A stretch of DNA of 64,000 bases from Eubacteriaceae bacterium (GTDB lineage Bacteria > Bacillota > Clostridia > Oscillospirales > Acutalibacteraceae): the NCBI GenBank assembly GCA_021770095.1, contig JAETRQ010000004.1, forward strand, positions 94,998-158,997, in the 5' to 3' direction. This document shows positions 1 to 64,000 of this stretch, piece by piece. The notes under the pieces are model-generated. The model was not told the origin of the DNA, ran no database searches, and was given only the letters and a program-made list of their open reading frames with translations. Positions within the stretch are counted from its first letter, which is position 1. Each line of letters opens with the position of its first letter. A program made the translations under genes and the position numbers.

Positions 1-371
1 TTATTGTCCGCATTGTTATTTGTTGTGCCTGATGATTTTTCTGTTGCAGGCTTAATCGTACTGCTTGAATTGTCAGTTGTATTTTCAAGCGGTAGAATGG
101 TTGTATGCTCGTTAGTAACATATTTACCGTTTTTTTCTGTTACTGCTTTGCCGTCTGACTTCGTCTCAATTTCAGCATAGACACCTTGATTTTTTGCTGT
201 TGTTGATACATTGCTATTATCATCAGTAACAGGCTGATAATAATGAGTAGTACCATTGCTGTCTGTAACAGCAGTAGTTGAAACGGTATCACCACTGCTG
301 TTTACAGAACAGGAAACAAATATACCGACTATAACAACTATGATTGAAATAATAAGTAATTGCTTTTTCAT
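1..371 (-). CDS. Putative lipoprotein, truncated by window start
   Basis: Minus-strand frame MKKQLLIISIIVVIVGIFVSCSVNSSGD...: signal peptide with lipobox-like FVSC, then Ser/Thr-rich; open to position 1. Confidence 0.7.
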   Translation of the reverse strand, partial: MKKQLLIISIIVVIVGIFVSCSVNSSGDTVSTTAVTDSNGTTHYYQPVTDDNSNVSTTAKNQGVYAEIETKSDGKAVTEKNGKYVTNEHTTILPLENTTDNSSSTIKPATEKSSGTTNNNADN

Positions 372-481
372 TATGAACCCCATGGTATGTCTGTATCAGG
401 TTCGTTGTCGCTTGTTGTAAGTACATCAACTGTTTTGAATTCTTCAATCTCAGCCTGTGGTTTTGTGTAAAATTCTTTCAT
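371..481 (-). CDS. Short peptide, 36 aa (MKEFYTKPQAEIEEFKTVDVLTTSDNEPDTDIPWGS)
   Basis: ATG at 481, TAA at 373-371 overlapping the lipoprotein ATG by 1 nt; 4 nt gap after the upstream protease stop; below the ORF-track length cutoff. Confidence 0.6.
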   Translation of the reverse strand: MKEFYTKPQAEIEEFKTVDVLTTSDNEPDTDIPWGS

Positions 482-485
482 CGGA

Positions 486-3230
486 TTATACCTCCCTATT
501 AAGTAAATTTTTTACTTCATCTTTTGTGTTTTGGTCAATTTCATCGTCTGCAATAATTTGTGTTGCAATATCACGAAAACTTCTTGTCGCAACAGGGGAG
601 TAAAAATACATACCGTCAATATTTACATAAGCCCTTGCAGAAATTTTATCACCTAAATGGTCTTTCGGTATACCCGTAAATACTGCATTATATGTTGAAA
701 CCGTACCGTCAACATTTCTTTTGTCCGCTTTTTTGATATGATTATCTGTTCTGTTATTTACTCTTACTTGTTGATTAATCTGATAATCATTTTGATTCTC
801 AAGAGATGTGTAAGTGTAAACAAAACCATATTCAACCGTATCGGCATATTTTGTAAAATCAAATCCAATGCTGTTTTCGTCTAATGTAAATCTAAAGCGT
901 AATCCGTTATCTCTTGTTCGTATTTGTCCGCCATTGTTTTTGGCAATGTCATCACTGTTTATATGAATATATCGGTCACGTTCTCCGTCATTATTGGCAA
1001 CAGCAAGCCCAGCTGTATATTCAGGACTTACAATGGTGCATTTGTAATCAATATATTCTTGAGGGAAAGTTATTCCTGTCAGTTTGTTGGTACAATATAT
1101 AGTCGTATTGTTTGGTATATCTGTAGTAATACTTTTTGCTGTCGGTGCAAAGACTGTTTTTAGATTTATACATCCTGAACAGCCGCCGAAGTTTGTTGCC
1201 TGGGGAATATAGATCGTTTCAAGATTTGAGCAGTTAGTAAATGCATTCGCACCTAAAGATGATGCTTTTTTCAGCACAATTTCCAGTGCTGTGCAGCCTT
1301 CAAAGGCAGATGCACCGACATTTGTACATTCGGGCAGATTTATTGTTTTGAAATATGTTCCTGCAAGTCCTTTATCGGCAACCCAATTAACTAACGGCAA
1401 GTCTAAATCCTGTGTAAGTAACTTGCAGCCGAACAAGGCTTCTGTGCCTATATATCTTAAATCAGGGAAATTGATTTCAGCAAGTTGTTCACAGCCGTAA
1501 AAACAGCGTTCATTTAAGTTGCAGATACCATTTGCAGTTATTGATTTCAGATTTGTGTTATAAAATGCATTGTCACCGATTGTTGTAACCGTATCAGGCA
1601 GAACAATGCTTTCAATATTACTGTTATTAAACGTGTTTCCGCCAAGTTCTGTCGGTACAATTCCGTTTACTACGTCGGGAACAACAAGATTTGTTTCATT
1701 GCCGAGATATGCTTTAATGATTCCTGAAGAACCGCTTTTTTCAATTACGTATTCGCTTTCACCGTCTTTTAATATGTAATAATCAAGATAGGTGAATTTG
1801 CTGTGGAAAGGAGAGCCTGCTTTTGCATAAGCGGCGGCAATGATTCTTGTTGATTCACTGACATCAAAAGGAGCATCATATTTTGTGCCGTTTGTTTTTG
1901 TCGGCAGAGTGCCGTCTGTTGTGTAATAAATATCTACAAGAGTGTTAGCACATTTCAGTTCAACGCTTATATTGTCACGGTATGCGCCGCTGACATAATT
2001 AGCAGTAACATCCTTGCATCTTGTGCCGTCTATGATATTAGAAAAATTAACAATTCCTGCACCGTAACGGTCATAATAACAATAACTTTTCTTAAATGGT
2101 GTTGCAGTTGATACAATCTCCTGCTTAACCTGCTCAGGTGTATAGTTTTTATGCTCCATAAGAACATATGCTGCGGCTGCTGATACAAGTGGTGCTGCAA
2201 GAGATGTTCCAGCTTTGACAGAATAAATATTATTTCCGGGAAAGTCAGCAGTGTATACATTCACTCCCGGAGCAGAAATATCAACACAACTGCCGTAATT
2301 TGAAGAAGACCATGCCTTTCCGTATGGATTTATTGCCGCAACAGTTATGACACTGTCAAATATTGCAGGCTGGTTATAGACTTCTTTGCCATCGTTACCG
2401 GCAGCCGCCACAACTGTTACGCCCATATCAACAAGTTCATCTATCACGGTTCCAAGACTTCCTGTGGAAAACGAACAATTTATTATATCAGGCTTATTGT
2501 TTAATCGTTTAATATATTCTAAAGCACTTAAAGCTTCAGATGATGTACTATTTCCATTTTTGTCAAATGTTTTGTAAGAGTATAGTTTAACATTGCTTGG
2601 TGTACTTTTTGCAATAGTGCCTGTAACAGATGTGCCGTGACCGTATGTGTCCATTTCATCACCGGTGTTTTCGGTACTGAAATCGACATTTGTACGGACA
2701 ACTCTGTTTTTAAATAATTCGTGGTTATAATTTATACCGCTGTCCACTACAGCTATGTTTATATTTGGTTTAACCTTTAATTTGTAGTAATCAAGCGCAG
2801 AAACTGCATCAGTTTCCTCATAAGCCCATTCGTCACTCCAATTACTGTAAGTGCTGATGTCGGAGCATACGCTAATAACAGAATCATAATCGGCAGTATA
2901 GCCTAAATCTTCGTACTGTGTTTTGGCTTTTTCAGTTGATTCTTTATCGGCATACTGCAAAAAAGCGTAACCAAAGCCATATACACTGTCAACAGCTCCG
3001 TATTCATCAATAGAGTCATCAGCTTTTAAGATTAACCTTGTATTAATAACTTTATCATCAGTACTATCCGAATCACTATAATCGTCATATTCAGCACACA
3101 TTTCTGCTATATCTTGCCCCACAGAAAGTGTATTGTTTAACTCAACTTCCTGTGCGATTACACTTTGACAAGGATAAATCACTGCCGTAAACATTGTTAA
3201 TGTAAGTATTATACTAATAAATTTTTTCAT
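486..3230 (-). CDS. Secreted S8 (subtilisin-like) serine protease with chitobiase-type and BspA-like leucine-rich repeat domains
   Basis: Signal peptide; INIAVVDSGINYNHELF (Asp), GHGTSVTGTIA (His), AGTSLAAPLVSAAAAYV (Ser); YYTTDGTLPTKTNGTKY; repeats such as ...LPDTVTTIGDNAFYNTNLKSI. Confidence 0.9.
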   Translation of the reverse strand: MKKFISIILTLTMFTAVIYPCQSVIAQEVELNNTLSVGQDIAEMCAEYDDYSDSDSTDDKVINTRLILKADDSIDEYGAVDSVYGFGYAFLQYADKESTEKAKTQYEDLGYTADYDSVISVCSDISTYSNWSDEWAYEETDAVSALDYYKLKVKPNINIAVVDSGINYNHELFKNRVVRTNVDFSTENTGDEMDTYGHGTSVTGTIAKSTPSNVKLYSYKTFDKNGNSTSSEALSALEYIKRLNNKPDIINCSFSTGSLGTVIDELVDMGVTVVAAAGNDGKEVYNQPAIFDSVITVAAINPYGKAWSSSNYGSCVDISAPGVNVYTADFPGNNIYSVKAGTSLAAPLVSAAAAYVLMEHKNYTPEQVKQEIVSTATPFKKSYCYYDRYGAGIVNFSNIIDGTRCKDVTANYVSGAYRDNISVELKCANTLVDIYYTTDGTLPTKTNGTKYDAPFDVSESTRIIAAAYAKAGSPFHSKFTYLDYYILKDGESEYVIEKSGSSGIIKAYLGNETNLVVPDVVNGIVPTELGGNTFNNSNIESIVLPDTVTTIGDNAFYNTNLKSITANGICNLNERCFYGCEQLAEINFPDLRYIGTEALFGCKLLTQDLDLPLVNWVADKGLAGTYFKTINLPECTNVGASAFEGCTALEIVLKKASSLGANAFTNCSNLETIYIPQATNFGGCSGCINLKTVFAPTAKSITTDIPNNTTIYCTNKLTGITFPQEYIDYKCTIVSPEYTAGLAVANNDGERDRYIHINSDDIAKNNGGQIRTRDNGLRFRFTLDENSIGFDFTKYADTVEYGFVYTYTSLENQNDYQINQQVRVNNRTDNHIKKADKRNVDGTVSTYNAVFTGIPKDHLGDKISARAYVNIDGMYFYSPVATRSFRDIATQIIADDEIDQNTKDEVKNLLNREV

Positions 3231-3243
3231 AATATCATAACCA

Positions 3244-3286
3244 CTTTCTAATTGATACAGATATGCCCGAAGGCATATCTGTATTA
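3244..3286. terminator. Hairpin terminator between RHS and protease genes
   Basis: ATACAGATATGCC-CGAA-GGCATATCTGTAT. Confidence 0.6.
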
Positions 3287-3293
3287 TTAAATT

Positions 3294-6200
3294 TTATTCA
3301 ATTGATGTTGAAACTTTATATGGGGTGTTTTCTTCATTCACTGAATACTTTGTAACAGAAGATGTATCTTTGTTAATTGCAGATTCGATATAGTTCAATC
3401 CGTATCCGCTTCCGACAACATCTTTCTGTTTGTTAAGAGTTTCATCCCAATAGGACTTTGCATCAGCATCTAATGTTGTTCTTAATCCAAGACTGAGCGT
3501 ATCCAAACCTGTTGATATTTCTCCAAAATATTTTGCAGTTGATCGGTTTTCTTTAATCAGGTTATTTGTGCTGTTTACCAATTGAGGAACGAAAGCATCA
3601 CTTATTATCTGATCAGGTGCATTGAAACCCGTTTTTGTAATATTATTAACAGGATCGTTACCGCAATAATTGAAAAGATTTGAGTTATATACGCTGCTCA
3701 TATCTTCTGTAAGTGTCGTAGGTTCACTTGCATTAATAAATCTTCCCCAAGCTGGTGAATAATATCTCTTCTGACCATAATATAAGCCAGTTTCGACATC
3801 ATATATATATCCCTTGAAACCTTGTTCTACGCTGATGAATATTCCACTTAAATACATTGATATTACCAATGCAATTCCGAACGCCTGAAGTATATCCTGC
3901 CACCATACACCTGTAGATTCAAATTCATCATACATTTCCTTAACAAATGTACCCATATAGGTTGGTGTCATATTTCCATAAGCATCATATGACATAGATA
4001 TAATTACTTTTTCACTCGGATCATATATTTCAGTTATATTGCCTTGACCATCTTTAACGAAAGTGTAATTTGCAGACTGATCCCAATCCATAGCTTTTAC
4101 AACATCATTAATGGATGCGTAAATGGGATTGTTTTTTAGATTACCTTCATTTGCAACAACGCAAACACCAACTATATCATTATTGTTATAGATAATCTTT
4201 ACGGTCTTATCATAATAAAGAACTTTATCATTACTTGATGAGCCTTCAGGAGGATTACCATAAAACTTTGCTCTGTAACCGGTAATAATATCGCCGTCCC
4301 AAATGTATTCTATACTTGATGTTGGGACAGTATCACGCTTGTTTTCATAATAAGTTTTAGAAGTGCGTTTTCCGTCACCGTCATATGTATATTTATAAAT
4401 GCTATTTCCATCGCAGAATGCTGTTAAAAGATCTCCATTCCAGGTCATATAACCGGTAATACTTGAGTATCCCATACCGCTTCCCGAATATTCTAAGGGA
4501 TTTCCTGCTTCATCATAAGTTATGCGGTGTCTATTATAACTTGTAAGATAGTCAGTCATTCCGTTTGACTTGTATTCAAAAGGCGTTATTGTACCATTTT
4601 TCGTTGGCGTAAATGTTAATGTATCAGAACTATAATTATATGAATAGTCATCACTGGTTAAATTTTCATAAGTGACTTTTTTAGAAATATTTCCGCCTTC
4701 ATTGAAATAATATCTTATTGCAGTATGAGTTTCGGGGTTGACTTCTAATGAAATCTGACCACCTTCGTCATATTGATAATAACGAACTAAATCTCCTTCG
4801 TTATATGCATAAGAAGTCTTGTTTGCCGGAGCAAGAGCAATATTATTTGTTGATTTCTTAAATACAGATGTTACTCTGCCGACATTATCATATTTATAGC
4901 TCCATTCTGCTGATATACGAGTATTCTCATATTTTTCAGGCAAAATTTTATTAGACCTTTTTGCAACCTTAGTTTCGTAATGAGAAACTAAATTTGTTTG
5001 TCTGTTGTTATTACCATTAATATATTCTGTGCTGGAGGTCAGTTTGTAATGTGTATTCTTGTCGGTATTACCTTTGTTTTCTACAGATGTGCTCATTGTT
5101 CGCTCAAAAGTATCTAAAACTGTTTCTGCTTTTACAATAGGTCCCTTTGTAAGCGATACGGTATATGAATCTTTTACGGTAGTTGTTGTCTTATCTTTTG
5201 ATTCATTTGATGATTGTGAATAAGAAAATGATGTGCCGAAAAGATTTATTCTGCTTCCTGTATTTGAATAAACCGTTGTTCCATTCTTCTTAACAGTACA
5301 TCCTCTGTTTGTATAAGTAGTAACTGTATTTGAAACTTCATCTTTCATTTCTGCTACAGAACCGTCGTCATTATATTTATAGGAATATACATAAGTTTCT
5401 TTTTCGTCACCTGATTTACCGTTGTCATAAACTGTTTTGGTAATGTTGCTGCCATCATATTCATAAACAATACTTGAGCCATTGCCGAAGATTACTTTTC
5501 CTACATTGTCAAGATTGTATTCATATGACATAGAGTAATCAATATTCGCATTTTCTTCTGCAGATTCCTTAACAATTACATTTTCAATTTTACCATTTTT
5601 GTTATATGTTAATTCATAAAGACAACCATTATGATAAATTGAAGAGATTCTGTCATTATTATCATATGAATATTCAACAGTCTGATTTATTGTATCGCCT
5701 TCGGCAGTAGTAATTGCTTGCTGAACAGAAGTTAATGCGCCTATACCACTATAAGCATACTGTGTATTTTTTGAAGCATCGGTATTTTTACCTTTTGATG
5801 TAAGCAAACCACTGTTGCAATCATAATTGTAATATGTTACTTTGCCTGCTTCCTCAACCTGTGATTTATAATGCGTATTACTGTCATATTCATAGTGTTT
5901 ACCGAGTGTTTTATCTCCGGTCTGTATTTTTATGATATCTGTGATTTGTCCGTATTCATTTCTGACAATATCATATTTGGGAAGACCCGGCTCAGGATCA
6001 ATAGGTGGAGCATTATCTATAGTTGCTACATACATTTTTAAATCGTCAAAGTAGCATTCTCCGGGCATATTCAAACTATTAATTTCAACTCTTACTTTAG
6101 AAATGGTTGATGGGATAGTAATGACACATTTTGATGTCTGCCAAGCATTAACAATGTTATAATCAAAATATGTTTCACCTACAAGTGTACCACTTGCTGC

Positions 6201-8414
6201 CCCATAAACTCTTACAGAATAATATCTGTTTTTCTTTTTATCGCTGTTATTTCCATTATTTTTGAAAGGAAGAGATTGTTTACAATAAGCAGAACAAGCG
6301 AGAACATACGATTCCTTTGGAGTTACATTTACTGTTTGTGTTGCAGTACCAATTTTGTTATTAGCTATAAATGAGAGAGCTCCATTATTAGAACTGCCGT
6401 TTTCTTTTATTGGTGCATCATTTGTAAGCGATGCACCCTCAGTCAAAGTCCAATCACTATTGTTTTCAAAATCACCATTTGAGATTATATTTGTGGAAGA
6501 CGAATCTTCATATATCAAGTGTTGCAATTCTTTGTTAGTATAATTTAAATAATAATCTTGACCATCATAGTTTTTGTAATGAATAAGGTTTGAATCCTGA
6601 TCATAGTGCATTATTTTTTCTGATTTATTCAGCACATCTGAAAAAACACGATTATATATATTGTCTATAGGAGAATTAATTTCTACTTCGTTAGAAACAA
6701 TGCCATTAGTTTTTAAAGTATATTTAGAAAGAACATTTACTTTATCTGTGCCGTTTTGATAGTTTAATGTCAGTTCGGTTGCTGCATTATCTGAATTATC
6801 GCTTTCATATGCAGTGACATTACTAATTCTGCCGTTTTCATCATAGAAATATGATATGTAATATCCATCAGGATAAGTGACTTTTTGTAATCTGTTATTT
6901 TCATCATAAAAATACTGAACGGCAATATCTTTACCATTAGTTTTTGCAGGCTGTTCTGTGCCATTAACATTGTAATGAACGCTGATTGAAGTCAGCATAT
7001 CATTATCATAATTGAATCTGTATTTTCTGTTTGAACCATCAGTGATATATGAAATATTTTCTCCATCATATTTTATCTCGACGGTATTTACATATTGTTT
7101 ATTGTTATTATCTTTATCAATGAATATATATTCAATCTTTGTAACATAACCATTAGAACCGATTTTTGAAAAATAATATGTTGTATTATCTTTTTCACTT
7201 TTTATTTCGATTCTGTCATAATCAGTCCTGTCATTAACAGAAGTTAAAATGTATTTGTCTCCTGAACTATTTGAACCAACAAAATTATTACTATTACCAT
7301 TATTTATAAAAAATATATATTCACCTTCACAATTTTTCCAAAAATATTCTCCGTTTTCATATTGAAGAATACTGTAATAATTTGTGCGTGCATTGATGCC
7401 GTCAGAATTGTTGTTATCTATAGCGGAAGGATTGATTATAGTCTGAATGTTTACTTGTGCAAGTTCATCATATACACTTAAATCATTTCTGACAATTAGC
7501 GGAGAACAAGTATAATCATTAACATACAATGTACCAGCTCTGTCCAAATCTACAGTTTCAGATTCAATTGTTTTATCAACATCTCCAATTTCACGATAAT
7601 ATATACCCAAAACTATTGACTTGATTTCAATGTAGGTGTTTTCTGATAACGGTTCAAGGGCTAATCCTGTATTTTCATATAAACCTAAAGAACTGTAATG
7701 TGCATATGATGTTATATCTATTTTACATTCATCAATAGTATCTGATGTAGCCATTTGTCTGTCAATGATTACATTATCAACAGTTGATAGCGGCACATTT
7801 TGAACCTGATTAAGTTTATTTTTCAATCTATACACATTTATTGTATTTGAGGTATCCTCATTACCATTTGTTTGAACGGTCCCAGTTGAAATGTTTAATG
7901 TAGCGTTGTTAATGAATACTTGCTTATCAGTAATAATACTTGGTTTGACATATATACAACTGTCAATTCCGTTTACTGTTTTATTAAAGCCGGCAATCTC
8001 CATTTTTTCCTTATTTACACCATTAGTGTACATAGTTAAAGTTTCGCTGTCGTAGAATCCTGTTTCGTTAGGATTAGATACTGAATATGCAGCAATTTCA
8101 CTGACAGCATTTTCTGCATCTGCAATTGTTTCAATATTATTGTCAATTTCAGATATTTCTTCCCATTCATCATTTACTTCCTTGTGAATAGGAACAGCAG
8201 CAGATACCTGATAATATCCACCATCGTCTGTCATATAGGTCTTTGAATTTTCTGTACGTTTGCTTTCAATCTCATATTCAATTGAAACTTCGTTAGGCGA
8301 AAATTCATAATCATTCTCAAATTCTTCCATAGCATAGGTGGTAGCGGGTATAACTGTTATCGCCATTACTACTGAAAGAAAAACAGAAATAAACCTTTTA
8401 AAAATCTTGTTCAT
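3294..8414 (-). CDS. Large secreted RHS/YD-repeat protein
   Basis: Signal peptide; many YxYDxxGxx repeats; core GYIYDVETGLYYGQKRYYSPAWGRFINASEP...NLFNYCGNDPVN. Confidence 0.9.
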   Translation of the reverse strand: MNKIFKRFISVFLSVVMAITVIPATTYAMEEFENDYEFSPNEVSIEYEIESKRTENSKTYMTDDGGYYQVSAAVPIHKEVNDEWEEISEIDNNIETIADAENAVSEIAAYSVSNPNETGFYDSETLTMYTNGVNKEKMEIAGFNKTVNGIDSCIYVKPSIITDKQVFINNATLNISTGTVQTNGNEDTSNTINVYRLKNKLNQVQNVPLSTVDNVIIDRQMATSDTIDECKIDITSYAHYSSLGLYENTGLALEPLSENTYIEIKSIVLGIYYREIGDVDKTIESETVDLDRAGTLYVNDYTCSPLIVRNDLSVYDELAQVNIQTIINPSAIDNNNSDGINARTNYYSILQYENGEYFWKNCEGEYIFFINNGNSNNFVGSNSSGDKYILTSVNDRTDYDRIEIKSEKDNTTYYFSKIGSNGYVTKIEYIFIDKDNNNKQYVNTVEIKYDGENISYITDGSNRKYRFNYDNDMLTSISVHYNVNGTEQPAKTNGKDIAVQYFYDENNRLQKVTYPDGYYISYFYDENGRISNVTAYESDNSDNAATELTLNYQNGTDKVNVLSKYTLKTNGIVSNEVEINSPIDNIYNRVFSDVLNKSEKIMHYDQDSNLIHYKNYDGQDYYLNYTNKELQHLIYEDSSSTNIISNGDFENNSDWTLTEGASLTNDAPIKENGSSNNGALSFIANNKIGTATQTVNVTPKESYVLACSAYCKQSLPFKNNGNNSDKKKNRYYSVRVYGAASGTLVGETYFDYNIVNAWQTSKCVITIPSTISKVRVEINSLNMPGECYFDDLKMYVATIDNAPPIDPEPGLPKYDIVRNEYGQITDIIKIQTGDKTLGKHYEYDSNTHYKSQVEEAGKVTYYNYDCNSGLLTSKGKNTDASKNTQYAYSGIGALTSVQQAITTAEGDTINQTVEYSYDNNDRISSIYHNGCLYELTYNKNGKIENVIVKESAEENANIDYSMSYEYNLDNVGKVIFGNGSSIVYEYDGSNITKTVYDNGKSGDEKETYVYSYKYNDDGSVAEMKDEVSNTVTTYTNRGCTVKKNGTTVYSNTGSRINLFGTSFSYSQSSNESKDKTTTTVKDSYTVSLTKGPIVKAETVLDTFERTMSTSVENKGNTDKNTHYKLTSSTEYINGNNNRQTNLVSHYETKVAKRSNKILPEKYENTRISAEWSYKYDNVGRVTSVFKKSTNNIALAPANKTSYAYNEGDLVRYYQYDEGGQISLEVNPETHTAIRYYFNEGGNISKKVTYENLTSDDYSYNYSSDTLTFTPTKNGTITPFEYKSNGMTDYLTSYNRHRITYDEAGNPLEYSGSGMGYSSITGYMTWNGDLLTAFCDGNSIYKYTYDGDGKRTSKTYYENKRDTVPTSSIEYIWDGDIITGYRAKFYGNPPEGSSSNDKVLYYDKTVKIIYNNNDIVGVCVVANEGNLKNNPIYASINDVVKAMDWDQSANYTFVKDGQGNITEIYDPSEKVIISMSYDAYGNMTPTYMGTFVKEMYDEFESTGVWWQDILQAFGIALVISMYLSGIFISVEQGFKGYIYDVETGLYYGQKRYYSPAWGRFINASEPTTLTEDMSSVYNSNLFNYCGNDPVNNITKTGFNAPDQIISDAFVPQLVNSTNNLIKENRSTAKYFGEISTGLDTLSLGLRTTLDADAKSYWDETLNKQKDVVGSGYGLNYIESAINKDTSSVTKYSVNEENTPYKVSTSIE

Positions 8415-8583
8415 TTACATTCTCCTTTGTTTTATAATTCAAAATAAATCCAACAATAAGTTACAATAAAAATTTCAATTTATAAATACATATTGCCTAA
8501 CTGTCGAAAAAATCGCCCTAATTATATAAACTTTTTGAAAGCAACAAAAAACCGACTGCAAATTTGCAATCGGTGTAGTTAAT

Positions 8584-9882
8584 TTATTCACTTTTAGGAA
8601 TTGCTATTGTGAGTTCAAATATTTTACTTTTTTCATCATATGACCAATCTAACATTCCGTCATATTTTTTTATTGTTCGTGTTATGCTTTCTATGCCGAA
8701 ACCATGCAAATACTTGTCTTTTTTACTTGTGAGTAATTTTCTGTTTTCCGATATTGGTACAAAATCACAGCTGTTTTGAATTTTGATTATTTCAAATAAT
8801 TCTTTTGTATATATATCAACTGAAATTATTTTATTCTTGCTTTGCTGTGCTGCTTCTACGGCATTATCAAGGGCATTGTTCAGTATTGCAGATAAATCAG
8901 TATCATCAATATCTGTAAGATTAGCAGTTTTTACATTAATAGAAATAGAAATGCTTTTGTTTGCACAAAGCGTATTATATTTACTTATGATAACATCCAA
9001 TGTTTTATTACCGCTGATTGCAATATTACTATATTGATTCACTGTTCCGTATAATTTGGAAATATATTCTTTTATCTCTGTATTGTTCGTTAAATTACTT
9101 ATTTGTTCCAAATGATTCTTAATATCGTGAGTGAATACTTTTAAATCTTTGTTGTTTTGCTCTAATATATCCAAATACTGCTTTTCTATTTCTTGCTTTT
9201 GTTTAACCGCTTTTAATTCATATAGTTCAGAAGCATTATTTATTGAATGTTCGTAAATAAAAAACACAACTATATTTGAAATCAGCAGGAATAATGAAGC
9301 AACAGAGCAAAGAATATTTGCAGTATTTGAAAGCAAGGTTTCCAAAGAAATATACCGAAAAACAAATAGGGCAAATACCGACGCTACCGGCATAATCATA
9401 AGTTCCCAAAAGCCTGTTTTATTTTGTGTATTAACTTTCTTTTTTGAAAAAATACGAATTAAAATTAAACAGATAAAGTAATATGCTAACTTACTCAATG
9501 TTATATCAAACATTTGAAGCGGAATAGATTCCTGATATGCATAAAAATCTTTATTCAATAGGCTTGATGTTACAAATATAACGCACCATTCACAAGCTAC
9601 CATAACAGCTAAAAGAAGGATTGTATTAAATAGTGCTGTAAAAAAACGACACTCATATAGCAGTGAAAATATTAAGCAATATATGACAAATAACGCAACA
9701 AAATTCAATATTGTATTATTTGCATAATATATGCCAAAAAGTAAAATATGCGAAATCGTTATACCGATAATGGTTATTTTCGTATTATATTTGTGCTGAA
9801 AAAAAGAATTGGCATAATAAAAAATTATTAATCCTTCTGAAAAATATAAAATAATGTTAAAGATTATCTGATAAACCGCCAT
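8584..9882 (-). CDS. AgrC-like sensor histidine kinase (GHKL ATPase)
   Basis: N-terminal multi-TM region, FTHDIKNHLEQI, ILNNALDNAVEAA, HGFGIESI. Confidence 0.85.
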   Translation of the reverse strand: MAVYQIIFNIILYFSEGLIIFYYANSFFQHKYNTKITIIGITISHILLFGIYYANNTILNFVALFVIYCLIFSLLYECRFFTALFNTILLLAVMVACEWCVIFVTSSLLNKDFYAYQESIPLQMFDITLSKLAYYFICLILIRIFSKKKVNTQNKTGFWELMIMPVASVFALFVFRYISLETLLSNTANILCSVASLFLLISNIVVFFIYEHSINNASELYELKAVKQKQEIEKQYLDILEQNNKDLKVFTHDIKNHLEQISNLTNNTEIKEYISKLYGTVNQYSNIAISGNKTLDVIISKYNTLCANKSISISINVKTANLTDIDDTDLSAILNNALDNAVEAAQQSKNKIISVDIYTKELFEIIKIQNSCDFVPISENRKLLTSKKDKYLHGFGIESITRTIKKYDGMLDWSYDEKSKIFELTIAIPKSE

Positions 9883-10576
9883 AGCCTTCTCCCATAAACT
9901 GCATAAATTTCTTTTTTATTTCAATCTGCTTTTTTGGTGCTATTGAAATTGTATGACCTGTTTTCATAAAAACTTGATTTCTTTGAAATTTTTTTACAAA
10001 ATTAAAATTAATAACATAACTGACATGCGGTATTGCAAAGTATGTTGCTGATAATCTTTCCTTAAAGAAAGTCATTTTTTCTCTTGCGATATACTGTTTT
10101 TCAAGAGTTGTGACATAAACCGTTTTTCTTTTTACCTCAACAAACACAATATCATTTTTATGCAGAGTTACTATACCGTCATCTCTTGTTTTAAATGCAA
10201 TTTCATTATTGTTAATTAAATCTATTGCTTTGTCTAAGCCATTATATAAACGCTTGGATTGAATAGGTTTATCAATATATCTAAAAACATTCAAATCCAT
10301 TGCATCATCAAGATATTTTTGATAAGCCGTAACAATAAATATAACAGTATTTTTATTTCTTTTATTCAGTTCTTTTGCTGTTTGAATACCGTTAAGTTCG
10401 TTCATTTCAATATCAAGAAAAACCATATCAAAAATTTCATTTGATAACAGCAGAGCCTCTCCGTTTTCATATTCAAAGGCTTCTAAATCTATTAAGTGTT
10501 CATTAAAATAGAACTTTATATGCTGTAAGATAAGATGTCTGTATTCCTTTTCATCATCACATATCGCTATTTTCAT
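9857..10576 (-). CDS. LytTR response regulator (AgrA-like)
   Basis: MKIAICDDEKEYR...MVFLDIEMNELNGI plus LytTR domain; start at 10576 preceded by AGGAGGTG; overlaps the kinase gene. Confidence 0.88.
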   Translation of the reverse strand: MKIAICDDEKEYRHLILQHIKFYFNEHLIDLEAFEYENGEALLLSNEIFDMVFLDIEMNELNGIQTAKELNKRNKNTVIFIVTAYQKYLDDAMDLNVFRYIDKPIQSKRLYNGLDKAIDLINNNEIAFKTRDDGIVTLHKNDIVFVEVKRKTVYVTTLEKQYIAREKMTFFKERLSATYFAIPHVSYVINFNFVKKFQRNQVFMKTGHTISIAPKKQIEIKKKFMQFMGEGYGGLSDNL

Positions 10577-10641
10577 AAAGCACCTCCTAAATAAAAAGGC
10601 ATTGCACAATCCAAATTAATGTGATTATACAATGCCTGTTA

Positions 10642-10998
10642 TTATTTTTCAAGTTTTTCTTCTTCAAGAAACACATCTACTATTTTAGATATTCTTTTTT
10701 GATTTTCTAAAGAACATAGTTTTATTTTTTCAATAAGCTGGTCATCGAATTCATTATGAATGGTGCCATTTAACAGATAATCAATATTGATATTAAGAAC
10801 TTTGCAAAACTCTAATAAGGTTTCTAAACTTGGTGGTTTAGAACCTGTTTCAATAGCAGAAATATGAGAACTAGTTATGTGCATTCTATCCTCTAATTTC
10901 TTTTGAGTTAAATGTAATTCTTTTCTTCTCTGACATATTCTCGAACCTATTAAGCGGTAATTTATGTCCATAATATCGCCTCTTGAATATTTTAACAT
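10642..10998 (-). CDS. XRE-family HTH regulator
   Basis: RICQRRKELHLTQKKLEDRMHITSSHISAIETGSKPPSLETL; likely true start is the internal MDINYR at about 10971. Confidence 0.8.
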   Translation of the reverse strand: MLKYSRGDIMDINYRLIGSRICQRRKELHLTQKKLEDRMHITSSHISAIETGSKPPSLETLLEFCKVLNINIDYLLNGTIHNEFDDQLIEKIKLCSLENQKRISKIVDVFLEEEKLEK

Positions 10999-11213
10999 AG
11001 CGATTTAATTAAACGAACAGCCTATTAGAAATTAAATTTGCTAATAAGCGGAATTTTTAGCCTAAAAACTGATTTTTTATCTAAAAGAAAACATTTTAAC
11101 AGATATACCTATTTTTTTAATAGATACGAAAAGTAACTATAAAATATAAAGAAAATATGGTATAGTTGTTTGCGTCAGAATAAATCCAAATAATGTTGAA
11201 GGAGGATAACTTA

Positions 11214-11369
11214 ATGATTAATATAAACAAAAGTGCTAAAAAGTTTATGAAAAACATAGTCGAAAAACAGGCTAATCTTTCTGCAAACAGCACAACATGT
11301 GTTGCTCTTTACCAGCCCAAAGCACCAGCTGCTTTGAAGAAATTCAGCAAGGTAGATAATGATAAGTAA
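11214..11369 (+). CDS. agrD: AgrD-like cyclic lactone autoinducer prepeptide (51 aa)
   Basis: MININKSAKKFMKNIVEKQANLSANSTTCVALYQPKAPAALKKFSKVDNDK; amphipathic leader, Cys-x3-Tyr then QPKAP; GGAGG upstream; overlaps the agrB start. Confidence 0.88.
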   Translation: MININKSAKKFMKNIVEKQANLSANSTTCVALYQPKAPAALKKFSKVDNDK

Positions 11370-11955
11370 ATTATCAAGTTACCTTACTGACAAATTGCTT
11401 TCAAACGGTACAATTAATGATGAGGATAAAGAGCTGTATATTTACGGCTTGTTTATGCTGATTTCACACCTAATGTTTTTTATCATTACCTGTATATTTG
11501 GCTTGGCATTAAAGTGTCTGCTTGAAAGTATCATCTTCTACATAGCATTTATGCTTATCAGAAGATATGCCGGAGGCTATCACGCATCAACCGAAACAAG
11601 ATGTGAAATATTATCTACTATGTCCATATTGGCTTGCATTGTTGTAATTAAGTTGTCAAAAATTTATGATTTCCAAACTGCACTTTTAATAATAACCACA
11701 TTTTCAACAGTTTGCATATTTGTTTTTTGTCCGCTTGATACACCTGAAAAGCCGTTGTCTGATAAAGAATTCAAATATTTTCGCAAAGTTTCTTGGATCA
11801 TATTGTTTGTGATAGTTGTAGCTGTCATCGTTTCATATGTTTTCAAATTTCAAATGGTTACTGTGCCTTGTTGTATGAGTTTGATTCTCGAAAGTATATT
11901 GCTTGCCGCAGGAAAAATTAAGAGGGTATCACAAAAGAAGAATGTTAAAACATAA
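11359..11955 (+). CDS. agrB: AgrB-like processing endopeptidase/exporter
   Basis: Multi-TM, RRYAGGYHASTETRCEILS, CPLDTPEKPLSDKE. Confidence 0.9.
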   Translation: MISKLSSYLTDKLLSNGTINDEDKELYIYGLFMLISHLMFFIITCIFGLALKCLLESIIFYIAFMLIRRYAGGYHASTETRCEILSTMSILACIVVIKLSKIYDFQTALLIITTFSTVCIFVFCPLDTPEKPLSDKEFKYFRKVSWIILFVIVVAVIVSYVFKFQMVTVPCCMSLILESILLAAGKIKRVSQKKNVKT

Positions 11956-12325
11956 TCTATTTGGTGTCTTTCTGAAAGAAAAACGACAAGAGAAAAATAT
12001 GTCCTTAAGAGAATTATCCTACAGAGCAGACATAGCACATACATATATTGCGAAAATAGAAAACGGCAGCAAACCACCGCCAAGTGATGATGTGATGATG
12101 CGCCTTGCAAAGGGATTAAATCTTGATGATGAAACTTCTGAAATATTTTTTGACTTAGCAGCTAAGTGCAAAAGAATAAATGATGATAAAAATTTTTATC
12201 TTCCTGCTGATATTTCAAAATATTTAAGCAATGAAGATAATGCCAAAAGACTGATCCGAAAAGCAAGCAAACTCGGCAATTCAAATGAGTTTTGGAATGA
12301 ATTATTGAAACAACTTGAAAAGTGA
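11942..12325 (+). CDS. HTH (XRE-type) regulator
   Basis: FLKEKRQEKNMSLRELSYRADIAHTYIAKIENGSKPPPSDD; internal start MLKHN chosen. Confidence 0.75.
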   Translation: MLKHNLFGVFLKEKRQEKNMSLRELSYRADIAHTYIAKIENGSKPPPSDDVMMRLAKGLNLDDETSEIFFDLAAKCKRINDDKNFYLPADISKYLSNEDNAKRLIRKASKLGNSNEFWNELLKQLEK

Positions 12326-12417
12326 AAAATATGTCCCCTTAGGGATATATTTTTTGAAAACACTGTACCCCAAAGGGTTACTAAATTAAGATGAATAACA
12401 AAGAGGAAATATATTAG

Positions 12418-12603
12418 ATGGTTGCATTATCAAAATCTCCTCCGAATAATGTCAAAAAGGTGCATTGTCCGATTTGTGGAGGAAGGTTATGTGATGTAAA
12501 AGAGGATGAGAGAATATGTTTGGACAAGGAAAAGAAAAGTAAAAACGGAATAATTATTAAATGTTATAAATGTGGAAATAAGATAAACATTTCAGTTAGA
12601 TAA
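12418..12603 (+). CDS. Small zinc-ribbon protein
   Basis: HCPICGGRLCD...IKCYKCGNKINI two CxxC motifs. Confidence 0.6.
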   Translation: MVALSKSPPNNVKKVHCPICGGRLCDVKEDERICLDKEKKSKNGIIIKCYKCGNKINISVR

Positions 12604-12657
12604 ATGTTTACATAATATAGATTAGATTATATGTACAGATTTCATCATTAAAGATAG

Positions 12658-12692
12658 GAGCCTGACGATTTTTTCGTCAGGCTCTTTTTTGT
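12658..12692. terminator. Hairpin terminator
   Basis: GAGCCTGACGA-TTTTT-TCGTCAGGCTC then T-run. Confidence 0.6.
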
Positions 12693-12811
12693 TGTCCTGC
12701 GAAAAGTGTTGAAAGGGCAAGAATGATAGAACTCTGGCAGGAATATATAGCTGAATATCCATAATCTCTGAATTTTGAAAATTAAGAAATTCAAAATTCG
12801 GAGGTTTAAAT

Positions 12812-13300
12812 ATGAAAAAGATTTGCGAGATATATGATGTATCTCAGGAATATCAAATGAAAGAAAATTCAATATTAGTTTGTGTCAGTAGTTTAGAACA
12901 GGACAAGCTCTTTTCTATACTGCCTGAACTGAAAATGAAATTTAATACATCTTTTAATTCTGATGAATGGCAGCAGTTCTTAGAAATCAACAAGGTATAT
13001 AACCGAAATGAATCTAAACATCATATGCGAGAAATCAGGCAATCCAAGAGATTAGAAACAGATTCTTTGACGAAATATGAAACTGATACAGTTAGCAAAA
13101 TTCTAAATAATTCCGAACTGAAAACAAAAATTAAAATGGCATTATCAACACTATCCCCATTGCCGAAAAAAAGATTTCTAATGCACTATTCGGAACATTA
13201 TACATACAGAGAAATAGCTGAAAAAGAAGGGAGAAATGTTAAGACCATTTATGAATCTGTTCAGGCAGCAAGAAAAAAGTTTTTGAAAAATTTTGAATAA
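12812..13300 (+). CDS. Sigma-70 region 4-like protein (mobile-element type)
   Basis: LSPLPKKRFLMHYSEHYTYREIAEKEGRNVKTIYESVQAARKKFLKNF. Confidence 0.65.
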   Translation: MKKICEIYDVSQEYQMKENSILVCVSSLEQDKLFSILPELKMKFNTSFNSDEWQQFLEINKVYNRNESKHHMREIRQSKRLETDSLTKYETDTVSKILNNSELKTKIKMALSTLSPLPKKRFLMHYSEHYTYREIAEKEGRNVKTIYESVQAARKKFLKNFE

Positions 13301-13798
13301 TACCCCAACAAAATACCCCCAACAAGTTGAAGTTTATGAAAGGACTTCCTTTCGTACAACTGAATAAGTCATTCATCAAATACATTCCTATTGTTGTGCG
13401 GGTGCATAAGCCACTTTAATAATCACGCCAAGACGCATGTTGCCGAGCGAGAAATGATTATTATGAGTATCAGTTTGCTGCTGATACGGCGATGACAGGC
13501 AATAGGGACAATGATACTCCTGCCCAACCACAGTCCGAGCGTGATAAAACCGTCGCAGGCAATGGGGGCAGCTCGGATGAAATCGGAGAGGTGAGATTCC
13601 TGTGGAGCTGACTTGCAATCAGCCGTTTGATGATTCCCTTATTTGCAATTTGGGGTGTTGAGGACAAATTAAATTGCTTTCATATATTTAGTCGATCGGT
13701 AAGACAAAATTTATTTTCTTCTAAATAGGAACTCAAACAAAGAAAGTTTTACCGATTGGCTTCTTACATAGGCAAATGCCTATAAAGGAGGTTTAATT

Positions 13799-14155
13799 AT
13801 GAAAGATTATTTAAGGGGAGATATGTACTATGCAGATTTAGGCAGAGGCATAGGTTCGGAACAAAAGGGATACAGACCTGTACTTATTATTCAAAACAAT
13901 GTAGGTAATAAACACAGCCCTACAGTAATTATTGCCGCTATTACAAGCAGGGTAGGTGTAAAAGCTAAACTACCTACACATTACTTTGTAAATACCGAAG
14001 GCGGATTGGAAGCACCATCAATCATTTTGCTTGAGCAGATACGAACGATTGATAAAAAACGATTGGATTCGTATATCGGTCATTTGAGCGATATGCATAT
14101 TGACGGTATAGATAAGGCACTTGCCATAAGTGTCGGATTAAATAGAAATTCTTAA
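13799..14155 (+). CDS. PemK/MazF-family toxin (mRNA interferase)
   Basis: RGDMYYADLGRGIGSEQKGYRPVLIIQNNVGNKHSPTVIIAAIT. Confidence 0.88.
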   Translation: MKDYLRGDMYYADLGRGIGSEQKGYRPVLIIQNNVGNKHSPTVIIAAITSRVGVKAKLPTHYFVNTEGGLEAPSIILLEQIRTIDKKRLDSYIGHLSDMHIDGIDKALAISVGLNRNS

Positions 14156-14170
14156 CTATGGAGCGTATAA

Positions 14171-14299
14171 ATGGAACAAATTAGTAATTCGTATGCAGTA
14201 ATGATTTTAATAGAAATTTTATTTGAGCGAAATCTTATAAATGAAGATACATTTATCAATATTAAGTCACATATCAATTATGAAAAATCGCATAATTAA
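14171..14299 (+). CDS. Small SHOCT-like protein (42 aa)
   Basis: MEQISNSYAVMILIEILFERNLINEDTFINIKSHINYEKSHN; between the toxin and recombinase genes. Confidence 0.5.
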   Translation: MEQISNSYAVMILIEILFERNLINEDTFINIKSHINYEKSHN

Positions 14300-14350
14300 C
14301 AAATTTATATATACCTATTATAATATGCTCAAATGAATGGAGGTATTATT

Positions 14351-16189
14351 ATGACAAATAAAAACAATTCCGTTAAATCATTTAATCCCTATGATTTTTT
14401 AGATCGCAATAGGGACAGAACAGTCGTTTTTTACGGTAGAGTTTCTACGGAACATGAAGCCCAAATATCTGCTTTGGAAAATCAAATGCAATGGTATGGA
14501 GAACAAGCAAAAATGCACGCTAATTGGAATGTAATTGACAGATATATTGATGAGGGAATTACGGGAACTCAGGCAAAAAAGCGACCGTCTTTTTTGAGAA
14601 TGATTGAAGATGCTAAATTAAAAAAGTTTGATTTAATCGTTACAAGAGAGGTTTGCCGATTTGCAAGAAATACGGTTGATACTTTGGTAACAACACGAGA
14701 ACTGAAAAATATTGGCATTGAAGTATATTTTGTTGAAGATAATATATGGACTATGGATGGTGATGGTGAATTAAGATTGTCCCTTATGGCAACTTTGGCA
14801 CAGGAGGAAAGCCGAAAGGTGTCTGAAAGAGTTAAAGCAGGTCAACAGATTAGCAGGGAAAACGGTACAATTTACGGCTCAGGAAATGTTCTTGGATATG
14901 ACAGATGTAATGGTACTTATGTAATAAATGAAGAGCAAGCTGAAACTGTTCGCCTTATATATAATATGTATATAAACGAAAACATCGGCTGCACAAAAAT
15001 TGCTAACCGACTTACTCAAATGCACAGATTAAATGCTTCAGGCATTGTTAAATGGAGTCCAGCAACTATAACAAGAATACTTAGTAATCAAACATATATC
15101 GGATATATGGCATATGGAAAATCCTATAATAATAATTATTTGGAACAAAGAAGAGTAAATAATTATGATAATTCGACCTATATGTGTGTAAAAGCAGATT
15201 TTGAACCTATTATTTCTGAAGAGGTTTGGTATAAATGTCAGGAAATAAAAAAGCGCAGAATATCAACTTCATCGCCTCATCAAAAACACGGAAAGCTTGA
15301 AACAACTGATTTGTGGGCAAAAAAATTGCGTTGTTCCTGCGGTGCTTCATTCAGAAAAAACAGATGGCATAAAAATAAAAATTGTGATTGGTCATATGGC
15401 TATCAATGCTATAATCAGTTAAATAATGGTACTGCTAAAAAAAGACGAGATGCAGGCGAAGATGATACAGGCTATTGCGACCAAAAAATGATTGTAGATT
15501 GGAAATTAGAATTAATGGGTAAAATGATTCTTGAAGAAATATGGAAAAACAGAAAAGATTGTATCAGAGAAACTATTGAACTCATTAAAAAATTCTATAA
15601 AAAATCAATGGTTGATGAAAGTAAACCTAAAGCATCCATAATATCACAAATTGAAAAACTAAAAAGAAAAAAAGCTATACTGTTAGAAATGAGAACTGAT
15701 GGAGAATTAACTAAAGATGAATATATTGAGCAAAAAAATATGCTTAATAATAAGATTGCCGAACTTGAAAAAGAACTTAATGAGAATACATCTAATGATT
15801 ATAATAAATTTATCATTGATTATGACAAAATATTAAATTCTTTAAATGAAATTATTGATTTGTCAAAACCAAAAGCAGACCGCGATGTATTAGACAAATT
15901 CGTATCTAAAATAGTTCCTAATGGGAATACTCATTTTCGTTGGTATATGAATTTGGATAATAATAATGAAATACCTATTGATGTCAATGTAAATGGCAGA
16001 AAGAATAAAGCTGTTGTTTCAATAGATAAATTGGGGGATGAACTCCCCGTACATAATGATAATTTAAACGATGAATTAGATGTTGTTTATTTTATAGATA
16101 AAAAATCATTGTTAGAAGCAATGCAACACAGGCTGCAATCAAAGCAAGCAAATAATACTCAACTCATAAATAAATTAGGGATAGCGTAA
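14351..16189 (+). CDS. Large serine recombinase
   Basis: VVFYGRVSTEHEAQISALENQ, TREVCRFARNTVDT, recombinase domain, C-terminal Cys cluster and coiled coil. Confidence 0.9.
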   Translation: MTNKNNSVKSFNPYDFLDRNRDRTVVFYGRVSTEHEAQISALENQMQWYGEQAKMHANWNVIDRYIDEGITGTQAKKRPSFLRMIEDAKLKKFDLIVTREVCRFARNTVDTLVTTRELKNIGIEVYFVEDNIWTMDGDGELRLSLMATLAQEESRKVSERVKAGQQISRENGTIYGSGNVLGYDRCNGTYVINEEQAETVRLIYNMYINENIGCTKIANRLTQMHRLNASGIVKWSPATITRILSNQTYIGYMAYGKSYNNNYLEQRRVNNYDNSTYMCVKADFEPIISEEVWYKCQEIKKRRISTSSPHQKHGKLETTDLWAKKLRCSCGASFRKNRWHKNKNCDWSYGYQCYNQLNNGTAKKRRDAGEDDTGYCDQKMIVDWKLELMGKMILEEIWKNRKDCIRETIELIKKFYKKSMVDESKPKASIISQIEKLKRKKAILLEMRTDGELTKDEYIEQKNMLNNKIAELEKELNENTSNDYNKFIIDYDKILNSLNEIIDLSKPKADRDVLDKFVSKIVPNGNTHFRWYMNLDNNNEIPIDVNVNGRKNKAVVSIDKLGDELPVHNDNLNDELDVVYFIDKKSLLEAMQHRLQSKQANNTQLINKLGIA

Positions 16190-16285
16190 TGCTATCCCTT
16201 TTATTTATGTATGCAGGCATTAAGTTCATAGAAATAAAAATAACCTCAGTTTAGCTGAGGTTATTTTTATAGGATTCTACAATAT

Positions 16286-16996
16286 TTAAGATATATTTTT
16301 AAAATAATTCTTAAAAATATTTTTGAATTTTGTTTTATTATTTCTCGAAATAGGAACAATATAGTCTTCTTCAAGAATAACAAAATCACGAGTATATGCA
16401 GTAATATAATTCATATTAATTACAAAACTCTTATGCGGTGAAACAAAGCAGCGCCCTGCCAAATGATTTCTCCAATAGTCTATATTATCCAAAGAATAAT
16501 AGACGTCTGTTTTCGTAACAATTTTAGATTTTCTGTTGGCTATTTCAACAAAAACAATATCACAAATATTAACTCTCATTCTGATATTATCGTCATTGTC
16601 TTTTTTCAGAAAAAAATTAATATTTGAATTGTCCACACTCTTTATTGCAGATTCAAGACCTTTGTAAAACCGCTCAGGATTAATAGGTTTTTTAAAAAAT
16701 CTCAACGCATTCAGTTCCAAAGCATCATCAAGATAACTTAGATTTTCTGTAATATACATCAATATGATATGCGGATTTTTATATTTCAGCAATTTGCCGA
16801 GTTTTATACCGTCAATACCATCCAGTTCTGCTTCAAGTATAACAATATCAAATTTATCATTACACAAAAGCAGTTCCTGAGACGAAGTGAATACATCAAC
16901 CTGCAGACTTATCAATGCATATTTTGAATAATCCTCAATGTAGTTTGCAATATTTTCAATAAAATTCCGTTCGTTATCACATATGGCAATTTTCAT
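16286..16996 (-). CDS. Orphan LytTR response regulator with altered phosphoacceptor
   Basis: MKIAICDNERNF...FDIVILEAELDGIDGI...LRFFKKPI plus LytTR domain. Confidence 0.85.
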   Translation of the reverse strand: MKIAICDNERNFIENIANYIEDYSKYALISLQVDVFTSSQELLLCNDKFDIVILEAELDGIDGIKLGKLLKYKNPHIILMYITENLSYLDDALELNALRFFKKPINPERFYKGLESAIKSVDNSNINFFLKKDNDDNIRMRVNICDIVFVEIANRKSKIVTKTDVYYSLDNIDYWRNHLAGRCFVSPHKSFVINMNYITAYTRDFVILEEDYIVPISRNNKTKFKNIFKNYFKNIS

Positions 16997-17127
16997 AAAT
17001 ACCTCATTATGTAATAATCGATGAGTAAATCCCGTGTATAAATTTTATCACACCTGGTGACAAAAATCAACAAAATAAGAATAAAAAATAAAGGTTATAT
17101 AAAAATAATAACCTTTATCCATTAAAA

Positions 17128-17307
17128 TTAATTCTGTTTGCGCACAATATCATATTCACTGCCGTCAGGCCGAAAATAACGGCAGGTCCTATTCTGTTCG
17201 CTTATCAGACGGACATATTCATCCTCATCAAGAACAAGGGAACAAAAATATTCGTCCGTCTCATCATCATATTCGTTATACCAGCATTTTTCACAAAGAG
17301 AATCCAT
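17128..17307 (-). CDS. Small Cys-containing protein (59 aa; resembles the DUF6472 type)
   Basis: MDSLCEKCWYNEYDDETDEYFCSLVLDEDEYVRLISEQNRTCRYFRPDGSEYDIVRKQN; missing from ORF track. Confidence 0.6.
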   Translation of the reverse strand: MDSLCEKCWYNEYDDETDEYFCSLVLDEDEYVRLISEQNRTCRYFRPDGSEYDIVRKQN

Positions 17308-17309
17308 AT

Positions 17310-18080
17310 TTATTCTTCCTTTAAAAATTCAAAAACAGTAAAATCCACTGTCAAATCGAGCGTATTGACGGAATCAAGTTTTTCTTTATCTTCTTTTGAA
17401 GTTCTGTAATAATAAGGAGTCATTGAAAACAGCGTTTTTAAATCCTCACCATTGATACAAACTTTATCTGTTACTTTGGTTTTTGAAACCAGTTTCAGTT
17501 TTTTTGTAACAGGAGGCTGCTCATCATTTTTGTATGGAGTGTTATAAACAATCTGCTTCATTTCCCACAAATGATTTTCTCCGCCGACCACACAATAAAG
17601 GCTTCCGCCATTTTTGAGCACACGTGAAAATTCTTTTTCATTAAAAGGCGCAAAAAGATGAACCGCTGTATCAATACACTCATTTTCAACAGGTATTGAA
17701 GAAAGATTAGCGACAAAATAAGTATGACTGCCGTTGCGTTTTGATGCAAGACGCACCATTTCTTTGCTTATATCAAAGCCATAAAGAGTACCTTCATAAT
17801 CATCATAATATCCCTCACCGCAGCAAATATCCAGCACCGTGCCGCTCATCTTAGAAGCAATATACTTCTTAAGGCAGGAATAATATCCTTTTTCAAGAAA
17901 AGTGTGTCTGGAACGTGCGGACTCTTTACTGTCACCTGTTTTATCGCCGCTTTTTGAGCCTAAAAGCAGATTGACATATCCCTCTTTTGAAATATCAAAA
18001 GAATGATTATTGCAGCATCTCAGTGAATGACCGGCTGTGTTCAGTTTTTCTTTACATACAGGACAAATAAGAACGGACAT
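17310..18080 (-). CDS. RlmA-like rRNA (guanine-N1) methyltransferase
   Basis: Zn-binding ICPVCKEKL..C..NHSFDISKEGYVNLL; SAM motif VLDICCGEGYYDDY. Confidence 0.8.
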   Translation of the reverse strand: MSVLICPVCKEKLNTAGHSLRCCNNHSFDISKEGYVNLLLGSKSGDKTGDSKESARSRHTFLEKGYYSCLKKYIASKMSGTVLDICCGEGYYDDYEGTLYGFDISKEMVRLASKRNGSHTYFVANLSSIPVENECIDTAVHLFAPFNEKEFSRVLKNGGSLYCVVGGENHLWEMKQIVYNTPYKNDEQPPVTKKLKLVSKTKVTDKVCINGEDLKTLFSMTPYYYRTSKEDKEKLDSVNTLDLTVDFTVFEFLKEE

Positions 18081-18091
18081 ATCCTACCTCT

Positions 18092-18847
18092 TTATATACA
18101 AATATCAAGTTCAATCGGGCAATGGTCCGACCCCTGAATATCAGTATGGATTTTTGCATCAATCAATCTGCTGTCAAGTGATTTTGAAGCAATGAAATAA
18201 TCAATTCTCCATCCTGCATTCTTTTCTCTTGCTTTAAACATATAGGACCACCAACTGTAAATATTTTCTTTATCCGGATAAAAATATCTGAAAGTATCCG
18301 TATACCCGCTGTCAAGCAAAACAGAAAGTTTTTCTCTTTCTTCATCAGTAAATCCTGCGTTTTTATGATTGGTTTTAGGATTTTTTAAGTCTATTTCCTG
18401 ATGAGCAACATTCAAATCACCGCAATATATTACCGGCTTTTTCTCTTCAAGTGACAGAATATAATTTTTAAAGTCATCCTCCCACTTCATGCGATAATCA
18501 AGACGTTTCAGTTCTCTCTGAGAATTAGGAACATAGACAGTTGCGAAATAAAAATCGTCAAATTCGAGAGTAATGAGCCTTCCCTCCTGATCATGTTCAT
18601 CTATTCCCATCCCGTAACACACGCTCAAAGGCTTTTGCTTTGTAAATATGGCTGTTCCGGAATATCCTTTTTTCTGTGCATAATTCCAATAACAATTATA
18701 TCCGTCAGGTGAAAAATCAATTTGACCCTCCTGAAGTTTTGTTTCCTGCAAACAGAATATATCTGCATCAATTTCATTGAAGAACGCTTCAAAATTCTTG
18801 TTCATACAAGCACGAAGACCATTAACATTCCATGAAATCATTTTCAT
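18092..18847 (-). CDS. Exodeoxyribonuclease III
   Basis: MKMISWNVNGLRACMNKNF, IFCLQETKLQEGQ, CGDLNVAHQEIDL, GSDHCPIEL. Confidence 0.93.
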   Translation of the reverse strand: MKMISWNVNGLRACMNKNFEAFFNEIDADIFCLQETKLQEGQIDFSPDGYNCYWNYAQKKGYSGTAIFTKQKPLSVCYGMGIDEHDQEGRLITLEFDDFYFATVYVPNSQRELKRLDYRMKWEDDFKNYILSLEEKKPVIYCGDLNVAHQEIDLKNPKTNHKNAGFTDEEREKLSVLLDSGYTDTFRYFYPDKENIYSWWSYMFKAREKNAGWRIDYFIASKSLDSRLIDAKIHTDIQGSDHCPIELDICI

Positions 18848-18921
18848 ATTATCACCAAATACCTTTACTATAAAATGAAAGAATAATCATATAGATTATT
18901 CTTTCATCTGCAATTATCAAA

Positions 18922-20097
18922 TTAATGATGGAAAAGTCTGATACCGGTCATTGCCATTGCAATACCATAATGATCACAACAGTCGATAACAGCCTGATCT
19001 CTTACTGAGCCACCCGGCTGTGCAATATATTTTACACCCGAGCGAACTGCTCTTTCAATATTATCTTCAAACGGGAAGAATGCATCTGAGCCAAGAGCAA
19101 CATCCGTCATCTGCTTGTGCCAATCTTCTTTTTCCTCTTTCGTAAACGGAGCCGGACATTCTGTAAAATATCTTTGCCATACACCGTCTTTGAGCAAATC
19201 TTCATATTCATCGCTGATATAAAGGTCAATTGCATTATCAGCATCACACTTGCGGATACCGTCGATAAACGGAAGGTTAAGCACCTTTTCATTTCTTCTC
19301 AGCCAAAGCATATCCGCTTTATTGCCTGCCATACGTGTACAAAGAATACGACTCTGCTGACCCGCACCTACACCGAGTGTTTGTCCGCCCTGTGCATAAA
19401 CAACAGAATTGGACTGTGTATATTTTAATGTAATCATTGAAATGAGCAAATCAATTTTTGCAATTTCAGGGATTTCTTTAACTTTTGTGGGCATATCATC
19501 AAACAAATCCATAGTAATTTTTGCATTATTACGCTTTTGTTCAAATTTGATACCGAAAACCTGCTTTGTCTCCATCTCTTCAGGAATATAATCTGCATCC
19601 ATTTTTATGATAAGGAAATTGCCTCTTCTTTTTGACTTAAGAATTTCAAGTGCCTCATCTGTATAATCAGGAGCAATAATTCCGTCAGACACTTCTTTTT
19701 GAAGGAATGTTGCAACAGAAGCATCACAAGTATCAGACAATGCTGCAAAATCACCGAAAGATGATTGTCTGTCACAACTTCTTGCACGAACATATGCCTG
19801 TGCAATCGGAGATAATTCCAAATCTTCAGGAACCATACATACTTTTCTGTCAATATCTCTGAGCGGCTGAGCAACTGCTGCACCGGCAGGTGAAACATGC
19901 TTGAAAGATGCAGCACTCGGAAGACCTGTTGCTTCTTTCAGTTCCTTAACCAACTGCCATGAGTTAAACGCATCTAACAAATTGATATATCCTGCTGCTC
20001 CGTTTAAAATCTCAAACGGGAGTTCTTTGCCGTCCATATGAATTTTTGCAGGATTCTGATTTGGATTACAGCCATATTTAAGTTTATATTCAGTCAT
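18922..20097 (-). CDS. Stand-alone phosphoribosylaminoimidazolecarboxamide formyltransferase (PurH C-terminal domain)
   Basis: LKYGCNPNQNPAKI, SFKHVSPAGAAV, SFGDFAALSD, QPGGSVRDQAVI. Confidence 0.88.
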   Translation of the reverse strand: MTEYKLKYGCNPNQNPAKIHMDGKELPFEILNGAAGYINLLDAFNSWQLVKELKEATGLPSAASFKHVSPAGAAVAQPLRDIDRKVCMVPEDLELSPIAQAYVRARSCDRQSSFGDFAALSDTCDASVATFLQKEVSDGIIAPDYTDEALEILKSKRRGNFLIIKMDADYIPEEMETKQVFGIKFEQKRNNAKITMDLFDDMPTKVKEIPEIAKIDLLISMITLKYTQSNSVVYAQGGQTLGVGAGQQSRILCTRMAGNKADMLWLRRNEKVLNLPFIDGIRKCDADNAIDLYISDEYEDLLKDGVWQRYFTECPAPFTKEEKEDWHKQMTDVALGSDAFFPFEDNIERAVRSGVKYIAQPGGSVRDQAVIDCCDHYGIAMAMTGIRLFHH

Positions 20098-20178
20098 ATT
20101 CTCTTTCCTTTCAGTATTAATATAGTTATTTTATACTATTGCATTGAAAAAAGCAAGTCGCAATGATACAATATATTT

Positions 20179-20997
20179 ATGAATGGAATATTAGTAGTTA
20201 ATCATTTTCTTACAGGCAGCAAGTATAATGAACTGCACAATCATTTGCAAACTGCTGCAAAAAAAATGGATATTGAATTAAAAGTAAATACGAACCTTGA
20301 ACTGGCAACCGAGAATATTCAAACTGATTTTGTGCTGTTTTGGGATAAAGACATCCATCTTGCACGCAGAATTGAAAAAATGGGAGTTCCCGTCTTTAAC
20401 AGTGCAAATTCAATTGAACTGTGTGACGATAAAGCAAGAACTTATATTGAACTTGACGGAATTGTTCCCCAGCCAAAAACCCTGATTGCTCCAAAATGTT
20501 ATTTTGAAGCAGATATGAGCAAATTTGTTGACAATGCAGTTGATATACTCGGACTGCCGTTGGTGTTCAAAGAGTGTTTCGGCTCATTCGGTGAACAGGT
20601 ATACCTGTGTAAAAGTAAAAAAGATATATTATCACACATCTCTGCCAAACCATTTATACTTCAGGAATTTATTGAACAGAGCAAAGGGTCGGATACACGA
20701 ATAGAAATTGTCGACGGAAAATGTGTTTGTGCGGTAAAAAGATTTAACGGCAATGACTTCCGTTCCAATGTTACAAACGGAGGTACAATGACTGTATGTA
20801 CTGCAAACGATAAAGATATTAACAATGCATCAATCGCCTGTGAAAAACTCGGTCTTACTTTCGGCGGTGTTGATATTCTGGATAATGGAATGATATGTGA
20901 GGTGAATTCAAATGCACATATCATCAACATTATGAACGCAACAGGCACAGATATTGCTCCGCTGATTTTCAAAACCATTACGGAGAAAATAAAATGA
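20179..20997 (+). CDS. ATP-grasp (RimK-like) ligase
   Basis: LPLVFKECFGSFGEQVYL, FILQEFIEQSKGSDTRIEIVDG, CEVNSNAH. Confidence 0.8.
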   Translation: MNGILVVNHFLTGSKYNELHNHLQTAAKKMDIELKVNTNLELATENIQTDFVLFWDKDIHLARRIEKMGVPVFNSANSIELCDDKARTYIELDGIVPQPKTLIAPKCYFEADMSKFVDNAVDILGLPLVFKECFGSFGEQVYLCKSKKDILSHISAKPFILQEFIEQSKGSDTRIEIVDGKCVCAVKRFNGNDFRSNVTNGGTMTVCTANDKDINNASIACEKLGLTFGGVDILDNGMICEVNSNAHIINIMNATGTDIAPLIFKTITEKIK

Positions 20998-21716
20998 GCG
21001 GTATCCTGATATATACAAAAGAAGAAGCAAAACGCAATCAGTTTACAATTGATAAATTCAAAGAATACCTTAATGTCAAACTTGTTCATGAAGATTACAA
21101 AGGAAATGCAGATTTTGTCATTAACCGAACCAATGACTTTAAAACAGGAAAATATTTTGAAGAGAAAGGCATCAGAGTTTTCAATCCCTCAAGTTTGTCA
21201 CAGCTCGCAAATGACAAACAAAAATGCTATGAATTTATGCAGAAAAACGGCATACCGATAATGCCGATTAACTATGAAGGAATACCTGTAATAAAAAAGA
21301 AAATTAACGGTCACGGCGGCACAGAAGTTTTTATGCTGCAAAAAAAAGAAACATTTGAAAACGGATATGTGTATCAAAAACCCTGTGACACTTTGGGAAA
21401 AGACCTCAGAGTATGGGTAATCGGCAACAAGATTATTGCATCCATTTTAAGAACAAATGATGCCGATTTCCGCTCAAATTTCTGCCTGGGCGGGAATGCT
21501 GAACTATATAATCTGAATGAAAAAGAAACAATTCTTATCAAAAGGATAATAAGCCTTATTAAAAGCGATTATATAGGAATAGATTTTATTTTTAATAACG
21601 GAGAATTCGTATTTAACGAAATTGAAGACACTGTCGGCGCAAGAATGGTTTATTCAAAAACGGATATTGACATAATCAAAATGTATTGTGACTATATAAA
21701 ACAGATATTAAATTAA
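20994..21716 (+). CDS. Second ATP-grasp (RimK-like) ligase
   Basis: IPVIKKKINGHGGTEVFML, GKDLRVWVIGNKIIASILRTN, FNEIEDTVGARM; 4-nt ATGA overlap with upstream gene. Confidence 0.75.
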   Translation: MSGILIYTKEEAKRNQFTIDKFKEYLNVKLVHEDYKGNADFVINRTNDFKTGKYFEEKGIRVFNPSSLSQLANDKQKCYEFMQKNGIPIMPINYEGIPVIKKKINGHGGTEVFMLQKKETFENGYVYQKPCDTLGKDLRVWVIGNKIIASILRTNDADFRSNFCLGGNAELYNLNEKETILIKRIISLIKSDYIGIDFIFNNGEFVFNEIEDTVGARMVYSKTDIDIIKMYCDYIKQILN

Positions 21717-21756
21717 AAATACCTGATATATCCAAAGAAGATATATCAGGTATTTT

Positions 21757-22029
21757 TTATTGTCTGAACAATTCGTACTCTGTAACAACAAATTCTTCAA
21801 TATCCCCATCACTGCCAAGGATACATCTGCTTTTTTCTGTATACAGCACACAGTCGATTACTCCGTTATGTGAGGCAGGAAGTGCATAAAGCGTCTCAAC
21901 AATCGGTTCTCCGTTTATCATTTTATCAATCTGTTCAATCAAAACCGCACATTGTTTGATTATATCGGTACTGATAAAATCCCCTGTTTTCTGTGCAAAT
22001 TGTTCGATGATTATATCAATACCTTTCAT
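21757..22029 (-). CDS. Hypothetical protein
   Basis: Intact 90-aa ORF with RBS-like AGGAGG upstream. Confidence 0.5.
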   Translation of the reverse strand: MKGIDIIIEQFAQKTGDFISTDIIKQCAVLIEQIDKMINGEPIVETLYALPASHNGVIDCVLYTEKSRCILGSDGDIEEFVVTEYELFRQ

Positions 22030-22296
22030 GATAATCCTCCTGATTTTTTAATATATTACGTATATTAGCACACACATTTTTCCTATAATGTTACATTGTG
22101 TCGAAAGGATTAAGTTTTTAATTCCAACTTGATTTTTATAATAAATTATGTTAAATTATCATCGGCAATTAAATAAATACGCATAAACGACACAAGTAAT
22201 GCTTGGCATGTAAATCTGATTACGGTAATGTGACACACTGTATACGGATGCCATCATTGCTTGTTTTTTTATGCCTGCAAACAAGGAGGAAAAATT

Positions 22297-22872
22297 ATGC
22301 CGAGAAATCAATTCCAAAGGATGGTGTTTGCCTTCCTTACCGTAATTATAACGGTACACGCTTATGTTTTTTACAGTTTATATGTAGTGAACGGAGAAAC
22401 CCTGATGAATATAACAGGTGAAAATTCCGTACTCCATGCAATCAACGCACAGGGCGGTGTCTATATGTTTGGAAAAATGCTCCCCATATGGGCAGTAATC
22501 CTTATTGAATTTTGCTGTGCCTATACTTTAGAATGTATTATGGGCAGTCCGTGTTCATTCAAACTGGCAAGCAAAATTTTTGACCCTGCAAAAAATCATC
22601 CTATGATTTTCGAGAGTGCAATCATCTGTGCCACGGTAGGATTAATGTGTCCTGCAATGAGTTTCCTTGCAGCATGGTTTTATTATCCATACTACAATGA
22701 CTTTAATATCTGGACACTGCTGGCAAATTGGATAAAATTAGTATGTTTCAACTTCCCGTTCGCATTCTTCTCACAATTATTCTTCATTCAGCCGCTCGTA
22801 AGAACAATGTTCAAATTCTTTTTCAGAAAAGATATTGCTAAACATTCTCAGACTGAACAAATCACCGCATAG
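22297..22872 (+). CDS. DUF2798-like membrane protein
   Basis: MPRNQFQRMVFAFLTVIITVHAYVFYSLY; start after GGAGG. Confidence 0.65.
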   Translation: MPRNQFQRMVFAFLTVIITVHAYVFYSLYVVNGETLMNITGENSVLHAINAQGGVYMFGKMLPIWAVILIEFCCAYTLECIMGSPCSFKLASKIFDPAKNHPMIFESAIICATVGLMCPAMSFLAAWFYYPYYNDFNIWTLLANWIKLVCFNFPFAFFSQLFFIQPLVRTMFKFFFRKDIAKHSQTEQITA

Positions 22873-22967
22873 ACAAGTTCGCATTTTTACTTTATTTTAT
22901 ATTGACGAAAAAACAATTGTGATATAAAATAAAAATAACATAAAAAATATAAAGGAGTACGTTTACT

Positions 22968-23507
22968 ATGAGCAAACTCAAAGGAACAAAAACCGAAGCA
23001 AATTTGATGGCTGCTTTTGCAGGAGAATCTCAGGCACGCAATAAATACACATATTATGCTTCAAAAGCAAAAAAAGATGGCTATCAGCAGATAGCTGCTA
23101 TTTTTACCGAAACAGCAAATAATGAAAAAGAGCATGCAAAAATCTGGTTTAAACTGCTCAACGACGGAATCGGAGATACAGTTGACAATCTTAAAGATGC
23201 GGCTGCCGGTGAAAATTACGAATGGACAGATATGTACGCATCTTTTGCTAAAGATGCCCGTGAAGAGGGATTTGACGATATTGCATATTTGTTTGAAGAA
23301 GTCGGCAAAATTGAAAAAGAGCATGAAGAACGCTATAAGACTCTTATTGAAAATATTGAAAACGGCCGTGTATTTGAGCGTGACGGTGAAATCTATTGGC
23401 AGTGTGCAAACTGCGGACATATCCACAAAGGTTTAACTGCACCTGAAGTATGCCCTGTTTGTGCTCACCCTCAGTCATATTTCCAGATTCAGCCAACAAA
23501 TTATTAA
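22968..23507 (+). CDS. Rubrerythrin
   Basis: [21 protein letters not shown]-terminal rubredoxin [20 protein letters not shown]. Confidence 0.95.
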
Positions 23508-23527
23508 TTTAATACGACTTAATACGA

Positions 23528-23572
23528 CAAAAAGGGACCAAAGTGTAGTATAATGCTTTGGTCCCTTTATTT
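23528..23572. terminator. Hairpin terminator after rubrerythrin
   Basis: GGGACCAAAG ... CTTTGGTCCC TTTA. Confidence 0.65.
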
Positions 23573-23652
23573 CATTGCCTTTTATATCCCCCTATGCTAT
23601 AGTATAATTATAGGCTATTGGTTTCAGTATAATTATTAACGAGGGGAATATT

Positions 23653-25212
23653 ATGAATAATACGAAAATGAACAGAGGTACATGCTCTGAAAATGCAATT
23701 AATCCCAAAGCTGTTTATGACTTTATCAAACATTGTGAAAAAAACAACCTTGGTATAAACAGTTTTATGCTTATTAAAGGCAGCACTGTTGTCAGTGAAG
23801 GTTATCATTCCCCTTATACCAATGAGGATATACATGTTTTGTACTCTCTGTCGAAATCAATAACCGCGACCGCTCTGGGTTTTGCGGTCGATGAAGGAAA
23901 AATATCCCTTGATGATTCTATCTGTAAATTTTTTGGTGAATATGACAGACACGGAATGAATAAATCCATCACAATCCGACACCTTGTCACAATGACAGCC
24001 GGCAAAATGATTGGTATGGCAAAAAACAGACACCAAAAAGACTGGATAAAAATCTTTTTTGATGCACCGTTTGTATTTAAACCCGGCAGTAAATTTTTAT
24101 ATACGAATGATAATTTTTATCTTCTGTCAGCCATAATCAGCAAAGTGTACAAAGAAACACTTGTAGATTTTCTTTATCCAAGATTATTCAAACCGCTGGG
24201 CATTGAAAAACCACTTTGGGAAACAGACAAATTCGGATATGCTGCAGGCGGATGGGGTCTTTATATGTGTATAGAAGATCTCGCCAAAATCATGGTTTGC
24301 TATTGTCAGAATGGTAAATATAATGGGGAACAGGTTATTCCGCCAAGCTGGATAAAATCTGCAACCGCTTATCAGGTTGATACTGTAAAAAAAGGTCATA
24401 TTGATGTTACAAAAGGTTATGGTTTCGGATTTTGGAGAACATCATTGCCAAATACATACAGAGCTTATGGACTGCACGGACAGATGGGATATGTTTTTGA
24501 AGACAAGGACACCGTACTTGTTATCAACAGCGGTATTTCAAAAGATGAAAAATTATCATCTGCCATTATTGATTTGTACAAAACATTATGGGATGAACCG
24601 CAGACAGAGTATGAAGAAAAACTGAGCGGATTACTCTCCTCTTTCGGGGATAAGGATAATCTTCCTGTGGCACCCCGCAATTCTATTCTTGAAAATAAAT
24701 ATGACAAAAAAACATTAAAAACAAAATCAAGCCGTTTTGCATCTATGCTCAATGCCACAATCTCAACAATGCACAATGAAAAAAGCGGCTCTACCGACAG
24801 ATTTTCATTAAGTCTTGATTATAATAATGATTTATTCCTGCTATGGAAAGAAAATACATGTGTCAACAAAATCAAACTCGGTATGAAAAATATATACGAG
24901 AGTACAAAAATTGAAATTAACAATATGAAGTTCACGGCTTTTGCAAAAGCGGCATGGACAGAGGAGAAAGTACTGACCGTTCTTATCCGTATTGCAGAAA
25001 CATGCCATGTCAGAAAACTTGATTTTGATTTTTCAGATGAAAAGCATATTGTCGTCAAAAACAATTCTTTCCCCGACTTGCCGGAACTTGCAGCACACTA
25101 TATGGATTTTTCAGGTATTCCTTTGCCTGAAAAGATTGAAAAATTATTAATCAAATACGTCGCTCCCGGAGTCCTTCTTCTCGGAGAGCCAAACTTTAAA
25201 ATTAAATTATAA
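23653..25212 (+). CDS. Beta-lactamase-family serine hydrolase
   Basis: VLYSLSKSITATALG (SxxK), LYTNDNFYLLS (YxN), AYGLHGQMGYVF. Confidence 0.85.
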   Translation: MNNTKMNRGTCSENAINPKAVYDFIKHCEKNNLGINSFMLIKGSTVVSEGYHSPYTNEDIHVLYSLSKSITATALGFAVDEGKISLDDSICKFFGEYDRHGMNKSITIRHLVTMTAGKMIGMAKNRHQKDWIKIFFDAPFVFKPGSKFLYTNDNFYLLSAIISKVYKETLVDFLYPRLFKPLGIEKPLWETDKFGYAAGGWGLYMCIEDLAKIMVCYCQNGKYNGEQVIPPSWIKSATAYQVDTVKKGHIDVTKGYGFGFWRTSLPNTYRAYGLHGQMGYVFEDKDTVLVINSGISKDEKLSSAIIDLYKTLWDEPQTEYEEKLSGLLSSFGDKDNLPVAPRNSILENKYDKKTLKTKSSRFASMLNATISTMHNEKSGSTDRFSLSLDYNNDLFLLWKENTCVNKIKLGMKNIYESTKIEINNMKFTAFAKAAWTEEKVLTVLIRIAETCHVRKLDFDFSDEKHIVVKNNSFPDLPELAAHYMDFSGIPLPEKIEKLLIKYVAPGVLLLGEPNFKIKL

Positions 25213-25214
25213 AT

Positions 25215-26213
25215 ATGAACTGGAATAATAAGTTAATAAAAGAAATATGTCAGCAACTGAATCTCGGTAAATTAAACAGAAAGCCAAAAAGAGTCGCCGG
25301 CGGATTCATGCACAAAATGTATCGCCTGCATACACAAAGCGGTGATTATGCATTAAAACTGCTTAATCCTGAGATTATGAAATGCCCTGATGTATTTGAA
25401 AATTATAAAGTCGCTGAAAATCTGGAGCAATGTCTTGAAGATAACGACCTGCCAATCGTTGCAGCATTAGAATACAACGGCAGAAAAATGCAGTGCATCC
25501 ACAACCGTTATTATTATATTTTCAACTGGGTAAACGGTAAATCACTCAAACCTGAAGATATAAAACCTGAGCATTGTATCATCATTGCCGACTTGCTTGC
25601 AAAAATACATACTATACACTGTGAAGTGCAAAATGCAGCAAAACAGGAACTTGACATTGACTGGGACTTTTATATTGAACAATCAAAAACAAAATGCCCG
25701 AAAATCACGCAGATTTTATCCGAAAACAAAAATCTGCTCTATAAAAGCCAGCAAGAAGGCAATCTTGCCCTTAACAAACTGCCGAATATCACCTGTATTT
25801 CTAACGGTGATATGGACAGTAAAAACATTTTGTGGGTGAACCATAAACCCCAAATCATTGATTTAGAATGTTTAAATTACGGCAATCCGTTTGTGGAAAT
25901 GTTCCAACTTGCTTTATGCTGGTCCGGATATGAAGAATGTAAAATTGACTTTTCACGATTTGAGTCCTTTTTAAAATCTTATCTGAACAGATACGGAAAA
26001 ATTCAAATGGATTGTGAAGCACTTTATTACAGTAACACAGGCAGACTGGAATGGCTTGAATATAACATCAAACGTGCATTAATGATAGAATGTGAAAATC
26101 GTCAGGAAAGAAAGCTTGGCATAAACCAAGTAAAAGAGACAATGGAGCATATTATTTATTATGACAAAATCAAAAATAAATTAATATCCTGCCTAAAAAA
26201 ATACTTTTCATAG
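25215..26213 (+). CDS. APH-family phosphotransferase
   Basis: YALKLLNPEI, ISNGDMDSKNILWVNHKPQIIDLECLNYGNPF. Confidence 0.8.
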   Translation: MNWNNKLIKEICQQLNLGKLNRKPKRVAGGFMHKMYRLHTQSGDYALKLLNPEIMKCPDVFENYKVAENLEQCLEDNDLPIVAALEYNGRKMQCIHNRYYYIFNWVNGKSLKPEDIKPEHCIIIADLLAKIHTIHCEVQNAAKQELDIDWDFYIEQSKTKCPKITQILSENKNLLYKSQQEGNLALNKLPNITCISNGDMDSKNILWVNHKPQIIDLECLNYGNPFVEMFQLALCWSGYEECKIDFSRFESFLKSYLNRYGKIQMDCEALYYSNTGRLEWLEYNIKRALMIECENRQERKLGINQVKETMEHIIYYDKIKNKLISCLKKYFS

Positions 26214-26321
26214 CACAACCCCCGAACATCGCAAAAGCAATGCTCGGGGGTATTTTTGATTTTCTTATTTATTGGACTTTTTATAATCCCTATGTTATCA
26301 TTAAATTGGTATGGTGATAGA

Positions 26322-26816
26322 ATGAAAAAATACATATGTAAAATTGCAACCATTGATGAAATGGAAACCAAGTGGAATTATGACATAAAGAAGAATAAAA
26401 GTCCGAATTGGAAAGTCTGGAAAACTGAATCAATAGAACATATCATAAACGGACAAAGTATCACTTATTCCGGCATATTGAATGATATAATTATATGTGA
26501 GACTACTGCTTTGCTTGATAAAAGCATCGTTCAGAATTGCGACAGTTTGGTTGATGAAAAAACCGCTTACCTCTGTGCTTTCAGAACAATCGAAAAATAT
26601 CAAAGAAAAGGCTATTTTTCAAAACTTTTCAGATTTATGATTAACGATTTGAAGAACAAAGGTTATGAAAAAGTTACTTTAGGTGTTGAGCCTGCTGAAA
26701 CAGAGAATTTAAAAATATATAAACATTTGGGTTTTAACGAATTGATAAAATCAGCACAGGAATTTTATCCTGACGGAACAGTTATTGATGTTGATTATTA
26801 TGGAATGGAATTATAA
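26322..26816 (+). CDS. GNAT N-acetyltransferase
   Basis: AYLCAFRTIEKYQRKGYFSKLFRFMINDLKNKGYEKVTLGVEP. Confidence 0.8.
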   Translation: MKKYICKIATIDEMETKWNYDIKKNKSPNWKVWKTESIEHIINGQSITYSGILNDIIICETTALLDKSIVQNCDSLVDEKTAYLCAFRTIEKYQRKGYFSKLFRFMINDLKNKGYEKVTLGVEPAETENLKIYKHLGFNELIKSAQEFYPDGTVIDVDYYGMEL

Positions 26817-26884
26817 AATGATATGCAGTGAATATTGAAATAAAAAAAACAATCCCTACAAGTTGTATGGATTAGAGGTATAGT

Positions 26885-27418
26885 ATGAAAGATTTGTTTG
26901 TTTATCATGTGGTAACCGAAAAACCAATGTGCATAGGTCAGCACATAGTTTTTGACGAAAATCATCATAATGGTGTTTGGAAAAGAGTGGATGAAAAATT
27001 TGATATTGTCTGCGATATTTATAATAATCCGGAAAAATACAAGGATATTGAACTTGAACACCACACCTCAGTAGCTTTGAGAGAACTTGCGTTGGAGAAA
27101 GTAAGAGTTGAAAAATATCCAAATTATCCTTCAAGAATGGCTTGTTTGTACGTATCTAAAACATTGGAAGAGGCTGAAAAATGGTTTGATTATTTTGTTA
27201 TTTTAGGAAGACCGACATTTCAGATTGTAAAATTAAAAGTGAACGGCAATATGTTCTACGGTGATGCCGAAAAATGCTTTGACGGAAAATTAAGTAAAAA
27301 AGAAAATCTTATCCTTGCAGAAAAGTATTGGGAGAATAAAGATTGTGATGAAACTTCAATTGTAGAAATGCTTGTTGACGGTGATATTGAGGTTGTAGAA
27401 ATAGTAAAGGAATTATGA
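26885..27418 (+). CDS. DUF2441-like protein
   Basis: LFVYHVVTEKPMCIGQHIVFDENHHNGVWKRV...YPSRMACLYVSKTLEEAEKW. Confidence 0.6.
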   Translation: MKDLFVYHVVTEKPMCIGQHIVFDENHHNGVWKRVDEKFDIVCDIYNNPEKYKDIELEHHTSVALRELALEKVRVEKYPNYPSRMACLYVSKTLEEAEKWFDYFVILGRPTFQIVKLKVNGNMFYGDAEKCFDGKLSKKENLILAEKYWENKDCDETSIVEMLVDGDIEVVEIVKEL

Positions 27419-27419
27419 G

Positions 27420-27896
27420 ATGATTAGTTATATTGAAAACGAAAAGGATAAGGAAAAAATCTGTAGAAATATATTAAACCAATTACCAGAATGGTTTGGC
27501 AAAAAAGAAGGGATAACTCAATATATCAAGGAAAGTAAAGCGTCTCATCTATGGGCATATATTGAAAACAATAAGCCTATCGGTTTTATCATGATGAAAG
27601 AAACCAGCCCTTTCGCTGTTGAAATTAGCGTAATGGGTGTGTTAAAGAAATACCAGCGAAAAGGTATCGGTGCCGAATTATTCAAAAGTTTCTATGATTT
27701 TGCTAAAAATAACAACTATGAATTTATTCAGGTCAAAACAGTTAGAAACGGTGAATATGCTTCCTATGATATAACAAACTCATTTTATAAAAAAATAGGG
27801 TTCAAAGAATTAGAGTGTATAGAAAATTTATGGGATAAAGACAACCCTTGCCAAATTTATATTATGAGTATAAATACGAGTAAAGAAAAAAGCTGA
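27420..27896 (+). CDS. GNAT N-acetyltransferase
   Basis: VLKKYQRKGIGAELFKSFYDFAKNNNYEFIQVKTV. Confidence 0.85.
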   Translation: MISYIENEKDKEKICRNILNQLPEWFGKKEGITQYIKESKASHLWAYIENNKPIGFIMMKETSPFAVEISVMGVLKKYQRKGIGAELFKSFYDFAKNNNYEFIQVKTVRNGEYASYDITNSFYKKIGFKELECIENLWDKDNPCQIYIMSINTSKEKS

Positions 27897-28007
27897 TTGA
27901 CAAATCGTCAATCAGCTTTTGTTATATATTGTTGCCAAAATGTTACCATTTAGGATTGCAAAACTCTTGAAGTCCTTGTAAATAGGGTGTTTTTTGAGCT
28001 TGCGTCG

Positions 28008-29534
28008 TCACTCCCATTCGACCGTACCGGGCGGCTTTGAAGTGATGTCATAGACGACTCTGTTTACGTGGGCAACCTCGTTTGTAATTCGGTTTGATAC
28101 TTTTGCAAGAATATCATAAGGTATCTTTGCCCAATCGGCAGTCATAAAATCATCCGTAGTTACAGCTCTGATTGCCACAAGGTTATCATATGTTCTGTGG
28201 TCACCCATAACACCAACTGTATTAACACCGGGGAGAACACAGAAGAACTGTGCCAAATTCTTTTCATATCCGTTCTTAGCCATCTCATCACGGAGAACCC
28301 AATCGGCTTCCTGCAGGATTTTAATTTTATCTGCTGTAATTTCACCGATAATTCTTACACCGAGACCGGGACCCGGAAACGGCTGACGCCAAACAAGTTC
28401 TTTAGGAATACCGAGTTTTTCTCCGACTCTTCTGACTTCGTCTTTAAATAAATCACAAAGCGGTTCAATAATACCAAGGAACTCCACATCATCCGGCGTA
28501 TTAACGCGATTGTGATGTGTTTTGATAACATCGGCATCTCCTTTGCCTGATTCTATACAGTCAGGATAAATCGTACCCTGTGCAAAATAACCGAGTTCAT
28601 CCTGTTTTCTTATCTCATTCCAAAATACATTGAAAAATTCCGTACCGATAATCTTACGTTTTTGCTCAGGATCTGTAACACCTTTTAACTTTTCAAGGAA
28701 CAAATCACTGCAGTTTACACGGACAAAATTCATATCAAAAAGAGATGTAAATGTTTGTTCAACAAAATCGCCTTCATCCTTGCGCATAAGACCTTGGTCA
28801 ACAAAAACACAAGTTAACTGTTTGCCGACAGCCCGTGAAAGCAAACCCGCTGCAACAGAAGAATCAACACCGCCTGAAAGACCGAGGATAACTTTCTTAT
28901 CTCCGATTTGTTCTTTGAGAGATGCAACTGTATCTTCAATAAAATGATCCATTACCCAGTCGCCTTTGCATCCGCAAATTTCATAAAGGAAATTATACAG
29001 AATATGATTACCATACTCACTGTGGGTCACCTCAGGATGGAACTGAACAGCATAAATCTTTTTATCTTCATTCCCCATTGCAGCACAAGGGCAATCCGCT
29101 GTTGTACCGATAACATCAAAGCCTGAAGGTACTTTTGAAATATAATCAGTATGGCTCATCCATACAATTGATTTTTGAGGTACATTAATGAAAAGAGGTG
29201 ATTTATCTGCTGTGAATTCAATTTTGCCATATTCACTGACAGGTGCAGTCTTTACTTCTCCCTCACCCATCCATGCAATCAGCTGACAGCCATAACAGAT
29301 ACCTAACACAGGGATTCCTAAATTCAAAATATCTTTTGTATAATGCGGAGAAGTCATATCATAAACGGAATTAGGACCGCCTGTAAAAATAATACCTTTA
29401 TATTTATTTGCCTTAATGGTTTCTATCGGAGTAGTATAAGGCAGAATTTCAGCATACACTCTATGGTCACGCACACGTCGGGCAATGAGCTGATTATACT
29501 GACCGCCAAAATCAAGTACAAGAATTTTTTCCAT
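28008..29534 (-). CDS. guaA: Glutamine-hydrolysing GMP synthase
   Basis: GATase [11 protein letters not shown] and QFHPEV; PPi-loop [12 protein letters not shown]-term PPGTVEWE. Confidence 0.97.
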
Positions 29535-29673
29535 TTTGTCCCTCCTAAAATTAGTGGCTAATAAAATTATTTTAATATTATGTCACACACTTTGACTAAA
29601 GTCAATTATCTTAATAAAATTTTTCTTGTTAAGATAAAAAATATATTAAAGCAGGAAAATATTCACACTGAAA

Positions 29674-29870
29674 TACTATTTTCATCTTGAGCCATACAAA
29701 TATAGCCATTGCTTAAAACGAAAGCCTTATAATTTAACAAATCAGATTTCTTGGGGACTTCCACAAGAATATCAATAATCGGTTTTGCCCAAATCGAACC
29801 AATTGTCATACTGCCTATGTGGCTTATTCTTGCATCTTTTGGTATTACTTTTCCTTTTTATAATAAAAAT
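29674..29870 (-). pseudogene. Fragment of a GrpB-family protein
   Basis: Frame reads KGKVIPKDARISHIGSMTIGSIWAKPIIDILVEVPKKSDLLNYKAFVLSNGYICMAQDENSISV*; no N- or C-terminal remainder. Confidence 0.6.
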
Positions 29871-30149
29871 AAGGCGAACCCTTTTGAAATACAAGAGGGT
29901 TCGCAATTAGATTCTTATTCCCACTCGCTCAATTCAGTTATTTACTAAACTTTTTTGTTTAGTAAATATTTTGTTTTTATACAGATAATCTAACCGTTTT
30001 TACTGAGTTTTTGTAACTCAAAGTTTACAGTATCAAAACAGTATCACCATCTGCCATATCGTTTGTATTGTATCATATGTGTATATCGAAATCAACACTT
30101 TAAAGTGATAATGTTATCTTTTATATCTGTTTAATTGCTATTTCTATAA

Positions 30150-30749
30150 TTGCATGGCTATTTTTTAAAAAACATTGGTATAATATTGCGTACAAATTTT
30201 GATGACTGTACGCAGAAAGTTGGTAAGCCGTTGTCTAAAGAAAAAATTGCAAAAACTTCTGATTTTAAAAATGTGGGACTTACAAATTATGACATTGCAA
30301 AATTGTGCAAAGATGATGTTATCGAGAGAATACAAAATGGCTTTTACCAACTTCCTAATAATTACAATATAAGTGAAGAACAGCTAATATCAAATTTGTT
30401 ACCTTATGGAACAGTTTGCGACGAATCGGCTTTGTTTCATTATGGATACAGTGACTTTGCTCCAAGAGAATAGGCGATAGCAGTTCCTCGAACTTACAGA
30501 AACCAAGTTTCAAATATCCAAGAAATACCTATTAAAACGTATTATGTTCAAAATAATATAATTAAACTCGGAAAAGCAATAGGTGATTTTAAAGGCATAA
30601 CACTTCTTGTTTACGACTACGAAAGGACTATTTGTGACTACTTCAAATATCGTACAAAGCTTGATAGTAAAACATTTTATAAAGCACTTAATGCATATGT
30701 TTTGGACGATAAAATGATTAACATTATAAAAGTATTGTTTAATATATAA
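30150..30749 (+). pseudogene. AbiEi-like antitoxin gene with in-frame TAG
   Basis: ...SKEKIAKTSDFKNVGLTNYDIAKLCKDDVIERIQNGFYQLPNN...GYSDFAPRE*AIAVPRTYRNQ...; same frame continues after TAG at 30471-30473 to TAA at 30749. Confidence 0.65.
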
Positions 30750-30814
30750 CTCCTTTATACTTTGTAAATTTGGCAAACAATTATTATGCTTATTAAAAAG
30801 TTCACTCATTTAAA

Positions 30815-32419
30815 TTATAGAAGTGGCGTATCATTATCTTGCTTACGATTACATTTTATTACACGTAGAAAAACATTTCGCATAAGATTAATGCTTGTTA
30901 AAATAGCCTCTCCTTGATTTAAATTTTTCACTTGCTTAAACGAATATTCATCTAAGTAATTTTTAATTGCTATAATTTCATCATTATGTGTTAATCGATG
31001 TATTAACATAGTTCCAACTTGTCCCAATAAAACTGGAGACACATCTTTTGGGGTTTGTGATGTCAAAAACAAAAAAATGCCTTTTTTTCTGCCTTCTCTA
31101 GCTACAAGTGTTAACCCTTTATGAAACTCTTCTTCAGAATATTGAGATTTAGTATATCTATGCACTTCATCTATAAAGAAAATAAATGGAATAATATCTT
31201 TTTTTGAAATAACATAATTACATATAAGGTCAATAATCATTCCACCAATTCCTTCCGATATTCCTAGTGATGATGTGTTTATATACAAACTGGTATTAGG
31301 TGTATGTATAAATGAGTCTATTTTATCTAAAAGGTTATAATTGTGAGAATTATTAAAAAAATCAAATAAACTTGTATTACTCATTTGATATGTTACTTTT
31401 TGAATAAGATAACTATTTGAATTTGCTCTGAATGAATCATGCTCATAAGTATCTCCTTTTCTAGATTCTGATACAGATTCTTGAGCGATTTGCTCCGATA
31501 ACAGCGATATATCAAAATCCGTATCTCTATTACTTACTGTAGCCAATTTCTGTTGCAATTGTGCAATTTCCTGTCCTGATTTCACTAAGCAAGAATTTTG
31601 ACCTTCTTTATGTTGGTAACGAAGAGAACGAATTGCTTCTGCAAGGACTGCACTTTGAGTATTACTATTTGTTTCAAAAAGCATAGACCATTGCTGCATT
31701 GTAAGCTTTCCAGGTGAAATAGTTGTATCTATCCCTAAGTTCAACTTTATTACATTTTGTTCAGAAAATGAATCATTATATTCACCTGTTGGATCAATAA
31801 TCAAGGTTTTTTTGTTGGCAATAATAGCTTTATCTAATATTGATAACGCTGATGTTGACTTTCCACTATTGGTTGCACCAACTACAAATAAATGATGATC
31901 AAATAATGTGCTTGGTTTTAATGATACCTCTTCCTCACACATATCAAGATATATCGCAAACGGTTGAAGTTTAGACTCTTGTGAATTCGTTACTTCAATT
32001 GATTCTAAATACTTTTGAAGAACCATCTTATTAGCTAGATAAACCTTTTCAGAAACACCAACCGTCATAAATTCGGGCAATTTAAATTTCCTATCGTGAT
32101 GTGTCATAACACCAATAATATCTATATTTATTTCTGGATTTACTGTTTCTACTTTACTATAATTTATAGAATCGTGCAATTTATCAGAAGATAAAACTTT
32201 TGTTTGAAATACTTCTCCAAGAAAAATCCCACGAACAGAATCAACAACCACTAAATAATTAATAGTATTTGGAATCAATGAATCGTTATTAATTTTTCTA
32301 TATGATAACAATGATAAATTTTCTACTTGAGCAATACTATTATCTCTATATACTTGCGAAATCCTTCCTAAATAATAATTATTTTTATCCATTTTATCAT
32401 AAAAAGAATCAATCGTCAT
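30815..32419 (-). CDS. HerA-like ATPase of a SIR2-HerA defence pair
   Basis: HHLFVVGATNSGKSTSALSIL (Walker A), IIPFIFFIDEVHRYTKS (Walker B), HKGLTLVAREGRKKGIFLFLTSQTPKDVSPVLL. Confidence 0.88.
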   Translation of the reverse strand: MTIDSFYDKMDKNNYYLGRISQVYRDNSIAQVENLSLLSYRKINNDSLIPNTINYLVVVDSVRGIFLGEVFQTKVLSSDKLHDSINYSKVETVNPEINIDIIGVMTHHDRKFKLPEFMTVGVSEKVYLANKMVLQKYLESIEVTNSQESKLQPFAIYLDMCEEEVSLKPSTLFDHHLFVVGATNSGKSTSALSILDKAIIANKKTLIIDPTGEYNDSFSEQNVIKLNLGIDTTISPGKLTMQQWSMLFETNSNTQSAVLAEAIRSLRYQHKEGQNSCLVKSGQEIAQLQQKLATVSNRDTDFDISLLSEQIAQESVSESRKGDTYEHDSFRANSNSYLIQKVTYQMSNTSLFDFFNNSHNYNLLDKIDSFIHTPNTSLYINTSSLGISEGIGGMIIDLICNYVISKKDIIPFIFFIDEVHRYTKSQYSEEEFHKGLTLVAREGRKKGIFLFLTSQTPKDVSPVLLGQVGTMLIHRLTHNDEIIAIKNYLDEYSFKQVKNLNQGEAILTSINLMRNVFLRVIKCNRKQDNDTPLL

Positions 32420-33602
32420 AATATTCTCCTAAATAATCCATTAAATCAGTATTCATTGTTGCTTTTAAAAAAGCAACTTTGTAATTATGTTGCATCAATT
32501 CTTCAAGTTTTTTCCAATTATCATTATCCTGATTAATGCTAAAATCTGTAATTAATGTTGCCAAACTTTTATTGTGTAATATTGCTTGTACAATCATTTG
32601 TGAGATATGATTATCAGCAAAACTAAATCCAGCAGTAATTAATAATGTATTTGGTCTTTTCAATAATTCTTGAAATTTTGTAAATAACTCAAAATATGGT
32701 TCTTGATAACTCTGCATATATTTATCTGAACTTGGAAAAATCATAATAGGAGTGCTAACATCACATTTTTCCTTTCTATATATTTTTTTACCATTACGTT
32801 CCCAAGTTAAAGAACCATGTAATTTAAGTAAATTAATTATATTTTTCTTATATTCCATTTCTCTAGTTTTTACATTTTCAATATCTTTTACAAGATTCCA
32901 TTCGTACATATCACTATCAAAATGAGGTCTATGTGTAAATGTAAAACCATCCATTACTGTATATTCTATACTATCCGCTGCATCTTCAATTAATGTATCA
33001 TAGTTGGTCGTTACTAAAGTTAATTTACTCGGCGCTCTAACAATATGAGATATTGTATTAATAAAAGCGGAATGCTTCATACAGGTATTATCATATTCAT
33101 AATTTGTGTTAAATACAATCAATTCGAAAATCTTATTTTTTGATTTGACATATTTATCATAAATTTCATTCGACACATACTTTTCAAACGAAATTAAATA
33201 GGATAAAAAATCTTCTAAATTAAATAATGGATTTAATTTATTTTCTTCTATTTCAACTGCAACGGAATATTTACATAAGTCAGCCAATTCCTGAAGAGAA
33301 AAACATTCAGATTCTTCTTTGAGCGAATTATTTATCGATTCTGCTAACATTGCAACAGTCTTTCCATAACGAGAATCTATTTCATTGTTTGCACACACAA
33401 CAGAAGCACCTGCACCAACCAAAATAATTATGTTGCTGTAACTTTGATGAATAAAATTTGACGTTTCCTTTTGAATATAACTTTTAAATAATGTAAAATC
33501 TATATCCTCACCATTTTCATTTAATAATTTAATATCATTTTCAAAAAAATTTTCATTTTCACATGAATATTTAATATTTGAAGAAACAAAATGTTCTATC
33601 AT
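32409..33602 (-). CDS. SIR2-family protein of a SIR2-HerA defence pair
   Basis: IIILVGAGASVVCAN, VTTNYDTLIEDAAD, LLKLHGSLTWERNG, LLITAGFSFADNHI; 11-nt overlap with herA. Confidence 0.88.
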   Translation of the reverse strand: MIEHFVSSNIKYSCENENFFENDIKLLNENGEDIDFTLFKSYIQKETSNFIHQSYSNIIILVGAGASVVCANNEIDSRYGKTVAMLAESINNSLKEESECFSLQELADLCKYSVAVEIEENKLNPLFNLEDFLSYLISFEKYVSNEIYDKYVKSKNKIFELIVFNTNYEYDNTCMKHSAFINTISHIVRAPSKLTLVTTNYDTLIEDAADSIEYTVMDGFTFTHRPHFDSDMYEWNLVKDIENVKTREMEYKKNIINLLKLHGSLTWERNGKKIYRKEKCDVSTPIMIFPSSDKYMQSYQEPYFELFTKFQELLKRPNTLLITAGFSFADNHISQMIVQAILHNKSLATLITDFSINQDNDNWKKLEELMQHNYKVAFLKATMNTDLMDYLGEYYDD

Positions 33603-33618
33603 TAATCAACTTACCTCC

Positions 33619-34365
33619 TTATTTTCTAAACACAAACAAATACTCGTGTGCAATCAGCAAAAAATTATATTTCACGCTATTTGTTTTCCAATATCCCGTT
33701 GCTTTGCAATTGTGTTGCTCTTTGATAATCAATTCTTTAAGAGTAAATCCGGTATCTTGGAAAATTTTCATAACATCAAAAGACATTGGTATCATACAAC
33801 CCTTTTGTCTTGTATCACCCATAAGTACAGCACAAAATTTATCTTTTTTCAAAACACGGTAGCTCTCTGCAGCTACCTTTTTCATTTCTTCAAGAAAACA
33901 TTTTACTTTAAGATGCGATAAATCTTCTTCAATATCTTCGCTATATTTAATGATGTCAGCATAGGGCGGATGTGTGCAAATCAGGTCAATACTTTCATCC
34001 GAAAGAAAATCTAAATTTCTTGCATCGCCCTTACGGATATAAACTTTTCCGTTTGCGCCTTCATGCTCAAAATCTATTTTTTCTTTGCACCTATCAAGTG
34101 CAACATCATTGACATCAACACCGATAATATCACGGTTCAAAAGCTTTGCTTCAACGAGAGTTGTTCCACCACCTGCAAATTGGTCAAGAACGACATCGCC
34201 CTCTTTTGAATATCTTAATATAATATTTCGAGGAATATACGGAGACCAATTTCCACGCCATTTTGCATCGTGAGTTGCCCAATCGCCACGCTTTGGGAAA
34301 GACCAATGTGTTGTCATTTCCAACTCAAAATCATCAGGTTCCCATTTTGTAATTTTCTTTGCCAT
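33619..34365 (-). CDS. DNA methyltransferase (DpnA-like position in a DpnII-type system)
   Basis: VVLDQFAGGGTTLVEAKLLNRDIIGVDVN; LICTHPPYADIIKYS. Confidence 0.85.
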   Translation of the reverse strand: MAKKITKWEPDDFELEMTTHWSFPKRGDWATHDAKWRGNWSPYIPRNIILRYSKEGDVVLDQFAGGGTTLVEAKLLNRDIIGVDVNDVALDRCKEKIDFEHEGANGKVYIRKGDARNLDFLSDESIDLICTHPPYADIIKYSEDIEEDLSHLKVKCFLEEMKKVAAESYRVLKKDKFCAVLMGDTRQKGCMIPMSFDVMKIFQDTGFTLKELIIKEQHNCKATGYWKTNSVKYNFLLIAHEYLFVFRK

Positions 34366-35231
34366 TATTTAAAAACCTCTGTAATTATGCCATTTTCCAT
34401 ATCGTTGATATTGTAAATGTGTTCCATAACATCAAAGGTTTCTTCAAGATTATGGCGAGCACTTGTCCAACCTTTTCCGTCGGTAAACCAAACAAAAGTA
34501 AAACCGTCTATTGTGTCGGTTTCGAGAGCGAGAGTTTTGTAGCTGCGTGCTGTTTCGTTTAATTTACTTCCGCCACTGCCGTAAAAATTCGTTTCGATAC
34601 CGTAAATCATATTCGGTGTTTTAACAACATAATCAAAACGCTTTTCTGTTTTTCCTTGATTAGATATGGCTGAAAGGTCAATGCCCCATTTATCGGTAAT
34701 CTGATGAATATACATTTCTTTGAAATATGACTCATCTTTGACAAAACCTGCTTTTTGAATAAAACTTTCAACTAAGTTTTCCATTAAATGACCGCCACGA
34801 TTTTTACGACCGTTGGAGTCAAGACCTGTTTCAACACCTGTTGCATAATCCACCAAATTGTTGACTATATGATTTTCTATTAAATCATATAGTCCGGTTT
34901 TACGCATAAATACCTCATATTGCTCGACCGAAAGATTAGGCTTTTTAAAGTTATATGTATAGTCTCCATCACCATCAATCGCATATATTTCATTTGACCT
35001 AACCGCCAAAAGCAAAGGTATGCATTTCAAAGTTTCCGGATATTTATTAACTAAATTTTCAAAATCCTGCTCAATATTTTTAGAGCCGATAAGCGAATTT
35101 AATATGTTAAGTTCAACTTTGATATTATCGACATTTCTGTGAACTTTATCAAAATCTATGTAATAACCATAGTCTGCGATACTGTCACGGAATCCTAATA
35201 ACCATTCGCTAAAATCTCGCATTTTACACAC
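34365..35231 (-). CDS. DpnII/MboI-family type II restriction endonuclease (GATC)
   Basis: FSEWLLGFRDSIADYGYYIDF; SNGRKNRGGHLMENLVESFIQKAGF; IYGIETNFYGSGGSKLNETARSYK. Confidence 0.85.
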   Translation of the reverse strand: MCKMRDFSEWLLGFRDSIADYGYYIDFDKVHRNVDNIKVELNILNSLIGSKNIEQDFENLVNKYPETLKCIPLLLAVRSNEIYAIDGDGDYTYNFKKPNLSVEQYEVFMRKTGLYDLIENHIVNNLVDYATGVETGLDSNGRKNRGGHLMENLVESFIQKAGFVKDESYFKEMYIHQITDKWGIDLSAISNQGKTEKRFDYVVKTPNMIYGIETNFYGSGGSKLNETARSYKTLALETDTIDGFTFVWFTDGKGWTSARHNLEETFDVMEHIYNINDMENGIITEVFK

Positions 35232-35248
35232 TCCAATGTAATTAAAAA

Positions 35249-35503
35249 TTATAAACTTCTTTTTCTGCCTTCGTCATATCCTTCGTCGTATGCACCTTTG
35301 GCATCCTTATGGCGTACAGTCCCCGCCTGACTATACGGTAAATGCGAAAGATCTGTTTTTCTAGCATTTCCAGCCATACCATCTCGTAATCCTTCCTCAT
35401 ACGCACAGCCGGCACAAATATGGCGATCACCGTGCTGATTATCTTGTGCCTCAGGAAGTGAATTATATTCATTTAAATAACGATGGTCTTTTTTGCAAAT
35501 CAT
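35249..35503 (-). CDS. Small uncharacterised Cys-containing protein in the R-M operon
   Basis: MICKKDHRYLNEYNSLPEAQDNQHGDRHICAGCAYEEGLRDGMAG...; 17-20 nt gaps to flanking genes. Confidence 0.6.
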   Translation of the reverse strand: MICKKDHRYLNEYNSLPEAQDNQHGDRHICAGCAYEEGLRDGMAGNARKTDLSHLPYSQAGTVRHKDAKGAYDEGYDEGRKRSL

Positions 35504-35523
35504 AAATTTTTTCCTCCTTTATC

Positions 35524-36594
35524 TTAGAAATTACTAATAAGCAATTCTTTAATTTTTCCTCTTGCTTCACTATTGCAGTTAATCATTCGAGTTGCTTCAA
35601 CTCGCTTAATTCTATGTGCTGAATAAATGTTATCAAAGAAATCATCGTCTGTATTTGAGTTCTTCGGATCGGAATTACTAATTACAATTTTAGCTCCTTT
35701 TTTGTCCATATCATCAACAAATCGTGCAAGTTCAATCTGTTCCTCATCGTTGAACAAATTCTCGGTATATGCCGTAAAGCTTGCCGTATCTGTAATAGGT
35801 CTGTATGGCGGATCAAAATAAACAAAGGTATTTTCATCAATAAAGTTAGCTGACTCTCTGTAATCTCCGCATACGATGGTAACTCTATGCAATTTTTCCG
35901 ATACTGCTCTGAGATTTTTTTCATCACAAATCATCGGATTTTTGTATGCTCCCATAGGAACATTGAATAAACCTTTTTTGTTCACACGGTATAATCCGTT
36001 AAAACAGGTTTTGTTCAAAAAAATCATCAATGCCGCTTTTTCAAGATTTATATTTTTATCACCGTTGACTTTTAGTTCATTAAATCTGCTACGTTTATTA
36101 AGATAGTATCCTTTTCTATGTTCTGTATCAAGCGGTATAAAATCTTTCTGTATTGCAGAAAGTATTTCAATTAAATCATCAATATTATCTCTGATAACAC
36201 GATAAGTATTGATAAGTTCAGCGTTAATGTCACTGATATAAACTTCATCTAAATCATATTTACTAAGTATATCAAACAAAACAGCCCCGCCACCAACAAA
36301 CGGCTCAGCATATTTGGTTATTTTGCCGTTTTCAAAAGGGTAGTAGCACTCAATTTCTTTAATAAGCTGGCCCTTACCGCCTGCCCATTTCAAAAAGGGT
36401 TTAACTGCTTTTTCTTCGGTTCGATTATATCGTGTACTCCTTGCATCTGTAGGCTTTTCTGCGGAAGAAGGAATAATCCACATATTACCGACCATAGTTG
36501 CTTCTTTAATTCTTTGTTCAGAGCACAAAACTGCCACTCTTCTTTGGGAAATGCCCCATTTATCAGCGGCTTCTCTTGCAGACATAAATTCCAT
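35524..36594 (-). CDS. Dam-family N6-adenine methyltransferase with N-terminal HTH domain
   Basis: N-term MSAREAADKWGISQRRVAVLCSEQRIKEATMVGNMWIIPSSAEKP; then PFLKWAGGKGQLI, EPFVGGGAVLFDI, VYFDPPYRPI. Confidence 0.9.
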   Translation of the reverse strand: MEFMSAREAADKWGISQRRVAVLCSEQRIKEATMVGNMWIIPSSAEKPTDARSTRYNRTEEKAVKPFLKWAGGKGQLIKEIECYYPFENGKITKYAEPFVGGGAVLFDILSKYDLDEVYISDINAELINTYRVIRDNIDDLIEILSAIQKDFIPLDTEHRKGYYLNKRSRFNELKVNGDKNINLEKAALMIFLNKTCFNGLYRVNKKGLFNVPMGAYKNPMICDEKNLRAVSEKLHRVTIVCGDYRESANFIDENTFVYFDPPYRPITDTASFTAYTENLFNDEEQIELARFVDDMDKKGAKIVISNSDPKNSNTDDDFFDNIYSAHRIKRVEATRMINCNSEARGKIKELLISNF

Positions 36595-36737
36595 AACAAG
36601 CTCCTATTCCTGTACTGTGTGTCATTTACTATATTATATTCTAAATCTCGAATAATAGCAATATCATATTTTAAGGTAGATGTAAATTTTCAGAAACGAA
36701 TAACAGCGGCAGGGATTGCTCCCTGCCGTCGTTGTGT

Positions 36738-37115
36738 TTATACCGTGTAAATCAGTTCTGCATTTACAATTTCCATTGCACGATTACGAATATTATTCAT
36801 TTTCTGTACCCACAACATCATATCGGTTGCTTTGAGTTTTTCTGTAACACCTTCTTGTTTTGCTAATTGCTTAATTAGTGTATCGTACATTTCTGCTGCT
36901 CTGACATCAACATCATGCAAGTATGAATTTAGTTTACATTGAGTAAGCAGGGTTGTATAAAACGCCGGTTTATATTGTTTAATATACTCCTTATGTTTTC
37001 TGCCCCAATAGCCTATTTCATAATTTGTATCGGTTGATACAAGATTTGGAATATACACATCACCTACAAGTGTATAGCTAATGCCTGTAATTTTGTCTGT
37101 TATATATTTTTTCAT
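36738..37115 (-). CDS. TnpV-family transposon-encoded protein
   Basis: TNYEIGYWGRKHKEYIKQYKPAFYTTLLTQCKLNSYLHDVDVRAAEMY; clear paralog of 43124-43495. Confidence 0.75.
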   Translation of the reverse strand: MKKYITDKITGISYTLVGDVYIPNLVSTDTNYEIGYWGRKHKEYIKQYKPAFYTTLLTQCKLNSYLHDVDVRAAEMYDTLIKQLAKQEGVTEKLKATDMMLWVQKMNNIRNRAMEIVNAELIYTV

Positions 37116-37119
37116 AAAA

Positions 37120-38250
37120 TCACCTATACCTTTCTTTATTTCTCGGTTGAGACTGTTTTAGAATTTCATCAACATTTTTCGGTCCGATTATTTTGCGAAG
37201 TTTGCTATATTGAGCAAGCTTTTTATCTGCTCTGTGAGCCATCTTGCTGAATGATTTTGCATCTTTTTTATAATTTTCGACATCATTTTGAAGCCTCCCG
37301 ACAATTCTGTTTGCATTAAAAGCTCGTGCCTCTTCTTTAAAGCATCTTACAATCAATTGTTTTACCATTTGCTTTAGCTTATTGAACATCGGTTCAATCA
37401 ATTTCTTATATGCATTTGCCGACATAAACGGCTTAGGTTCGGGTAAAACGAATTTGTCATCAAAACCACTTTCATCAATTTCCTGCAATTCATTATTGCA
37501 ATTTTGATAACATTCAATTTCATTTTTTAGCATATCAACCTTTTCTTCAAGCTGTATAACTTCTTTTTGCCGTTCTTTCTTTTTATAATCGAGAACCGAT
37601 AAATGCTCTCTGCTTGTATGCTGATTTTCCCATTCAATATTAAATTTAAGCATAGATTTAGCCAATGATTCTTTTTCGGAATTCACCCATAATGCCCATT
37701 CTGTTTCTTCTCTGCCGTTGCCGACAAAGCCTTGATTTGCAAGAGCCTGTTTTAACGACACTCTTGTATCAAGTCCACGCTTGCTTCCGGTTGTAAATGG
37801 AACAAAATCAATATGCAAATGCGGTGTTGCCTCGTCCAAGTGCATATGGGCGGAGAACACACGCAAATACGGATTGCGTTTTTGAAAAGTGCTAACATAA
37901 TCATCAAGTGCTTTTTCTGCAAGTTCGGCTGTTTGCTTATCGATTCCAAAATCGTTTTTATTGCCGATTTGAACTACTATTTCATGAAATGGTTTTTCCT
38001 GTTTACCGTTGCAAATTTTTTCATAATAGTTTTTTACTTTTCTGTCATTGCGAGTTTGTTTGGAGTTATAACGCTCAACAGCTTCGTCAAACAATTCATG
38101 ATAAACATTTTTTATATCGTCATTTATATACTCTTTGTTCAGGTGCGACCTTTCGGGATTTGTATTCGGGGTATTAAATATCCTACTGTTATGCTTTAGC
38201 GCACCTTTACCAAGTTCAATACTTATGCTTGCTAAATATATAATCGTCAC
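37120..38250 (-). CDS. MobV-family relaxase (Pre/Mob)
   Basis: ALKHNSRIFNTPNTNPERSHLN, HEIVVQIGNKNDFG, FSAHMHLDEATPHLHIDFVPF. Confidence 0.9.
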   Translation of the reverse strand: MTIIYLASISIELGKGALKHNSRIFNTPNTNPERSHLNKEYINDDIKNVYHELFDEAVERYNSKQTRNDRKVKNYYEKICNGKQEKPFHEIVVQIGNKNDFGIDKQTAELAEKALDDYVSTFQKRNPYLRVFSAHMHLDEATPHLHIDFVPFTTGSKRGLDTRVSLKQALANQGFVGNGREETEWALWVNSEKESLAKSMLKFNIEWENQHTSREHLSVLDYKKKERQKEVIQLEEKVDMLKNEIECYQNCNNELQEIDESGFDDKFVLPEPKPFMSANAYKKLIEPMFNKLKQMVKQLIVRCFKEEARAFNANRIVGRLQNDVENYKKDAKSFSKMAHRADKKLAQYSKLRKIIGPKNVDEILKQSQPRNKERYR

Positions 38251-38284
38251 GCCCTTTCTTATAATTTACAAACCTTATTTTTCT

Positions 38285-38340
38285 GTTACTCTTGCCAAGA
38301 GTAACGCAAAAGCACTTTTGACACTTACGCATCATAAGTG
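38285..38340. promoter_or_regulatory. Candidate oriT for MobV
   Basis: Hairpins GTTACTCTT-GCC-AAGAGTAAC (38285-38305) and CACTTA-CGCATCA-TAAGTG (38322-38340), just upstream of mobV. Confidence 0.45.
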
Positions 38341-38426
38341 CCCTTGCGACCTACGGTGTTTTGAGAAAAGCGTGTCGATTGCGTCGATAATTACACAGCG
38401 GTTAAAATATCGACACATCGACGCAC

Positions 38427-39548
38427 CTATTCTATTATCGACAATGATATTATTTTACCTGAATGCTTTCGCTCAAACTTATATTCAATGTTATAATCGT
38501 TTAATAACACAGAATGAAGTGCATTTAAACTACGGCTCAATACATTTGGAGTAATATCCAATTTTGTTTCTTCTATCAATTGAGTTGCCGTACCTTGCCA
38601 AACCTTACAGGCAGAAACAAAAGGCACAATTTTATCGAGTATTTTATCTTTCGGCTTATCGAATAAATCAACATCGGATTTTACAAAACCCCAAGTGCAA
38701 TTTGCCGAGCGTTCAATTTGAATACATTGTTCGGGCAAATCCCTGCCGGTAACGGAAATAGTAGCTTTGTTCTTGCCTCGTTTTTCCTTTTGCATAACAA
38801 ATGCTCCGTCAGCGGCACCAAGCAATCCGTTTGTACCTGAAATTGTGTCAAACACATCATCGGAATCTTGCTTTCTTGTGTGATGAACAACAAGCAAACA
38901 CACCTTGAATCTATCGGCAAATCTTTTAAGAATTTCAATAATTCCATAATCACTTGAATAATTCATTTTGTCGTTTGAGCTTTCCCTAATCATCTGTAAA
39001 GTGTCAATTATAATTAAAGATACGCCTTGATTTCTTGCCAAAATATATTCAAGTTGACCTTCAAGACCGTGACCCGCCTTGTTTGAGAATGTTGAAATTA
39101 TTATATTATCCGGATTTGGGGGAACACCAAACATATTATAATAACGAGATACTATTCGAGGCTCTCTGTCTTCAAGAGCAAGATAAACTACCTTGCCCTG
39201 ATTGACCTTTTTATCCCACAAATCCAAACCGTTGCTGACATGATGTGCTATTTGCAACATTGCAAACGATTTACCGATTTTAGGTGCACCGACAAATAAG
39301 TACATTCCCGGATAAAGCAAATCTTTAATTATCGGCTGCTTAATATCATCTGATTTATCAAAAAGCTCACCTAAAGTAAAAGTTCTTATAAAATTAGGGT
39401 TACTTTCCTCTCTGAATTCTGCAAACAAATCATCACTATTGCAAAAATCATCTTCATCGGTTATAATATTGTTGCTATTTATTAGTGACTGCTTTTCATC
39501 TGTACCGGCAGATGTTTCAAAAGCAGTCTTTTTTATTTTCTCGTTCAT
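38427..39548 (-). CDS. RepA-like AAA ATPase
   Basis: YLFVGAPKIGKSFAMLQIAHHVSNG; VSLIIIDTLQMIRES; LLVVHHTRKQDSDD. Confidence 0.85.
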   Translation of the reverse strand: MNEKIKKTAFETSAGTDEKQSLINSNNIITDEDDFCNSDDLFAEFREESNPNFIRTFTLGELFDKSDDIKQPIIKDLLYPGMYLFVGAPKIGKSFAMLQIAHHVSNGLDLWDKKVNQGKVVYLALEDREPRIVSRYYNMFGVPPNPDNIIISTFSNKAGHGLEGQLEYILARNQGVSLIIIDTLQMIRESSNDKMNYSSDYGIIEILKRFADRFKVCLLVVHHTRKQDSDDVFDTISGTNGLLGAADGAFVMQKEKRGKNKATISVTGRDLPEQCIQIERSANCTWGFVKSDVDLFDKPKDKILDKIVPFVSACKVWQGTATQLIEETKLDITPNVLSRSLNALHSVLLNDYNIEYKFERKHSGKIISLSIIE

Positions 39549-39553
39549 TATAA

Positions 39554-39871
39554 TTACCCTCCCATTTCTCTTAAAATGGCAGACATATAACAAATAAGAC
39601 AAAGTGTTTCTTCGCTAATTTCGGAGTCTTTTTCTATTCTGCAAAGTTCGCTGTAAACATTATTTAACTTGTCCCTCAAACTTTTATAAACTCTCGGACC
39701 GGGATTAACTGTTATTTCCGTTCTCAGCACCCTGCCGATAATATAATCTTGCTTATTAAGTCCCGAAACAGAAACATAATCGTCAAGAAGCTTTGCCTCT
39801 TGGGGCGACATACGAAACGATACGATTTTGTTTCGCAATCTGCCTTTTGAGTCAAGATTTTTCGCCGACAT
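39554..39871 (-). CDS. MobC-like mobilization accessory protein
   Basis: RNKIVSFRMSPQEAKLLDDYVSVSGLNKQDYIIGRVL ribbon-helix-helix style. Confidence 0.55.
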   Translation of the reverse strand: MSAKNLDSKGRLRNKIVSFRMSPQEAKLLDDYVSVSGLNKQDYIIGRVLRTEITVNPGPRVYKSLRDKLNNVYSELCRIEKDSEISEETLCLICYMSAILREMGG

Positions 39872-40949
39872 TATCAACACCCCTTTCAATATTCAGTTTA
39901 TTTGCAATTTCGCTTTGCTTGTTAGGAAACATATGGGCATATCTAAAAGTAATATCTATACTTTCGTGACCTACACGATTTGCAATATCGACTGCACTAA
40001 AGCCCATATCAATCAAAAGCGAAACGTGAGAATGCCTTAAATCGTGGATACGAATTCTTTTTACATTTGCTAATTTACACCCTCTTTCCATTTCATGATG
40101 CATATAGCTTTTTGTAATTTGAAATATTCTGTCGTCGTCTTCAATACCATAAATACTATGAATATAGTCCTGCATTTCTTCGGCAAGAAATGTGGGCATT
40201 TTTACTGTTCGCTTACTTTTCGGTGTCTTTGGGTCTGTAATAACATCCCTACAATCAAATCTTTGATAAGATTTATTTATGCGTACGGTTTCCTTTTGAA
40301 AGTCAAAATCAGCAGGAGTTAATGCAAGCATCTCGCCGAGGCGTAAGCCACACCAATACAGCATTTCAAATGCATAAAACGACACAGGTTTATCCATCAT
40401 CACATCTGCAAATTTAAGATATTCTTCTTTTGTCCAAAAGAGCATTTCTTTGTCACTTTCTTTTTTGCCTATATTTCCTGCCTTTGCCGCCGGATTGTTT
40501 CTTAAATCATAATATCTTACTGCATGATTAAAAATTGCACTGAGTTGATTATGAATTGATTTAAGATAAGTCGGTGAATAGGCTTTGTCACTCGGAGAAC
40601 GATAAGCCATCATTTCATTTTGCCACGCTCGTATGTCGGACGGTTTTATTTCGTTAATCTTCTTATTCTTAAAATAAGGTAAAATCTTTTTGTCAATAAT
40701 AGCATTCTTTCCTATCCAGGTATGCTCCTTAATTCTATCCTTCATATCTGCCTTGTATATGCCAACAAAGGTTTCAAAATTCATACTAAGGTCGCCTGCT
40801 TGCTTTGAGAGAAATTCTCTTTCCCATTCTTGTGCATCACGCTTAGTTTTAAATCCACGCTTAACCTTACGAGATTGATTGTTTTCCCAATCTTTATAGT
40901 AAACAGAAACATACCACGTGCCATTATCTTGATTTTTGTAAACAGGCAT
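39852..40949 (-). CDS. Tyrosine recombinase/integrase
   Basis: YWCGLRLGEMLALTPADFDF, IHDLRHSHVSLLIDMGFSAVDIANRVGHESIDITFRYAHM. Confidence 0.95.
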   Translation of the reverse strand: MPVYKNQDNGTWYVSVYYKDWENNQSRKVKRGFKTKRDAQEWEREFLSKQAGDLSMNFETFVGIYKADMKDRIKEHTWIGKNAIIDKKILPYFKNKKINEIKPSDIRAWQNEMMAYRSPSDKAYSPTYLKSIHNQLSAIFNHAVRYYDLRNNPAAKAGNIGKKESDKEMLFWTKEEYLKFADVMMDKPVSFYAFEMLYWCGLRLGEMLALTPADFDFQKETVRINKSYQRFDCRDVITDPKTPKSKRTVKMPTFLAEEMQDYIHSIYGIEDDDRIFQITKSYMHHEMERGCKLANVKRIRIHDLRHSHVSLLIDMGFSAVDIANRVGHESIDITFRYAHMFPNKQSEIANKLNIERGVDNVGEKS

Positions 40950-40952
40950 AAA

Positions 40953-41153
40953 TTACGCTCCTTTCTCTTCTGTATTTTCATTTATGCCATAAAACTTTTC
41001 ATTAAAGAATTTACGGCTGACACGTCCTGCAAGAGTTTTATAACCCATTTTTTCAAGTTCTTCGTTCAATTCTTTTATAATTTTATAAGCATATGTTTTT
41101 GAAATTCCTAATTCTTCTTGAATTTCCTCGGCTTTCATAAAAAGTTTGTTCAT
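40953..41153 (-). CDS. Excisionase-like HTH protein
   Basis: MKAEEIQEELGISKTYAYKIIKELNEELEKMGY..GRVSRKFFNEKFYG; adjacent to integrase. Confidence 0.7.
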   Translation of the reverse strand: MNKLFMKAEEIQEELGISKTYAYKIIKELNEELEKMGYKTLAGRVSRKFFNEKFYGINENTEEKGA

Positions 41154-41173
41154 TATTTCACCTCCCTTCGATT

Positions 41174-41269
41174 ACTAAACAATATTGTTTAGTGTTCATT
41201 TGTATAATACTAAACATTTTTGTTTATGTCAATACTTATGACACAATTTCATTAAACTTTTTTGTTTAA
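41174..41269. promoter_or_regulatory. Cluster of operator-like dyads TAAAC-N6-GTTTA between xis and XRE regulator
   Basis: 41174-41193 ACTAAACAATATTGTTTAGT; 41211-41226 TAAACATTTTTGTTTA; 41252-41269 TTAAACTTTTTTGTTTAA. Confidence 0.65.
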
Positions 41270-41333
41270 GATATTGCAAATTCTAAATTTATCGGTTATA
41301 ATCAAATTATACAAAAATGTTTAGGAGTAAGAT

Positions 41334-41828
41334 ATGACAGTTGGCGATAGATTAAAGAGGTTTAGAAAAAGAAAAAATCTCACGCAAAAACAATTAGGCT
41401 TAGCCGCAGGCTTTGACAAACTCGGAGCAGATGTTCGCATTGCTCAATATGAAAGCGGAACAAGACGACCAAAGGGTAAATATGTTGAACGGTTAGCCGC
41501 TATTGTCGGTGTACAGCCGTCAGCTTTAGAAGTTCCCGATATAAATAATTACGAAGCGTTATTTCAGCTTCTTTTCGCACTTGAAGATGAGTACGATTTA
41601 CATATTTGCACCGATGAAATAGGTTTGCCTTATTTAATGCCGAAAGACCCGACATCTCACGAATCCGACGGGTTTATGGAATGGAGCAAAAAACATGAGC
41701 AGCTCAAAAACGGAGAAATAACGCAAGAGGAATATGATGAGTGGCGTTATAATTACCCTATGAGTGCCGCAAGAGAAAACCATAAAAAACTTATGGAATT
41801 ATGGGACAAAAAGAAAAACGGCGAATAA
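41334..41828 (+). CDS. XRE-family regulator of the element
   Basis: DRLKRFRKRKNLTQKQLGLAAGFDKLGADVRIAQYESGTRRPKGKYVERLA. Confidence 0.85.
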   Translation: MTVGDRLKRFRKRKNLTQKQLGLAAGFDKLGADVRIAQYESGTRRPKGKYVERLAAIVGVQPSALEVPDINNYEALFQLLFALEDEYDLHICTDEIGLPYLMPKDPTSHESDGFMEWSKKHEQLKNGEITQEEYDEWRYNYPMSAARENHKKLMELWDKKKNGE

Positions 41829-41931
41829 AAATAACCCCTAATGTATGAACAAGTCCGTAAAAAATGGACAAAGAAAAAAGCCCCTCTAATATGGTAGAAT
41901 AAAACAGCTATCATATTAGGGGGGTAAATTT

Positions 41932-42279
41932 ATGCCAAGAAATTACAGACATATAAAACAATATGAAACAGAAATGCTAAAACTAAAAGAGAAAGGATTG
42001 AGTATAAGGGAAATCGGAAACAGGTTTGGTTTAACACGAGATCAAACACACGACTTTTTTAAAAGATATAATCGAAAGCAAAGAAAAATAGAAGCAGCGA
42101 AGGCACTACATACGAAAGGACAAACAAGCAAAAAACACGAATTGCCACCATCAATATTGAAACAAGATAAGCTTGCTCAAATGCGATATGTAATGGCAAG
42201 CAAGGATAGATATATCAAGAGATTAGAAATGAAGAACGAATTACTGAGGGATTTTCTCTCGCACACAGAAAGGAAGTGA
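41932..42279 (+). CDS. IS3-family orfA (HTH)
   Basis: LKEKGLSIREIGNRFGLTRDQTHDFFKRYNRKQRKIE...KDRYIKRLEMKNELLRDFL. Confidence 0.8.
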   Translation: MPRNYRHIKQYETEMLKLKEKGLSIREIGNRFGLTRDQTHDFFKRYNRKQRKIEAAKALHTKGQTSKKHELPPSILKQDKLAQMRYVMASKDRYIKRLEMKNELLRDFLSHTERK

Positions 42280-43091
42280 AGCCATCAATAAAGTATCAAG
42301 TAATCTACAAGCACAAGGATAAATACAGTATTAGTAAAATGTGCAAGATATTTGAAGTATCAAGAAGCGGATATTATGCATATTTGAAACGAAAGGATGT
42401 ACCTGACCGAGATTTGCCACTGGCTGATAAGATAAGAGAATGTCAGGAAAGTAATCATAAAACATATGGTTATCGCAGAGTACATATATGGCTTGAAAGG
42501 CAAGGAATATATCGTAATCCTAAAACAGTGCTTCGTGTAATGCAAAAGTACAATCTGTTATCGGTAGTCAGACGTAAGAAATATCACTATTGCAGTCAGT
42601 ATCTGCATAGATATCCAAATTCACTTAATCGTGATTTCTCTGCTGATAAACCAAATCAAAAATGGGTAACGGATATATCATACATCAAAACAGGACAAGG
42701 ATTTCTATACTTATCAATTATCAGAGATTTGTATGACAACAGTATTGTTGCATACAAAACAGATAAAGAACAATCCATAAAGCTTGTATTAGATACCATT
42801 AAAGAAGCAAAGAGAAAAGAAAAAATCACTGCAGAGCTGCAACTCCACAGTGATCAAGGATTTCAGTACACATCCCAAGCATACTTTAATCTAACACAAT
42901 CATACGGTATTACACCCTCAATGTCAAGACGAGGAAATCCTTATGACAATGCTTTAGCAGAAAATTTCTTTTCTATTCTCAAGACAGAGTGTATCCACAG
43001 AGTAAAACTCGCCAGCTATGAGGAGGCTAGCCTCGCACGAACTCACTTAAGGAAGTTTTATTGTAAACAGTCTGAAATGATTGAATTGTAA
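42276..43091 (+). pseudogene. IS3-family transposase orfB, C-terminus displaced by insertion
   Basis: WVTDISYIKTGQGFLYLSIIRDLYDNSIV, LHSDQGFQYTS, MSRRGNPYDNALAENFFSILKTECIHRVKLASYEEAS, then foreign tail LARTHLRKFYCKQSEMIEL. Confidence 0.88.
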
Positions 43092-43123
43092 GTAAAATAA
43101 TTAAATCAATCGGAGGGTTTACA

Positions 43124-43495
43124 ATGAAATCATTATATGAAGAATTAAACGGAAGTTATGTTGAGGTTGGAGATATTAAAATACCTGCATTTGTATCAGC
43201 TGATACAAATTATGAAATAGGCTTTTGGGGACAAAGGCATAAGGAATATTTGAAAGAAAATCATAGAGTGATATATTATAATTTGCTAACACAGGGAAAA
43301 CTTAATTCATATCTGCACGATATGGATATCAGAGCAAAAGAACAATATGGTTTGCTGATTAAGCAACTCGCTGAAAGTCAACGCATTACAGAGCAACTCA
43401 AAGCAGATAGTCAAATGTTATGGGTGCAGAAAATGAACAATATTACAAATCAGGCAAGAAAAATTGTATATAATGAAATGATATATACCATTTAA
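43124..43495 (+). CDS. TnpV-family transposon-encoded protein
   Basis: TNYEIGFWGQRHKEYLKENHRVIYYNLLTQGKLNSYLHDMDIRAKEQYG. Confidence 0.75.
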   Translation: MKSLYEELNGSYVEVGDIKIPAFVSADTNYEIGFWGQRHKEYLKENHRVIYYNLLTQGKLNSYLHDMDIRAKEQYGLLIKQLAESQRITEQLKADSQMLWVQKMNNITNQARKIVYNEMIYTI

Positions 43496-43534
43496 AGGTA
43501 ACGGCACTTGATTAATTTCCAAGTGCCTTTTGTT

Positions 43535-45184
43535 CTATTTATCAAACATTACCGTTATTGATGTGCCTTTATTGAGTTCGCTTTTTACTTTGATTTCGGC
43601 ATTATGATAAATTGCTGCGTGCTTGACGATTGAAAGTCCCAAGCCTGTTCCGCCGATGGCTTTTGAATGACTTTTATCAACACGATAAAAGCGTTCAAAT
43701 ATGCGTTCCTGCTCTGATTGAGGTATGCCGATGCCCGTATCTCTTACGGTTAATTTTATATGATGATTGCTTTCACTGAGTATAATATCAACCGTTCCGC
43801 TGTCAACATTATATTTGATTGCATTATCGCAGAGATTATAGATCATTTCATCAAGTATTTTTTCATTGCCCAAAAGAACAGTACATTCACCAATCAGATT
43901 AAGACAGATATTTCGTTTGTCTGCAACAGGCTCTAATCTGTTGATGATATCGGATGACAGCTCAAACAAATCAACCTCTTCCAAATCCGCCTTATCCTTT
44001 TTTTCATCAAGCTCTGATATTTTGATAATATCATTAACCAGCATGATAAGTCTTTGCGCTTCGTCATAGATTGATGATGAAAAATCCTTTACAATAGATA
44101 CAGGCGTATCACCGCTTTTCATCATTTCAGCAAAACCTGATATGGATGTGAGCGGTGTTTTCAATTCGTGCGAAACATTTGAGGTAAACTCTTGTCTTAA
44201 CTGTTCACGCTGAACACTTTCGGTTACATCAATAATGATAATAACTGCACCGATAACGGTATTTTCTTCCAAAACAGGATTTGCAATTAGCCGATAATGG
44301 TTATTATTAAATGTTAAATCGCCTTTTTCACGCTCTCCTGTCAAAGCCTTTTCTATGGCAAAAAACAAATTGTCATCACAATCCGTCAGCATTTTTTCAG
44401 GCTGTGATTTTTCAATACCGAGAAGCTTTAAGGCAGAACGATTATAGGTCAAAAGGTTCATTTGCTTATCAACAACAATAAAGCCTTCCTTCATATTTTC
44501 AGTAATCAGGCGAAATTCTTCCTGCCTGTATTCAGCCTCTTTTATCTGCTTTTCAATCGTTTGCTTTTGCTTTGAGATTTTTCTGAGCAGCGGAGCAAGC
44601 TCATCATACGGCTCATTGTTTGACGGATTTTCCAAATCAAGCTCATTGATAGGCTTAATGATTGACTTTGAAACTTTTTGCGCCAATGCAAAGGACACTG
44701 CGATTGCAACAACAAAAACAATCAGTATCGGCTGAAGCAGGCTTATTAAGATTGTTACAACCGTGTACTGTGTTGTTGAAACACGCAGGATATTGCCGTC
44801 ATTCATTTTCATTGCATAATATACTGTTTTTTCTGCAAGTGTGCCGGAATAACGGATGCTTGTACCTTGTCCGTTTTTCATAGCATCCGCAACCTCTTGC
44901 CTTCCTGAATGATCATCAAGTTTTGATTCATCGGCAGAGGTGTCTGCAATAACATCACCATCAGGTGAAATAAGTGTTATACGCTTGTCACTGTCAGTAA
45001 AATTTTCAATATAATCAAGTCCTTGATTTTCAACAGCGTAAGCAATATAATTAGCCTCGCTTTCAAGCTCGCTTTGCAGTTGATTTTCAAAATACTGAAA
45101 AAGGATTCCCATAATCAGCACAATGCTTGACAGCAACACAGCCAATGCAACCGCTACACTTGATCGGAATATTTTTTTATTCAT
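43535..45184 (-). CDS. phoR: Phosphate-regulon sensor kinase PhoR
   Basis: Two TM, PAS-like region, TSNVSHELKTPLTSISGFAEMM, RVDKSHSKAIGGTGLGLSIVKH. Confidence 0.88.
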   Translation of the reverse strand: MNKKIFRSSVAVALAVLLSSIVLIMGILFQYFENQLQSELESEANYIAYAVENQGLDYIENFTDSDKRITLISPDGDVIADTSADESKLDDHSGRQEVADAMKNGQGTSIRYSGTLAEKTVYYAMKMNDGNILRVSTTQYTVVTILISLLQPILIVFVVAIAVSFALAQKVSKSIIKPINELDLENPSNNEPYDELAPLLRKISKQKQTIEKQIKEAEYRQEEFRLITENMKEGFIVVDKQMNLLTYNRSALKLLGIEKSQPEKMLTDCDDNLFFAIEKALTGEREKGDLTFNNNHYRLIANPVLEENTVIGAVIIIIDVTESVQREQLRQEFTSNVSHELKTPLTSISGFAEMMKSGDTPVSIVKDFSSSIYDEAQRLIMLVNDIIKISELDEKKDKADLEEVDLFELSSDIINRLEPVADKRNICLNLIGECTVLLGNEKILDEMIYNLCDNAIKYNVDSGTVDIILSESNHHIKLTVRDTGIGIPQSEQERIFERFYRVDKSHSKAIGGTGLGLSIVKHAAIYHNAEIKVKSELNKGTSITVMFDK

Positions 45185-45866
45185 TCGTATCTCCCATAAA
45201 CTGATAACCGATATTTTTAACTGTTTTTATATAATTCCCTGCTGCCTTTAGTTTTACTCTGAGTTTTCGGATATGAACATCAAGCGTGCGTGACTCTTCA
45301 TAAAACTCACCCCACACCCTTTGCAGCAGCTCATCCCTTGTTACAACCTTGCCGTTTGCTTCCAATAATACAGACAGAAGCTTGTATTCCTTATAGGAAA
45401 GCTCTATCGCTTCTCCTGAAACCTTAATAATATGCTTTTCGGAATCAACATATAATTTACCTATTTCATATACATTATTTTTATTTCTTGTTTTCTCATA
45501 ACGGCGCAGAACTGCACGAACTCTTGATACAAACTCAACCATACCAAAGGGCTTTGCAATATAATCATCCGCACCGAGATCGAGACCTGTTGCCTTATCA
45601 AACTCGCTGTTTTTTGCCGTTATCATAATAACAGGAATGTCCTCGTATTTTTTACTGCTTTGCAATTTCTTTAAAACAGAAAGTCCGTCTTCTTCAGGCA
45701 GCATAATATCAAGAAGTATCAGCTGAGGTGTTTCATCATTCATTCTTTTCCAGAACAATGACGGCTTATCAAAGCCCTCAGCACCATATCCCTCTTTGCT
45801 TAAAGCATAGCAAACCAACTTGCGGATATTATCATCATCTTCAAGAATAAATATCATACAAATCAC
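45177..45866 (-). CDS. phoB: Phosphate-regulon response regulator PhoB/PhoP
   Basis: IFILEDDDNIR, LILLDIMLPEEDGLSVL, OmpR-type wHTH ELLQRVWGEFYEESRTLDVHIRKLRVKL. Confidence 0.88.
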   Translation of the reverse strand: MICMIFILEDDDNIRKLVCYALSKEGYGAEGFDKPSLFWKRMNDETPQLILLDIMLPEEDGLSVLKKLQSSKKYEDIPVIMITAKNSEFDKATGLDLGADDYIAKPFGMVEFVSRVRAVLRRYEKTRNKNNVYEIGKLYVDSEKHIIKVSGEAIELSYKEYKLLSVLLEANGKVVTRDELLQRVWGEFYEESRTLDVHIRKLRVKLKAAGNYIKTVKNIGYQFMGDTNE

Positions 45867-45923
45867 CTCTGTTTCTGTTCTGTTTTCATTATAAAACGAT
45901 AACCGTTGTTAAGCAATAGAAAA

Positions 45924-46676
45924 TCAACCAAATCTTCCGTTAATATAATCCTTTGTTTTTTCACTGTGCGGATTATTAAAAATAATATCGGTATTATTAT
46001 ACTCAACCATTTCACCGAGTAGGAAGAATGCTGTTTTATCGGCAATTCTCATTGCCTGCTGCATATTGTGTGTAACGATAATGATTGTATAATTTTTTTT
46101 CAGTTTGAGTGCCAAATCCTCAATTTTTGATGTAGAGATAGGGTCAAGTGCTGAAGTCGGCTCATCCATAAGGAGTATTTTCGGCTCAACTGCAAGTGCT
46201 CTTGCAATACAGAGCCTTTGCTGCTGACCGCCGCTCATACTCAGCGCACTCTTTTTTAAGCGGTCCTTACATTCATCCCATATTGCAGCCTGCTTTAATG
46301 AACGCTCAACAATTTCGTCAAGCTTGAATTTGGACTTGATTCCGTGTATTCTCGGACCATAAGCAATATTATCATAAATGCTCATAGGAAACGGATTCGG
46401 CTTTTGAAACACCATACCTACATTTTTTCTGAGCATATTCACATCAGTATTATTATAAATATCCAGATTATTAATCCATATTTTTCCGTCAATTCTGCAT
46501 CCGTCTACCAAATCATTCATACGATTCAGTGTTTTTAAAAAGGTTGATTTTCCGCAGCCTGACGGTCCTATAAGTGCAGTAATCTGCTTTTCGGGAATTT
46601 CGATATTTATATTTTTCAAAGCCTGATTTTCGCCGTACCACAGATTTAGATTTTCTGTTTTTATCATATTTGCCAT
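45924..46676 (-). CDS. pstB: Phosphate ABC transporter ATPase PstB
   Basis: [75 protein letters not shown]. Confidence 0.97.
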
Positions 46677-47542
46677 TACTTTTCCTTTCGCTTTCTGAGT
46701 ACTTTTCCTGCAAGTTTTGCTGATAAATTGATAATAAAGGTAAGCACCATAAGGATTACCGCTATTGCAAATGCGATATCAAATTCACCTCGTTCTTTAG
46801 CATAAACATAAAGTGCTACAGTCAGTGTTGAGCCTGCTTTTTCAGGCAGAAAGCTTTCAAATATGTAAAACAAATTGTTCGCCATTCCTGCTGTGAACAA
46901 TAATGCGGCACTTTCGCCGATAATTCTGCCGACAGATAAAATACATCCTGTTACAATTCCGTCAACCGCACTTGGTAAAACAACTGTGCGTATCATATGC
47001 CATTTTCCTGCACCGAGAGCAAGAGAGCCTTCACGATAGCTATTCGGAATTGTTTTCAGACTTTCCTGCGTTGTTCTGATAATGGTAGGCAACGTCATAA
47101 TAACAAGGGTTAATGCACCTGCAATAAGGCTTGTTCCAAGCGAACAAAACTGAACAAATATCAGCATACCAACTAAACCATAAATAATTGACGGTATGCC
47201 TGACAGGGTTTCCGTTGCAAGTTCTATGACTCTGACAAACCTTTTATTCTTTGCATATTCATTCAGATAAATTGCAGCACCTACACCAAGCGGAAGAACG
47301 ATAACAAGCGTCATCAGAATGATATAAACCGTGTTTAAAATATTCGGTAAAATGCCGACTGTATCCTCAATAAGGCTTGGTGTTGATGTTAAAAAGTCAA
47401 AGGAAAGATTCGGCAGGCCTCTGTAAAAAACATATACGATTATACCAATCAGCATCAATATAATGATACCTGCAGAAAGATAAACAAGGGCATTCAGCAG
47501 AGTAATCTTAACTTTTCTTTTTTTAGATATTTTATCGTTCAT
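46676..47542 (-). CDS. pstA: Phosphate ABC transporter permease PstA
   Basis: [45 protein letters not shown]. Confidence 0.95.
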
Positions 47543-47547
47543 TCTGC

Positions 47548-48423
47548 TTACTCCTTATTCCTTTTTACGGTTACATTCAGAATAATGTTTATTGCCATTA
47601 TGAAGATAAACAAGACCAGTGCGATTGAAAACAGTGCCTGCCTTTGCAAGCCTGATGAATAAGACATTTCGCTTGCCACTGCCGTTGTAAGAAAGCGTAC
47701 GCTTTTGAACAGGCTTGGCATATTTGCCACATTTCCTGCCACCATCATAACTGCCATAGCCTCACCGATTGCTCTTCCGATTCCGAGAACAATGGCTGTA
47801 ACAATTCCGCTTTTAGCCGCAGGAAGCGTAACCTTGAAAACTGTTTCTGTCTTAGTTGCGCCAAGCGCAAGTGATGCCTCTTCATATTCCTTCGGCACGG
47901 CACGGATTGCTGTTACCGATACGGAAATAACAGACGGCAGAATCATAACAGCCAGCACAAGAATTGCCGAAAACAAGTTTGCGCCGTCGGGCAGATTAAA
48001 CATTTCTCTGACCAGAGGAACAATAATAATCATACCTAAAAGACCGTAAACAACAGATGGTATGCCTGACAGTAAATCCACTGCACTGCTGACTGTCTTT
48101 GCGACTTTCGGCGGCGCAGTTTTTGCAATGAATACTGCACACATTATGCCTATCGGAACACCGATAACAACCGCACCTAATGTTCCGTAAACAGAGGTCA
48201 TTATAAACGGCAGTATTCCGTATGATGCAGGCTTTGCAGTTGATGCCCATTTCGTGTTGAAAAAGAAATCCGCAAAGCCTATTTCTTTGATTGCAGGCAT
48301 ACCGTTAATAATCAAGAATACTGTAATCAACAGCACAAAACCGATTACAAGAAAACCGCATACAGTGAATACACACTTAACTGTTTTTTCAATTGCATTT
48401 ACTGTGTTTTTAATGTTTTTCAT
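47548..48423 (-). CDS. pstC: Phosphate ABC transporter permease PstC
   Basis: LLSGIPSVVYGLLGMIIIVP, EASLALGATKTETVFKVTLPAAKSGIVTA. Confidence 0.95.
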   Translation of the reverse strand: MKNIKNTVNAIEKTVKCVFTVCGFLVIGFVLLITVFLIINGMPAIKEIGFADFFFNTKWASTAKPASYGILPFIMTSVYGTLGAVVIGVPIGIMCAVFIAKTAPPKVAKTVSSAVDLLSGIPSVVYGLLGMIIIVPLVREMFNLPDGANLFSAILVLAVMILPSVISVSVTAIRAVPKEYEEASLALGATKTETVFKVTLPAAKSGIVTAIVLGIGRAIGEAMAVMMVAGNVANMPSLFKSVRFLTTAVASEMSYSSGLQRQALFSIALVLFIFIMAINIILNVTVKRNKE

Positions 48424-48432
48424 TGCAATACC

Positions 48433-49269
48433 TTATCTTTTTACAGGAACTGCTCCTGCCTTAACAATCAACTCGTCAGCCTGACCGTTAACTGCAAAGT
48501 CAAAGAAAGCCTGTGCGGATTCGCTTAATTCTTCATTTGCTCTTGTAACAAAAACAAAATTGCGCTGAATTTTGTATTCTCCGTTCTGAATGGTATCGGT
48601 TGTTGGTGTTATACCCTCAACTTTAACAGCTTTTACTGTATCTCCGACCGATGCAAGTGAAGCATAGCCGATAGCATTCGGGTTTGATGAAACTGTCTGC
48701 ACAACATCACCTGTTGATGTTAATTCCTGAGAATATTTACACAAATCCTCTGTGCCTGTTATGGATTCAAAGCCGTCTCTTGTACCTGATGCTGCCTCTC
48801 TGCCGATTAAAACAATCGGTGCATCTGCTCCGCCAAGCTCTTTCCAGTTTGTGATTTCGCCCTTGTAGATACCTGCTATCTGCTCAATCGTTAAATCCGA
48901 AACGGGGTTTTCATTGTTTACAATCACTGCAATGCCGTCAATCGCAACAACAGTTTCATTGAGATTTGCTTTCTCTTCATCCTTCAGGTTACGGCTCGCA
49001 AGACCGATATCACATCTGCCTTCGGCAACAGCCTGAATACCTGCTCCCGAGCCTGTCGGATTGTATGTTACTGTTACATTCTCATTGTCTGACATATATG
49101 ACTCGCTGAGATAACCCATTACCTTTTCCATTGATGTTGAACCGTCGGTTGATACTGTCTGCTTACTGTTCTGTGGCTTTGAAACTGCACCCTTACAGCC
49201 TGCAAAAATTCCGATGATTAAGCAAACACTTGCCAATACTCCGATTACTGCGATAATTGTTTTTTTCAT
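48433..49269 (-). CDS. pstS: Phosphate-binding lipoprotein PstS
   Basis: Lipobox region IIGIFAGCKG; DGSTSMEKVMGYLSE, NPTGSGAGIQAVAEGRCDIGLASRNL, REAASGTRDGFES. Confidence 0.95.
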   Translation of the reverse strand: MKKTIIAVIGVLASVCLIIGIFAGCKGAVSKPQNSKQTVSTDGSTSMEKVMGYLSESYMSDNENVTVTYNPTGSGAGIQAVAEGRCDIGLASRNLKDEEKANLNETVVAIDGIAVIVNNENPVSDLTIEQIAGIYKGEITNWKELGGADAPIVLIGREAASGTRDGFESITGTEDLCKYSQELTSTGDVVQTVSSNPNAIGYASLASVGDTVKAVKVEGITPTTDTIQNGEYKIQRNFVFVTRANEELSESAQAFFDFAVNGQADELIVKAGAVPVKR

Positions 49270-49326
49270 AATATTATCCTCCAAATTTTTCTGTACCTCA
49301 GTACACTTAGAGTATAATTCCTTGCA

Positions 49327-49376
49327 TGTTAATTGTGAAAGCAGATATATGTTAAGCCTGTGTTAAGTTTTGATAA
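49327..49376 (-). promoter_or_regulatory. Candidate Pho box upstream of pstS
   Basis: TTAACA repeats (as TGTTAA on +) at 49327, 49350, 49361 plus variant TGATAA at 49371; TTAACA-N5-TTAACA 11-bp period. Confidence 0.6.
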
Positions 49377-49618
49377 GCATTTAAGTGCTTTAGATGATGT
49401 TATGAGTATATATAATAAGTAATGTATTGTTTTTGTGTATATAAAAAGTTAAATGAAAAATAATACACTGAATTTGATTGACATCGTCAAAAGTATCTGC
49501 TAATATTTGGATATAAAATTAAATATGTGTTTATGTTTTTTAGAAGGTGCAAATAGCACTAATACATAATCAACTGCATTGAAAAAGTAGTTGAATTTAA
49601 TTAATATAGACTTAAATT

Positions 49619-49706
49619 AAGTCGTTTACATAGTGAGTAAACACGCTATACAGGCAAAGCGGAAAGGCTCTGCTTGTTTGTGTTGCTCACTTGTGTAAAC
49701 GGCTTT
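49619..49706. repeat. Long imperfect inverted repeat
   Basis: AAGTCGTTTACATAGTGAGTAAACA ... GTTGCTCACTTGTGTAAACGGCTT. Confidence 0.6.
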
Positions 49707-49816
49707 TTCTTTGCTTGAATTATGTAAATAATTTATGAATTTTCAGAAAAAAGCAATAGATTTAGGCATTGAAATGTCCGTATATTGAGGAGGTGTTTTA
49801 ACAAATAAAATGTAAT

Positions 49817-49908
49817 AAGGCAGCAATCAGAAAATGATTGCGTCGCCTTAGCCAGCAGACCCTTTGTAGCCACAAGGGCTAAAACGGTACTCGTTAGGGA
49901 CTCCCTAA
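49817..49908. promoter_or_regulatory. Hairpin-rich candidate oriT / regulatory region upstream of mobC-like gene
   Basis: AAGGC-A-GCAATCA-gaaaa-TGATTGC-GTC-GCCTT (49817-49849) and TTAGGGA-C-TCCCTAA (49894-49908). Confidence 0.4.
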
Positions 49909-49951
49909 AACCCGCACTTTTAAAAAGCACAAAATAACAAAAAAAGAAAGG

Positions 49952-50326
49952 ATGAAATTAATGAACAAAGATGTGGTAATAAGACTTCGAATGACACAGG
50001 AAGATGCAGATGATTTGAACAAGAAAGTCAAACTAACAGGCTTAACAAAATCATCCTTTATCAGAGTGTTGATTAAAGGATATATTCCTAAACCAAAACC
50101 TGATAAAGAGTTTTATGTTTTACTTCGTAAAATCTATGCAGTTTGCAATGATATGAATCAGCTGACTGCTAAAGCACATACTCTTAATTTTATTGATGTA
50201 CCTATGCTGAAAAAAATCAAAAGTCAGCACGAAAATCTGCTTGATGAAATTCAGAAAAAATATCTCGCACCTGATAAGAACGATGAAATCATTTCACTCG
50301 GTAGAAGGAGGTTGAAAAATGATTAA
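49952..50326 (+). CDS. MobC-like mobilization protein
   Basis: KDVVIRLRMTQEDADDLNKKVKLTGLTKSSFIRVLIKGYIPKPKPDKEFYVLLRKIYAVCNDMNQL. Confidence 0.65.
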   Translation: MKLMNKDVVIRLRMTQEDADDLNKKVKLTGLTKSSFIRVLIKGYIPKPKPDKEFYVLLRKIYAVCNDMNQLTAKAHTLNFIDVPMLKKIKSQHENLLDEIQKKYLAPDKNDEIISLGRRRLKND

Positions 50327-50564
50327 TAATATTGAGTTAACTAAATCTGAATATGACCTGTTAAACAAAATCCGAACAGAAACTTATGCAAAGCTAAGTG
50401 CAATGACCAGCGAGGAAAGATTAGAATGGTTTGCACATTATCCATACCCACTTAATTTAAAAAAAGAAATCAATGGAACTGTATATACAGTAAATACTCA
50501 TTTTAATGATTGTGCCAATGAAACAATCATTGAAAAAGCAGAGAGAATAATTTTGAAAAAATAA
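50319..50564 (+). CDS. Hypothetical mobile-element protein
   Basis: 81-aa ORF overlapping mobC-like gene by 8 nt. Confidence 0.5.
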   Translation: MINNIELTKSEYDLLNKIRTETYAKLSAMTSEERLEWFAHYPYPLNLKKEINGTVYTVNTHFNDCANETIIEKAERIILKK

Positions 50565-50665
50565 CAGCTGAAATTACGATTTAAAGTGTTGAAGTGATAT
50601 GCGAATTGTGATATACTAATATCAACTTACAATTCAATCACTTCGGCTGTGGAAAGGAGTTAAAT

Positions 50666-52342
50666 TTGAAAAGAAAACAGTCAGAAGAACAAATTGATGC
50701 CCTGTATGCAAGATTATCCCAAGAGGATGAAAAAGAAGGCGTATCAGGTAGTATTGAAAATCAAAAAGCAATTCTTGAAAAATATGCAAAGGATAATGGC
50801 TTTGATAACCCAAAGTTTTTCTTTGATGATGGTTATTCAGGTGTTACCTTTAATCGTCCTGCATTTACTGAAATTATGGAACTTGCAGAGCAAGGCAAAG
50901 TTCGCACTTTGATAGTCAAAGACCACTCAAGATTAGGAAGAAACAGATTAGTTGTTGGTCAGCTTTTGGAAGAAGACTTTGACAGGCTTGGTGTTCGGTA
51001 TATTGCCATTATGGATAATATTGATACTGCAAACGGGATAAGTGACTTAGTCCCTATGCAGGATTTATTCAATGAATGGCATGCAAAGAATACAAGTCAG
51101 AAAGTACGCAATGTTTTTAGAAATAAAGGTATGGCAGGCTTACCTACTACCTGTAAAGTGCCGTATGGTTATCTCAAAGATCCTGATGATAAAAATAAAT
51201 GGCTGGTAGATGAGTATGCAGCATCTGTTGTGAGAAAAATATTTGATTTGTGTATTAAAGGTAATGGACCTGCACAGATTGCTAATCAGTTAAAAGCTGA
51301 AAAGATAATAACACCATTTTGTTATTGGGAGAAAAGAACAAGCAGAGCTATAACCAAAGCAGAAAATCCGTACAGTTGGGCAGCAAGAACTGTATCCGAT
51401 ATATTAGCAAGACAGGAATATGTCGGTGATACAGTGAATTTCAGATGTACAACTAAATCTTTCAAAAGCAAAACAAGGATATATCATCCAAAGGAAGATT
51501 GGCTGATATTTGAAAATACACATCCTGCTATTATTGACAGAGAAACCTTTGCTATTGTTCAGAATATTAGAGAGCACAGAATAAGGAAAACACGAACAGG
51601 AATAAAAAGTATGTTTTCAGGATTAATGTATTGTGCAGACTGTGGTGCAAAGCTTAATTACAATACTGTAAACAACTACAAAAGAAATCAAGCATATTTT
51701 TCTTGTTCTGCATACAGAAAAGATACAGTCAACTGCTCTGCACATTACATCAGAGAAAAGGTTGTATATGATATTGTTCTTGAAAATATGCAAAGGGTAT
51801 TATGGTATGTTCAGGCATACGATAAAGAGTTTACAAGGCTTCAGATTGAGCAGTATGGCATTGAGCAAAGAAAAGAGCTTATCAAGAAAGAAAAAGACCT
51901 CATAAAAGCCAAGAACAGAATAAATGAGATAGATACAATTATTCAAAGGCTATATGAGGACAATATGCTTGGTAAGATAACTGATGAAAGATTTGCAACA
52001 ATGACAGCTGCTTTTGAAAATGAACAAAAGCAACTCAAAGCAAATATTCCTGAAATGGAAAAACAGTTCAATTCTGAAAAGGATAAAAGCGAAGGTCTAC
52101 AGCATTTCATTGATAAGGCAAAGAGATTAACTCATTTAACAGAATTAACACCTGAAATACTGCACGAATTCATTGAAAAGATTGTTGTATCAAAGCCATA
52201 CAAGATAGACGGCAAGCGTCATCAGGATTTGGACATATATTACAATGGTGTCGGCATAATAAAAGAGCCAACACCTGAACAGATGGAAGAATACTTCCAA
52301 GAACATATTTTGAACAACAGTCAAAAACAAAAAACAGCATAG
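50666..52342 (+). CDS. Large serine recombinase
   Basis: DALYARLSQEDEKEGVSGSIENQKAIL, VKDHSRLGRNRLVVGQLLEE, recombinase and zinc ribbon MYCADCGAKLNY, coiled coil; gene at element end. Confidence 0.93.
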   Translation: MKRKQSEEQIDALYARLSQEDEKEGVSGSIENQKAILEKYAKDNGFDNPKFFFDDGYSGVTFNRPAFTEIMELAEQGKVRTLIVKDHSRLGRNRLVVGQLLEEDFDRLGVRYIAIMDNIDTANGISDLVPMQDLFNEWHAKNTSQKVRNVFRNKGMAGLPTTCKVPYGYLKDPDDKNKWLVDEYAASVVRKIFDLCIKGNGPAQIANQLKAEKIITPFCYWEKRTSRAITKAENPYSWAARTVSDILARQEYVGDTVNFRCTTKSFKSKTRIYHPKEDWLIFENTHPAIIDRETFAIVQNIREHRIRKTRTGIKSMFSGLMYCADCGAKLNYNTVNNYKRNQAYFSCSAYRKDTVNCSAHYIREKVVYDIVLENMQRVLWYVQAYDKEFTRLQIEQYGIEQRKELIKKEKDLIKAKNRINEIDTIIQRLYEDNMLGKITDERFATMTAAFENEQKQLKANIPEMEKQFNSEKDKSEGLQHFIDKAKRLTHLTELTPEILHEFIEKIVVSKPYKIDGKRHQDLDIYYNGVGIIKEPTPEQMEEYFQEHILNNSQKQKTA

Positions 52343-52380
52343 CCAAAAACTATGCTGTGCAAAAAGTGATTAAAGTAGTC

Positions 52381-52418
52381 GGAGGGTAACCTTACTTCCT
52401 TAAGTGAGGTTACCCTCC
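52381..52418. repeat. Terminal hairpin of serine-recombinase element
   Basis: GGAGGGTAACCTTACTT-CCTT-AAGTGAGGTTACCCTCC; 17-bp arms, one mismatch. Confidence 0.75.
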
Positions 52419-52513
52419 TCATAGCTGAATACATCAATTTTTACAATAACTACAGAATTCAAACAAAAACAAAACTGACACCTCTTGAAAAAAGATGTCA
52501 GTATATTGCTTGA
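52418..52513 (+). pseudogene. Displaced C-terminal end of IS3 orfB
   Basis: LIAEYINFYNNYRIQTKTKLTPLEKRCQYIA*. Confidence 0.85.
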
Positions 52514-52713
52514 ATTTCTTATATTCTACTATTCTACCTTACAGGGGTTTTTTGTACTGTCTGCACAATATGGGGCGGTTCAGTATGAATTGAGTCATAC
52601 ATTAGGGGTTTTCCCTTTGTATTAAATTAGTGAAACAGTATCAAAACAGTATCATTTAAAGTCAGCAAACACTCAAAACCCTGTGTTAAAGCCACTTTTA
52701 AGACTTCTGTTAA

Positions 52714-53694
52714 TTACTCCCACTCAATTGTGCCGCAGGGCTTTGGTGTGAGGTCAAAGAGAACTCTGTTAACGCCTTCAACTTCATTTGTAATGCGGTC
52801 TGTAATGTGTTGAAGGAGTTCGAACGGAACATTTTCAACCGTTGCAGTCATTGCATCAACTGTATTTACCGCACGGAGAATAACAGGATAAGCATAGGTT
52901 CGTTTACCGTCCTTTACACCGACTGATTTGAATTCAGGAACAGCGGTGAAATACTGCCATACTTTGCCTTCAAGACCATTCTTTGCAAATTCTTCACGGA
53001 GAATTGCATCGGATTCACGAACACATTCAAGGCGATCACGTGTGATTGCACCAAGACAACGAACACCGAGTCCCGGACCGGGGAACGGCTGACGGTATAC
53101 CATACCATCAGGAAGACCGAGCGCATTGCCGACAATGCGGACTTCATCTTTAAATAGGAACTTGAGCGGCTCAACAAGTTCAAACTGCAAATCTTCAGGC
53201 AGTCCGCCAACATTGTGGTGTGCCTTTACACCGTCACTTTCAATAATATCAGGATAAATTGTACCTTGTGCAAGGAACTCGATGCCTTCCTGTTTTCTTG
53301 CTTCCTCTTCAAAAACACGAATAAATTCAGCACCAATAATCTTACGCTTTTGCTCAGGTTCTGCAACGCCTGCAAGTTTGTCCAAAAAGCGGTCAACAGC
53401 ATCAACATAAACAAGATTTGCTTCCATCTGATTACGGAAAACCTCAACAACCTGTTCAGGCTCACCTTTACGGAGCAATCCGTGATTAACATGCACACAT
53501 ACAAGTTGCTTGCCGATTGCTTTAATCAGCAAGGCTGCGACAACAGAGGAATCCACGCCGCCTGAAAGTGCAAGGAGAACCTTTTTGTCTCCTACCTGTT
53601 TTTGAATTTCAGCAACCTGCTCAGCAATAAATGCATCTGCAAGTTCTTTTGTGCTTATACGTACCATTGATTCGGGTCTCTTGTTATTATCCAT
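52714..53694 (-). CDS. GMP synthase ATP-pyrophosphatase/dimerisation part without GATase domain (GuaAb-type)
   Basis: [49 protein letters not shown]-term CGTIEWE; SD TCCGGAGGAA precedes start 53694. Confidence 0.9.
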
Positions 53695-53822
53695 TTTAAA
53701 TTCCTCCGGATAAAAATAAATTAATTCTGTATTTTCAGTATAACATAAACTTAATTTTGACGTCAATATACAATCAGAAAGAATAAACTCCTCTGCAATG
53801 AATTACAGAGGAGCAAATTTAT

Positions 53823-54653
53823 TTATGCTAAATATTCGGAAACATTTTCATAATCTTTAACTTTTTCATGGTTATTTTCGATAATTCTTTCCGTAAATGA
53901 AAGTTTATTTTTCCTCTTTTTGAGAGATTCGGTAAATCTTCTTGATACAGCAATAAATATAATAAAGATATATGGCATACCAAGATTTGTCTCAAGCAGA
54001 GAATTAATAATCATAGGCGAAATTGCGCTTACATCCATACCGGTAACTCCAAGATTAGCCGAACGAATACCGCCAAGATACAAGCCTATTTCCCAACCGG
54101 CCTGCACAAGAATACCGATTATCAGCAGCCATGGTATATTAACCCGTTCATCTTTCTTTTTGCGTGACATATTCCAAACGAACAGCAATACATATCCAAC
54201 AAACAATATCAATGCCATCCATCCATGATATGCACCTGTTTCACGCCAGATTGTGATGGTGTAATTATGCGGACCGAAGGTTTTTGTCAACAGCGGACAG
54301 CATATCCACCAACCAAGAATAAGCGTCGTCCATTCAAAAAGATTTTTATCTCTTGAAATCCAAAGCCATATCCATGCAAAGTTTGTAAATCCGTAACTCA
54401 TCGACATCCACATAAGCACCCAGAACAATTGACTCTCAGTGCCTTCAACACCATTCATAAGCAAATGACGGGATCCGGTTGCAAGATGGAATATTCCGAA
54501 ATCAACAATCTGATAAAGAATACCCGCCAGCACACCGACGATAACGGTTGTGTACTTCTTTTTATAGAGTAATAATCCTATAAAAAGAACAAGGAACGCA
54601 ATGTCAAGCCACATATAAAAAGGCTCAAACACTCTTTGTGCAACAACTTCCAT
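53823..54653 (-). CDS. Multi-pass membrane protein, unknown function
   Basis: 276 aa with about 7 hydrophobic segments. Confidence 0.6.
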   Translation of the reverse strand: MEVVAQRVFEPFYMWLDIAFLVLFIGLLLYKKKYTTVIVGVLAGILYQIVDFGIFHLATGSRHLLMNGVEGTESQLFWVLMWMSMSYGFTNFAWIWLWISRDKNLFEWTTLILGWWICCPLLTKTFGPHNYTITIWRETGAYHGWMALILFVGYVLLFVWNMSRKKKDERVNIPWLLIIGILVQAGWEIGLYLGGIRSANLGVTGMDVSAISPMIINSLLETNLGMPYIFIIFIAVSRRFTESLKKRKNKLSFTERIIENNHEKVKDYENVSEYLA

Positions 54654-54832
54654 AAAAAACTTCTCCTACATTATATATTTTATATTTTTAGTTTAACACA
54701 TATAAAACCATAATGCAATTAAAGATTGATATTATATAATCCTAAAATGTAAAAATTAAGAAAAATAAAAAACGTCATAAAGCATAATGCCTTATGACGT
54801 TTTTACATAACTTATATACGGATATACGAATA

Positions 54833-56113
54833 TTATTTATTTCTGTAAATGATTGCTTCTCGCTCCGGACCGTTTGATACCATCGTGATTGGATAACCGA
54901 GTTCACTTTCAATAAACTCAACATAATCCTTTGTTTCCTGCGGAAGATCATCATAATTCCTGATACCGCGGATGTCACAGTGCCAGCCCTTCATAGTTTT
55001 AAGAACAGGCTTACATTTCTTGAGAGTAGGTGTTGTCGGGAAATCTTTTGTTATTTCTCCGTCAACTTCATAACCTGTACAAATCTTGATTTCTTCAAGA
55101 TAAGAGAGACAGTCAAGTGCGGTCATAACCACTTGAGTTGCACCCTGACATGCTACACCGTAACGGGTTGCAACACAGTCGAACCAGCCGACTCTTCTCG
55201 GTCTGCCTGTTGTTGCACCGAATTCACCTTTGTCACCGCCGTGAATACGAAGTTCCTGTGCTTCCTCTTCATCAAGAATTTCCGAAACAAATTCGCCTGC
55301 ACCTACTGCTGAAGAATATGCCTTTGTTACAACAACAATATCCTCAATGGAATGAGGCGGAAGTCCTGCGCCCACCGCACCGTATCCTGCCAAAGTGGAT
55401 GATGAAGTAACCATCGGATAAATACCGAAATCAGGGTCTTTAAGTGTTCCGAGCTGTCCTTCAAGAAGAATATTTTTCCCTTCTTTGAGTGCATTCATAA
55501 GATAAGTATGTGTATCACAAACATAAGGCGCAATCTTTTCCCTATATTCAACACAGGTATTATAAAGTTCCTCTTCATCCAGAAGCGGTTTATTATATAC
55601 ATATTTAAAAGTAAGGTTTTTAAGCGTACAGATATTACTAATCTTTGCCTTTAAAGTTTCATCATCAAAAAGTTCATTAACCTGAATACCGATTTTGGCA
55701 TACTTGTCACTGAAGAAAGGTGCAATACCTGATTTTGTTGAACCAAAAGCATTTTTACCAAGTCTTTCTTCTTCATAAACATCCTGAAGAATATGATACG
55801 GCATAAGGATCTGTGCTCTTTCACTGACAAGAAGCTTTGGATTAAGCCCTGCCTTTTTTACATCCTCAAGTTCTGTTAAAAACTTATTGATGTCAAGTGC
55901 AACACCATTGCCGATAATACAGGTTGTGTGGTCATAGCACACGCCTGACGGCATTAAGTGAAATGCAAATCTGCCATGCTCATTGATAATAGTATGCCCT
56001 GCGTTTGCGCCGCCCTGAAAACGAATAACAATGTCACTCTGACCTGCAAACATATCGGTGATTTTGCCCTTGCCTTCATCGCCCCAGTTTGCGCCAACAA
56101 TTGCTCTTACCAT
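54833..56113 (-). CDS. purA: Adenylosuccinate synthetase
   Basis: MVRAIVGANWGDEGKGKITDMFA, QGGANAGHTI, TTGRPRRVGWFDC. Confidence 0.96.
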   Translation of the reverse strand: MVRAIVGANWGDEGKGKITDMFAGQSDIVIRFQGGANAGHTIINEHGRFAFHLMPSGVCYDHTTCIIGNGVALDINKFLTELEDVKKAGLNPKLLVSERAQILMPYHILQDVYEEERLGKNAFGSTKSGIAPFFSDKYAKIGIQVNELFDDETLKAKISNICTLKNLTFKYVYNKPLLDEEELYNTCVEYREKIAPYVCDTHTYLMNALKEGKNILLEGQLGTLKDPDFGIYPMVTSSSTLAGYGAVGAGLPPHSIEDIVVVTKAYSSAVGAGEFVSEILDEEEAQELRIHGGDKGEFGATTGRPRRVGWFDCVATRYGVACQGATQVVMTALDCLSYLEEIKICTGYEVDGEITKDFPTTPTLKKCKPVLKTMKGWHCDIRGIRNYDDLPQETKDYVEFIESELGYPITMVSNGPEREAIIYRNK

Positions 56114-56331
56114 TACTAATTCTCCTAAACAAAAAAATAGAACTGCGAAAACAAACTGTATGAATCCGCTGTTACTCATTAATTATATTATATAGCACTA
56201 TTATTGTCAATGCAATTATTGGTGGATTTTGCCGCTGTGTGTCTGATAATTTTTAGTTATTATGGCAGTTGTAAAGGTAAAAAAATTATGATATTATAGA
56301 AATAATAAAACAAAAACAGAGGACAACGGGA

Positions 56332-57714
56332 ATGAAAATTTACAATGTTATGCAATATGGTGCCAAGGGTGATGGTGTTACCAATGACGCATTTGCAATA
56401 CAGCACGCAATCGACGACTGCTCAAAAAACGGCGGAGGACGTGTCGTTCTTCCGAGCGGACGTATATTTTATTCAGAATCAATCAGACTAAGAAAAAACG
56501 TTGATTTTCATATTCAGAAAGGTGCGTCAATAAAAGCAACCGGCAATATTGACGGATATATCAGACCAAACAAACTGATTAATGATCCAAAAACAGCACT
56601 GATCGGCAATCCTGTCACAGGCAAACCGAGTTTTGTTTTTATATACGGATACGAGGCAGATAACTGCACCATAAGCGGCGAGGGTACAATTGACGCTAAC
56701 GGGCACGCTTTTGTGGCACGAAAAGACCAATATTACGTTACAGGTGATTTTTATCCCAGACCGACTGTAATTTATATTGAAAAAAGCAATCACATCACAT
56801 TCAAAAACTTCACGGTTATTGATGCTCCGTTCTGGACTCTGCATCCTGCAGGATGCGATGATGTGCTGATTGACAAAATCAGAATTCTCAATGACCTTGA
56901 TGTTGCCAACAGTGACGGAATTGACCCTGATCATTGTTCAAATGTCAGAATTACAGGCTGTCACATTACATGTGCAGATGACTGTATCTGTCTTAAAGCA
57001 TCAAACGGCAATATGGAATATGGTGATTGTGAAAATATTATTATTGATAACTGCACACTTATATCAACTTCTGCCGCCATTAAAATCGGAACAGAAGGTG
57101 TCGGAAATTTCAGAAATGTTATTGTTTCCAACTGTATAATCAGCAAATCAAACCGTGGTATTTCCATCCAAATCCGTGACGGCGGATGTGTTGAAAACGT
57201 CACATACCAAAACATTATAATTGAAACACGGAGATTTTGTCCTGACTGGTGGGGAACGGCAGAACCGATTGTTATTACCACCTTTAACCGTGATGAAAAC
57301 ACACAAAGCGGAACAATCAAAAACATCCGATTTTTCAACATCACAACTAAGGGCGAGAACGGTGTTCTCATCCATGGCAATGCAGACAATATAATTGAAG
57401 ACATCTCGTTTGAAAACTGCCGTATTGAACTCACCAAAACGAGCAAATGGCCCTGCGGACTCTATGACCTGAGACCATGTCTTGACTGGGGCGTTGAAAA
57501 ATATAACAACTCTGCTTTCTTCATCCGGTATGCCAAAAATATTACTATCGAAAAGACCGGAACAGGATGGGGAAACATCTGTGACAATTATAAACATGCA
57601 ATTGATGCAGAAAATGTTGAAAACCTCAGCCTGATAAGATTCAGCGGCGAAGCAGCAGACTTGATGACAGACAAGTACAAATTCAGCAATGTCAAATATT
57701 CGGAGGTAGAATAA
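56332..57714 (+). CDS. GH28-family polygalacturonase-like beta-helix enzyme
   Basis: YNVMQYGAKGDGVTNDAFAIQHAIDDCSKNGGGRVVLPSG; NSDGIDPDHCSNVRITGCHITCADDCICLKA; SAAIKIGTEG. Confidence 0.88.
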   Translation: MKIYNVMQYGAKGDGVTNDAFAIQHAIDDCSKNGGGRVVLPSGRIFYSESIRLRKNVDFHIQKGASIKATGNIDGYIRPNKLINDPKTALIGNPVTGKPSFVFIYGYEADNCTISGEGTIDANGHAFVARKDQYYVTGDFYPRPTVIYIEKSNHITFKNFTVIDAPFWTLHPAGCDDVLIDKIRILNDLDVANSDGIDPDHCSNVRITGCHITCADDCICLKASNGNMEYGDCENIIIDNCTLISTSAAIKIGTEGVGNFRNVIVSNCIISKSNRGISIQIRDGGCVENVTYQNIIIETRRFCPDWWGTAEPIVITTFNRDENTQSGTIKNIRFFNITTKGENGVLIHGNADNIIEDISFENCRIELTKTSKWPCGLYDLRPCLDWGVEKYNNSAFFIRYAKNITIEKTGTGWGNICDNYKHAIDAENVENLSLIRFSGEAADLMTDKYKFSNVKYSEVE

Positions 57715-58121
57715 TGGTTGAACTCAAGGGATATAAAGTAAACAAACTCGAAATTGAAAACAAAGTTAAACTCGGCACAAATCTCAAACTGCAGAACCAG
57801 TTGAAATATAATGTAAATTATATGGACGATAACAAAACCTGCATTGGTGCAATGGAACTGAGAATTATTGATGCAGACCTTAATCCGTTTGAAGTCAAAA
57901 TTGAGATGGTGGCTGAATTTGCATATGGCGATAACGATGAAAAAGCGGATATTCATACAACATCATTTGATCAATTGTTCCCATTCGTAAGACAAATTGT
58001 TCACACGGTTACCGCATTCACAGGTATGCCCGGATTAATGATACCGATTATGAAACTCAATAAAGATACTGTTAAAGTAAATAATGCACCGCAGGAGAAA
58101 GAAAACTCACCTTTGAACTGA
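57714..58121 (+). CDS. SecB-like protein
   Basis: LNPFEVKIEMVAEFAY...QLFPFVRQIVHTVTAFTGMPGLMIPIMKLN resembles the SecB fold C-terminus. Confidence 0.55.
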   Translation: MVELKGYKVNKLEIENKVKLGTNLKLQNQLKYNVNYMDDNKTCIGAMELRIIDADLNPFEVKIEMVAEFAYGDNDEKADIHTTSFDQLFPFVRQIVHTVTAFTGMPGLMIPIMKLNKDTVKVNNAPQEKENSPLN

Positions 58122-58129
58122 ATAAAACA

Positions 58130-58175
58130 AAAACACTGTGAACCAAATCGGTGACACAGTGTTTTATTTTTATAA
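58130..58175. terminator. Hairpin terminator
   Basis: AAAACACTGTG ... CACAGTGTTTT. Confidence 0.55.
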
Positions 58176-58264
58176 AAATTGTTATATTTTGTCAAAAACT
58201 TGTTTACACTTAGTTTAAAAATATTGCCGCTTTATATGATAAAATTAAACAAGGAGTTGATTTG

Positions 58265-59044
58265 ATGAAGAAAAAGATACCCACAGTAATCCGTATCATA
58301 ATCCAAATACTATTAATTGGCGGCGGTGCATATTATTTTTACAGATTTGCAGCCTTAGCATTCATAAGAATTATAAATATTGCAAATATCCTTGGTGTCA
58401 TAATGTCTTTGGCGGCAATTCTGATTGGCATATATATGAAGAAAATCATCAAATTCTGCAAAAAACATTACAAAAGCAAAAAGGGTAAAATCCTCTTAAA
58501 CTCCTTTTTTACTGTTTTTGCTATAGGAATACTTTGCTTCAGCCTTGCACTCGGCAGTGTTATCACCAGTGCGAATACCAACGCAGATGAGCAGGATACA
58601 ATCATCGTACTCGGCTGTGCTGTTTACAGTTACACACTGAAATGCAGAGTAAATGCAGCATATGAATATCTTGAAAAAAATCCGGACAGCGTCGCGGTCC
58701 TTTCAGGCGGACAAGGCAGCAATGAGCCGATTTCAGAGGCGCAGGCAATGTTCAATATGCTGACCGAAAAGGGAATTGAGCCTGAAAGATTATATCTTGA
58801 AGATACCAGTGTTAATACAGATACAAACATCAAAAACTCTATAAAAATAATTGAGGAAAATAATCTTGATAAAGACGTGGCAGTTGTATCATCAGACTAT
58901 CACCTTAAGCGTGCAACAATGATTTGTGAAAAAAACGGACTTAAAAATCCGCACCGAATCAGTGCCCCCTCAACATATAACGACAAACCGACTTTTTATC
59001 TGAGAGAAGTGATGGGTGTTGTTAAGGAGGTACTTGTCAAATGA
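58265..59044 (+). CDS. YdcF/DUF218-family membrane protein
   Basis: TIIVLGCAVYSYTLKCRVNAAYEYLEKNPDSVAVLSGGQGSNEPISEAQAMFNMLTEKGI; SSDYHLKRATMI. Confidence 0.85.
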   Translation: MKKKIPTVIRIIIQILLIGGGAYYFYRFAALAFIRIINIANILGVIMSLAAILIGIYMKKIIKFCKKHYKSKKGKILLNSFFTVFAIGILCFSLALGSVITSANTNADEQDTIIVLGCAVYSYTLKCRVNAAYEYLEKNPDSVAVLSGGQGSNEPISEAQAMFNMLTEKGIEPERLYLEDTSVNTDTNIKNSIKIIEENNLDKDVAVVSSDYHLKRATMICEKNGLKNPHRISAPSTYNDKPTFYLREVMGVVKEVLVK

Positions 59045-59532
59045 ACAAAAAACTTTTCTTAACATTAACAACATTTTTGGCTATTTCTGCTTTACCGATT
59101 ACGGTCTACGCAAATTCATCATGGTATTGGATAAGCAACAGCAGACCTTGGGATATTCTGCCGATTGTTGCAGTTGCAACAATAATAATTGAAGTATTCA
59201 TAATTAATAAATTCGGTAAAGTAAATAAATTATACAAAACTGCTTTTGCCGTAATAATTGCCAACCTGCTTTCATTTGCTATGCCGTATATACTAAGATG
59301 CTTTAATGAATTATACGATTTTGAACAAATGATAAACAACACACCATCTTATACTGTCACAGCTGTATTTTTATTAATGACCTTAATAATTGAAATGCCT
59401 TTTGTTTATTTTTCCCTACAAAAAAGCAGCGATAATCAAAAGCACTTAATTTTATCCATATTAAGCAGCAATGTTGCAACTACTATTCTTGTTGCAGCAA
59501 CAGAAAGAATAATATGCAAAGGAACTTGGTAA
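59041..59532 (+). CDS. Membrane protein of unknown function
   Basis: Signal peptide and about 4 TM segments; ATGA overlap upstream. Confidence 0.55.
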   Translation: MNKKLFLTLTTFLAISALPITVYANSSWYWISNSRPWDILPIVAVATIIIEVFIINKFGKVNKLYKTAFAVIIANLLSFAMPYILRCFNELYDFEQMINNTPSYTVTAVFLLMTLIIEMPFVYFSLQKSSDNQKHLILSILSSNVATTILVAATERIICKGTW

Positions 59533-60203
59533 TGAAGCCTATCGGAAAAATTTATACGGATTTGCCTGACAAATTCGGTGTACCGAGACAGAGCGGACTG
59601 GTAAAAGATTTGACAGGGAAAATTGTTTTTGAGCCTGAATACAGTGTTAAAGAGGCATTTGAGGGAATTGAAGAATTCTCACATTTATGGATATTGTGGG
59701 AGTTCAGCGAAAATGTCCGCGAAAAATTCTCGCCTACTGTTCGTCCGCCGAAACTGAATGGAAACAAACGCAAAGGCGTTTTTGCCACACGTTCACCATT
59801 CAGAGCAAATCCAATCGGTTTATCCTGTGTTAAACTTGAGAAAATTGAATATACAAAAGACAAGGGAACCATACTTTATGTCAGCGGAATTGATATGAAA
59901 AATGAAACTCCGATTTATGACATTAAGCCGTATATCACATACACGGACAGTCATCCTGAAGCAATACAGGGATTTGCAGAAAATTATAAAGATTATGAAA
60001 TTGAGGTCGTTTTCCCTGAACATCTGCTGGATATTATCCCGAGTGAAAAGCAAGCAGGAATAATCGGAATATTAAAACAGGACCCACGTCCTGCATACCA
60101 GAATGACCCTGACAGAATATACGGTGTTAAATATATGAACTTTGATGTTCATTTCAGGGTTGAAAATCATATTCTGACAGTAATAAAAATTGATACTATA
60201 TAA
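59532..60203 (+). CDS. trmO: TrmO (tRNA t6A N6-methyltransferase)
   Basis: KPIGKIYTDLPDKFGVPRQSGLV, FSHLWILWEFSEN, GVFATRSPFRANPIGLSCVKL. Confidence 0.9.
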   Translation: MKPIGKIYTDLPDKFGVPRQSGLVKDLTGKIVFEPEYSVKEAFEGIEEFSHLWILWEFSENVREKFSPTVRPPKLNGNKRKGVFATRSPFRANPIGLSCVKLEKIEYTKDKGTILYVSGIDMKNETPIYDIKPYITYTDSHPEAIQGFAENYKDYEIEVVFPEHLLDIIPSEKQAGIIGILKQDPRPAYQNDPDRIYGVKYMNFDVHFRVENHILTVIKIDTI

Positions 60204-60296
60204 AGGACAAAACCATCTGTAAATCGGCTGAGGTACAACAGCGAATTTTTCACAGATGGTTTTTTATGATTATATATTGTCAACCGTCGTTTTTAA

Positions 60297-61244
60297 TTAA
60301 TATTCCATTTTTCTTATACTTATTTCACCGCTTCTGAGCGTAGTAACTGTACCGTCATCAAGTTTGACAACAAGTCCGCCTGTTTCATCAATCTCAATTG
60401 CAGTGGCAGGGGTCACCTTTGAATTCTGTATAAACTTTATTCTTTCCCCAATAACAAGAGAATGGCTGCGATAATAGTCAATAAAACTTTTATAATCCCC
60501 GCCGGCAATATGGAGCAGTTCATCCACCGTTTTTGCAATCAATCTGTTGCGGTCAACATCAGCATTGAGACAACCTGCATTATCCACCCCGTCAGGAAAA
60601 GAATGTGTACTTATATTAATACCTATACCGATGATAACGCTGTCAACAATTCCTTCCTCAAAATTTGTGATTGCTTCGGTCAGAATACCGCATATTTTTT
60701 TATTATCCACATAAACATCGTTAACCCATTTTATTTTGGGCTGTTTATCGGTAAGCTGCTCAATCGCCTTACACACTGCAACAGATGCAGCCGTTGTTGC
60801 AGTTACAGCATTTTTCAGTGCAGCATGAGGTCTTATCACCAGACTGAAATAAACACCGGTTGCAATCGGAGAATAAAAGGTTTTCCCCTGTCTGCCTCTG
60901 CCTGCTGTCTGTTCATCTGCAGTCACAAGGAACACACCATATTGTCCGTCGGCAAGCATACGCTTGCACTCATTATTGGTTGAATCCACACAATCCAGGC
61001 ATATAACATCAATATCATTTTTCAAATAGGATTTAATACTCTGTGCAGACACAACATCATTATTGTCAGTCAATTTATATCCTTTATTTGTGACGGCATC
61101 AATATCATATCCGTCATGAATTAAAGATTTTACGGCTTTCCACACGGCGGCACGGCTTTTACCAAATTTCTTTGCCAACTGTTCACCGCTTATGTAATCA
61201 TTGCTTCTTAACAGAGAATAGAGAATATCTTTTTTCAGTGACAT
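60297..61244 (-). CDS. birA: Bifunctional biotin-[acetyl-CoA-carboxylase] ligase/repressor BirA
   Basis: N-term wHTH GEQLAKKFGKSRAAVWKAVKSL; TADEQTAGRGRQGKTFYSP; KIKWVNDVYVDNKKICGIL. Confidence 0.94.
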   Translation of the reverse strand: MSLKKDILYSLLRSNDYISGEQLAKKFGKSRAAVWKAVKSLIHDGYDIDAVTNKGYKLTDNNDVVSAQSIKSYLKNDIDVICLDCVDSTNNECKRMLADGQYGVFLVTADEQTAGRGRQGKTFYSPIATGVYFSLVIRPHAALKNAVTATTAASVAVCKAIEQLTDKQPKIKWVNDVYVDNKKICGILTEAITNFEEGIVDSVIIGIGINISTHSFPDGVDNAGCLNADVDRNRLIAKTVDELLHIAGGDYKSFIDYYRSHSLVIGERIKFIQNSKVTPATAIEIDETGGLVVKLDDGTVTTLRSGEISIRKMEY

Positions 61245-61311
61245 TGTTAACTCCTTTGTTCAAACAGGTTTACAATCCGGTCAATCAAAAAGCACCATAA
61301 TGGTGCTTTTA

Positions 61312-62166
61312 TCATTTTCTTATATAAAATATAGCCAAAGTCTTTGGTCCGCAGTGTGATGAAATCGTACATCCGGCATCAGCAGTAATGACTTGGTCAA
61401 ATTTATTTTTACCTTCAATTACACCTTTTGCAAAACTGATTATTTCCGGACTGACACCGCCGCTGTTTGCAATAACAATTCTTGACGGGTCAATTTTATT
61501 AACATCACGCAGGCAGTCATTGATATATTGCTTATAAACAATATCCATTTTTCCGCGGTATTTTTTGGCAACATCAAGAGTTCCTTCTTTGTTGTCCACC
61601 GCTATGCTCGGCTTTATACCAAGAACATTTGCACTGAACTTTACAATTCCTGAACATCTGCCGCCTTTGTGAAGATATTCAAGATTATCAAGAACAAAAG
61701 TAGTGCTGACTTTTGGAACAAGAGAATTGACTCTGTTCGCAATTCTTTTTGCATCAAATCCCTTTTGCCTGAAATCACAGGCTTTTAAAACCAAAAGTCC
61801 CATTGCCATACAAAGACTTTTTGAATCCACACAATATACATTATCAAAATCTGCCGCTGCAATGCAGGCGTTTTGATAAGTGGACGATATAGCAGATGAC
61901 AGTCCGATGTGAACAACAGAACAACCTTCGTTTGTCAGTCTTTCAAAAAGGTCATGATACTGCGATGGAGGAACAGCTGCTGTTTTCGGCAGTACACCTG
62001 TTTTTGCAACATAGTCATAAATATCATTTGGGAATACGTCCACTCCATCCTGAAAGGAAGATTCACCCAAAAGAATGGATAACGGTGTAATAATAATATT
62101 ATTTTTCTCTATAAGATATTGTGGCAAATCACAGGTTGAATCTGCTGTTATCACAACATTCTTCAT
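61312..62166 (-). CDS. DegV-family fatty-acid-binding protein
   Basis: VVITADSTCDLPQYLIEKNNI, TAAVPPSQYHDLFE, HIGLSSAISSTYQNA. Confidence 0.92.
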   Translation of the reverse strand: MKNVVITADSTCDLPQYLIEKNNIIITPLSILLGESSFQDGVDVFPNDIYDYVAKTGVLPKTAAVPPSQYHDLFERLTNEGCSVVHIGLSSAISSTYQNACIAAADFDNVYCVDSKSLCMAMGLLVLKACDFRQKGFDAKRIANRVNSLVPKVSTTFVLDNLEYLHKGGRCSGIVKFSANVLGIKPSIAVDNKEGTLDVAKKYRGKMDIVYKQYINDCLRDVNKIDPSRIVIANSGGVSPEIISFAKGVIEGKNKFDQVITADAGCTISSHCGPKTLAIFYIRK

Positions 62167-62235
62167 TTTCTTGCCTCCGTTTATAAATCTACTATAGTAT
62201 GCCGTAATACGCTCCATTTTAAAACGAATACGTAA

Positions 62236-63537
62236 TTAAACACCAAAATTGATTTTTATATTACTGAGTTCATCCTTGTCATATGTCCGGTCAAACACAA
62301 TAACCAAAGTACTTCTGCCGTCAATTTCCTTAATAACAGCGGTATATGCAATATCAACTTCATTATTTTTACCAACATTCTGAATAACAGAAAATTTACC
62401 GCTTTCAACCATATGCGGAGAAAAATTATAATCCGGTTTAGCCGTTATTGTAATACCATTCTGTGTAAACCGTATGCTGTCAACGCATTTGATTTTACTT
62501 GGCATATCGCCAAACTGACGATTCACCGTACCATTAATATCGGTCAGGGAAAATTCATTTTCAATCCAGTCAATATCCGTTTCTTTAAAGCCTGACTGGG
62601 AACTGGAGTTGTTAATCACACAGGACCACTTGTTTTTTGCAGTATCTCTTGGGTCATTGACTTTGTAATATTCAGATGGTTTGAATAAAATCGTTTTCGG
62701 CACAACAGAAAATTTGCCGTCAATCAGGTCTATATCACAATGAATATCACCGATATACTGTGTTGCGCCTGTTCCTTCATAAGAGATAAGAACCTGAATA
62801 TCAAGCGTAATATTGCCGTCTTTATCCATCTTATAAATACCGGCACCGCGTTTCCAGCGATCTAAAGTATAATATTCATTATTTGAATTTGTAAGCGCTT
62901 TGGCATAACCAACATGCTTGCCGAGGGAAATACCTGTTTTTTCATCATATGCAATTTTCTTATCAACATCATCCATTGCAAACTGAAGAATTTTTTTGCA
63001 GTTTTTCAACTGTGTCATCTCACAGTTAATGGACTGTTCAAATACGGTTCTCCATGTATCATTATTTGCAATTTTAACATCAAATTCCTTTTTACCGTCT
63101 GATCTTGTAACAGGTTTGAACATCATAACGGTATAAACATATTCCCAATTATTGTTATATGTTTCAACAGCAGTGTAAATCATTCTGAAAAGAAGTTCTT
63201 TCTGTCCGTCGCCGTCAATATCCACACTGCACACGGTCGGTTCTTCAACCCCAACATACCAATCAAAATTCTCAAGTTCAAACTTATGCTCACCATGTAT
63301 AAAGGTCAATATTTTCCCATCAAAATAAACCTGATATTCTTTATCATCCGTTTCAACAAGCAGAACATTTTCCCTTGGTTTCTCTGTTGTTGTCTCCTGA
63401 TTTGTTGCCTGCGTAACAACTTCGTTCGGAACAACAGAAATATCATTATTCACTTTATTTTTTTTATATTGCATTGATACAACAAAAACTACAATTACAA
63501 TCAGTAAAACTGCAATTATCGGAATAGATTTTTTCAT
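62236..63537 (-). CDS. Membrane-anchored extracytoplasmic protein of unknown function
   Basis: N-terminal TM; VDIDGDGQKELLFRM FG-GAP/VCBS-like motif. Confidence 0.55.
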   Translation of the reverse strand: MKKSIPIIAVLLIVIVVFVVSMQYKKNKVNNDISVVPNEVVTQATNQETTTEKPRENVLLVETDDKEYQVYFDGKILTFIHGEHKFELENFDWYVGVEEPTVCSVDIDGDGQKELLFRMIYTAVETYNNNWEYVYTVMMFKPVTRSDGKKEFDVKIANNDTWRTVFEQSINCEMTQLKNCKKILQFAMDDVDKKIAYDEKTGISLGKHVGYAKALTNSNNEYYTLDRWKRGAGIYKMDKDGNITLDIQVLISYEGTGATQYIGDIHCDIDLIDGKFSVVPKTILFKPSEYYKVNDPRDTAKNKWSCVINNSSSQSGFKETDIDWIENEFSLTDINGTVNRQFGDMPSKIKCVDSIRFTQNGITITAKPDYNFSPHMVESGKFSVIQNVGKNNEVDIAYTAVIKEIDGRSTLVIVFDRTYDKDELSNIKINFGV

Positions 63538-63555
63538 ATTGCTCCTTCCAAAATA

Positions 63556-64000
63556 TCATTTGTTATATACATCATTAAAATTAAACGGAACTTTTTCACT
63601 ATTCACAATATGATAACACTGCGTTGCCAATGAGAAAATCGGCTTGTCATGCGTTAAAGAATCAGAATAAACATTGATAACTTCAATCTCTTCTTTTGGA
63701 AATTCTTTATAAAGCCTTTTTACTTTTTCCTCATCGCGGCAATTTTCACCGATTATCATTCCTGTTTTTCTGCTGTGGCGGGTACAAATCAAAGTCTCAA
63801 AACCCAGACGCTTTTGTATCTCTTCTAGCAGAAAATCCGGTGAGGCACTGATGACGACCGAATATCGTTCTCTGTCATAAAACCATTTATGAACCCGATT
63901 ATCATACTTATCCCAAAAACCTTTAACCGCTTTTTCAAGCGGAATGAACGGCACAAACAAAAAACATATTTTTTTAAACCCTGTAAAACTGATAATATGA
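63556..64000 (-). CDS. HAD-like phosphatase, truncated by window end
   Basis: Open frame past the listed start to 64000 (...VLQGLKKICFLFVPFIPLEKAVKGFW); SVVISASPDFLLEEIQKRLGFETLICT, NVYSDSLTHDKPIFSLA. Confidence 0.75.
   Translation of the reverse strand, partial: HIISFTGFKKICFLFVPFIPLEKAVKGFWDKYDNRVHKWFYDRERYSVVISASPDFLLEEIQKRLGFETLICTRHSRKTGMIIGENCRDEEKVKRLYKEFPKEEIEVINVYSDSLTHDKPIFSLATQCYHIVNSEKVPFNFNDVYNK

Follow-up and report, generated by a model that had tools for sequence, protein, structure and literature searches.

SIR2-HerA systems such as GAO_19 and Nezha are characterized by NAD+ depletion, phage resistance and a 12:6 complex, which hydrolyses NAD+ in the relatives studied, and HerA-family translocases act on DNA. 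In S. thermophilus (Kelleher et al. 2024, PMC11514479), SIR2/HerA pairs are reported to be inserted between restriction-modification (RM) systems or to lie downstream of them, so that these positions are already known, and pairs cloned without RM are reported to give phage protection. A coupling of immunity to suicide was proposed in 2012, with Sir2 and type I RM among the examples (PMC3506569), and a V. cholerae island contains SIR2-herA and a type II RM system as separate items (PMC11559045). PrrC, the anticodon nuclease embedded in the type I RM system EcoPrrI, is likewise a suicide-type effector encoded in an RM locus, and BREX can carry auxiliary or backup effectors alongside a restriction-like system (PMC12839542).

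The stretch of DNA analysed here, referred to as the window, comprises 64,000 nt from Eubacteriaceae bacterium (GCA_021770095.1, contig JAETRQ010000004.1, positions 94,998 to 158,997). It contains a composite locus of the same kind as the GAO_19 island of S. thermophilus CR3, where sir2-herA lies beside or inside RM; that island is chromosomal, however, and the DpnII combination does not appear in the excerpted passages of PMC11514479. BREX core genes are absent from the window locus and, whereas PrrC is kept inactive by the RM proteins, a contact of that kind is only hypothetical at the window locus. It is probably best explained as a DpnII-type (GATC) RM operon on a mobilizable element, having as its last two genes a portable SIR2-HerA cassette linked to RM through expression and joint transfer.

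A six-gene operon on an integrative mobilizable element

The defence operon consists of six tightly packed minus-strand ORFs running from 36594 to 30815 (Table 1), just where an earlier note on this DNA had placed six co-directional genes. The gaps given there (20, 17, −1, 16 and −11 nt) match exactly if the DpnII gene starts at its alternative GTG, although the Pfam DpnII model and the homologues favour the ATG at 35222, with a gap of 26. The Shine-Dalgarno sequence of sir2 abuts the stop codon of the preceding methylase gene, as claimed, overlapping the last base of its TAA by one base. The wording that a DpnII system is fused to SIR2-HerA did not hold, a fused protein being absent.

Table 1. 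Features of the defence operon and of the element that carries it
Feature	Position	Strand	Evidence
HerA-family ATPase/translocase, 534 aa	30815..32419	-	PF01935 1e-15 (DUF87), PADLOC HerA 2e-53, PDB HerA chains
SIR2-family predicted NADase, SIR2_2, 397 aa	32409..33602	-	PADLOC SIR2 9e-50
AGGAGG Shine-Dalgarno of sir2	33614..33619	-	sequence; kept in scarred relatives L019, L020
Second DNA methylase, N6_N4, 248 aa	33619..34365	-	PADLOC MTase_II PDLC03376 1e-154
DpnII-family restriction endonuclease, predicted GATC, 285 aa; alternative GTG start 35231	34365..35222	-	PF04556 8e-111
84-aa Cys-rich protein	35249..35503	-	ORF with Shine-Dalgarno
Dam-family D12 N6-adenine methylase with N-terminal HTH_17, 356 aa, first operon gene	35524..36594	-	TIGR00571 3.4e-88
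Candidate promoter TTGCTA-17-TATAAT	36633..36661	-	consensus scan
GC-rich inverted repeat between tnpV and defence operon, possible bidirectional terminator	36707..36728	-	
TnpV	36738..37115	-	PF14198 1e-42
MobV-family relaxase	37120..38250	-	PF01076 8e-23; NF041497 below cutoff
RepA-like AAA_25 ATPase	38427..39602	-	PF13481 3e-23
NikA-like mobilization protein	39554..39889	-	PF21983 7e-9
Tyrosine integrase of integrative mobilizable element	39852..40949	-	PF00589, PF14659, PF14657

A consensus scan placed the candidate promoter 39 nt ahead of the first operon gene and found no convincing minus-strand terminator before sir2. Within the operon, promoter-like matches occurred at the background rate for AT-rich DNA, so that an internal sir2 promoter is possible. 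The GC content falls at the junction from ∼34–37% in the RM part to 26–30% in SIR2-HerA. In nearly all relatives, however, a low GC content is a property of the cassette itself; the step therefore cannot date the join, and it was rejected as proof of a recent separate acquisition. A 99-aa ORF at 30510–30809, mostly antisense to an AbiEi pseudogene, was rejected as a seventh gene. TnpV, the MobV-family relaxase and the RepA-like ATPase form the backbone of the element. A repeat at 29.94 kb was considered as an att site; near the integrase, two copies that match it are separated by 42 bp, and it may therefore be arm-type.

Identity of the restriction and SIR2-HerA genes

The first methylase, which carries a DPPY motif and matches PF02086 (7e-64) and PF12728 (6e-4), exceeds the TIGR00571 cutoff of 114.85 bits and thus belongs with the Dam-family N6 methylases of DpnII systems. 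The proposed identity of the nuclease was equally borne out, the Pfam match covering full-length DpnII. The locus resembles DpnII/MboI (dpnM-dpnA-dpnB) in that a Dam-family methylase, a second methylase and a DpnII endonuclease share one operon, but its order is M1-R-M2, M1 has an HTH, an additional 84-aa gene is present and M2 is a different, permuted methylase. In the latter, motif I precedes motif IV, the catalytic motif is HPPY, and the match to DpnA structures is weak and partial; on motif order, together with its HPPY and its position after R, it was rejected as DpnA. It follows dpnII in most of 14 DpnII loci of the host family. No DpnA-type methylase lies between M and R at the window locus, while a DpnA-like DPPY gene occupies that place in L138, L143 and L145 (short in L145). 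The 84-aa Cys protein gave zero matches in Pfam, PADLOC or NCBIfam; it was rejected as a conserved RM component, no further copies being found in 150 family genomes, nor was its gene found at the other DpnII loci examined.

At family level, the identification of SIR2 and HerA as a pair was upheld. Residues N200 (TTNYD) and H262 (HGSLTW), the predicted catalytic Asn and His of SIR2, are invariant in the SIR2 alignment and align with the same motifs of the SIR2-HerA chains 8j4u, 8yhx and 8w9l from the PDB. In the HerA alignment, G181, T183 and S185–T189 of Walker A (GATNSGKST) and D417 and E418 of Walker B are invariant. The herA start overlaps sir2 on the same strand by 11 nt, an overlap kept in relatives. 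The pair thus shares with GAO_19 and Nezha its two overlapping genes, its catalytic and Walker motifs and its sequence match to solved complexes (8j4u, 8w9l, 8yhx). Its scores, 103.7 of 500 bits for SIR2 and 66.7 of 800 bits for HerA, fall far below the NCBI equivalog cut-offs, indicating a homologous clade rather than the named equivalogs; unlike these, the window pair represents a divergent clade and is appended to an RM operon.

A probably portable cassette behind many restriction systems

The DpnII/methylase-SIR2-HerA junction is intact in a Clostridiaceae contig (L018), with ∼81% DNA identity to the window across methylase, SIR2 and HerA, and two Lachnospiraceae contigs (L019, L020) retain decayed methylase-gene tails just ahead of sir2. 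The juxtaposition is therefore not unique to this genome, so that uniqueness, one of the outcomes that the earlier note had named as fatal to its proposal, failed to appear. This related junction in an independent contig indicates that the packed six-gene locus goes beyond chance. The survey of DpnII upstream of sir2-herA that the note had called for gave a divided answer: the pairing recurs, but 0 of the 14 other DpnII loci of the host family carry SIR2-HerA. With one other intact pair found, DpnII-SIR2-HerA was rejected as a separate conserved system, and the unit is any RM system plus SIR2-HerA. Likewise, of the coordinated expression that the note had suggested, the operon-like packing stands, while the DpnII-specific pairing is rare.

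Over the SIR2-HerA clade, an RM gene lies directly 5′ of sir2 on the same strand at 19 of 38 evaluable loci, with gaps of −17 to 157 nt, mostly below 80 nt; RM scars lie upstream in four further loci, and ∼40% of relatives have neither. The partners cover types I, II (DpnII, AlwI/FokI-like, LlaJI-like), III, ISP and IV: type I in L009, L010 and L023; type III in L022, L030, L049 and L098; ISP in L034, L040 and L042–L044; a PLD-helicase with a IIG-like protein in L011 and L012; McrC in L026; and a LlaJI-like system in L048. A second SIR2-HerA of the window's own genome (L016) is partnered by a C5-methylase, an AlwI/FokI-like enzyme and Vsr. In some loci the pair is internal to the RM operon, as Mod-SIR2-HerA-Res (L030, L096) or as HsdS-SIR2-HerA-HsdM (L081). 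At least 14 partner changes map on the SIR2 tree, six partner types falling within one 100/99 clade, and cassette boundaries fall near the SIR2 start where partners differ. Given the many different restriction systems that precede the cassette, evolution seems to have chosen this pairing repeatedly and not just once.

Could such an arrangement merely reflect defence genes accumulating on mobile elements, order and strand being meaningless? SIR2-HerA and RM do share a small mobilizable element in the window, half of the relatives are flanked by other defence genes or by none, and the V. cholerae island shows the two as separate items. We nonetheless regard this as quite improbable, given the short gaps, the insertions between subunit genes of a single RM operon in unrelated bacteria, and the strong asymmetry among the 30 loci with both flanks, of which 12 have RM on the upstream side alone and none on the downstream side alone (p=0.0005); for Abi_2, used as a control in the host family, the count was 0 of ∼18.

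The probable reading, a portable cassette joined to RM through expression, would work as follows. Transcription of all six genes would most likely start at the promoter ahead of the gene for the HTH-methylase. Unmethylated GATC DNA would be cut at entry by the RM part, and SIR2-HerA would provide a second, abortive line through NAD+ hydrolysis. The cassette would move as a unit starting near the SIR2 ribosome-binding site, repeatedly joining RM operons of any type at their 3′ end, sometimes inside them, and so acquiring their promoter and regulation. The link would then consist of expression and joint transfer, the RM enzymes being unneeded for SIR2-HerA to be retained. Packing, together with the recurrence of both the DpnII junction and the RM-appended clade, makes co-expression of the RM and SIR2-HerA genes likely. 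The putative role of SIR2-HerA as a backup when restriction is evaded, raised by the earlier note and already hypothesised in 2012, is plausible.

Probable independence from restriction and alternative couplings

Scars of lost RM occur in L019, L020 (a methylase tail), L013, L039 and L041 (ISP), so that RM was lost and SIR2-HerA kept at least three times (L019/L020, L013, L039/L041), which counts against an obligate dependence on RM. Together with the protection given by cloned RM-free pairs (PMC11514479), these losses indicate that SIR2-HerA, a predicted NADase cassette, is probably autonomous of RM.

The same losses bear on a dedicated coupling similar to that of PrrC with PrrI, in which the restriction process would restrain or trigger SIR2-HerA and NAD+ would be destroyed when restriction fails; proposed triggers are anti-restriction proteins, restriction breaks giving HerA DNA ends, and modified phage DNA. 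The repeated placement of the pair behind or within RM operons of many types, the action of HerA translocases on DNA and the immunity-suicide link of PMC3506569 would fit such a coupling. It is nevertheless unlikely in view of the RM losses, the many loci without RM, the activity of cloned SIR2-HerA alone (PMC11514479) and the RM partners themselves, whose very different chemistry counts against one specific protein contact. It is conceivable, though we hold it only tentatively, that the clade is a general partner of restriction, sensing a product or failure common to all restriction systems, such as DNA ends, an attack by anti-restriction factors or DNA that replicates unrestricted. A common signal of this kind would account for the repeated, convergent 3′ or internal placement in RM operons of every type.

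The mobilizable elements on which these loci sit would fit yet another reading, in which the RM operon serves chiefly to control establishment, its leading regulator delaying the toxic downstream genes after conjugation and so shielding newly entered cells from the NADase. In the window, in L016 and in L048, the RM operon does begin with an HTH domain or with a small HTH-like gene (Cro-like HTH in the latter two). However, several other DpnII loci are without the HTH domain, no controller is known here among the type I, III and ISP partners, and the retention of SIR2-HerA after RM loss indicates that it is viable without the regulator, all of which makes such a control of establishment very improbable.

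According to the 2012 hypothesis, RM and other immunity systems are coupled to suicide effectors. With one effector cassette, many RM partners and several RM losses, the clade provides natural replicates for it, and a comparison of linked, unlinked and scarred loci would separate joint expression only from a real sensing link. As for viral contigs, a single-protein scan gave zero matches, and an alignment scan detected one close relative, the type III locus L098.

An operon of six separate genes on a mobilizable element

The earlier note had described a DpnII-type restriction-modification (RM) system fused to SIR2-HerA. Six minus-strand genes with gaps of 20, 17, -1, 16 and -11 nt were indeed seen in the sequence at 30815-36594, though as six separate genes, none of them fused. 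For the DpnII gene, the ATG at 35222 is a more probable start codon than the GTG at 35231. By pattern matching, a promoter-like TTGCTA-17-TATAAT lies ahead of the HTH-Dam methylase gene and an inverted repeat between the operon and tnpV, and no convincing minus-strand terminator turned up between methylase and sir2.

SIR2 and HerA matched solved SIR2-HerA or HerA complexes in sequence comparisons, and both the NADase residues N200 and H262 of SIR2 and the Walker motifs of HerA are invariant among relatives. Their scores lie far under the NCBI equivalog cut-offs, which places them in a divergent clade. In relatives that have been studied, NAD+ is hydrolysed and HerA is required (PMC11559045), and enzyme activity is predicted from sequence for the window's proteins.

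The upstream side of the operon carries TnpV, a MobV relaxase, an AAA_25 RepA-like protein, a NikA-like protein and a tyrosine integrase, which constitute the backbone of a small integrative mobilizable element; guaA lies downstream. At L178 and L179, from two genomes of the window's genus, DNA resembling the element's integrase/regulator region adjoins the guaA 3' end, which suggests that this integrase family targets guaA. A second GuaA-like gene in the window, comprising the C-terminal part only and about 54% identical, is also found in many genomes of the genus. Beside the operon, an AbiEi-like antitoxin gene has its reading frame interrupted by a stop codon at about 30471-30473, its first part matching PADLOC AbiEi (3e-17); a 99-aa ORF on the opposite strand was rejected as mostly antisense to it.

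Coordinates of the operon genes and other features
Feature	Locus	Position	Strand	Basis
HTH-Dam methylase	window	35524-36594	-	family search
84-aa Cys protein (small extra gene)	window	35249-35503	-	ORF; no Pfam, PADLOC or NCBIfam match
DpnII-family endonuclease	window		-	family search
248-aa methylase (M2, HPPY)	window		-	family search
SIR2, then HerA ATPase	window	30815-33602	-	family search
Small extra gene	L132	7172-7717
Small extra gene	L018	7701-8237
351-aa and 109-aa proteins	L132	4116-5511	-
Second SIR2-HerA locus	L016 (G000:C16)	792-8290
Integrase/regulator region	window	about 40.5-41.8 kb
Second GuaA-like gene	window	52714-53766	-
Broken AbiEi-like gene	window	30150-30746	+
99-aa ORF (rejected)	window	30510-30809	-

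Recurrence behind RM genes and exchange of partners

We examined 44 loci (the window and the second copy in its genome, relatives on plasmids, phages and viral contigs, and genome contigs), with ORFs called mechanically and several loci near contig ends; leaving out three duplicates and three contig-end cases left 38 whose upstream side could be evaluated. At 19 of the 38, sir2 is immediately preceded by an RM gene of the same strand, separated from it by -17 to 157 nt, and four more bear only an RM scar, a decayed remnant of such a gene. Because tree rows are not independent, cluster and tree counts are also given: SIR2 clustering at 90% identity left 19 intact, 3 scar-only and 13 without RM out of 35, and RM occurs in 8/13 clusters at 60%. 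The arrangement is asymmetric, since the 30 loci with both flanks have RM upstream only in 12, downstream only in none and on both sides in one (sign test p=0.0005). Abi_2 abortive-infection genes in the host family, used as control, had RM upstream in 0 of about 18 loci (Fisher p=1.4e-4), a rough comparison involving different taxa, BLAST against a limited RM set and inspection of first residues.

Partners, assigned by family search (L009-L012 additionally by annotation), comprise DpnII in the window, a C5 methylase with AlwI/FokI-like nuclease and Vsr (L016), a C5 methylase with LlaJI-like (L048), type I (L009, L010, L023), type III (L022, L030, L049, L098) and type ISP RM (L034, L040, L042-L044), a PLD-helicase with IIG-like methylase (L011, L012) and McrC (L026). 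L016, whose SIR2 is 73% identical, belongs to the window's own genome and lies on a separate element that has a MobV-like relaxase and a TnpV-like gene. The order is Mod-SIR2-HerA-Res in L030, while Res stands two genes further in L049. RM pairing is also seen among distant relatives from other phyla. A Sulfurimonas genome (L096) has the order Mod-SIR2-HerA-Res and a Marinobacter locus (L081) HsdS-SIR2-HerA-HsdM; HsdS stands immediately upstream in L079, L080 and L082, and GmrSD is the partner in L078. An RM neighbour is absent in most other distant relatives examined.

Partner labels on the SIR2 tree (42 rows) require at least 14 changes, and a single clostridial clade of 13 rows (support 100/99) includes six kinds of partner: DpnII, LlaJI-like, C5/Vsr, type I, type III and McrC. 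Where the partners differ (L016/L021, L026/L027, L016/L048, L023/L016), DNA homology between the cassettes begins near the SIR2 start, at about -29 to +22 nt.

The DpnII junction and the loss of RM

The juxtaposition with DpnII is not unique to this genome, a possibility raised in the earlier note. Among the 33 loci of close SIR2 relatives (L018-L050) that came from searching 85,462 species genomes, the Clostridiaceae contig L018 shows element genes, HTH-Dam, DpnII, a different small gene, methylase, SIR2 and HerA in the window's order, with about 81% DNA identity over the methylase-SIR2-HerA junction. Two Lachnospiraceae contigs (L019, L020) are without RM and keep a decayed methylase tail directly 5' of sir2: ...VKYNFLLIAHEYLFVFRK*GG in the window reads ...AKYNF*PIVHEYLFMRRK*GG in L019, supported mainly by DNA alignment (blastx only E=0.05), and is frame-shifted in L020. 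The methylase-sir2 junction therefore predates this genome, and RM was lost in the L019 and L020 lineages. SIR2-HerA was likewise kept after loss of type ISP RM (L039/L041 and, separately, L013), and the reverse occurs in L009, with HerA shortened beside an IS and type I RM intact.

Across 300 genomes of the host family, Dam and DpnII occur together at 14 other DpnII loci; a second methylase is present at most of these, SIR2-HerA at none of the 14. One of them, L132, shares element backbone and RM operon with the window; unrelated genes without PADLOC match occupy the SIR2 position behind the DpnII operon. These loci (L132-L145) include two operon kinds, Dam-DpnII-HPPY methylase (the majority) and Dam-DpnA-like-DpnII (L138, L143, L145); in the former, the HPPY methylase seems to stand in for DpnA. 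A small extra gene, between HTH-Dam and DpnII or between DpnII and M2, differs in each of the window, L132 and L018, with no known family where tested.

A proposed portable cassette

Most economically, SIR2-HerA would be a portable cassette with its own ribosome-binding site, travelling together with the RM operon and using its promoter and regulation, presumably through co-transcription. RM would target incoming unmodified DNA and SIR2-HerA would act as a later, abortive layer. The RM losses and the protection conferred by SIR2/HerA pairs cloned without RM, as described in a Streptococcus thermophilus study (PMC11514479), argue that the cassette works alone; SIR2-HerA may also sense restriction or its failure directly.

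A 2012 paper proposed that RM is coupled to suicide effectors, Sir2 with type I RM among them (PMC3506569), BREX-associated backup effectors were surveyed in 2026 (PMC12839542), and the same S. thermophilus study places SIR2/HerA between or downstream of RM systems. Our literature search, which covered few subscription papers, found no account of DpnII paired with SIR2-HerA, of partners being exchanged between RM types or of RM scars 5' of sir2.

A Schlafen AlbA_2 / HATPase_c_4 protein lies 3' of herA in L048, L080 and L016 (Schlafen AlbA_2 in the latter) and may be a third, optional cassette member. In streptococcal integrative elements (L014, L035-L037), the cassette overlaps an epsilon/zeta-type toxin gene by 4 nt, in place of RM.
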